Shown here: positions 1-41,510 of the stretch, piece after piece
Layout: every line of letters starts with the position of its first letter
Numbering within the stretch: the first letter of the stretch is position 1
Assembly (NCBI GenBank): GCA_003151855.1
Contig: PLYV01000302.1
Location: 1-41,510, forward strand
Source of the DNA: Limisphaerales bacterium
GTDB taxonomy: Bacteria > Verrucomicrobiota > Verrucomicrobiia > Limisphaerales > UBA11358
DNA: 41,510 nucleotides
Direction of reading: 5' to 3'
The notes under the pieces: generated by a model
Told to the model about the DNA's origin: nothing
The model's input: only the letters and a program-made list of their open reading frames with translations
Database searches by the model: none
Made by a program: the position numbers and the translations under genes

Positions 1-1015
<1,015 letters not shown>

Positions 1016-1338
1016 GATGTCCTCCTCAGGCCCGCTTCACCGCTATCAAGAGGGAGCCGAGCCGAAGACTCGTATCAGGAGAGCTCCTGCCACCTGCCTA
1101 GCGAAATCCGATGACTCTTTCGCAACTTTTCGAGAAAAATCCCCGGTATTCTTTAGGGCGATAGGGGCTCGCTCGCCGCAATGCCGCCGTCATGCCGTTG
1201 ATTGGCTCGAACGGCGGCGAATAACCTTGGACCTCGCCGAACTCCGCTTGGCGCAACCCTCGCTCACAATTCCCAGGATGACGTGCCGTGAAAGATGCGA
1301 AGCTCATCGCTTGAAGCCTGAGGGTGACCGCTTACCCC
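1016..1338. other. Intergenic region between divergent genes
   Basis: About 320 bases lie between the sulfatase start and the DUF4239 start, and promoters for both must be here. I see no convincing -35/-10 pair. The only clear structure is a perfect 8-base inverted repeat, GCCGCCGT at 1183-1190 and ACGGCGGC at 1211-1218, with a 20-base loop. It is not followed by a T-run, so a terminator is unlikely. It could be an operator or chance in GC-rich DNA. Reading frames crossing this stretch show no recognisable protein. Confidence 0.5.
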
Positions 1339-2175
1339 ATGATCCTGATTCGGTTAATGAACGAGATGCCGCTGTGGTTGACCGTGATCATAGTCGTCGC
1401 GGTCGCCGAGCTTTACAGCGTCGGACTCATGCTTTTGTGCCGCCTCACTTGGGGCGGCGACCGCTTAAGCCTTAATAATGAGGTCGCCGGATTCAAGTTC
1501 TCGGTCATCGGCGTGCTGTACGCGGTCCTGCTCGGCTTCGTCGTCATCGCCGTCTGGGAAGACTACCGCAACACCGAAACCGCGGTCCGCAACGAGGCGA
1601 AAGCCATCGCCGATCTCACGCAAATCTCCTACGCCCTCCCGCAATCGGGCGGCAGTGGCATCCGCGCGCCTCTCGTTGACTATGCGGAAGAAGTGCGGCG
1701 CTCGGAATGGCCGGCCATGGCGCAAGGAGTTCCAAGCGAGAAGGCAACCCATGCCCTTGCACATTTGAGCGAAGCTATCTTCGACTTGCAGATCGAGCAG
1801 CTGCGCGATCTGGCGCTCTATCAGCAAGCCCTCCGCTTACTTGGGGTGATCGAGGACAATCGCAACGAACGGCTGGACAGCGCCGACGGCTCGGTGCCGA
1901 GCATCCTGTGGCTCGTGCTGATCGCGGGCGGCATGATCACGCTCGGCTATCCGGCGTTTTTCGGAAGCTCGAACCTCGTTGCGCAGACATTGATGACGGC
2001 CACGCTCGCCGCGCTGGTTGCACTTGCTCTGCTTCCGGCCGTGATCCTCGATTTCCCTTTCACCGGAGACGTCACGATCTCGTCGGCACCCTTCGATCAA
2101 GCCTTGCACCAAATGCCGCCGCATCTGAAGGGACATCCGCCGCCGGAAAGCGGAAGCCCGCCGCCGCAGCCCTGA
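1339..2175 (+). CDS. DUF4239 (bestrophin-like domain) membrane protein
   Basis: A 278-residue membrane protein of the DUF4239 family, seen in many Alphaproteobacteria and without an established biochemical role. It has an N-terminal membrane segment (WLTVIIVVAVAELYSVGLML), a second at about residues 50-70 (FSVIGVLYAVLLGFVVIAVW) followed by the family's typical EDYRNTETAVRNEA block, a soluble middle, and two more hydrophobic segments near the C-terminus. The Pro-rich tail is probably cytoplasmic. The start is uncertain: an in-frame GTG at 1324 and ATGs at 1357 and 1366 are alternatives. I chose ATG 1339 because an AGGGT lies upstream and it keeps a short positive N-terminus. The gene ends 33 bases from the convergent MEDS gene. 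Confidence 0.82.
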   Translation: MILIRLMNEMPLWLTVIIVVAVAELYSVGLMLLCRLTWGGDRLSLNNEVAGFKFSVIGVLYAVLLGFVVIAVWEDYRNTETAVRNEAKAIADLTQISYALPQSGGSGIRAPLVDYAEEVRRSEWPAMAQGVPSEKATHALAHLSEAIFDLQIEQLRDLALYQQALRLLGVIEDNRNERLDSADGSVPSILWLVLIAGGMITLGYPAFFGSSNLVAQTLMTATLAALVALALLPAVILDFPFTGDVTISSAPFDQALHQMPPHLKGHPPPESGSPPPQP

Positions 2176-2208
2176 GGCGACGTCGACTATGCTGCCGGCG
2201 CGCCGTCG

Positions 2209-2844
2209 CTAGTGGGCGTGGGCCTCACGGCCACGCAGCTCCAGCAGGAACTCGTCCGGGGGAACATAGAACGGGTTCTCGCGCATGAGACCTCCGACGA
2301 TCACCTGCGGATGCGTGCGCAAAATATCCGTGATCACGGAGCCGCTGAACCGCGTCACATCGTAGGCGCAAACGGCGGCGGCGTCGTAGTTCGGCAGGAT
2401 GTAGTTCAGGCGCGACTCATATTCGACGAGGTCGTGCACGCCGGGAGTATCCTCGAGCGCCCATTCCATATTCGCCCACAGGCGGGTCACGCCGGTCCCG
2501 CGCCGAGCGCCGGCGGTGGCGATCTCCTCGAGCAGGCCGATCATGGCGTATTGATCGAAGTGCCCAGGCCGCAAATGCGTGCTTTCCCACGTCCGCACAT
2601 CGAGCTGACCGCTCTGCATGGCGGCAGCGGTATTGATGCCGCTTGCCACTAGCCGTTGCATGCGCTCGGCGCGTTGGTGCTTATCGATGATCTCAACAGC
2701 ACGATCGCCCGCGTCGAGGCCCTCCTTGATGAAGGGGACCATGACGTCATACTCGTCGTCGCGGTTGTGGAAAAAGGCGCAGACATGACACCGGCAATCC
2801 AGGACCGATCCCGCTAGCCGCACCGCTCTACTGGCTTCAGCCAT
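2209..2844 (-). CDS. MEDS-domain (DcmR-type sensory) protein
   Basis: A 211-residue protein consisting almost entirely of one MEDS domain (methanogen/methylotroph, DcmR sensory). Recognisable blocks are HVCAFFHNRDDEYDVMVPFI near the start, the GLDAGDRAVEIID segment and a C-terminal HPQVIVGG. In known proteins this domain is joined to a DNA-binding or kinase output, but no output domain is visible here, so the protein would have to act through a partner. The longer frame opening at 2937 is less likely: the ATG at 2844 has an AAGGATGAAG ribosome-binding site and starts just before the domain. A CRCHVC cluster precedes the domain and could bind metal, which is only a guess. Confidence 0.87.
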   Translation of the reverse strand: MAEASRAVRLAGSVLDCRCHVCAFFHNRDDEYDVMVPFIKEGLDAGDRAVEIIDKHQRAERMQRLVASGINTAAAMQSGQLDVRTWESTHLRPGHFDQYAMIGLLEEIATAGARRGTGVTRLWANMEWALEDTPGVHDLVEYESRLNYILPNYDAAAVCAYDVTRFSGSVITDILRTHPQVIVGGLMRENPFYVPPDEFLLELRGREAHAH

Positions 2845-3138
2845 GTCTTCATCCTTCACGCGAAGAGCAGAGGGGACGTCACGTTTTGCGACGCGATTTG
2901 CACGCTGGCGTACGAATCGGGGGCGGGCGCCAAACATTCAGCGACAGTGCGCCGAAAAGCCCGTGGTCGATACTTCACACCAAGGGACGTTGGCGCAATC
3001 ATAAATTTGAGGCCGAGCTTGCGGATGCGTTGTCGCAGTGCGGGCCTCAGCGATGGGAGGGCGGCACGAGGGCGCTTCGGGCGGGGTCGTTGCGGATAGG
3101 CCATTGCGGCGGCGCCGTTTGCGAGTCATTCATAGAGG
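2845..3138. other. Intergenic region, nothing recognised
   Basis: About 290 bases between the divergent MEDS and SelT/W/H-like genes. Short frames on both strands show no family resemblance, and I see no terminator hairpin, RNA gene or convincing promoter. An AT-richer patch around 2998-3010 may be part of the promoter for the gene at 3139. Confidence 0.4.
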
Positions 3139-3429
3139 GTGCTTCGGCCCAACGTCTCCATCACCTATTGCTGGCTGTGCGGGTGGCTGCTCAGGGCCAG
3201 CTGGATGGCGCAGGAGCTGCTCACCACTTTCGCCGATGAGCTCGGCTCGGTCACGCTGGTGCCAGACAAGACCGGCGGCGTGTTCGAGGTGCGGCTGGAC
3301 GACAAGCTTCTCTGGTCGCGCAAGGAGCACGGCCGCTTCCCCGACATCAAGGAGCTGAAGCAGATCGTGAGAGACGAGATCGCGCCCGAGCGGGACCTCG
3401 GCCATAGCGACGCCAAGCCCGCGGGCTAG
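3139..3429 (+). CDS. SelT/SelW/SelH family (Rdx-type) thioredoxin-fold protein
   Basis: A 96-residue thioredoxin-fold protein of the Rdx family, which includes animal selenoproteins W, T and H. Visible features are the N-terminal beta strand with YCWLCGW, where a CxxC pair takes the place of the CxxU of selenoproteins. It is followed by LLRASWMAQELLTTF, the strand GGVFEVRLDDKLLWSRKEHGRFPD (first twenty residues suffice to recognise the family) and a helix KELKQIVRDEI. Bacterial members are small cytosolic proteins of unproven redox function. The start is a GTG at 3139 with a GAGG immediately upstream, which is rather close, so the true start could differ by a few codons. Confidence 0.88.
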   Translation: MLRPNVSITYCWLCGWLLRASWMAQELLTTFADELGSVTLVPDKTGGVFEVRLDDKLLWSRKEHGRFPDIKELKQIVRDEIAPERDLGHSDAKPAG

Positions 3430-3519
3430 GCTTCATTGCGGATGCCCCTGGTAGGGAAGGGCCGGCTCTGATACATGTGCTGACACCGGTCGTCAGGAAA
3501 GCGAAGGAAAAGCAAGCAC

Positions 3520-3852
3520 ATGGCTGAGCCCGTCGTCGTCAACATCCCCCATCGGCTTGGCAAGCAGGAGGCCATCCGCCGCCTGCGAGCGGGCTTCGGC
3601 AATGTCCGCTCAACCTTCGGCGAGAAATTCGTGGTGCTGAAGGACGAATGGGCGGGCGACCACCTCGATTTCCAGGCGAGCCTGCTCGGCCAAAGTACCA
3701 CCGGCACGGTGGACGTGGCCGAGGACCATGTGCGGCTCGAGGTGCAGCTGCCCTGGATGCTGGCCATGTTCGCCAACAAGGCCAAGGCGCTGGTGCAGAA
3801 GCAGGGCAAGCTCATGCTGGAGAAGCCGACGAAGCCCTCGAGGCCGGCGTAA
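3520..3852 (+). CDS. Polyhydroxyalkanoate granule/system family protein
   Basis: A 110-residue protein matching the polyhydroxyalkanoic acid system family, a small group found in PHA-producing Proteobacteria and thought to be granule-associated or regulatory. It begins MAEPVVVNIPHRLGKQEA. The middle holds the conserved antiparallel strands with GTVDVAEDHVRLEVQLPWML, and the Lys-rich tail is basic. A good ribosome-binding site (GAAGGA) precedes the ATG by about ten bases. No PHA synthase or depolymerase lies nearby, so the link to storage metabolism rests on the family alone. The gene converges with the GreB-like gene across a palindromic repeat. Confidence 0.86.
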   Translation: MAEPVVVNIPHRLGKQEAIRRLRAGFGNVRSTFGEKFVVLKDEWAGDHLDFQASLLGQSTTGTVDVAEDHVRLEVQLPWMLAMFANKAKALVQKQGKLMLEKPTKPSRPA

Positions 3853-3853
3853 T

Positions 3854-3906
3854 CCGTCATCCTTCGAGACTCGGCGGCGATGGCGCCTCGCGCCTCTGGA
3901 TGACAA
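3854..3906. repeat. Intergenic palindrome of the Rhizobiales interspersed type
   Basis: An imperfect palindrome with perfect outer arms GTCATCC (3856-3862) and GGATGAC (3898-3904) and an inner TTCGAGA side. This resembles the TCATCCTTCGAGAC...GGATGA repeats scattered between genes in Bradyrhizobium-like genomes. It sits between two convergent genes, where it may also serve as a bidirectional terminator. Family assignment is from memory of the motif. Confidence 0.6.
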
Positions 3907-3912
3907 GTCCTA

Positions 3913-4377
3913 TTAGCTGATCTCGACGATCTCCGCATCGGCGGTGCCGGCCTGTACCGTGTCGCCGACCTGCTTGCCCATCAGCGCCTGGGCCACGGGC
4001 GACACATAAGACAGGGTGCCTTGCGAGGGTTCCGCCTCGTCCTCGCCGACGATGCGGTAGGTCTGGCGGCGGCCGTCCTCGCGCAGGATCGTCACCGTCG
4101 AACCGAAATGCACTTCCACGGCGTCGCTCGGCGGCTCCATGACTTGGGCGGTTGCTCGGCGCGAGATCCAATAGCGCAGATCCCGGTTGATCTTGGCGAG
4201 CTTTGGCCTGTCCTCGGCCTCATGCGCTGCCGCGTGCTCTTGGTGCACGCGTGCCAATTCGGCCTCGATCAGCTCAAGCCCTTTGGGCGTGACGAGGTTA
4301 TGCGGCGACACCGGCCGGTCGGGCAGGTCGTCATAGACCTCGCCCGCATCGGTCTCCTTGGTGAAGGCCTTGCTCAT
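3913..4377 (-). CDS. GreA/GreB family transcription elongation factor
   Basis: A 154-residue protein starting MSKAFTKE, the usual GreB opening. It has an N-terminal coiled-coil arm (VTPKGLELIEAELARVHQEH through RDLRYWISRRATAQV) and the C-terminal Gre domain, with VEVHFGSTVTILREDG, TYRIVGEDEAEPSQGTLSYV, SPVAQALMGKQVGDTV and the terminal strand AEIVEIS. Such factors insert the coiled-coil tip into the RNA polymerase secondary channel and stimulate cleavage of backtracked RNA. Whether this is true GreB or one of the shorter rhizobial Gre-like paralogs cannot be decided here. ATG 4377 follows a CAGAAG ribosome-binding site. Confidence 0.88.
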   Translation of the reverse strand: MSKAFTKETDAGEVYDDLPDRPVSPHNLVTPKGLELIEAELARVHQEHAAAHEAEDRPKLAKINRDLRYWISRRATAQVMEPPSDAVEVHFGSTVTILREDGRRQTYRIVGEDEAEPSQGTLSYVSPVAQALMGKQVGDTVQAGTADAEIVEIS

Positions 4378-4435
4378 CTTCTGAATATAGCACGGCCGAA
4401 CCCTAGATTGTGGGCCGTGTCGCGTGAGGCGTCAC

Positions 4436-4668
4436 GCCGGCCTCGGGCTAAAGTGGGCCCAGCTGGGGCTCGCCGAAGGCCGCAGCATGGAGGCGCAGCT
4501 TGCGATTCAGCTCACCGGTCTCATCGTGGTTTTGCTATGGTCGGCGGCGGTGAGCTTCGTCCTCGCCAAGCAGGTGCGGGCGGTCACGGGTCTTAAGGCC
4601 GGCTGCCCGCGACCGAGGAGCAAGGCCTCGATCTCAGGATCCACGGCGAGCGCGGCGACAATATGTAA
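4436..4668 (+). pseudogene. amt: Ammonium transporter (Amt) C-terminal remnant, frameshifted
   Basis: Only the last ~75 codons of an Amt transporter are visible. The first part (LGLAEGRSMEAQLAIQL, then IVVLLWSAAVSFVLAKQV) matches the last membrane helix. Just after TGLKAG, near position 4600, the frame must drop back by one base to continue as LPATEEQGLDLRIHGERG and end at TAA 4666-4668. That tail is the conserved cytoplasmic Amt end, which in intact proteins contacts GlnK. Everything upstream (over 300 residues) is missing and replaced by unrelated sequence. The stop lies 17 bases before the broken glnK start, the normal spacing of an amt-glnK operon. I conclude a truncated, frameshifted relic; local sequence error could explain the frameshift but not the missing 5' part. 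Confidence 0.78.
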
Positions 4669-7271
<2,603 letters not shown>

Positions 7272-7282
<11 letters not shown>

Positions 7283-9119
7283 GGGCTACTCCTCGGCTTT
7301 CGAGGGTAAGGCGGCAAACGACGGACCAGGGCGGCAATGTGGCCTGTGCGAGAGCAGAGGCGGCACCGTCTGGGTGCTCGAAGACGAGGGTTCCGTCCTT
7401 GTGTGCTGGGAGGGATGCCTCGCTGCCGGCGAGATTGGCCGCGACCGCAAGCGACCCGCTGTCCCTTAGCTGCCAGCTCACGCTGAAGGCCCCGCCATTC
7501 AGAGCCTCGACCTTGCCCGCATGGCCGCCGAGGCTGCCAAGCTGGGGCACGATGTGTTCTCGCCGCGCCGCGAGCAGGCGCTTGATCAGGGAGAGGCGGG
7601 CCGCGCGCTCGGCCGGGTCGGCGCCATCGAGATCGAGGCGCGAGGCGGCGAAGGTCGCAAGGCTGTTCGGGTCGGGAATGGCATCGTGCGCGAAAGCCTC
7701 GGCAAAGACTTTCGAGCGACGAAACTCTTCCCTCCGTCCCGTGCGCACGGCCTCGGCGAGCTCGGTCTCGAAGTCGGTGAAGAACTGGAACGGCCCCCGC
7801 TCGCCATATTCTTCCCCCATGAACAACAGAGGGATTTGCGGGGAGAGCAGGAGAAGGGCGAGCGCCGCTTCGTTGGCCTCGGGCCGGGTCAGGCTCGCGA
7901 TTCGCTCGCCGAAGGCGCGGTTGCCGGCCTGGTCGTGGTTCTGCAGGAAGTTGATGAAGGCTGTGGGCGGCAGGTGAGCCGAGGGATCGCCGCGGTTGCG
8001 TCCACCCCGATAGGCCGAAGGCTCGCCCTGATAGCCGAAGCCCGTGGCAAGCGTGTCGGCCACGCGCTTTGCCGGCACGTCGGCATAGTCCTGATAATAG
8101 CCATCGCACTCGCCGGTGATGAGCGCGTGCACGGCGTGATGCCAGTCGTCGTTCCATTCGGCGGTGAAGAGAAGCGGCCGGCCTTTCTCGTCAAATTCGA
8201 GCAGGCTCGTCGAATTGTAGTCGTCTTCGCTGGTGAGATGCACATGGCGGTCCGGGAAGCGGTCACGCACCTGCCGCGCGATCTCGGCCAAGATCGGCTC
8301 CTCGGACCCATCCTCGATGTGGTCGATGGCGTCGAAGCGCAGGCCGTCGAAGCGGAACTCCTTCAGCCAATAAAGCACGTTGTGCAGGAAGAAGTCGCGC
8401 ACCGGCCTCTGCATAAAGGCGATGGCCGCACCCCAGGGGGTGTTGCGCCGGGCGTCGAAGAACTGCGGCGCGATGAGTGGCAGATAATTCCCATCGGGGC
8501 CGAAATGATTATAGACCACGTCGAGCAGCACCATCAGCCCGCGTGCATGCGCCGCATCGATCAGGCTCTTCAGTCCCTCGGGTCCGCCATAGGCGATGTG
8601 TGGCGCAAACATGAGCACCCCGTCATAGCCCCAACCGCGATTGCCCGCGAACTGCGCCACCGGCATCAGCTCGATGGCGGTGATGCCGAGGTCGGCGAGG
8701 CGATCGAGCTCTCGGGCAATGCCGTCGAAGGTGCCGTCGCCAGAGAAGGTGCCCGGGTGCAGCTCGTAGATGACCGCCTCGTGCCAAGGCCGGCCCGTCC
8801 AGCCGGGCGTCTGCCAGGCAAATCCGCGCGGATCGACCAGCCGGCTCGGCCCGTGCACGTCGCCCAGTTGCGCGCGGGCTGCCGGGTCGGGCACGCACAT
8901 GCCGTCGGCGAGCACGAAGCGATAGCCTTGGCCAATCGCGACGGCGTCGGTCAGGAGTTCGAACCAGCCGTCGCCCACCTTCTGCATGGGCAGCGTCGCG
9001 CCCGTTTGTGCAACCGCCAGCGCGACGCTGGTTTGCGTCGGCGCCCATAGTCGGAAGCGGGCGCCGCCGTTCCCGACCTCGGCGCCGAACGGCATCTGAT
9101 GGGCGAAGCGGGAGCGCAT
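7272..9119 (-). CDS. treZ: Malto-oligosyltrehalose trehalohydrolase (GH13)
   Basis: A 615-residue GH13 enzyme that cuts the alpha-1,4 bond next to the terminal trehalose of maltooligosyl-trehalose, releasing trehalose. An N-terminal immunoglobulin-like domain (MPFGAEVGNGGARFRLWAPT) precedes the barrel. Catalytic residues are Asp263 (GLRFDAIDHI), Glu298 (LTSEDDYNS) and Asp396 (FLQNHDQAGNRAFG). The family block HPGTFSGDGTFDG is present, which separates TreZ from branching enzymes. ATG 9119 is chosen over the longer frame to 9233 because it shares one base with the glgX stop (TGATG) and begins just before the conserved domain. Its usual partner TreY (maltooligosyl-trehalose synthase) is not in the window. 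Confidence 0.95.
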
Positions 9120-11194
9120 CAATCGGTCCGCTCGAGCAGCAGGAGCCCGCGTCCTGGGATCGTGGCCTTGCCAATGGCAATCGGCGCCTCCGGCCGCACT
9201 AGGCCGTTCGCAGAATCGCAGAGAAGCCGCCACCGCAAATGCCGCCTGCCGAAGAAAGGGAAGATAAACTCAATCGGTTCGGCGTCGCTGTTGAATAAGA
9301 GGAGCAGAATCTTCCGATCCCCGGCCAGTGAGAGGCCAACGCATTTGGCGACCGGGTCCTCCCAATGCTCGGCGCGCTTCTCCTCGCCGTCGGGCTTGAA
9401 CCACGCCACGTTCTTGAGTCGGGGCGCGATTGGCTCCCCGTGCAAGAAGCGCGAACAGCGCAAGAGCGGCAGCTCTGCTCTCAACTTGGTAACGCCGCGC
9501 ACGAATTCGAGGAAGGCGGCGTCGCGGTCGCCCAGATCGGTCCAACGCATCCAAGAGATCTCGTTGTCTTGGCAGAAGGCGTTATTGTTGCCGCCTTGGG
9601 TCCGCCCGAGCTCGTCGCCCATTTGCAGCATCGGCGTGCCTTGGCTGAACAGAAGGCTCGCCACAAAAGCGCGGCCCAAGCGATCGCGAAGGTCAAGGAC
9701 GGCGGGGTCGTCGGTGGGCCCTTCGACGCCGCAATTCCAGCTGCGATTGTCGTCGTGACCGTCCTGATTGTCCTCTTTATTGGCCTCGTTGTGCTTGTCG
9801 TTATAGGAGACGAGGTCGCGCAGCGTAAAACCATCATGGGCCGCGATGAAGTTGATGCTCGTCCACGGCCGCCGGCCGCGATTGTCGTAGATGTCGGCAG
9901 AGCCAGACACGCGCCGGCCCAGGGCCGGCAACATCCCCATATCGACCTTCCAATAGGAGCGGAGATCGTCGCGAAACCGATCATTCCATTCCGCCCAGCC
10001 GGGCGGGAAGCCGCCGACCTGGTAACCGTCCTCGCCCAGGTCCCAAGGTTCGGCGATGAGCTTGATCTTACTCAAAACCGGATCCTGGCCGATCGCGTCG
10101 AGGAAGGACGAGCTCGGGTCGAAGGCGGTAGTGTCGCGGGCGAGCGTGGTGGCGAGGTCGAATCTAAAGCCGTCGACGCCGCAAGCCTCAACCCAGTATC
10201 GGAGGGAATCCATCACGAGCTGCAGCACGCGGGGATGGCCGATATTGAGCGTGTTGCCGCAGCCGGTCGCGTCGTAATAGCGCCGTGGATCCTCATCAAG
10301 CTTGTAATAGGATGCGTTGTCGATGCCGCGGAAGGAGAGTGTAGGGCCCAGTTCGTTGCCCTCGGCAGTGTGGTTGTAGACCACATCGAGCAGAACCTCG
10401 ATGCCGGCATTATGCAACGCGTCCACCATCTCTTTGAACTCCTCGACGCCGGAGCCTTGAGACAGATAGCGCTGCGCGGCCGCAAAGAAGCCAACGCTGT
10501 TGTAGCCCCAATAGTTGCTGAGACCCTGCTCCACCAAATGGCGGTCGTCGATAAAGGCGTGCACGGGCAGGAGCTCGATGGCGGTGACGCCGAGCTTGAC
10601 CAGATGCTCGATCATTGCGGGGTTGCCGATGCCGCCAAAGGTGCCGCGCAGGGGCTCGGGCACCTCGGGGTGGAGGGCGGTCAGCCCCTTCACATGCGCC
10701 TCATAGATGACAGTTCGATGCCACGGCACGTTGGGGCGCGCCCGTTTTAGCCCGGCGCTCTCGCCCACCACCACGCATTTCGGCATGTAGGGGGCGCTGT
10801 CCCGCTCGTCCACCGCGAGGTCGGCAGCGCGCTTCGACCCGATCTGGTAGCCGAACAGCGCGTCGTCCCAGCGGAGCTGCCCCTTATGGAGCCGCGCATA
10901 AGGGTCGAGCAGGAGCTTGTGAGGGTTGAACCGGTGGCCTGCGCGCGGGTCGTAGGGCCCGTGCACGCGATATCCATAGAGCTGGCCAGGCTCCAGACCG
11001 GAGACATAGCCGTGCCAGACCTCGTTGGTATATTCGGGCAGCGTCAGCCGCATCGTCTCGCGGCCGTGGGCCTCGTCGAACAGACACAGCTCGACGCGCG
11101 TCGCGTTGGCCGAGAACAGCGCAAAGTTCACGCCACGGCCGTCGAAGCTCGCGCCGAGCGACCAAGGCGCGCCGGGCCCAAGGCGCAGATCCAT
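9119..11194 (-). CDS. glgX: Glycogen debranching enzyme (GlgX-type, GH13)
   Basis: A 691-residue GlgX/isoamylase-type enzyme that hydrolyses alpha-1,6 branch points of glycogen limit dextrins. It has an N-terminal carbohydrate-binding beta domain (LGASFDGRGVNFALFSANAT), then the barrel with YEAHVKGLT, and catalytic Asp346 (VDGFRFDLATTLARD), Glu382 (KLIAEPWDLG) and Asp454 (AAHDGFTLRDLVSYNDKHN). Length is normal for the family. The ATG at 11194 lies four bases after the glgB stop, and the gene ends overlapping treZ by one base. It belongs fully to the alphaproteobacterial part of the window. Confidence 0.97.
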   Translation of the reverse strand: MDLRLGPGAPWSLGASFDGRGVNFALFSANATRVELCLFDEAHGRETMRLTLPEYTNEVWHGYVSGLEPGQLYGYRVHGPYDPRAGHRFNPHKLLLDPYARLHKGQLRWDDALFGYQIGSKRAADLAVDERDSAPYMPKCVVVGESAGLKRARPNVPWHRTVIYEAHVKGLTALHPEVPEPLRGTFGGIGNPAMIEHLVKLGVTAIELLPVHAFIDDRHLVEQGLSNYWGYNSVGFFAAAQRYLSQGSGVEEFKEMVDALHNAGIEVLLDVVYNHTAEGNELGPTLSFRGIDNASYYKLDEDPRRYYDATGCGNTLNIGHPRVLQLVMDSLRYWVEACGVDGFRFDLATTLARDTTAFDPSSSFLDAIGQDPVLSKIKLIAEPWDLGEDGYQVGGFPPGWAEWNDRFRDDLRSYWKVDMGMLPALGRRVSGSADIYDNRGRRPWTSINFIAAHDGFTLRDLVSYNDKHNEANKEDNQDGHDDNRSWNCGVEGPTDDPAVLDLRDRLGRAFVASLLFSQGTPMLQMGDELGRTQGGNNNAFCQDNEISWMRWTDLGDRDAAFLEFVRGVTKLRAELPLLRCSRFLHGEPIAPRLKNVAWFKPDGEEKRAEHWEDPVAKCVGLSLAGDRKILLLLFNSDAEPIEFIFPFFGRRHLRWRLLCDSANGLVRPEAPIAIGKATIPGRGLLLLERTD

Positions 11195-11198
11195 GCCT

Positions 11199-13394
11199 TT
11201 ACAGCTCCTGGGGCTCGAGGATCAGGGTGGCAAGCGGCGGCAGCGTCAGGCTCAGCGAACAGGGCCGCCCATGCGAGGGGACCGGTTCGGCCTTGACCAG
11301 CTCGAGATTGCCGACGCCGCTTCCGCCGTAAGCCGTTGCGTCGGTGTTGAGGCGCTCTCGCCACTGGCCTCCGCGCGGCACGCCGAGCCGATAGCCATAG
11401 CGAACCACCGGGGTGAAGTTGCAGACGACGAGTGCCGGCGGGGCGCCGTCGGCATGACGCAGAAAGGCGAGCACGCTGTTCTCGCCGTCATTGGCCTCCA
11501 CCCATTCGAAGCCTGACGGATCGCCGTCCTTCTGGTAGAGCGCCGGCGTCCCCCGATAGAGCGCGTTCAGATCGCGCACCAGGCTCTGCACGCCACGGTG
11601 CCCTGGGTCGTCGAGCTCGTGCCAGTCGAGCGCCCGGTCGTGGTTCCACTCGCGGGTTTGGGCAAACTCGCCGCCCATGAACAGAAGCTTTTTACCCGGG
11701 TGCCCCCACATGAAGCCGAGATAGGCGCGCAAGTTTGCAAATTTCTGCCAGCGGTCGCCCGGCATCTTGGCCAACAGCGAGCCCTTGCCATGCACCACTT
11801 CGTCGTGCGACAGCGGCAGGACGAAATTTTCATTGTGGTGATACAGCATCGCGAACGTGAGATCGTTCTGGTGATACTTGCGATGCACCGGCTCGCGTTT
11901 GAAATAGCCGAGCGTGTCGTGCATCCAGCCCATGTTCCACTTGAAGGAAAAACCCAGCCCGCCGATGTAAGGCGGCCGCGTCACCTGCGGCCACGCGGTG
12001 CTTTCCTCGGCGATGGTGACGACGCCCGGAAATTCCGTCTGCGTGATGTGGTTGAATTTTTTCAGGAATTCAATCGCCTCCAGATTCTCACGCCCGCCGT
12101 ATTGGTTTGGAATCCATTCGCCGGCCTTGCGGGAATAGTCGAGATACAGCATTGAGGCGACGGCGTCCACGCGCAGGCCGTCAATGTGAAAGCGTTCGCA
12201 CCAGTAAAGCGCGTTGGCCACGAGGAAATTCACCACTTCGTGCCGGCCGAAATTGAAGATGAGCGTGCCCCAGTCCTGATGCGCGCCCTTGCGCGGGTCC
12301 TCGTGCTCAAACAGCGCCGTGCCGTCGAACTTCGCCAACGCCCATTCGTCGCGCGGAAAATGTGCGGGCACCCAGTCCACAATAACGCCGATGCCGGCCT
12401 CGTGCAGCGCGTTGACGAGAAATTGAAAATCGTCCGGCGTGCCGAATCGGCTGGTCGGCGCGTAAAAGCCGGTGACCTGATAGCCCCACGACGGATAAAA
12501 CGCGTGCTCCGCGACGGGCAGAAACTCGACATGCGTGAAGCCCAGCTTCGTGACGTATTCGACGAGCGGCTTCGCCAGCTCGCGATAGCTCCACGATTCC
12601 GTCGCGTTTTTTTTCTGCCACGAGCCGACGTGGACTTCATAGACGCTCATCGGCGAACGCAGCGCGTCGCGTTCCGTGCGTTGCTTCAACCACGCCGTGT
12701 CGCTCCACGAAAACTTCTTGGTGTCCCAGACGATGGCCGCCTGTTTCGGCGCGACCTCAAAGAAAAACCCGAATGGATCGGTGTTCAATTTGACGTGGCC
12801 GTGCACATCACGGATCTCAAACTTGTAATGCGCGCCCTGCCCCACGCCAGGAACAAAAATCTCCCACACGCCGGACGCGCCGAGCATCCGCATGGCATGG
12901 AAACGCCCGTCCCAGCCGTTGAAATCGCCGACGACGCTGACGCGCTGCGCGTTCGGTGCCCAGACCGCGAAGCTCGTGCCCGCAACCCCGTCAATCGTGC
13001 GCAACTGCGCGCCCAGCTTGTCAAAAATCTTCCGCTCGTCGCCTTTGCCAAACAGAAACAAGTCGGCTTCACCCAGCGTCGGCAAAAAGGAATAGGCATC
13101 GCGCGTGCGGCGCGTCTGGCCAGCCTTGTCCGTGATGAGCAAATCGTAGGCGTAAACCTTGGACGCGTCCTTGGTGACGCCTTCAAAGATGTCCGTGTTA
13201 GGAATCCGCTGAAGTTCCAGCCGGGGTTTGTTTTTTTCATGCACCGGCGCGATTTCCACCTTCTGCGCATCAGACAGGAACGCGCGGATGACGAGACCGG
13301 ATTTATCGCCGAGCGGGTGCATGCCGAGAAGCGTGTGCGGCGACTGATGCTTGAGTTCAACCAGACTGCGAAGTTCGTCGGGCGTCAGAATCAT
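11199..13394 (-). CDS. glgB: 1,4-alpha-glucan branching enzyme, chimeric reading frame
   Basis: A 731-residue GH13 branching enzyme of normal length, which forms alpha-1,6 branches in glycogen. It has two N-terminal beta domains (the second with FAVWAPNAQRVSVVGDFNGW) and a barrel with Asp410 (GLRVDAVASMLYLDY), Glu463 (TIAEESTAW) and Asp531 (LPLSHDEVVHGKGSLL). All three catalytic residues lie in the Verrucomicrobia-like part. From about GKKLLFMGGEFAQTREWNHD to the C-terminus the sequence and codon use become alphaproteobacterial, like glgX-treZ-malQ downstream. The frame is unbroken across the change. Either the assembly joined two glgB genes at a conserved stretch, or recombination did. The upstream neighbour coaE is separated by a terminator, so glgB likely has its own promoter in 13395-13480. 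Confidence 0.9.
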   Translation of the reverse strand: MILTPDELRSLVELKHQSPHTLLGMHPLGDKSGLVIRAFLSDAQKVEIAPVHEKNKPRLELQRIPNTDIFEGVTKDASKVYAYDLLITDKAGQTRRTRDAYSFLPTLGEADLFLFGKGDERKIFDKLGAQLRTIDGVAGTSFAVWAPNAQRVSVVGDFNGWDGRFHAMRMLGASGVWEIFVPGVGQGAHYKFEIRDVHGHVKLNTDPFGFFFEVAPKQAAIVWDTKKFSWSDTAWLKQRTERDALRSPMSVYEVHVGSWQKKNATESWSYRELAKPLVEYVTKLGFTHVEFLPVAEHAFYPSWGYQVTGFYAPTSRFGTPDDFQFLVNALHEAGIGVIVDWVPAHFPRDEWALAKFDGTALFEHEDPRKGAHQDWGTLIFNFGRHEVVNFLVANALYWCERFHIDGLRVDAVASMLYLDYSRKAGEWIPNQYGGRENLEAIEFLKKFNHITQTEFPGVVTIAEESTAWPQVTRPPYIGGLGFSFKWNMGWMHDTLGYFKREPVHRKYHQNDLTFAMLYHHNENFVLPLSHDEVVHGKGSLLAKMPGDRWQKFANLRAYLGFMWGHPGKKLLFMGGEFAQTREWNHDRALDWHELDDPGHRGVQSLVRDLNALYRGTPALYQKDGDPSGFEWVEANDGENSVLAFLRHADGAPPALVVCNFTPVVRYGYRLGVPRGGQWRERLNTDATAYGGSGVGNLELVKAEPVPSHGRPCSLSLTLPPLATLILEPQEL
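11655..11760. other. Composition and phylogeny breakpoint inside glgB
   Basis: Left of this stretch every gene is alphaproteobacterial in character; right of it every gene is verrucomicrobial. Within GlgB the change lies near FMWGHPGKKLLFMGGEF, one of the best conserved parts of the family, where two unrelated genomes are most likely to share a run of identical bases. The exact base cannot be fixed by eye. Confidence 0.65.
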
Positions 13395-13479
13395 GGAGCG
13401 ACTCTAGCAAAGTATTTTTTGCAAGGCACGATAAAGAAATGGCGGGCGCATGAAATTTTTGCGCGGCAAAACCCCTTTT

Positions 13480-13518
13480 TTGAAAAAGAAAAGAGGCCGG
13501 ACACTACTCCGGCCTCTT
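13480..13518 (-). terminator. Rho-independent terminator after coaE
   Basis: A perfect 10-base stem, AAGAGGCCGG (13491-13500) and CCGGCCTCTT (13509-13518), with an 8-base loop. Read on the minus strand the stem is followed directly by TTCTTTTTC. It lies about 78 bases after the coaE stop and about 100 bases before the glgB start, and would end the long secreted-protein/coaE transcript. Confidence 0.85.
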
Positions 13519-13595
13519 CAACAACACTCTAAATTTTTTGTTGGAGTCACTACTTCCAACGTCAAAAGCATAACACAGCGGCGGATTTTGGCTTG

Positions 13596-14219
13596 TCACC
13601 AGTTGTGGTTACAAGCGACAAAAGCGAGAAAAACCAACAACTTCCGGGCGATTCCAACGATTTGAAGCCGGTGAACTTCAACCACCCCCTCGGTCCAAAC
13701 GACAAAATGGGAGCGCGCCAGCTTCTGCTCCACCGGCAGTTGCGCGGCGATGCGGCGGCAGATCTGGTCGTCCGTCCAACCACGCGCCTGCAGGCGTTCG
13801 CGCTGTGATTGCGGCGAACAGGCGACGCAGATGATTTTGTCGAAAGCCGTTTCAGCCTGCGTCTCGAACAGCAGCGGGATGACGACCACGGCCAACGGAA
13901 CATTTTCCTTGCGCCACGCCGCCACCTGCGTTGACCAGCGTTCGCGGATGCGCGGGTGCAGGATGGCTTCGAGCTTTTTCCGCGCGGCGTCATCGGCAAA
14001 AACTTTTTCGGCGAGCGCCACACGGTTGAGCGAGCCGTCGGGCAGAAAAACTTCGCCGCCAAACTCATGGCGGATTTCCACGAGCGCGGGCTGGCCGGGC
14101 TGGACAAGTTCGCGGGCGAGTTCGTCCGTGTCCACGACGCGTGCGCCGGGTTCCAAAAAGAAACCGGCGGCGGTGGATTTGCCCATCCCCACGCCGCCGG
14201 TCAAGCCGCAGAGTTTCAT
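13596..14219 (-). CDS. coaE: Dephospho-CoA kinase
   Basis: A 207-residue P-loop kinase for the last step of coenzyme A synthesis, phosphorylating the 3'-OH of dephospho-CoA. The Walker A motif is at residues 8-16 (TGGVGMGKST). VVDTDELARELVQPG is the conserved substrate region, IPLLFETQAE is the strand after the CoA domain, and RLQARGWTDDQ follows the lid. The last ~20 residues (KLLVFLAFVACNHNW) are hydrophobic and not typical of the family. The start lies seven bases after the S53 peptidase stop, so it is probably cotranscribed with the secreted-protein genes, an odd pairing of housekeeping and surface functions. Confidence 0.93.
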   Translation of the reverse strand: MKLCGLTGGVGMGKSTAAGFFLEPGARVVDTDELARELVQPGQPALVEIRHEFGGEVFLPDGSLNRVALAEKVFADDAARKKLEAILHPRIRERWSTQVAAWRKENVPLAVVVIPLLFETQAETAFDKIICVACSPQSQRERLQARGWTDDQICRRIAAQLPVEQKLARSHFVVWTEGVVEVHRLQIVGIARKLLVFLAFVACNHNW

Positions 14220-14226
14220 GATGCCA

Positions 14227-16698
14227 TCAGGGGCCGACAGCCCGATAGAAGCGCGATGGATAATTGGTGGCCTGTGAATCGGTGAAGTCGAATGGCGGTA
14301 TGCCGCTGAAGAGATCCACCCAGTTCACGAGATTGGTGGAACCTTGAATGGTGGTCAGCACGGCATCCCCGGTGACATGGAACAGGAAGCCGCCACCCGA
14401 CGTGTAACTGACGGGGGAGAGATGCGGTGGCGTGGCGGATTGGAACACGGCAGTCGCCACAATGGTGTCGTCATCTGGGTTAGGATCCGAGGTTCCATCG
14501 CTGGCGACAGTGGCGCTGTTGGTGTAGGTGCCAGGGGAACTGGCGAGAAAGCTCAAGGACAAAGTCGCGCCGGTGTTGGTCGCAAGCGTGCCCAAGCTCC
14601 AAGTGAGCGTGGAACCGATTTGGGAAACCGAGCCAAGCGCGGGCGTGTTCGAAACGAGGATCAGGCCGTCCGGCAGGTTGTCGGTAACATAGACATTGGT
14701 CGAGATGGACGGACCATAATTGGTCACCGCCAGGGTGAAGTTCCAGTGCGCGCCCACGGTCAGAGCCAGGTTGGTGGGCGTGGCGTAAATCTGGTTGTCC
14801 GCCGCAAAGCCGACGGGATCGGCCGTGGTCAGCGTGACAAACCAGCCGTTGGAAATGATGCCGGAATAAGGGGTGCGCGTATCCTGCACAAACAAAAACC
14901 ACGGACCGTTCGGATCGGTGCCGTTCATCACGGAAAGATTGTCGGCCCAGGTTTTGGGCGCGGAAATCACCGGACCGGTGGAAGCAGCACCACCGGTGAG
15001 GGCGTTGATGAGATTGGTGCCATTGGGCGTGCCCAGGCCGGTGCAAAGGTCGTAGCCGGGGACGGCAAAAAAGTTGGTCAGGCTTTGCGACCAAGTGTTG
15101 TTTCCGTTGGTGGTGTCGTTAAAACAGTTGTTGTAAGCCGCCGTTTTGGCGAGCGCGTAAATGGCCGGGTTGATGAAGCCAACCGAGGAACGCCCGTTCA
15201 AAGCGGCCTGCTGGTTGATCAACGCCGTATAGCCCGCCCACAACGGCGCAGCGCAACTGGTGCCGCCAGTGCCGGGATATTCAATGCCGCCGTCGGCGAT
15301 GACATAAACATTGTCGGCGGTCAGCGCCACGTCGGGAATGTTACGGCCGGTGGCGGAACCGTGATTGGTGGAGGTTCCAAAACCCACCTGCCAGGAAGGT
15401 GTCGGGTAATGGTCACTGATGCCGCCACAACTGCCTACGCCATCATAAATAATACCGTAGGTCTGGCCCCAATTCCACACCTGTTCGGAAACATAGGCTC
15501 CGACGGGGCCGACGGTCGTCAAAGTGGTTCCACCCACCTGCGTGATATTAGGACTGCAGGATGGGAAGCCGAACCCGAACGGACTGTCCACCTCGCCTGG
15601 AAGAAACGCATCACTGTCACCGGAGGCGTTGTAAAACGACTGCCCCTGCACGGCCATCTGCTGAAAAATCTGCTCACTGGTGGTATTTGGCCCCCCAGTC
15701 CAGCCCCAAGAGCAACTGACCTGACGGGCAGCATTGTCCACCGCAATCTGGTTCAACACAACATTCGGGAGAAAATTATATGGATCGCCTTCATACACCA
15801 TCACCTGACTCAAGCCCGGGGCCATGGAAATAACCATTTCAATGTCGAGCGAAACTTCCACCTCGCCGCCGTTGAAGGTTGGAGAGCCATTGAAACCGTT
15901 CAACAAAATGTTGGTCAGGGCAACCGTCGGCAGACCGGCCTGCTGCGCATACAAGGCGATGTCGCTGGCAAAATAACCGTCAAACTGAACCAGAGCGATT
16001 TGCTGTCCCGCGCCGGTCAATGTGGTGCCGGGAACATACGCGGCCCGGAAGTCATAGCCCATATAGTTGCCACCCGGCCCGGAACCGGCGCGGGGCTGGA
16101 ACGACGACGGCGCGTTCGTGGCTTGAAGCCGCAGTTTGGGATGGGGACGGGCATAGTTGTTCAACCCGCTGATGTCCGCCACCGGCAATGCGGCGGGAAC
16201 GGTCGGCTCGGTGTCTGGAGAATAAAACGTCCGGTTTTCCGTCGGGTGACGGTAAGTGTGGAGGGTGACATTAAAGGCGTTCTCGACATCCGCCGCCTTG
16301 GCGTTGACCTCGATCAGCATCCGGTTGGCGTGGGTGGCGGCAACCGTCAAGCCGTGGGATTGGGCAAAGGCGACCACCGCCTGATAGTCCTGCTCCGTGG
16401 GGCCAAACTGAGCGGCGAAGTCGGCCGGGGCCAGATAGCGTTGGTAATTGGTGCTGGCCGGGTCATACATCTGCTGGAGCAGCGTGTTCAACGCAGCCTG
16501 ATTGTGCAACGGCAGGCCGATGGCCAGATGCAGCCGGTTGGTGGCGTCAAGCTGACCCGTGGGCGAGAGTTGCGACACCGCCGGCGGCACATGGCCGTGA
16601 AGTTGTTTGACCGTTCCCGGCACGGCGGCGGACGCCGCCAGAGCCATGCCGGCCACGGCCAGCCATCCGAAACCAACCTTCAAAAAAGTCCTGTTCAT
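14227..16698 (-). CDS. Secreted S53 (sedolisin/kumamolisin) peptidase with P-like, DUF11 and C-terminal modules
   Basis: An 823-residue secreted serine-carboxyl peptidase. Order: signal peptide (MNRTFLKVGFGWLAVAGMAL, Ala cleavage region near 25), a pro-kumamolisin activation domain (YLAPADFAAQFGPTEQDYQA), the catalytic domain with Glu281 and Asp285 (GEVEVSLDIEM), oxyanion Asp361 (YNASGDSDAF) and Ser481 (GGTSCAAPLWAG), and the calcium-site end DLCTGLGTPNG. After this comes only the second half of a P-like domain (LSVMNGTDPNGPWFLFVQD), then a DUF11 repeat (VTNYGPSISTNVYVTDNLPD) and a tail with STNLVNWVDL ending in FYRAVGP. The first half of that P-like domain ends the upstream gene. ATG 16698 is chosen over the longer frame to 16833 because of the signal peptide. 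Such peptidases work at acidic pH outside the cell. Confidence 0.93.
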   Translation of the reverse strand: MNRTFLKVGFGWLAVAGMALAASAAVPGTVKQLHGHVPPAVSQLSPTGQLDATNRLHLAIGLPLHNQAALNTLLQQMYDPASTNYQRYLAPADFAAQFGPTEQDYQAVVAFAQSHGLTVAATHANRMLIEVNAKAADVENAFNVTLHTYRHPTENRTFYSPDTEPTVPAALPVADISGLNNYARPHPKLRLQATNAPSSFQPRAGSGPGGNYMGYDFRAAYVPGTTLTGAGQQIALVQFDGYFASDIALYAQQAGLPTVALTNILLNGFNGSPTFNGGEVEVSLDIEMVISMAPGLSQVMVYEGDPYNFLPNVVLNQIAVDNAARQVSCSWGWTGGPNTTSEQIFQQMAVQGQSFYNASGDSDAFLPGEVDSPFGFGFPSCSPNITQVGGTTLTTVGPVGAYVSEQVWNWGQTYGIIYDGVGSCGGISDHYPTPSWQVGFGTSTNHGSATGRNIPDVALTADNVYVIADGGIEYPGTGGTSCAAPLWAGYTALINQQAALNGRSSVGFINPAIYALAKTAAYNNCFNDTTNGNNTWSQSLTNFFAVPGYDLCTGLGTPNGTNLINALTGGAASTGPVISAPKTWADNLSVMNGTDPNGPWFLFVQDTRTPYSGIISNGWFVTLTTADPVGFAADNQIYATPTNLALTVGAHWNFTLAVTNYGPSISTNVYVTDNLPDGLILVSNTPALGSVSQIGSTLTWSLGTLATNTGATLSLSFLASSPGTYTNSATVASDGTSDPNPDDDTIVATAVFQSATPPHLSPVSYTSGGGFLFHVTGDAVLTTIQGSTNLVNWVDLFSGIPPFDFTDSQATNYPSRFYRAVGP

Positions 16699-16732
16699 AA
16701 AACTTCTGGTAAAAAATTCGTTGTTCACGGCA

Positions 16733-19700
16733 TCAGGGGAAAGGCACGCCCGTATAGTTATATCCCGAGGGCTTGTTCGTGCCGGTAACAATCTGCGCGC
16801 TGGGCGGCAGCAAAGTGGCGGCCGCATCGTCAAAGGTCAAGGTGACATGGTTGACGCCATAGCCGTTGCCCGCATGCCCCATGATCAGCGTGCTCTTTTG
16901 CGCCGGAGATTCCACCAGCGCGCCGATGGAATACGCATCGGCGTGCGTCAGGTTGGTCAGGGTCACCGTGGCTTTGACCAGCGATTTGCCGACGCCGCTG
17001 ACGGAGATCAACGACGGATAAGGCGAAGCGTTGGTGTTGTCGTTGATGACGATGGCGTTGGTGCTGGCGAACACCGTCGTCCACGCGCCCAAGGTGAAGT
17101 TGAACGCCGCCGTGCCGATGAACTTGGCGTTGTCATAAAGCGCAAAGGTCGGGGCAATGGTCAGCGTATTGGTGCCGTGGGCCGTAAAGGTGAAGGCGCG
17201 GGAGACCGAGTGGCCATAAACCGTCAGCGGGCCGTAGGTCTGCGAGGCCGGGCTGGGCGCAATCACGCCATTGGTCGCCAGCAGATAGGCTATCAGGTTC
17301 GTCACGTTCAGCCCGGCACTGTCGCGCAGGCCGAAGAGCACTTGCACGGTGTCGTTGGAATTGATGATGCCGTCGGCGGCATGGGAGGTGTAATTGGTGA
17401 CGACCTGCGAACCGGCAGGAATGACATAGCTGCCGCCGTTTTCCAGAATGGTCAGGGTAGCCACGGCCGGCTTCACCAAAATGCCGTTGGTCGGATTGAG
17501 CAGTTGCAGGTTGACCGTGAGATTCGGCTGCACCTTGGTATTGGCGATGAGGGCGACGTTAAAGGTCTGGCTGGTCACGCCGTTGCTGAACACCAGCGTG
17601 CCATTGGTCGAGACAAAGTTTACGCCGGCCAGCGCCGTGCCGTTGGTGGCGAGATAGTCCACGCTGGCCACGCTGTTCGTGTAGCCGGTGCGATCCACTT
17701 CGATGGTGGCGAAAATGCCGTTTTTGAAAACCTTGTAATTGGACTGCGAAAACCGCAGGCCGGCGTTGCTCTCGGCAATCACCACCGTCTGGGTGCTCGG
17801 TGCGGTAAGCAGCCCGGGCGCGGTAACATTGGTCAGAACCACGGTGAAGGCGTGGTCGCCGGTCACCAGGTTGTTGTTGTAGATCGGCACCGAGAAGGTG
17901 TTGGTCGCGAGGCCGTTGGTGAACACCAGCGTGCCGCTGACCGCCTGATAATCCGTGCCGGCGAGGGCCGTGCCATCCTTGGTCGTATAACTGACCTCCA
18001 AAGGAATGTCATTGGTGCTGAACAGCACCGGCTCCACCCGCGGGTTGGAGCAGACCACGGTGACGACCGCAAAACCGGAACTCTTCAGCACCCGCTGCGC
18101 GTTGGTGTTGAAGTGCACGCCCGCCTCGGCATCCTGGATGACCACAACCGTGTTGCTCGGTGCAACAATCTGCGCATTGACCGGGCTGGTCAGTTGCAGG
18201 GTGAAGGTCAGGTCACCGTTGGCGTTGGTGTCATGCACCAGCGGCACGCTGATGGACTTGAACACTTCGCCGTTCGTGAAGTTCAACGTGCCGAAAGTGT
18301 TGGAATAATTGATCCCGGCCACCGCCGTGCCGTTCACCGTGGCGTAATTCACCGACGAAATTGGCGTAAAATTATAGAGGCGCTGGACGATGACGTTGAC
18401 AAAACCGGCGTCTTCGGGCGCGCGATTGGTCGCGGCGGCAAACGCGATGCCGGTGTCGTTGTCCGTGATCGCCACAGCGCAGGTGGTGGGCGACAACAGG
18501 GACGCCCCGCCGTTCGGATTGGAAAGGGTCACCGAGAAATCCACGGTGCCTTGCGCCAGACTGTTATCCACGAGCGGAATGATAATGGTGCCGCTATTCA
18601 CTGTGTCACCAAAGGTCAGGGTGCCGGTGGTGGTGACATAGTTGACGCCCGGCACTGCCGTGCCCACCGTCGTGGTGTAGGCCACCGACACGATGCCAGA
18701 CGCGCCGTTGGTGCGGATGACGGTGAGGTAGGCGTTTCCGTCCCCTTCGTTCACTACGATGCTGTTGGTGAGGAAGCTCAAAATGCCCGGCGCATACACC
18801 GTGTCAATAATGGTCAGCATGGCGTTGGTCGGCGCGGCCAGCACGGTGTTGACGGCATTCGACAAGGCAAAGACCACGGTCTGGTTGCCGCGCGGCAACA
18901 GATTGTTGGTAATCCCAACCTGCACTACTTTGTCCATCTCGCCGGGGTTGAAGGTCACCGTGACATTCGTGGGATAGAAATCCAGACCGGGCACCGCCGT
19001 GCCGTTGGTGGTCGTCAGGAAGTCCACCTGGCAGGTGCCGATCGTGGTGCCGCTGCGGATGACATGGATGTCCGCTTCGCCGGTCAACACATTCTTCGCC
19101 ACGAAAAAGTTTGGCGTCGAAAAACTCACCGTGCTGTCCACGTTTTGAATGGTCAGCACCGCATTGGTCTGGTCGCCATAGCCGGCGGTCGTATTGGACA
19201 GGTTCAGGTTGACGGTCAAGTCCGGCGTGACCACGCCGTCATCCATCACCGGCACCGCCACCGTCTTAAGCACTTCGCCGGGCGGGAAAACAACCGTCAC
19301 GTTTCGGCTCAAGTAATTTGTCCCGGCCACGGCCGTGCCGTCGCTGGTGGTAAAGTCCACCGAGTTGGTGCCGTCCGTTCCGCCAACCCGGCGGATGGTG
19401 ACGAGCGCATCCAGTCCGTTTTCAGGAACCGTATAGCTGGCGCTGGTGAACTCAAATGCGCCGGAACCGGTTTCGGAACCGCCGTAGATCCGGACAATCC
19501 GGTTGTGCGGCTCGCCATTGTATTGGGTAAACGCGCCGCCCAGCACCATCATCTGGTCGGGCGCCTGCACCAGCGCGGCATAGACCGCCCCGCTGGCGCC
19601 GCTGCCGAAATTGATGGAAGCATCCACCGACCCGTCCGGCATAAGGCGCGTGATGCAGTTGCGGGTGACGCCGCTGGCCTGCGTGAATTCACCGGCGACC

Positions 19701-22700
19701 ACGATCCGGTTATCGGCCTGCAACGCCAAGGCGTCCACCGGGCCGTTGGCTCCGGTGCCCAGATTGGCGGCAAAATCTGAATCCACATGACTGTAGCCAT
19801 TGCCGTCATCGAGAATTCTTGCGATATGCGGTGAACTGAAATTTTCAAATCCTGAATAGCCGTCGAAGACATTGGTGAAGTCACCGCCGATGACAATGCC
19901 GCCATCTGGCTGGATAACGATGGCGCGCACCGTGCCGCCAGCGCCGAGGGACGCGTCAAAGTTCGTGTCCACGGAGCCGTCCGCATTGAGGCGGGCAAAA
20001 TGCGCCACTGGGAAGTTGTTGACGTTGGTGAACGCGCCGCCGATCAGCACCTTGCCGGCAAAGGGAGAATTGGTCGGATAAGCCGTCACCGCATAAACCA
20101 CGCCGTCAGGGCCGAGGCCGGGATTGAAGCTGGTATCCACGGAGCCATTGTTGTTGAGCCGGACCAGAAACTGGTGGGGACCGGCGTTGACGGTCTGGAA
20201 TGCGCCGCCGGCATAAATTTTCCGGCTGTCATTGACAAACGTTTCCGCCAGAGAATAGACCGTGTTATCGGCGCCCAAGCCGGGATTGAAACTGGTGTCG
20301 AGCGACCCGTCCGTCATGACGCGGGCCAGCCGGTTGCGGGCAACCCCGTTGACGGTGGTGAAGAGACCACCAATGACCACCCGGTCGTCCGACTGGTTGG
20401 CGAGCGCATAGACCGCATTATTGGCACCCGCCAAGCCAAAGAGGAAGCCGGTGTTATCCACCGAGCCATCCCCATTCAGCCGGGCAAAATAATTTTCCAC
20501 CGAACCATTGACGGTGGTGAACGTGCCGCCGGCGACCAGCCGGCCATCCGACTGCTGGGCCAGCGCAAAAACGCTGCCGTTCATGCCGGGCGAGGCGTTG
20601 AACGTGGTGTCGCCGGAGCCGGGCGGACGGTTGTAGGATTCCGCATCCACGATGTGGACATTCGCGGTGGTCTGACTGCCCAACTGCGAGCCGCCACCGG
20701 GATTGGACAAATTCACCTGGAAATAGAATTGATCCGGGGGGAGATTCTGAAGCAAGTCATCCAAAATCGGCACCGTAAAACTTTGCGCCGTCTCGCCGGG
20801 ACCAAAGAACAGCGTGTCCGCAGTGGCGGAATAATTGACGGTATCCAACGCCGTGTAATCCGCCGTGGCGTAATCCACGCTGGCCGGGATCTGCAAATCC
20901 TTCATCGAGCCGGTGCGGGTGACGGTGATGGTGGCGTAACCGCCGTTTTCATTGACCGTGTAGTCCGCCGCGCTGAACTGGAACGTGCCACCGTTCAGGT
21001 CATTCGTGATGATGACCATCGCGTTGGTCGGCGTGCTGATGGTGTTGGTGAACAAGGTCGGCCAGTTGGTGCCGTTGAGCGCGGGGCTGGACAAGGTGAC
21101 GTTGAAAAAGTTGGTGGATCCCAAGGCGCTGGCAGACAGGAGCGGGACCATGAGGATGCGCGGGGAGACATCGCCGTTGTTCCATTGCAGGTTGGTGCTG
21201 ATGCCGGTGTAATCCGTGCCGTTCACCGCCGTGCCGTTCGAGGTCGAAACGTGGACGGTCACCGTCCCCTTGCTGCCGACGATGCGCGTGACCGTGACCG
21301 GCACGAAGCCGGCGCTGACGGTGCCAAAATAGTTGCTGGCAGTGAAATCAAGGAAACCCGCGAAATTGGGGTTGATGATGCGGAGCCGGGCATCCACCAG
21401 CCCCAGCGAGGCGAGACCGTCGGCGGGCGCCTGAAGGTCGGACAACTGGAGGTTGATGAATTTTTCGACCGCGCTGATATAGTTCGTCGTCTTGACGGTC
21501 ACCGGGAAGAAGTTGGTGGTCGTGCCCTGACGGATGATGACGGGGGCGCTGTTGAAATCATAGTCGCTGCCAACCGTGGCCGTGCTGCCATTCGTGACCG
21601 TCGTGCAGGTGACCGACACATCCCCGTAATTGCCATTGGTGCGGATGATCTCCACCGGCACCACCACCGGCCCGGAGGCCGCGCCGCCGACATAATCCGG
21701 CCCGGCAAAACCCACCACGCCGGACTGGTGCTGGTCATCCACAATCGTCAGCGGGGCGGTGATGAGGCCAAGGGCCACGCCCAGCGGGATGTTCTGGCCA
21801 CCGAGGTAGAACTGGTCGGCGTTGGCCGGGTTGGCGAGCTGGAACTGCGCCGACAGGTCGCCGGAACTGGCGTTGTTGTTGATCACACTGACCAGCACCT
21901 GCGCCTGCGCATCCTCAAAATACCGGCCGAACGGATCCGCCAGAAACGTGTTGGTTCCGAACATGCCGTCGCTGCGCATCCGAGTGAAAGGAATAACCGG
22001 CGGCGAGCCGAGAATATCCCAGCTCATGCCGTAGGCCGGTGCCGGGCTGCTGTAGCTGAAATCGGTCGCGCTCTGCGCCACTCCGGGCACCACCGAGAAA
22101 TTGGCCGAGGCGAAGCCCAGCGACCCGTTGGTGCGAAGCAGGCTCACAAACAGATCCGAGGCGCTCTTGTTGACGGAATAAGAATTCTCGAGCAGCCCAA
22201 TATTGCCCGGCCCGGGCGTGCCGCCACCAATCAGCTTCGCAAAATTGCTGCGGTTGCGGATGCCGTCGCGCTCAAAAGTTTCGTGGTAGGAGTTGGTGTT
22301 GCTTTCCGGACGGACTTTGGGGTTGTATTGTCCGCCACCCACCTGGTCAAACGAACCACCAATCATCACGCTGCCGTCGCTTTGGAGGCCGGACGCAAAG
22401 ACGGTTCCCACCGGGTCGCTGAAATGTTTGCGCGGCAACCCGGCAAACTGGTTGTAGGCGCAGTCCAAAAAGCTGGTGTCCACCGTGCCGTCGCTGTGCA
22501 GGCGGGCAAACCCCAGGCGGTGCGTGCCGTTGACGGCGGTGAAGGCGCCGCCGACATACATGGTGCCGTCCCCCTGCAGGTTCAAATTATACACGGTGCC
22601 ATCCAATCCGACACCGCTGTAGAAATTGGCGTCAATGGTTCCGTCCTGATTCAGCCGGGTGAACCGCTTGACGGCCTGATTGTTGACCTGGCTAAATTCA

Positions 22701-25585
22701 CCGCCCGCCAACACCTTGCCGTCGGGCTGCACGGCCAATGCATATACCGGCCCGTTGATGCCGGCGTTGGGGTCAAACGTGGTGTCCACGGAACCATCGC
22801 CCAGCAGACGCGCAAGGTGGTCTTGATGCGGAATGCCGCTCACCGACGTAAAATCTCCGCCGACATAAATCTGGTTGGCGAAGGAAGACTCCACACTGGC
22901 GGTATAGGACCACGCGGTTCCGAACTGGCCATTCGTCTCGTTCATCACGATGGTGATGGCATTGAATGTCAGACCATTGGTCGGACCAAAGGGAATAACC
23001 AGATGTCCGGTATAACTGACCCAACCGGTGTCGTAAATCAAAACGCCGTTGGTGGGGCTGCCATAATACACCCGCATATCGTCCGGCTGCATCAGCATGT
23101 CATAATCCACCGTCAATATGCCGGAAGGCGCGCCAATATTAATAAAATTATCGTCGCGGGCCTGACCACCACTGGCATTTCGATTGGCTTTGATGAAGGT
23201 TCCCCCCTGTTCGGCGAGGGCATAAACGGTGTTGGTCAGGGCGTTGCCGGCGTTGAACGCGGTGTCCAATGAACCATCATAGTGCAGGCGGGCGAGGTTA
23301 TGGCAGGGTGTCCCGTTGTAAGAAGTGAAATTGCCGCCGATGATGATGTTGCCATCACCCTGCTGCAGGATGGCCCAGACCGGCCCGTTGGCACCCGCGC
23401 CCGGATTAAAAGTGGTGTCCAGCGTGCCATCGCTGTTCAAACGGGCAACATTGCCACGCGGAGTGCCGTTGTAGGAAACGAAGCTTCCGGCGATCATCAA
23501 CTGGCTGGTGTTCGTGGCAAAAGTGATGGCATTGATGAAAATGGGCGGGTTGTTATAGCCCGGCACGGCCCCCACACCACCGCCGGGATTGAAAGAGGTG
23601 TCCAGCGAACCATCCGTGTTGACGCGTGCAATGCAGTTGCGGGCATTACCATTGTATGAGAAAAAGTCGCCAACAATGACGGTCTTGTCATCACTCTGAA
23701 CGGCGACCCCATAGACCTGGCCATCCGTGCCAGGATGCTTCATGTTCGGTGGCGAGCTGCCTATCTGCATGTTTGCCAGATCAAGGTTGAAGTCAGCATT
23801 GAACTTTTCATCCACGGAGCCGGCGGGCGGGTTTTGATCCTGAAACAGCAACGTCACCGTTATCTCCCCCACCATCCCGACATCTCCCGACATCACATTC
23901 CCATGGCCATCCCTGGCGAACAACTCAATGTGAAAATCCTCATTAAAATTGACCTGGCCGTTGTTATACACCGTGAAGGACAGTGGCTTTGACTGCATAT
24001 CCTTGTCGCCCCAGCTGATCGTGCCACTGTAGCCGCCGGAGAAAATAAAGTCCGGGTTTGCCCCCAAGACATTGCCGCCATTCGCCGGATCCGGCGTGGC
24101 GTAATCCGAGCCGGGCTGCAGCGGGAAGCGCATGTTTTGCAGGGTGTTGAAATAATAGGGGTCGGTATTATAGAAAGGCCAGCCGCTGTTGACCTGATAA
24201 TAGATGTTCGTCGCGATGTTTTGCGCGCCGGTGCGGGATACCCAGATGGTATAGGTGTAGGTAGAGTTGGATGTAATCGGCCGCTCAACGCGGTAATTTA
24301 TTTCGCCAAAGTTGAAGGCATTGTCCGTGACATAGTTCGTGACCGGCACCGGCCCGTTGGTGTCAACGATGGCCTCCGCGCCAAATGGCGATGAATAGAG
24401 GTTCAAAATACGCACCAGCGCCTTGTTGAACACCGGATCCACTCGCGGCGCGGACACGGCGGCGGACTCCTGCGGATCCGGCAGCGGATTGGACAGCAGC
24501 ACCGTGAAGTCGCGGTTCGGAGCGGCGGCGGCGGTCCCTGACGATCTGATGGAAATTGAGATGGTCTTGCTCATCTCAAAGTCATCAAAAGTGAGGATGC
24601 CATTGGTAATCGGGGTGTAATCCTTACTTAAGACAGAGGTATTCGTGAAATATGGCAAATGAGTAACAGGGTTGGTAAAAACCGTCACATTTGTTACATA
24701 CCCCACCGCCGGCAAGTCACCGTTGGACAGCAGCCCCGGCGCACCATCCATCGTCTGATACTGGACCGTGGCCCGGCCAGTATAACCGCCCACCCGCGTG
24801 ACGGTGAGCAGCACGCGGGACTCCAAGGTGGAACACTGGTAAAGCAGCAGCGGATTGCCGCTGGCATCCGTGAGGCCGGTTTGCTCCACATTTTCCGAGG
24901 CAAAACGAAACGCCCCGGAGGAATGATAAGCCCAGTTCAAGGCAATCGGCCCGGTGGAGCTATAAACAAACTGACCCTGCCCGGATTTAAACGAAAACAT
25001 GCTGTCGGCGGCAATGTAATAGACCGAGCCGGCCTTGACATTAAACCGGACGCTGCTCGGCCCGGTGAACGGCTGGGGAAAGTTATACAACGAGCTGGAA
25101 GCCGTCACCCCACCACTATTGGTGTCCACCTGATAAGTGTTCTGGTTCGCCCAAGTTTCAGAATAATAATCACTTTGCAGCCGGTTCGGATACAGGTCGT
25201 CATTGGCGGCGATCTGGTAAAGACTAGTAAGGTTCGTGCCGCCATAAACCGCCAGCACCGTGTCCAGCGGCTGACCGTAAAAATTCGTGCTGCCGATGGT
25301 ATCAATCGAAACTTCCCCGTCATTGGTGGCGGAAAACTTGAACCACACCGGCGACTGCGCGGGAAAGCCGGCCAGATTGGGCGTGCCGGGATCCGCCGTA
25401 TAAAAGCTGTTGTCAACGCTGGTGCTGCCCCAAGCGCCGCCAATGGCAATCGGACTGCTGAAGGTGCCGGGCAAACTGGCGTGGCCGGCGTTGGCCAGCA
25501 ACCCGGCCAGAACCACCGCCGCCAGTTTCATTGGGCCGGAAAGAACACCCGTCATTTTTTTAATTATTGTTTGAATTGCTTTCAC
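16733..25585 (-). CDS. Giant secreted Calx-beta / delta-60 propeller protein (2950 aa)
   Basis: Start GTG 25585 has GGAG seven bases upstream and gives a signal peptide (MKLAAVVLAGLLANAGHAS). Order: a ppc-like beta domain (to ~235), two Calx-beta-like domains (~240-580), seven delta-60 repeats (~590-1125; type GPVYALAVQPDGKVLAGGEF), four Calx-beta-type domains (~1130-1650), seven more delta-60 repeats (~1655-2030), six Calx-beta domains (~2035-2715; type TSDGTAVAGTNY), and a C-terminal linker plus the first half of a P-like domain that stops at GYNYTGVPFP. Seven repeats per block suggest two seven-bladed propellers. Calx-beta domains bind calcium in known proteins, so a calcium-stiffened surface fibre or adhesin is likely. 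No anchor motif is seen. It lies 34 bases upstream of the S53 peptidase, with which it may form one unit. Confidence 0.9.
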   Translation of the reverse strand: MKAIQTIIKKMTGVLSGPMKLAAVVLAGLLANAGHASLPGTFSSPIAIGGAWGSTSVDNSFYTADPGTPNLAGFPAQSPVWFKFSATNDGEVSIDTIGSTNFYGQPLDTVLAVYGGTNLTSLYQIAANDDLYPNRLQSDYYSETWANQNTYQVDTNSGGVTASSSLYNFPQPFTGPSSVRFNVKAGSVYYIAADSMFSFKSGQGQFVYSSTGPIALNWAYHSSGAFRFASENVEQTGLTDASGNPLLLYQCSTLESRVLLTVTRVGGYTGRATVQYQTMDGAPGLLSNGDLPAVGYVTNVTVFTNPVTHLPYFTNTSVLSKDYTPITNGILTFDDFEMSKTISISIRSSGTAAAAPNRDFTVLLSNPLPDPQESAAVSAPRVDPVFNKALVRILNLYSSPFGAEAIVDTNGPVPVTNYVTDNAFNFGEINYRVERPITSNSTYTYTIWVSRTGAQNIATNIYYQVNSGWPFYNTDPYYFNTLQNMRFPLQPGSDYATPDPANGGNVLGANPDFIFSGGYSGTISWGDKDMQSKPLSFTVYNNGQVNFNEDFHIELFARDGHGNVMSGDVGMVGEITVTLLFQDQNPPAGSVDEKFNADFNLDLANMQIGSSPPNMKHPGTDGQVYGVAVQSDDKTVIVGDFFSYNGNARNCIARVNTDGSLDTSFNPGGGVGAVPGYNNPPIFINAITFATNTSQLMIAGSFVSYNGTPRGNVARLNSDGTLDTTFNPGAGANGPVWAILQQGDGNIIIGGNFTSYNGTPCHNLARLHYDGSLDTAFNAGNALTNTVYALAEQGGTFIKANRNASGGQARDDNFINIGAPSGILTVDYDMLMQPDDMRVYYGSPTNGVLIYDTGWVSYTGHLVIPFGPTNGLTFNAITIVMNETNGQFGTAWSYTASVESSFANQIYVGGDFTSVSGIPHQDHLARLLGDGSVDTTFDPNAGINGPVYALAVQPDGKVLAGGEFSQVNNQAVKRFTRLNQDGTIDANFYSGVGLDGTVYNLNLQGDGTMYVGGAFTAVNGTHRLGFARLHSDGTVDTSFLDCAYNQFAGLPRKHFSDPVGTVFASGLQSDGSVMIGGSFDQVGGGQYNPKVRPESNTNSYHETFERDGIRNRSNFAKLIGGGTPGPGNIGLLENSYSVNKSASDLFVSLLRTNGSLGFASANFSVVPGVAQSATDFSYSSPAPAYGMSWDILGSPPVIPFTRMRSDGMFGTNTFLADPFGRYFEDAQAQVLVSVINNNASSGDLSAQFQLANPANADQFYLGGQNIPLGVALGLITAPLTIVDDQHQSGVVGFAGPDYVGGAASGPVVVPVEIIRTNGNYGDVSVTCTTVTNGSTATVGSDYDFNSAPVIIRQGTTTNFFPVTVKTTNYISAVEKFINLQLSDLQAPADGLASLGLVDARLRIINPNFAGFLDFTASNYFGTVSAGFVPVTVTRIVGSKGTVTVHVSTSNGTAVNGTDYTGISTNLQWNNGDVSPRILMVPLLSASALGSTNFFNVTLSSPALNGTNWPTLFTNTISTPTNAMVIITNDLNGGTFQFSAADYTVNENGGYATITVTRTGSMKDLQIPASVDYATADYTALDTVNYSATADTLFFGPGETAQSFTVPILDDLLQNLPPDQFYFQVNLSNPGGGSQLGSQTTANVHIVDAESYNRPPGSGDTTFNASPGMNGSVFALAQQSDGRLVAGGTFTTVNGSVENYFARLNGDGSVDNTGFLFGLAGANNAVYALANQSDDRVVIGGLFTTVNGVARNRLARVMTDGSLDTSFNPGLGADNTVYSLAETFVNDSRKIYAGGAFQTVNAGPHQFLVRLNNNGSVDTSFNPGLGPDGVVYAVTAYPTNSPFAGKVLIGGAFTNVNNFPVAHFARLNADGSVDTNFDASLGAGGTVRAIVIQPDGGIVIGGDFTNVFDGYSGFENFSSPHIARILDDGNGYSHVDSDFAANLGTGANGPVDALALQADNRIVVAGEFTQASGVTRNCITRLMPDGSVDASINFGSGASGAVYAALVQAPDQMMVLGGAFTQYNGEPHNRIVRIYGGSETGSGAFEFTSASYTVPENGLDALVTIRRVGGTDGTNSVDFTTSDGTAVAGTNYLSRNVTVVFPPGEVLKTVAVPVMDDGVVTPDLTVNLNLSNTTAGYGDQTNAVLTIQNVDSTVSFSTPNFFVAKNVLTGEADIHVIRSGTTIGTCQVDFLTTTNGTAVPGLDFYPTNVTVTFNPGEMDKVVQVGITNNLLPRGNQTVVFALSNAVNTVLAAPTNAMLTIIDTVYAPGILSFLTNSIVVNEGDGNAYLTVIRTNGASGIVSVAYTTTVGTAVPGVNYVTTTGTLTFGDTVNSGTIIIPLVDNSLAQGTVDFSVTLSNPNGGASLLSPTTCAVAITDNDTGIAFAAATNRAPEDAGFVNVIVQRLYNFTPISSVNYATVNGTAVAGINYSNTFGTLNFTNGEVFKSISVPLVHDTNANGDLTFTLQLTSPVNAQIVAPSNTVVVIQDAEAGVHFNTNAQRVLKSSGFAVVTVVCSNPRVEPVLFSTNDIPLEVSYTTKDGTALAGTDYQAVSGTLVFTNGLATNTFSVPIYNNNLVTGDHAFTVVLTNVTAPGLLTAPSTQTVVIAESNAGLRFSQSNYKVFKNGIFATIEVDRTGYTNSVASVDYLATNGTALAGVNFVSTNGTLVFSNGVTSQTFNVALIANTKVQPNLTVNLQLLNPTNGILVKPAVATLTILENGGSYVIPAGSQVVTNYTSHAADGIINSNDTVQVLFGLRDSAGLNVTNLIAYLLATNGVIAPSPASQTYGPLTVYGHSVSRAFTFTAHGTNTLTIAPTFALYDNAKFIGTAAFNFTLGAWTTVFASTNAIVINDNTNASPYPSLISVSGVGKSLVKATVTLTNLTHADAYSIGALVESPAQKSTLIMGHAGNGYGVNHVTLTFDDAAATLLPPSAQIVTGTNKPSGYNYTGVPFP

Positions 25586-25601
25586 AACGATTCTCCATTC
25601 A

Positions 25602-25628
25602 GCCTGCCGTCCCAAGGGCCGGACAGGC
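25602..25628 (-). other. Imperfect intercistronic hairpin before the giant gene
   Basis: GCCTG (25602-25606) pairs with CAGGC (25624-25628), and additional inner pairs (TCC with GGA, with a small bulge) can form. It lies between the 1149-residue protein gene and the ribosome-binding site of the giant gene. With no T-run it is not a classical terminator; it may tune translation or mRNA stability. Confidence 0.3.
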
Positions 25629-25660
25629 ACTAAATTTAATTGATTTCACCGGCCACCGCT

Positions 25661-28600
25661 TCAATACGGATAGGTCAGCCTAGCATCCACTCCCACCTTA
25701 TAAAACTGTTGAACGCTGTTAATATCCATAGGAACAACTAGACTCAATTGTTTAGGTGCTGATGGATAAGCAAGGTATGGGACAGGAGATGGAAAATTGG
25801 TATAGGGAAGCCAGGGACCCGTAGAAAAATTAGTTGCATTCAAAATATAATTCATCGCGTTTGGGATGCTAAACCAGTTCAACACAATAGAGTTTGCAGG
25901 TGTGTTAGTAGCCGTTTGCGTGAGATTAATTTGATCCGCCGTAAAGAACGGCGTCGGATCATAGAGGTTGTAAATCCCGTCGCCGTCCGAATCCATGTCC
26001 GCACTCTGCGCAAGCGCGGCGTTGACCGTGTTGGTGACGCCGGGCGGATAGACCAGATTCGTCGAGCTGAACTGGCCGGCATAAGACGGAACCCAGCGCA
26101 GGCGCCCGCCGTTGAAGCCAAGCTGGCTGGACTGGTCAATGGCTTCCGCCACCGAGCCGCCGTTCATCACCGCCTGGGCGTAATAAATAATCAGGTTGGT
26201 GTTGATGCTCAACCAGGGGAAATCAAAGGGGTGACCAGCGCTGTGGTTGGTGGTGGCATCCCGCAGTTCAAGATAATCCACATACAGGGCGTTGCTGACG
26301 CCGGCGGCACCTTTGAAGATAAACTTGCTGGTGCTGCCGGGCGAGGTCAGCACCAGGCGCCCCAAGGCCATGTTGTTGCTGAACCCAAGCGCAGAAACTC
26401 CCAAGTCGGTTCCCGCCCAGGTGTTGGTGATGGCTTTGTTCGGGCCGGGGCAAATGTTCGTGATGGTCGTGCTCAGCAAATCGCCCGTCGGCGGCTTGAT
26501 GGTCAGGGCAAATCCCTGCCCGCCCGTGCCGTTGGTCCGGCCCACGGTCCAGAAATTGCCGTTGGTCAGGCCGGCATCAATCCAGTTGGTCGGCGCCAGC
26601 GTGAGTGAAAGGCACTGCAACCAGGTGTTACTGATGAGCATGGTGGCGGCGGTCAGGGAAATGTTTCCGCCCGCGTAAATCGCACCGTTGGTCAGGGTGG
26701 TGTTCACGGTTTTCGCGGTGAAATTACCCACGCCGTTGGAAATGACGCCGCTGTTCAGGAAATCATGGGTCGTGAGCACGGTTCCCTGGTCGGCCACCAG
26801 ACCGCTGTTGATAAAGGCATCGTAGGGAACCTGACCCGAAATGATGTTGGTGGTCGTGGCCACGGCGTCCGCCCCGCCGTAAAGGTAATTATGGCCGCTC
26901 CACGTCAGGTTCGTCGAACTCGTCCAGGTCATGATGGAATTTCCCGCCGCACCGGCAGTCGCCGCCGTCACGGTGAAGGCGTGGCTGGCTAGGACACCGG
27001 CATGGACGAGGGCGTTGGACGTGGTGGCCTTGCTGTATTTCGTGCCCGCGCCCGCCGCGTGGTTGATGGCGGCGATCAGGTTGTTCATCGAGGTGTCAAA
27101 GTTGAGACCGATCTTCACCTGGTTCGCCAGCTTGTTGGTGAGCGTGTTCACAAACACATACTGGTTGGTGCCAACGATGACACGGTTGCCCTTTTTGACA
27201 TTCGCGCCAATCAGTTTGGAAAGTTTTCCGGTGGCCTTCACCGCCGGCAATCCAGGGCCGTAAGAAATGCTGTTGGAGGTGCTGATGAACTGCGCCAAAT
27301 TCGAGAGACGGATGGCTCCGTTGTTGGTGAGGCAGCGCATATTGGGCAACTGCGCCGGACCGAAGGTGCCGGTGCCGATCCAGTTCAATTCGCCGTCCGC
27401 CGAGGATGCGCCATTGCCCACGCCGTTGGTGGTCAGCGTTAGATTTTGGGCGTCAATGGACACGGTGCCATAGACGTTCAGGGCATCGCTGATGAGCAGG
27501 TTGGTGGAACCATGGAGAACAAAGTTCTTGATCCAAGGAACCGTGGTGGCCTGCAACCGGCTGCGGACAAGCAGCACGCGGAAATCGTTGGTGCCACCGT
27601 TGGTGTTCGCCTCCAGCCAGCGCGTGCTCCATGCCTGGATGCTGCCGCTCCAGTTGGGCAGGCTGGCGGACAGCAAGTTGCTGATGATCATCTGGCCGTT
27701 GGTGACGCCAAGGTTGAAGTCGGCAAACGGGGAACTGATGGACGCGCCGGCGCTGCCGTCAAACTGGTTGGTGGCGACGATGCTGATGAAGTTCTGGCCG
27801 CCGATGATGGCCTTTTCCAAGTTCAATTCCCGGCTGGCGGTGATTTCCACCCGGGCGGGCAGGTTGGTCAGTGAGCCGCTCGGATTGGTGACGCTGACAT
27901 TGGTGGAAATGGAGGCCGTCAGGATCTGGCCGTTCATGTAGGAATACGGGTTGGAAAAGCTGATCGAGGAAAAAACATTCGAGAAGCCGGCCGTGACCGG
28001 CCCCACCAGCAGCGGCATGGACGAGGCGATGAACGAATAATTGTCCGGCACGCCGTTGTTGACGAAGACGTTGGTGGAGGCGCCCCAGACATAATTGTCC
28101 GTCAGGTAAAGGTAATTGGTGGTGTAATTGCCCGTGATGGGATCCAGCACGGGTCCCACCCATTCCACATGGGCCGCCCCGGATTCGAAGCCCAGCGAGC
28201 CCGTATCAGGGGTGTCAATATAGACGTTGTAAGGGACGTTCGGACTGTCGTTCTCCACAAAGACGGCGCGGTAGATGACGTTGCTGGTGCCCAGCCCTAC
28301 CACATCAAAATAGGAGGCGGAATTGCTCAACATCAGGATGGTCGGAATCGGGGAATAGGAAGATCTGGCAGTGTTGGCGGTGAGATACAACTTCGGGTTC
28401 CATTCGCCGAAAAAGTCCGTGCCGACCGCGCCGGAACTCGTGAAATTCACGTTGTTGAGCAGGAGGCTGCCAAGCAGGAGGCTGTCAATCGTGCCCTGAT
28501 TGGCATCGATCGCGCTTTCCATCGAGAGAACGGCGCGCGTCAGATCCACGTTCTGCCCGTTCAGTTGCAGCCGCCCGTTGGCACCGATGACAATGTTGCC

Positions 28601-29110
28601 GGGGTTGACGATGTTGGTCGCGGAAATGGTGCACTGGCCAAGGCTCGACAGGTAATAGAACAGAAAATCGCCATCGGTGAAAGTATTGTTGCCGTCAAGC
28701 AGCGAGTCCACGCGGATGATGCCTTGGTTGAAAAAGGTATCCGCCAGATAGTTGTTGTTCAACAAGGGCGCGAAGTTTTCGAACTTGGCCACAATCCCGT
28801 AAGTGGCGAGGGAGTTGCTCAGGTTCTGCCCGTTGAAAATCATCAGGCCGTTTTCGCCGTTGGTGTAATAGAGCGTGTTGCCCGGCTCAAACACGGGCAG
28901 CCGCGTGGCGGTGGGATAGCTGTGGTCGCTGATGCTGAAGACGCTCTCGTTGTCGAACGCCGTCGCGTCTATCGTCGGCAGCGGGTTTTCCGGGACGACA
29001 TAGTAGGCGTCGGAAAGGTTTTGAAACAGCGGCTCGGTGGCCATTGCCGGCAGGGCCGGCAGCAGCGCGCCAAGGGCCAGCACGCGGAGGGTTTTGCGGA
29101 ACAGATTCAT
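25661..29110 (-). CDS. Large secreted beta-rich protein with a phage-tail-like internal module (1149 aa)
   Basis: No family recognised over the whole length. A clear signal peptide (MNLFRKTLRVLALGALLPAL, ending ALPAMA) fixes the start at 29110; an ATG at 29149 overlapping the previous stop is the alternative. Much of the protein has short repeating strands with Asn, Gly and Ser (NINSGLVADQGTV-like, TNGAIYAGGNISLTA), suggesting a parallel beta-helix as in filamentous adhesins. Residues ~620-750 differ: VKIGLNFDTSMNNLIAAINH and FTVTAATAGAAGNSIMTW resemble a module I know from phage tail proteins. Near the C-terminus DMDSDGDGIYNLYDPTPF is a thrombospondin-type-3-like calcium loop, followed by an Fn3/STN-type end. 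It sits in the secreted-protein run, 35 bases after the 786-residue gene. Confidence 0.85.
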   Translation of the reverse strand: MNLFRKTLRVLALGALLPALPAMATEPLFQNLSDAYYVVPENPLPTIDATAFDNESVFSISDHSYPTATRLPVFEPGNTLYYTNGENGLMIFNGQNLSNSLATYGIVAKFENFAPLLNNNYLADTFFNQGIIRVDSLLDGNNTFTDGDFLFYYLSSLGQCTISATNIVNPGNIVIGANGRLQLNGQNVDLTRAVLSMESAIDANQGTIDSLLLGSLLLNNVNFTSSGAVGTDFFGEWNPKLYLTANTARSSYSPIPTILMLSNSASYFDVVGLGTSNVIYRAVFVENDSPNVPYNVYIDTPDTGSLGFESGAAHVEWVGPVLDPITGNYTTNYLYLTDNYVWGASTNVFVNNGVPDNYSFIASSMPLLVGPVTAGFSNVFSSISFSNPYSYMNGQILTASISTNVSVTNPSGSLTNLPARVEITASRELNLEKAIIGGQNFISIVATNQFDGSAGASISSPFADFNLGVTNGQMIISNLLSASLPNWSGSIQAWSTRWLEANTNGGTNDFRVLLVRSRLQATTVPWIKNFVLHGSTNLLISDALNVYGTVSIDAQNLTLTTNGVGNGASSADGELNWIGTGTFGPAQLPNMRCLTNNGAIRLSNLAQFISTSNSISYGPGLPAVKATGKLSKLIGANVKKGNRVIVGTNQYVFVNTLTNKLANQVKIGLNFDTSMNNLIAAINHAAGAGTKYSKATTSNALVHAGVLASHAFTVTAATAGAAGNSIMTWTSSTNLTWSGHNYLYGGADAVATTTNIISGQVPYDAFINSGLVADQGTVLTTHDFLNSGVISNGVGNFTAKTVNTTLTNGAIYAGGNISLTAATMLISNTWLQCLSLTLAPTNWIDAGLTNGNFWTVGRTNGTGGQGFALTIKPPTGDLLSTTITNICPGPNKAITNTWAGTDLGVSALGFSNNMALGRLVLTSPGSTSKFIFKGAAGVSNALYVDYLELRDATTNHSAGHPFDFPWLSINTNLIIYYAQAVMNGGSVAEAIDQSSQLGFNGGRLRWVPSYAGQFSSTNLVYPPGVTNTVNAALAQSADMDSDGDGIYNLYDPTPFFTADQINLTQTATNTPANSIVLNWFSIPNAMNYILNATNFSTGPWLPYTNFPSPVPYLAYPSAPKQLSLVVPMDINSVQQFYKVGVDARLTYPY

Positions 29111-29145
29111 GCGTCGGGAAAAAGGTTGGTGATGCGCCGGCAATT

Positions 29146-31506
29146 TCATTGGATGATGAGGGAATAATCCCATTGCACCGTGTTGGAATTGGCGTCGGTC
29201 ACGGTCACGGTGACATCATAAACCAGCGCATTGGGCGCCAGCCGGACGGGCGTGCCGGTCAAAAGACCGGTTGAATCCATCGTCAACCCCGGCGGCAGAT
29301 TGCTCGCCGACCAGGTGAACGGTGCCGTCAGGCGAGTGCTGTCAACGGTGAACTGCACCGGGCCGTAGAAGACGTCACTGGTGCCATTGTCCAGGCTGGT
29401 CGGAGAAACCTGCGCGAGCATCTGGTTGTTCAAGTTGTCCAGACTCTCGGTATCCGGATAAACGACGGGGTAATTGGTGCTGGCGTCAAACGACCCCCAG
29501 TGGCTGGTCTGCACCTGAACCGTCTCGTTGACGTTGGAGAATCCGAGATTGAAGATATTGGTGCCCAAGAACAGCAACTGGTTTTTGAACATGAACTGCG
29601 CCTCGTAGCCGTTGCGGAACGCATTATTGACCTTGTTGTAATCAAAAATCGTGTTCGGCGTGATCGTCCCCGGCCCGGCCAGGTTGCTCAACCTCTGGGT
29701 GTCGTCAAAATTGATGTCGCGGATAACAGAACCGTTGAAGGTGTTTGCCTCCGCCTGATCCGAGCAGGTGATCAGGATTTCCGGCGCGGTCACCACGCGG
29801 TCAAAATGACGCCGAACCCAACGGCTGCCCTGAAGCGCCACCATGTCGTAGCCGTTGGTCTGCGGCTGCCAAGATTCCACGCCAATCAAAGAGTCATAGT
29901 CAACACGGACAAATTTCACCTTGCCAACACCCTGATAATATCCCGTCGTGTTGGTCGGATTATCGCAAGTCACCGGCAGGGTGACATAGGTGTAATTGGT
30001 ATACCAAGTGATGAGGTTTTGCGTATAGCTGGAACCCGTGGTGTTGGTGGACGTGACCGTGTTGGTGCCCGTCGCCGTAAGGCTGTTGGTGGTATAGATC
30101 ACGTTTTTTTGCAGCGTATAAAGAATGTCCACCGGGCAGCGGTTGGTGCCCAGCAGCGGCACGATGTAAAAACTGCCGGCCGGCGTATTTTTAAGCGTCA
30201 CTTTCAAATTGGTGATGTTGGTCGCCAGCGGTGAGCCAAAGGGAGCGCCGACCAGCGGCGCGACCGTCACCGTCTGCAGGATAGCCGGGGCATTCGGCAG
30301 ATAGTAGTTGGTCACCACGTTCGCAAAGGTGGTGACGTATTTGTGCAGCGGATAATAGGAGCGGTTGGTCACCAGCAGCAGGCGCTGTGGCGTGCCGTAG
30401 GGCGAGCCAACCGGCGGTGGCACAAATGTTGACGTGATGGACAGATTGGTCGCCGGAATCCAATAATCATGCGAACTGGTCACCACCAGTCCCGGATAAT
30501 TGCTCTGCATGACGCTCGGTGCATTGGTGGCGGCGGCCGCCAAAAACGCCCCATAATCATAAGTGCCGAAGCCGGTGACGGTGCTGGCATTGACCGGGAA
30601 CAGCGCCTGCTGCCCGGTCGTGTTCGTGACCGCCGAAAAAAGCAGGCTGCCCGCCGGGGCGCTCTCCCGGTTCACGTTGTTCGTGGAATACAGGTAGCGC
30701 AGGCCGGACACGTCATCGCGGGTCAAACCGGTGTAAAACCCTCCCACCTGCAGGCCGCCGCCGCCGAAAATATCGCCAATATTGTCGGCCACGGCGGTGT
30801 TTTGGTCGGAATCCGTATCCGTGGAAAACGGAACCGTCCATGCCAGCGGATTCCCGGGAGCGCAAATTTCAATGATGTAATAGGTGTAAAGGATGTTGTT
30901 GACGTAGGACGAATACTGGATTTGTGCGGGAACCAAACCCAGAGATTCAAAATTGCGCTGCACCACGAGATAGAGCGCCGTCTGCGGGCAGGCCGGGCCC
31001 GGATCGCGATCATGCAGCGTCCAGGTGAACCGGCCCGGCTCCGCCAGTCCCAACTGCTCCACGAGCAGGTGCAAGGTCGCTGACTTGAGATCCGTCAGAT
31101 ACAGCGCCGACGCGTCCGAGTTTTCATGCTGTGAATTCAGCGGAAACGCATTCGGATCCAGCTTGTCCACGTTGGTCAGGCTGTTGATCACGTTCATGGC
31201 GCTGTCCACCGCGGCCACGCCGTTGGAGTGGAAGTAGGTCCAGAAATTCGCGTCGTAGGAATAATAAATGATCGGCACGTTGCGCCGAAATTCCTCAAAC
31301 ATATCCTTCGGGGCACCAATATCCCCCAGATAAATCGGCCCGCCAGGCATGGCGTTGTCCATGTAGGCATAGCCATAGCCGATCACGCCCGTCTGCCAGG
31401 CATCGCCACCGTTGCCCTGCGGCCCCAGCAGGGAAAATCCCCAGCTCGACTGCAGGCCGGCCGCCAGCAACGCCATCCAGAAAATTCTTTTGATATTTCG
31501 CAACAT
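29146..31506 (-). CDS. Secreted protein with C-terminal putative Ig domain (786 aa)
   Basis: Signal peptide at residues 1-23 (MLRNIKRIFWMALLAAGLQS, then SWG). Residues ~25-280 form a globular region (GNGGDAWQTGVIGYGYAYMD, LTRDDVSGLRYLYSTNNV) vaguely like metalloprotease-type secreted proteins. I find no HExxH, so I do not call it a protease. The middle is Asn/Thr-rich (TGTNTVTSTNTTGSS). The C-terminus is a He_PIG-type Ig domain (FTWSASNLPPGLTMDSTGLL, then TGTP and the VTVTVTDANSNTVQWDYSLI strand). The function is unknown; it is probably extracellular. It is 12 bases downstream of the 656-residue gene, in the same transcription unit. Confidence 0.85.
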   Translation of the reverse strand: MLRNIKRIFWMALLAAGLQSSWGFSLLGPQGNGGDAWQTGVIGYGYAYMDNAMPGGPIYLGDIGAPKDMFEEFRRNVPIIYYSYDANFWTYFHSNGVAAVDSAMNVINSLTNVDKLDPNAFPLNSQHENSDASALYLTDLKSATLHLLVEQLGLAEPGRFTWTLHDRDPGPACPQTALYLVVQRNFESLGLVPAQIQYSSYVNNILYTYYIIEICAPGNPLAWTVPFSTDTDSDQNTAVADNIGDIFGGGGLQVGGFYTGLTRDDVSGLRYLYSTNNVNRESAPAGSLLFSAVTNTTGQQALFPVNASTVTGFGTYDYGAFLAAAATNAPSVMQSNYPGLVVTSSHDYWIPATNLSITSTFVPPPVGSPYGTPQRLLLVTNRSYYPLHKYVTTFANVVTNYYLPNAPAILQTVTVAPLVGAPFGSPLATNITNLKVTLKNTPAGSFYIVPLLGTNRCPVDILYTLQKNVIYTTNSLTATGTNTVTSTNTTGSSYTQNLITWYTNYTYVTLPVTCDNPTNTTGYYQGVGKVKFVRVDYDSLIGVESWQPQTNGYDMVALQGSRWVRRHFDRVVTAPEILITCSDQAEANTFNGSVIRDINFDDTQRLSNLAGPGTITPNTIFDYNKVNNAFRNGYEAQFMFKNQLLFLGTNIFNLGFSNVNETVQVQTSHWGSFDASTNYPVVYPDTESLDNLNNQMLAQVSPTSLDNGTSDVFYGPVQFTVDSTRLTAPFTWSASNLPPGLTMDSTGLLTGTPVRLAPNALVYDVTVTVTDANSNTVQWDYSLIIQ

Positions 31507-31518
31507 ACAAATTGATGA

Positions 31519-33489
31519 TTAACGCAGCAGCAACACGCGGTAATAGCCCACCGGGCCGCCGCCGATGTAAATGGAGTCCGTCCCGCCGGCGGCAAAACGC
31601 GGCTTGCCCACCGCCTGCCAAGTGACAAGATTGGTCGTCACTTCCACCTGATATTTTGCGCCGGGCTGCGTGTTCCAATGCAGATACATTCCGTTCTTCG
31701 CGTGCTCCAGCGCGGTCTTCAGCCAGGTGCTGGAATCCTGCGGCTTGCCGCCGCTCAAAAACACCTGCGCCAGCGTCGGACCATCCGCACTCAAGCGGTT
31801 GTCGGCGGCGAGCCACAAGTTCGTCGCGGTTGCGCCAAAATTTTCCACCATCCACTCCCACGGGATGCCGCCCCAATTCGCCCCGCTCCAAGTCTTGCCC
31901 TTCGCCGGCGGTGACAGCGGCGCGCGCCGGCCATCGTTCAGGACATAGCCAACTTGAAATGAATGAGTGCTGCCCGCGAGCAGGCCGTGAATCGAACTCA
32001 TCGTCCATTGATTGCCCGCCAGCGAAGCCGCCGGCGTGGCGGAGCCGTCCACATAGACCTGAAAATTGGAAACGGCCAGACCCGCCAACTGCGGCCAGGA
32101 AACCTGCAGTTCCGGCTGATAGACGCCCTTGCTCACATTGAACGGCGCATAGACAAATGCATTGGCCACCGGCTGCAACACCGAGGTTACGTCGGCATAG
32201 CGCTGGGCATACAAATCGAAACCGTTGGCCAAGCCGTTGAAACTGGTCCAAATCGCCACGAACTGGCTGCTGCCATCCGAAGCCACCACCGGCTGCAGCT
32301 GGCGGCTGATGGTCGTGGTGTTGACCAGCAGTTCGCCACCAATGAGCGTGCCGTCGCTGTGGACATACTGGCCGAACACGCCCTCGCGGGAACCATCCTG
32401 GCCCAGGCTGGTCCAAACGACAAAAAACTCCTGGTTGAGCGCCGCAATTTTCGGCGCGTATTGGTCGCCGAACGTGTGCGTATTGACCCGCACCACCGCG
32501 CCGCCGGTGCCGGCGCTGGTGTAAGGCCGCGCGTAAATGTCCCAACTGTTCGTCAGCGTCGTCATGTCCAGCGCCGCCCAGGCAACCAAGAAACTGCCGT
32601 CCGCCGCCGTGGCCAGTTGCGGCGTAGCGCAGGGATTGGCATCCTCGTCCACCAGAAATTCACCACCAACGGGTGAGGCATTGGTTTTGAACAGGCGGGC
32701 GTAAATATCCACACTCGGCAACGGCGCGGCCCCGGCGGCATGGTAAACCGTGTTGCTGCCGTAATTCGGCGCGAGGCTGCGCTGCTGCTCGGACACCCAC
32801 GCCACCACGAAGCCGCCGTTGGCCAGCGCCGTCACCGCCGGCGTGCGCTGGTTGAAATTAATGAACTGGTTGATGAGAAATTCGCCACCAACTTTCTTGC
32901 CGGCGGGCGAAAACAACTGGCCGCAGACATCCAGCCGCGACCCCGCGCCTGCCTTGTTGTAACTGGCCCAGACCACGATGACATTGCCGTTGGCCAGCAC
33001 CGCCACGGCGGGGTTGATCTGAAAATTATTCGTGAAGGTGTTGACGAGCACATCGCTGGTCGTGGTGAACGTGCCGTTCGTGTTCAGGAACCGCGCAAAA
33101 ATGTGCTGGAAGCCTTCGCGTCCGCCCTGCCAGACAAACACTGCGCCGCCGTTTTTCAGCAGCGCCACGCGGGCGTTTTCCTGGTCGTTGGAACCCACCG
33201 CATTCACGCGAAACGGCGCGAACGCGCCGGACAAAGTGCCGTCCAACTGGCACGCGCTCACGCCCTGGCCGCTGCCATCGGTGGCATTGTCCTGCCAGAC
33301 CAAATAACCGCCACTGGCAGAGAGCGCGACATCCGGGTGCATCTGGTCGCCGGGCAACTGGCCGACGACGGCATACTCGGTGCCGTTGGCACCGTAATAA
33401 TTGGTCTGCGCGGAAACGGAAAAACAAACCGCCCCGACGCACACCGCGACGGCGGCCAATATTTTCAAACGGTCAAACGACGACATCAT
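31519..33489 (-). CDS. Secreted seven-repeat propeller protein with Fn3-like C-terminus (656 aa)
   Basis: A signal peptide (MMSSFDRLKILAAVAVCVGA, cleavage after SVSA) sets the start at 33489 or 33486; the open frame runs up to a TTG at 33606. Seven repeats of about 60 residues follow. Each has a strand like GGFVVAWVS and often an end like GGEFLVN (GYLVWQ, AVFVWQ, VIVVWA, FVVAWV, FLVAWA, FFVVWT, FVAIWT), consistent with a seven-bladed beta-propeller. An Fn3-like domain then follows (LQVSWPQLAGLAVSNFQVYV). The C-terminal module has IPWEWMVENFG, YLHWNTQPGAKYQVEVTTNL and VTWQ, of the type that ends many verrucomicrobial secreted proteins. The function is unknown. It is first in the run of secreted genes. 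Confidence 0.87.
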   Translation of the reverse strand: MMSSFDRLKILAAVAVCVGAVCFSVSAQTNYYGANGTEYAVVGQLPGDQMHPDVALSASGGYLVWQDNATDGSGQGVSACQLDGTLSGAFAPFRVNAVGSNDQENARVALLKNGGAVFVWQGGREGFQHIFARFLNTNGTFTTTSDVLVNTFTNNFQINPAVAVLANGNVIVVWASYNKAGAGSRLDVCGQLFSPAGKKVGGEFLINQFINFNQRTPAVTALANGGFVVAWVSEQQRSLAPNYGSNTVYHAAGAAPLPSVDIYARLFKTNASPVGGEFLVDEDANPCATPQLATAADGSFLVAWAALDMTTLTNSWDIYARPYTSAGTGGAVVRVNTHTFGDQYAPKIAALNQEFFVVWTSLGQDGSREGVFGQYVHSDGTLIGGELLVNTTTISRQLQPVVASDGSSQFVAIWTSFNGLANGFDLYAQRYADVTSVLQPVANAFVYAPFNVSKGVYQPELQVSWPQLAGLAVSNFQVYVDGSATPAASLAGNQWTMSSIHGLLAGSTHSFQVGYVLNDGRRAPLSPPAKGKTWSGANWGGIPWEWMVENFGATATNLWLAADNRLSADGPTLAQVFLSGGKPQDSSTWLKTALEHAKNGMYLHWNTQPGAKYQVEVTTNLVTWQAVGKPRFAAGGTDSIYIGGGPVGYYRVLLLR

Positions 33490-33497
33490 GGTAGGCA

Positions 33498-33527
33498 GAC
33501 AAAATAAACCACCCCGGCGGGTTTGTC
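33498..33527. other. Imperfect inverted repeat just before the 656-aa gene
   Basis: GACAAAATAAACC at 33498-33510 pairs with GGTTTGTC at 33520-33527 (GAC with GTC, AAACC with GGTTT, and a bulge between). It sits directly upstream of the start codon on the minus strand and 80 bases after the exonuclease stop. It could be a weak attenuator separating the secretin/exonuclease genes from the secreted proteins. No strong T-run follows on the minus strand. Confidence 0.35.
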
Positions 33528-33606
33528 TAAAAATTCCCGCCGTTGCCGCCGGCTGCGTTTCCGCACCGGCCACTTGGTTGTTCCAGCTTTGCAAATTCAT
33601 TTTCAA

Positions 33607-34485
33607 TCAAATCAGTTCCGCCTGTTTTTCGCCGCCGGCTTCCAGCGCGGCGAGCATTCCCTTGAATCCCCACGCGGCAAACAACCGGCTCAACGCCGCC
33701 TGGTCGCCCGCGCCAGCCACCATTTTTTCCGGCGCAAAATCGCACGGCACGTCCGGCAGCCGCACCAGCCGCTGATTACGAACCACCGCCGCCGCCGCGC
33801 CACTCAATGACTGCCGCAATTTTTCCGACTTCACCTCAGCCAACCGCACCAGCAAATTGTCCACCGCGCCAAATTGTTTCAACAGTTCCGCCGCCGTTTT
33901 CGGCCCCACGCCGGGCACGCCGGGGATGTTGTCCACCGCGTCGCCCATCAGCGCCAGCCAGTCGGCGACCTGCCCCGGCTCCACGCCGGTCTTGGCCCGC
34001 ACCTGTTCGGCTCCCCAAATCGTCCCGGTCTTGTCGTTCGGGTTCAACAGCCCGATTTGCACCGAGACCAACTGCATAAAATCCTTGTCGGAACTGGCAA
34101 TCACCACGTTCCAACCCGCCGCCGCCGAGCGCCGCGCGAGGCTGGCGATGTAATCGTCCGCCTCCACGCCGTCGGCACGGTGGCTGGCGATTTTCGCCGC
34201 CGCCAAAAATTCCACAAGGCCGTCCAACTGCGTCCGCAAATCCGCCGGCATCTCCGGCCGGTGCGCCTTGTAATCCGGCAGCTCGGCCAGCCGCTCGGCG
34301 CTCAAGCCGCCGTCCCACACGACCATCAGATGCGTCGGCTCCACGGCCAGCCGCATCTTTTCGAGCATCTTGACGAAGCCGTAAATGGCGTTCGTCGGCT
34401 GCCCGCCCGGCGCGCGCAGCTCGCGGATGGCGTGAAACGCGCGATACGCGTAGGCGTGCCCGTCAACAATCAGGAGCCGGTTCAC
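33607..34485 (-). CDS. Stand-alone 5'-3' exonuclease (PolA N-domain type)
   Basis: A 292-residue protein equal to the 5' nuclease domain of DNA polymerase I, without a polymerase part. It contains LLIVDGHAYAYRAFHAI, DYKAHRPEMPADLR (the helical arch region), metal-site residues in GVEADDYIASLARR and SSDKDFMQLV, and the helix-hairpin-helix GDAVDNIPGVPGVGPKTAAE. Such proteins remove RNA primers and 5' flaps. The start is GTG 34485, overlapping the secretin stop by four bases (GTGA), so translation is coupled. Coupling of a DNA repair nuclease to an envelope secretin is odd, but may only reflect compact gene order. Confidence 0.93.
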   Translation of the reverse strand: MNRLLIVDGHAYAYRAFHAIRELRAPGGQPTNAIYGFVKMLEKMRLAVEPTHLMVVWDGGLSAERLAELPDYKAHRPEMPADLRTQLDGLVEFLAAAKIASHRADGVEADDYIASLARRSAAAGWNVVIASSDKDFMQLVSVQIGLLNPNDKTGTIWGAEQVRAKTGVEPGQVADWLALMGDAVDNIPGVPGVGPKTAAELLKQFGAVDNLLVRLAEVKSEKLRQSLSGAAAAVVRNQRLVRLPDVPCDFAPEKMVAGAGDQAALSRLFAAWGFKGMLAALEAGGEKQAELI

Positions 34486-37364
34486 TCTTTGGCCACCGGC
34501 GGCGAAATTTTCTGCAAACCGGGCGGCTGCGCCGGAATCGCTGCCTGCGCGAACGGCAGATCGTCGTCGGTATGCACGCGGTTGCCCGCCGGGTCAACAA
34601 TGGTGGCGGTGACAAAAATCATCAGGTTCTTTTTCTGGGTGGTCTTGCTCTGATTCTGGAAAAGCCGGCCAATCAGCGGCAGGTCGCCAATCACCGGCAA
34701 CTGACTCTTGCTGGACTGAACGGACGATGAAATCAATCCGCCGAGCACCACGGTCTGGTTGTCCCAGACGTTCACGGTGGTGACGACCTGACGGACGCTG
34801 AATTTCGGCAAGGCGACCGGCAGCGTGGTGCCATTCAGGTTGCCAAGCGAGCTGCCGGGGTTGTAGCCCGGGATTTCGCTCGCGCTGATGGTGTCATAGC
34901 CGAGGAACTCGGTGTCCGATGGGATCAGGGCCAGGTTGATCGTGTAGCCATCGGACAAAACATAGGGCACCACGTCCAAAATCGGACCGATTTCAACCTG
35001 CTGGGTGCTGGGGCTGACGGAGGCGACCCCGGGCGCCTGCACAACACTATTAACACTATTTCCGCCGCTATTACCACCACCGCCGTTGTTGGCCGTTCCG
35101 TTGTCAAAGGAAAAACCCGTGACAACATTTTGAATGGCCGTGGCACGCATCTGGGTCTGGCGACCGCTGGTGGTGGTCACTTCCGGTTCGCCCAAGGTTT
35201 CCGAACCAGTGCGCGTCTGAAGCGCGTGAATGACCATGCGGAAATTCGGGTCGGTCAGGATGCCCGTGAGGGTTGCCACCGTGGGGGCACCGGAGCCGCT
35301 GGAAAACAACTGTTGATCCGTGGCGGCTCCAGGAATCACACTGGCAGCGGTATTGCCCGGAAATAGGCCGAGCGGATTAGCTGCAGAAGTGCCCGGCACC
35401 TGCCCGGTCCCCAAAGACGGCGAGGTGCCGCCCGACCCCACGACCGAGCCGTTGCCGGTCATGTTAAACTGGCCAAGATACCAGTCAAAGCCCAGCGCCT
35501 TGTTGTCATCTTGCTGCACCTCGATGAAACGCGACTTGATATGAACCTGCGGAGCGACCTCGTCCAACATCTCAATGGCGCGCTCAATGGTGTCCAAGTC
35601 CTGCTCCGTGGCCTTCACAAAAAGTTTGCCCACGCGGTCGTTGAAAAACACCGCCTTGCCGGGCGGGCTTGAAAGGTTCACGCCCAGCGCGGTGAAATAA
35701 GCACGTGCCGCCGCGCTGACCGTCTCGGCCAGTGTCACCTGCGTGATATAATTCAAGCCGCCATTGCCACCCACGTTACCACCGCCGCCACCACCGCCGG
35801 CGGCCAGCGGATTGACTGACCCCTGGCCTTGGCCACCGCCACCGCCACCACCTTGGCCGTTGCCTGTGTTGCGCAAACCGCCCGCACCGGAAAAGGCATT
35901 CACAACCCCGACCACCGCGCCGCCGTTATTTTGATTATTACCACCACCACCACTGTTGCCGCCACCGCTGTTGCCGCCACCACCGCTGCTGCTGCCACTG
36001 CTGCTGACCGAGCCAAAACTTGCCGAGCCAACGCTTTCCAAGCCGGAATAGAACGTGTTTGGATCCACCTTGAAGACGCGGGTGAAAAGCTGCGGCGTTT
36101 CCGCGCCCTTTGATGAAAACACAATGGCGAAATCCGTCACGGTATATTTGATCGGATGATCGGCCACCATGACAATCGCATCCAGCACATCCGCCAGCCG
36201 GACATCGGACAGGTTGGGAATCTTGACGATAAATGAGCCGACATCCACCGCTTCGCCGCCGCCGGGAGCGCTGGCCAAAAGCTGTCCGGTGGCCGGATCA
36301 GTCGCCATCGGCGCGGCGGCCGGGGCACCGGGCACCCCACCCACGCCGCCAAAACCACCGCCAAAACCGCCGCCCAGTCCCGTGGCCGTCGGCGCGGCAA
36401 TCGCCTGACCGGACAGATCGGGGTTCGGGTTGATCAGGAAGTTGATGCCCTTGCGCTGCGGATCACGCAGGCGTGACTGCTCGGAAAGGTTCCGCAACAC
36501 TTCGCTCAACGGCAGCCCGTCGAAGGAGACCGAGTCCAGCCGGATGTGGTCGAGCTTGGAGACGATGGCCTGCCGACCCGGCCCGGTGTAAACCAACTGG
36601 TTGGTCGCGTAGGGATTGCCCGCCGTCAGGTTGTTTTTATTGGCGGGCAGAATCCATTGTTTCTCCACCGTGGTCATGCGCTCCTGCGTGTTTTCATTGT
36701 GCTGCGTGTTTTCCCGGGTGAACCTGGCCTGCTGGATCAAATTCATGTAATAGAAGGCCGCTGCGTTGTCGGGATCAATGGCCACGGCCTGGTTCAACTG
36801 TGCCTCGGCGTCATTGAGCTTGCCCATTTCATACAACAATTTGCCATTCTGCACATACGTTTTGGCGTCAAGCTTCTGGGCGGCAACCTGCGGCACCTGC
36901 TCCAACACTTCAGGGCTGGCCATGCGGCCTTTTCGGGCGGCAATCATCTGGTCGTTCTGCTTCTTGAAGGCCAGCGCGGCGGGATTTTTTGGATCCGCTT
37001 TCAACACCTGCTGCGCTTGGATGCCCGCCTCGTGCAAGTCGCCATGCGCCTGCGCGTCGCGCGCCAGCGTCAACCGCGTGACGGACAGGCCGTTGATGGC
37101 CTGCGCAGTTTCGGCATCAACGCCGGAACCAATCTGCTGGGCCAACTCGCACGACTCCTGGTAAAGCTTGGCGGCGGCCACGGTTTCGCCGGCCTGGCTG
37201 GCGCGGCGGGCGTCGAGCAGTTTCTGCTGGAGCACGATTTTGTTGGCTTGGCGCAACACGGCTTCGTTGACCGCCGTGGCGGCGGGGCTGTCCTGGGCGG
37301 TTGCGACGGCGGGCAAGGCAATCACGGCGGCAAGACCGAGGAAAAGGATGGCGGCTTTAGTCAT
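34482..37364 (-). CDS. Type IV pilus-like secretin (PilQ / Amuc_1098-like) with N-terminal TPR region
   Basis: A 960-residue outer-membrane secretin. A signal peptide (MTKAAILFLGLAAVIALPAV, then ATA) is followed by a TPR-type helical region (~30-215; VQNGKLLYEMGKLNDAEAQL). An N-domain region follows (VRLADVLDAIVMVADHPIKY), then a second ring-building domain (FFNDRVGKLFVKATEQDLDT). The C-terminal secretin core has GEPEVTTTSGRQTQMRATAI, VWDNQTVVLGGLISS and the signature LPVIGDLPLIGRLF. Two Gly-rich inserts (~330-360 and ~455-535) interrupt the N-domains. It would form the outer-membrane pore of the complex encoded by the three genes upstream, an order like Amuc_1101-1100-1099-1098 of Akkermansia. 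The start is 51 bases after the previous stop. Confidence 0.94.
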   Translation of the reverse strand: MTKAAILFLGLAAVIALPAVATAQDSPAATAVNEAVLRQANKIVLQQKLLDARRASQAGETVAAAKLYQESCELAQQIGSGVDAETAQAINGLSVTRLTLARDAQAHGDLHEAGIQAQQVLKADPKNPAALAFKKQNDQMIAARKGRMASPEVLEQVPQVAAQKLDAKTYVQNGKLLYEMGKLNDAEAQLNQAVAIDPDNAAAFYYMNLIQQARFTRENTQHNENTQERMTTVEKQWILPANKNNLTAGNPYATNQLVYTGPGRQAIVSKLDHIRLDSVSFDGLPLSEVLRNLSEQSRLRDPQRKGINFLINPNPDLSGQAIAAPTATGLGGGFGGGFGGVGGVPGAPAAAPMATDPATGQLLASAPGGGEAVDVGSFIVKIPNLSDVRLADVLDAIVMVADHPIKYTVTDFAIVFSSKGAETPQLFTRVFKVDPNTFYSGLESVGSASFGSVSSSGSSSGGGGNSGGGNSGGGGNNQNNGGAVVGVVNAFSGAGGLRNTGNGQGGGGGGGQGQGSVNPLAAGGGGGGGNVGGNGGLNYITQVTLAETVSAAARAYFTALGVNLSSPPGKAVFFNDRVGKLFVKATEQDLDTIERAIEMLDEVAPQVHIKSRFIEVQQDDNKALGFDWYLGQFNMTGNGSVVGSGGTSPSLGTGQVPGTSAANPLGLFPGNTAASVIPGAATDQQLFSSGSGAPTVATLTGILTDPNFRMVIHALQTRTGSETLGEPEVTTTSGRQTQMRATAIQNVVTGFSFDNGTANNGGGGNSGGNSVNSVVQAPGVASVSPSTQQVEIGPILDVVPYVLSDGYTINLALIPSDTEFLGYDTISASEIPGYNPGSSLGNLNGTTLPVALPKFSVRQVVTTVNVWDNQTVVLGGLISSSVQSSKSQLPVIGDLPLIGRLFQNQSKTTQKKNLMIFVTATIVDPAGNRVHTDDDLPFAQAAIPAQPPGLQKISPPVAKE

Positions 37365-37415
37365 GGCAAATTGAGGTTCTGAAAAGTGTCGCGGTCAATT
37401 AGAGATATTTAACAG

Positions 37416-38201
37416 TCAGGGGGCAAATGGCAAAGTTGTTTTTTTCTGGTTGGACTGGTCGGTCAACACCACATAGCTCTGGCCAATTTCAGAGACGATG
37501 AAATCAGTGAAATTAAACGGCGTCCTGGTGCCGACCCGGCAGTTGTGAAAAGCCTTTTTCTCGGGGTCGTAGCGGAAATCGGCCATGTAGCCGTCCACGC
37601 GGCGATACGGCTTGTCGCGCGTCACCGTCACCGTCTCGCCGGTGTCGGCCAGTTTGATCAGCACCGAATCCGGATTTTCCGGCGCACCGATGACATCCAC
37701 CAGCGTGAACGTCTCGTTCTTGTCGCCCTTGGAAACATAGCGCTGCTGCTTGACCCGCTTGGCCGGCGACGGAGCCGCCTGTTTTTCCACACCGATGACA
37801 TAGCGCGCCCCGGCATCGTTCGTCGTGGCCGAGACCAGCGTCATCACCAGATACAACGGCGTGATGTTGGTGACCACCGCAATCCGCGGGCCGACACTGG
37901 TGTCCTTCTTGACCAGCCTTCCGTCCGCCGTCTTCACCCACTCGAACGGGTTGAACACCTTGTTGCCCGTCTCCAAGTCCAGCAGAGACGGCGTCTGCAA
38001 CCGCGTCATCGCCGTGCCGTTGGTGGAGAGGTCCATTTCCGGCAGCGCCTTGGCCGGCGGGTTGATCAGGCTGGTCGCCTGACCCTCCATCGACTCCTTG
38101 TCCGACGCGATGTAAAACAGCATGAACACCAGCACGCCGATCAGGCCGGCCAGCACGATGCCCAGCAAAATCTTTTCGTAATGTTTTTTGAGAAATTGCA
38201 T
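37416..38201 (-). CDS. Amuc_1099-like inner-membrane/periplasmic protein (PilP position)
   Basis: A 261-residue protein with one N-terminal membrane helix (ILLGIVLAGLIGVLVFMLFY, after the positive MQFLKKHYEK) and a periplasmic remainder. The latter includes a beta-rich segment (KNETFTLVDVIGAPENPDSV, VLIKLADTGETVTVTRDKPY). The place between PilO-like and secretin genes is that of pilP in proteobacterial pil operons and of Amuc_1099 in Akkermansia; homology is inferred from place, size and layout, not from a recognised motif. The start is one base after the PilO-like stop, so the two are tightly coupled. Confidence 0.75.
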   Translation of the reverse strand: MQFLKKHYEKILLGIVLAGLIGVLVFMLFYIASDKESMEGQATSLINPPAKALPEMDLSTNGTAMTRLQTPSLLDLETGNKVFNPFEWVKTADGRLVKKDTSVGPRIAVVTNITPLYLVMTLVSATTNDAGARYVIGVEKQAAPSPAKRVKQQRYVSKGDKNETFTLVDVIGAPENPDSVLIKLADTGETVTVTRDKPYRRVDGYMADFRYDPEKKAFHNCRVGTRTPFNFTDFIVSEIGQSYVVLTDQSNQKKTTLPFAP

Positions 38202-38202
38202 T

Positions 38203-39147
38203 TTAGCTCTTGGGCAACAGTTTCACCAACCCCACCTCCAGCGAGATGCGGAGGAGTTGCTCTTTCAACACCGTCTGCAAACCGCCCTTGCCCGCCACCG
38301 GCTGGCCCGGTGCCGCCGCCGGCTGCGGAATCCCGCCGGCCTCGCCGCCATACCGGCCCGGCATCATCACCCCCGGCATATCCGGCGTCGCACCGACGGC
38401 AGCAGCGGCGGATGTCGCCGGCTGGATATTGATGGACTTGATCAAAAACGTGTTTGATGACGTGGCGAACGCGCCCACCACGCGCGCCAACTCCGGCGTG
38501 AAGCAGCGGAACGTGACGACATACGGCGTGATGACGGCCAGATCGTTGGTCACCGGATGCGCATCAATGTAATCGGCCTGCGAGCCGACGGCGTCGTCCG
38601 CCGACACGCGCACGCGCTGGATGCCGTCCAAGACGTTGACGCGCGCGGAAAAAACCGTCTCCGCAATCGTCTTCACCTCGCCGAGCTGCGCGGACAGCGG
38701 CTCCAAGCTGCCTTCCGCAAACCTCACCAACGGGCGCTCGGCAGAAAAGGAAAAATCACATTTGGGCGGCAGCGTGACGCCGGCATCGTCCGCCTCATGC
38801 TGCAAGACGTCAATCGTGCGCCGCAGGGAGCCGGCGAACGTCTCGCTGGTGACGCCAGACGGGGGAATGGCGGGAATGTTCTGAAAATATTTTCCCGCAC
38901 CGGCAATCCACTCCCGCAACTGCTTGTCCTGATCCCGCGCCGCCTGGATGTTGTCCACCTTCTCGTTGCCGGGCGAGGGCTGCTGCTGGTGGATGCTGTT
39001 CAACTGCTGGTAAATCTCCTCCAGCTTGGCCGCCGCATCGGAATTGCGCGACAAACCTTTGTAGATATAAAAACCGCCCGCACCTAGCAGCGCCAGCGTC
39101 GCCAGGCCACCGACCACAATGAAAAGATTTCGTTTGATCCAGCCCAT
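38203..39147 (-). CDS. PilO-like / Amuc_1100-family membrane protein
   Basis: A 314-residue bitopic protein: a membrane helix at ~8-30 (FIVVGGLATLALLGAGGFYI), a coiled coil (DAAAKLEEIYQQLNSIHQQQ), and a periplasmic alpha/beta part with SLEPLSAQLGEVKTIAETVF. A Pro/Ala/Gly-rich stretch (~250-285) precedes the last strand LLRISLEVGLVKLLP. Size (Amuc_1100 is about 317 residues), topology, a Pro/Ala-rich stretch before the last strand and gene order fit the Amuc_1100 family, the pilus-associated protein of Akkermansia known for effects on host immunity. In pil systems PilO pairs with PilN in the inner membrane. Start and stop are each one base from their neighbours. Confidence 0.8.
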   Translation of the reverse strand: MGWIKRNLFIVVGGLATLALLGAGGFYIYKGLSRNSDAAAKLEEIYQQLNSIHQQQPSPGNEKVDNIQAARDQDKQLREWIAGAGKYFQNIPAIPPSGVTSETFAGSLRRTIDVLQHEADDAGVTLPPKCDFSFSAERPLVRFAEGSLEPLSAQLGEVKTIAETVFSARVNVLDGIQRVRVSADDAVGSQADYIDAHPVTNDLAVITPYVVTFRCFTPELARVVGAFATSSNTFLIKSINIQPATSAAAAVGATPDMPGVMMPGRYGGEAGGIPQPAAAPGQPVAGKGGLQTVLKEQLLRISLEVGLVKLLPKS

Positions 39148-39148
39148 A

Positions 39149-41023
39149 TCAAAAATTAAGCGGGTTGAGCGGCATCACGTTCAGCGTGAAACTGAAGGTG
39201 CCGGTGACCTCGTCCGGCACAATGTTCCCGACCAGCGACGTTGCCTTCGGGTCCACGAACGGGGAATTCTTGATCTCGTTTTCCACCGCGTAGGCAATTT
39301 CACTGTCCGGCGCGTCCACGCCAACGAGCCTGACCGCGCGGCAAACGAGGGTGATGACATTGTTGGTGCTGCCGGTCGGAGCGGTGCCATCCGCCAACGG
39401 CGGGGTCGGTTCCGCCGGTGCCGATCTGCCGGCATTCCTATAAGCCCGCATGGCAGGGTTTATTTCCCCGGGCGGCGCAACCATGCCCGGCGGCATCCCC
39501 ATGCCGGGCTCCGCCACCACGCCGGCGGAGCCACCCGCCAAACCACCCAGATTTGCCGATGAGGTCATCGTCTCAACCCAGATGCCAATATCTTTTTGCG
39601 CGGCCAGTTTTTTCTGGATGTCCGTCTCGGAGCGGAGCAACGCGCGGCGCATCTCACCAAGGAAATCCGCCCAATAATACCGCTGCTGCAGCCACGCCGT
39701 GATCTGGCCGGCCTCCGCCTGTGATTTCTGAAGCTTTTTGAAGGCCGACTTGAACCGCTCCATCTTGGCGTTCTGGCTGGACACCTGCGGATTGAGGCGC
39801 TCGATTTCCGCCTCCTTGTTGATCGCGAGTTTCTGGAACAAAAACCCGACGCCAAAAGCCACCAGCACCAAACTGATCACCGTGGCGATAAAATAAGGCT
39901 TCTTTTGATTGAACGACTGCCAGCGCAGCGTGCTGTCCGGCATCAGGTTCATTTCCACCGGGCACGTCGCGAGGTTGCGCAGGCCGAGACCGACGACTTC
40001 GCCGAGGCCGTGCGCGACGCGGGAAAGGGCTTCCAAATCCACCGCCGGGTCAATCTGCACGTTGCGGAACGGATTGAAATACTCCACCGGCACGTTCAGC
40101 TTTTCCGCAAAAAATTGTGCCGTGTAGGGCATGATGCTCGCGCCACCGGAGAGGAACAGCCGCTGTGGGGCCGAGCCGCCCTGCTGGCCGCGGTAGAACT
40201 GCATGGTCTGGTTGACCTGGATGTGCAGTTTGGTCATGAACTGGCGCGCGATCTTGGAAATGGCCGCCTGATGCGCGTTGTCCGGCTCTTCATACGCGCC
40301 GCCGAGACTGACGAAGCCCTCGGCAATCTTAATCTTGTCCGCGTCGTCAAATTTCAACTTCGACTCGTTCGCGAAATCCTGCGTGATGGTGTTCGCGCCG
40401 AGGTTAATGCTGCGGGAAAAAACCTTGCCCTTCTCGAAGAACAGCAGGTTGCTTGTTTTCGCACCGATGTCGAGCAGCATGGTGCAATCTTCGAGGTCGG
40501 GATAATTATAACGGAAGGCGTTGCACAATGCAGCGGGCGAAGCGTCGCAAAGCTGAAGGTTGAGCTTGGCCTGCTCAGCCACGCGAAACAAGCCCTCGAC
40601 GATGTCGGACTTGATGGCGACCAGCAGCACTTCCAGCTCGCCGCTCGCGGCGGCCCCGAGGATTTGATAATCCCAAACTACTTCGCTCAACGGGAACGGC
40701 ACATTCTGCTGCGCCTCGTATTGGATGATCTGGCCGACCTTGGCTGCGTCCACCGGCGGCAATTTCACGAACTTGGAGAAGACATGAAACCCCGGCGCGC
40801 AGACGTTCACGTTTTTGGACTTGATGTCCTTTTCGGCGAGCACTTCCTGCAATGCCTGCAAGATGACTTTTTCGCGCGCGCCTTCCTGCGACCCCTCCAA
40901 GCCGAGCGACTTGATGGCGAAATTTTTCAGCAGCAAACCGCCTGACTCGTTGATTTCAAACTCCGCCAGCTTGAGGCTGCCGGCTCCGAAATCTACGGTC
41001 AAAAATGACTTGGTGTTCAGCAT
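39149..41023 (-). CDS. PilM-PilN fusion, type IV pilus-like assembly protein (Amuc_1101-like)
   Basis: A 624-residue fusion. Residues 1-~370 are an actin/FtsA-like PilM ATPase: FLTVDFGAGSLKLAEFEI (phosphate 1), CTMLLDIGAKTSNLLFFEKG (phosphate 2) and RLFLSGGASIMPYTAQFFAE (adenosine region). Residues ~374-398 form a membrane helix (IATVISLVLVAFGVGFLFQK) followed by a coiled coil, as in PilN, and a C-terminal periplasmic domain (NNVITLVCRAVRLVGV). A Met/Pro/Gly-rich linker (EPGMGMPPGMVAPPGEINP) interrupts the PilN part. Joining PilM and PilN fixes the cytoplasmic ring to the inner-membrane platform in one chain. It is the first gene of the operon. ATG 41023 has AGGT about ten bases upstream. Confidence 0.93.
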   Translation of the reverse strand: MLNTKSFLTVDFGAGSLKLAEFEINESGGLLLKNFAIKSLGLEGSQEGAREKVILQALQEVLAEKDIKSKNVNVCAPGFHVFSKFVKLPPVDAAKVGQIIQYEAQQNVPFPLSEVVWDYQILGAAASGELEVLLVAIKSDIVEGLFRVAEQAKLNLQLCDASPAALCNAFRYNYPDLEDCTMLLDIGAKTSNLLFFEKGKVFSRSINLGANTITQDFANESKLKFDDADKIKIAEGFVSLGGAYEEPDNAHQAAISKIARQFMTKLHIQVNQTMQFYRGQQGGSAPQRLFLSGGASIMPYTAQFFAEKLNVPVEYFNPFRNVQIDPAVDLEALSRVAHGLGEVVGLGLRNLATCPVEMNLMPDSTLRWQSFNQKKPYFIATVISLVLVAFGVGFLFQKLAINKEAEIERLNPQVSSQNAKMERFKSAFKKLQKSQAEAGQITAWLQQRYYWADFLGEMRRALLRSETDIQKKLAAQKDIGIWVETMTSSANLGGLAGGSAGVVAEPGMGMPPGMVAPPGEINPAMRAYRNAGRSAPAEPTPPLADGTAPTGSTNNVITLVCRAVRLVGVDAPDSEIAYAVENEIKNSPFVDPKATSLVGNIVPDEVTGTFSFTLNVMPLNPLNF

Positions 41024-41188
41024 GATTAAACGACCTGCCGCCCAAAAAATTTCCGGGGCAAAATTTAGTGAGTGGCAGCGCGTTGTGATTAAGGCAAAAA
41101 GCGCGTCGGGTCAAACCAAAAAGAAAAATCTTTCTGATGATTGCCAAAAAATATTGCTTCCGACGCGCGGCTTTGGCTTCATCCCGCC

Positions 41189-41488
41189 ATGCTGACATCG
41201 GTCAACGCCTCCAACCGCCGCCGGATGACCGTTTTTTTCGCCGGCCGCGTGCAGGGCGTCGGCTTCCGCTATACCGCCCGGACCGTCGCCGCTGGGTTTG
41301 AACTCACCGGCATTATCCGCAACCTGCCCGACGGCCGCGTGGAACTCGTCGCCGAGGGCGAACGCGCGGAACTTGACGCTTTCCGCGCCGCGCTGCATGA
41401 TGCAGGTCTTGCTGGATTTATCCGCGACGAACAGGTAACTTGGGCGGACGCGAAAAATGAATTCAGGGGATTTGAAATCGTTCGTTAG
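41189..41488 (+). CDS. acyP: Acylphosphatase
   Basis: A small acylphosphatase that hydrolyses carboxyl-phosphate bonds. The active-site loop GRVQGVGFRYTAR carries the phosphate-binding Arg, and the catalytic Asn is in GIIRNLPDGRVELVAEG. The C-terminus FRGFEIVR is typical. From ATG 41189 the protein has 99 residues; from ATG 41225 it has 87, slightly short for the family, and ATG 41141 adds residues with no similarity. None has a clear ribosome-binding site. It diverges from the pil-like operon, and the 165 bases between them must hold both promoters. Confidence 0.92.
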   Translation: MLTSVNASNRRRMTVFFAGRVQGVGFRYTARTVAAGFELTGIIRNLPDGRVELVAEGERAELDAFRAALHDAGLAGFIRDEQVTWADAKNEFRGFEIVR

Positions 41489-41491
41489 GAA

Positions 41492-41510
41492 ATGAAATAC
41501 GCCATCATCG
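41492..41510 (+). CDS. Possible start of a further gene, cut by the window edge
   Basis: Three bases after the acylphosphatase stop an ATG follows AGGAA and reads MKYAII to the window edge. Six residues are too few to identify; the spelling would suit ribosomal protein L21 among others. Included only as a likely open end. Confidence 0.3.

Follow-up and report, generated by a model that had tools for sequence, protein, structure and literature searches.

A P-domain divided between a giant secreted protein and the adjacent protease in a genus of Limisphaerales

A giant secreted repeat protein, encoded in a bacterium whose named relatives are Limisphaerales (Verrucomicrobia subdivision 3), ends inside a P-domain, and the rest of that domain is carried by a protease whose gene starts 34 bases downstream of the giant's stop. 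The first-pass annotation had taken the giant open reading frame (ORF) as a complete protein; its C-terminus is instead a truncated P-domain, and the arrangement is genus-wide, the split domain having been read at the loci of 29 genomes of the genus. The window, by which we mean the whole stretch of DNA analysed, is an entire contig of 41,510 bases from a metagenome-assembled genome that is about 70% complete. In the reading that we favour, the two halves would probably reassemble in trans, docking an exchangeable protease on the tip of the giant.

The giant protein and its surroundings

The features of the window are collected in Table 1. The giant ORF is 2950 aa long when read from the GTG at 25585 and 2965 aa long from the first GTG at 25630. 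The former, with GGAG 7 nt 5' of it, is judged the better start; residue numbers (aa) of the giant refer to the 2965-aa form. On the plus strand opposite the giant, two antisense frames rich in R, G and H are open at 16607-19780 (1057 aa) and 20000-23272 (1090 aa), and these are probably a by-product of codon use.

Table 1. Features of the window at and around the divided P-domain, in the order of reading on the minus strand.
Feature	Position	Strand	Remark
Conserved upstream genes	25661..41023	minus	1170-, 786- and 695-aa ORFs, 5'-3' exonuclease, secretin with TPR, two small ORFs, PilM-like
Giant secreted protein	16733..25585	minus	stop at 16733; signal-peptide-like N-terminus by eye
N-terminal domain of giant	24917..25498	minus	PPC-like by eye; no match in Pfam scan
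Two proposed Calx-beta domains	23813..24925	minus	first marginal (22.1 bits), second without match
Delta-60 block 1, seven units	22325..23716	minus	closed propeller in model
Insertion of about 110 aa in blade 4 of block 1	22877..23206	minus	no match in Pfam scan
Four proposed Calx-beta domains	20639..22243	minus	two over cut-off, one marginal, one undetected
Delta-60 block 2, seven units	19460..20572	minus	profile matches
Six Calx-beta domains	17417..19468	minus	all exceed Pfam cut-off
Conserved domain ahead of P-domain N-half	17051..17419	minus	CARDB-like by eye only
N-terminal half of P-domain	16736..17095	minus	giant C-terminus, ending FP before the stop
S53 (kumamolisin-like) protease gene	14227..16698	minus	own signal-peptide-like start, ATG at 16698
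S53 activation peptide and catalytic domain	14968..16689	minus	catalytic residues align with kumamolisin
C-terminal half of P-domain, 54 aa	14803..14964	minus	fused behind S53 domain
DUF11 and C-terminal domain ending FYRAVGP	14227..14802	minus	protease C-terminus
coaE	13596..14219	minus	conserved downstream boundary of locus

Two delta-60 blocks of exactly seven repeats had been proposed for the giant, and the count was confirmed. Pfam DUF5122 (delta-60) gave 14 stretches over the cut-off (E 5e-134), and a profile made of 13 blades taken from the window itself placed seven units at aa 639-1102 and seven at aa 1687-2057, with one extra match (E 0.4) ignored in the unit count. By the same profile, two blocks of exactly seven are present in 29 of 40 rows of relatives, some of these rows coming from the same genome, and in the remaining 11 the unit count is 5, 6 or 8 or there are additional blocks, in several because the retrieved stretch stops within them. 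An odd pattern of blocks with 4, 7, 5 and 2 units was found by this profile in the giant of L068 (the G005 locus), apparently a propeller broken by a further insertion. The window's own genome also holds a second delta-60 protein (L065, G000:C69:8000-20000), whose open frame of 941 aa has five units above the cut-off.

An insertion of about 110 residues (aa 809-918), which some relatives have and others lack, breaks up blade 4 of block 1. An AlphaFold2 model of this block, made from 26 rows (mean pLDDT 78, pTM 0.73), closes as a propeller despite the insertion, and its residues 25-534 match seven-bladed propellers in the fold search, namely the designed v13WRAP-T (Z 29.0) and RACK1 (Z 28.7), with rmsd 2.2-2.4 over about 280 residues. 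Because of these matches, block 1 is predicted to be a closed seven-bladed propeller, as had been supposed, and not a solenoid.

About twelve Calx-beta domains had also been described, in the layout two, propeller, four, propeller, six. When the segments were scanned singly against Pfam, eight of the twelve exceeded the cut-off (aa 1422-1537, aa 1533-1664 and all six after block 2) and two stayed below it, with 22.1 and 23.1 bits; aa 425-606 and aa 1130-1320 gave no Calx-beta match in these scans. The two seven-unit blocks and the last six Calx-beta domains of the layout thus stand, and the first two and the middle four are recovered incompletely. Taken together, the giant with two seven-unit blocks and a Calx-beta rod is well supported. 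Stiffening of the rod by calcium and a role of the propellers as binding heads, both proposed in the first-pass annotation, would be putative features, and no ligand came to light.

The locus is bounded downstream by coaE in all ten regions fetched. Upstream of the giant, the order PilM-like protein, two small ORFs, secretin, exonuclease and three large ORFs is kept in nine of ten regions, in full or up to the end of the available stretch, and is not recognisable in the tenth (L213). The order is also found in two other families, the exonuclease having no match there. The secretin with TPR repeats, the two small ORFs and the PilM-like protein form a conserved cluster (34482-41023), a possible dedicated export machine, and export may go through this secretin. 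A stand-alone 5'-3' exonuclease of the PolA N-terminal type (33607-34485) is flanked by the secretin on one side and the large secreted ORFs on the other, a position kept in the genus. Downstream of coaE, a glycogen-type cluster (5348-13394) encodes a 4-alpha-glucanotransferase, two GH13 enzymes and GlgB.

The gene between the giant and coaE encodes a peptidase of the S53 (sedolisin) family, to judge from the presence of both the activation domain and the catalytic residues. Pro-kuma_activ matches with E 4e-30, and the alignment with kumamolisin (E 1.9e-52) is matched at GEVEVSLDIE, GDSD and GGTS, which we take to be the catalytic-residue sites of S53.

The divided P-domain and its distribution

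The giant's C-terminus reads ...NKPSGYNYTGVPFP up to the stop, and the P-domain is resumed in the C-terminal region of the protease as SAPKTWADNLSVMNGTDPNGPWFLFVQD...GW. In relatives from other families, the same stretch is continuous in one chain through the split point. The intact domains of relatives match PF01483 over the Pfam cut-off in all six cases tested; neither half of the window alone gave a PF01483 match in Pfam, and no complete P-domain is present there in one chain. The intact domain of one relative (L080) was modelled with pLDDT 94.7 and pTM 0.90. Its closest folds are the P-domains of furin (Z 13.8, rmsd 1.9 angstrom over 125 residues) and Kex2, both of which stand behind catalytic domains. 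A search of solved structures by P-domain profile returned only chance-like matches (best E 0.02), and it was the fold search that succeeded. Placed on the L080 model, the split falls at residue 119/120, in the loop between the strand 105-108 and the helix 131-134, leaving a larger part of eight strands at the C-terminus of the giant and the last part on the protease.

The split site is identical in all 29 split giants, of which 28 end in FP and one in FH directly before the stop, and the protease tails resume at (S)AP or (S)PP. In intact giants FP is less fixed at this site, being present in 20 of 34 (20 of 33 without L144) as read by eye in relatives that are not independent of one another. 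An intact form is present in relatives and both parts are conserved, as is expected of a naturally split protein. In the giants of other families, used as outgroups, the domain is intact in 33 of 33, and one congener (G233) has an intact domain that is followed by coaE.

Behind the split giant lies an S53 domain in 28 of 29 genomes, two of which run off the contig before the tail. In the remaining genome (G035), the slot holds a metalloprotease of reprolysin-like type that has the same tail of half a P-domain; this protein (L070:10703-12883, which is L047) is metzincin-like, with HEVGHNLGLHHQ and a Reprolysin_3 match of E 7e-6. A C-half profile run over 49 genomes of the genus gave one strong match per genome in 29, with 28 matches on the protease and one in the intact giant of G233. 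Counted by genome, the split N-half is present in 29, the protease-borne C-half in 28 and both in 27. All three mismatches fall at contig ends: G234 and G238 have the N-half only and their contigs end inside the S53 gene, and G010 has the C-half only, on a contig whose beginning lies near the S53 gene. In 18 of the 49 genomes this point showed no half and no intact giant; either the two-part system is dispensable or it is missing from those 18 assemblies.

Several loci were kept out of these and the following counts. L074 (same contig as L117), repeat-genome loci (e.g., L067, L068, L070-L073, L076, L077 and L079) and three other P-domain proteins that are not giants (L063, L064 and L120) were dropped, and the weak N-half matches of G001, G021 and G022 were left out together with L081, which belongs to another type of protein than these giants. 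The tail counts do not include L113 and L115 (contig ends), and the S53 counts do not include L047, which has no S53. L116 is absent from the C-half identity count (61.1) and L139 and L142 from the split-versus-intact identity count, the pattern having missed them.

A frameshift or assembly error was ruled out by the recurrence of the arrangement in 29 genomes and by the distance between the halves, which keeps no fixed frame (modulo 3, remainder 0 in 7, 1 in 7 and 2 in 13 of 27 loci). An intron or mobile element between the halves was rejected as well: Rfam gave no match in 14000-17500 at E 0.1, no direct repeats were seen flanking the inter-half segment, and the second ORF spans the junction. 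An artefact at large, including a decayed gene, might be suspected where the window is the whole contig of a 70%-complete assembly, and it is barely conceivable when the second gene has its own start and these observations on genomes, frame, introns and repeats are set against it.

The halves might also pair otherwise, the N-half dimerising or being completed by another protein and the C-half finding another partner. Weaker P-domain-like matches do occur elsewhere in these genomes, but no genome has more than one strong C-half match, and this match adjoins the giant wherever the contig allows, which makes such pairings quite improbable. That the giant is an ordinary fibrillar adhesin, with a Calx-beta rod, two propeller heads and a gene end of no importance, is suggested by the repeat architecture itself; this would leave unexplained the conserved split, its single-residue position and the one-to-one pairing with a protease tail, and we hold it to be very improbable.

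Conservation of the halves and exchange of the protease

Over 26 split loci, the mean pairwise identity is 56.3 for the N-half and 60.2 for the C-half. The corresponding parts of ten intact domains, all from another family (f9), have 56.8 and 62.3. Judged from these sequences, the halves evolve as slowly on separate proteins as in intact domains, with no relaxation. Within the protease, the C-half (61.1, 26 loci) is more conserved than the S53 catalytic domain in the same chain (57.7, 25 loci), and the DUF11 (45.4) and the terminal domain (47.3) are both below it.

In the outgroups, the slot between the giant and coaE is filled by proteases of different kinds: among 24 slots examined, 10 hold S8, 5 M36, 3 M6 and 4 S53 peptidases, and 2 are without a peptidase match. 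Most of these slot proteases have a P-domain behind the catalytic domain. The slot of G264 (L134:5707-8406) has a Sortilin-Vps10 match in place of a peptidase, and the slot gene of L131 gave no catalytic match.

The P-domain of furin stabilises its catalytic domain within one chain, and the main rival to docking takes up this role: the halves would no longer meet, the C-half would pack on the protease and stabilise it in one chain, and the giant would end in a trimmed, stable domain. The position of the P-domain behind the catalytic domain, both in the closest folds (furin and Kex2) and in most outgroup proteases here, speaks for a C-half that serves the protease alone. We nevertheless consider it unlikely, because the C-half amounts to just 54 aa, or roughly one third of the domain, because the N-half keeps the rate of the intact domain and stops at the same residue in 28 of 29, and because the C-half persists through changes of the catalytic domain between two unrelated kinds.

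This change can be followed in the trees, whose supports are SH-aLRT values from short searches. In 27 split loci the tails make up a single clade (97), and nearest to them are the intact tails of G233 and G083 (98). The N-halves cluster with the P-domain that belongs to the giants, and the terminal P-domain side of the locus is where the tails are placed. Among the split loci, the 28 S53 domains are not one clade; they fall into three groups of 8, 14 and 6, the last of which is joined with unlinked S53 genes (99), and the supported branches on the S53 tree require at least two changes. The simplest account is that catalytic domains were replaced and the coupling was kept; if unlinked S53 genes were derived from split copies, this would explain part of the S53 tree too.

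The distances of S53 and C-half, which belong to one polypeptide, are uncorrelated (r 0.06, permutation p 0.20, 26 loci). Those of N-half and C-half, on two polypeptides, are correlated (r 0.50, p 0.0005, 26 loci; 0.41 once the neighbouring domain is allowed for), a correlation that may reflect common descent only, since the two genes are linked.

As to the origin of the split, the insertion of an S53 gene into a fused giant would fit, and so would two deletions in a giant-protease locus. The single clade of the tails speaks for one origin. In the N-half tree, the intact G233 stands inside the split group near its base; a return to the intact state is thus possible for this genome.

Proposed docking and comparison with known systems

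According to the docking that we propose, the giant and the adjacent protease would make up a two-part machine. Both would be exported separately, and the two halves would complete one jelly roll non-covalently outside the cytoplasm, which would dock the protease on the end of the propeller/Calx-beta rod. The giant would thereby regain in trans the DUF11 and the terminal domain, both of which intact giants carry covalently. The halves would serve as a fixed coupling and the catalytic domain as an exchangeable cassette, and the propellers would probably be involved in a putative binding of substrate or surface. We lean slightly towards a wider reading of the trans-split P-domain as a docking coupling, in which the giant scaffold ends in an open jelly roll and the secreted protease supplies the missing strands; the coupling would have been kept in most of the genus throughout its history and the catalytic cassette exchanged, even for another kind of protease, making this a natural plug-in enzyme holder.

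If the halves assemble, they would represent a natural split-domain coupling of a scaffold and a secreted enzyme, available in nearly thirty natural pairs and with an intact control. Those giant verrucomicrobial surface proteins whose annotation goes no further than their repeats would thereby gain a suggested function, and a new protein-tagging pair would become available. Even without assembly, two halves of one domain that keep the intact rate on two proteins require an explanation.

Each of the domains is already known. In open-licence PubMed Central, we found no report of a P-domain divided between scaffold and enzyme, and no literature on a split P-domain or on this giant/protease gene pair. 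Gene fission with reassembly has a precedent in Split-Doa10 of Kluyveromyces, which was split at the base of the genus by an intervening sequence of 508 bp (PMC3464245). The likeness lies in a gene split by an intervening sequence at the level of a genus; Split-Doa10 is a membrane ligase cut between transmembrane helices (PMC3464245), whereas here a single globular domain is cut and its second half is joined to an unrelated enzyme.

The P-domain of proprotein convertases (PF01483; furin, Kex2 and Aeromonas ASP) shares fold and sequence family with the intact relatives. In the matched structures the domain belongs to one chain, and here it is shared by two gene products. Kumamolisin and other S53 peptidases have the activation domain, catalytic domain and residues in common with the window protease, which differs by its extra C-terminal tail of half a P-domain, DUF11 and terminal domain. 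Subtilisins with P_proprotein or DUF11 domains have been listed, and S53 is not mentioned in the passages concerned (PMC2605481). DUF11 has been named as a stalk domain of fibrillar adhesins, which resemble the giant in having a long stalk built of beta-domain repeats, together with candidate heads (PMC9210967). The giant differs in being paired with a protease, and a surface anchor and adhesion would be hypothetical for it.

In cohesin-dockerin scaffolds, a non-catalytic giant holds separately secreted enzymes via a fixed pair of modules. The likeness is that of a giant holding an enzyme by a fixed pair; in the system proposed here the coupling would be formed by two halves of one domain, with one enzyme per giant.
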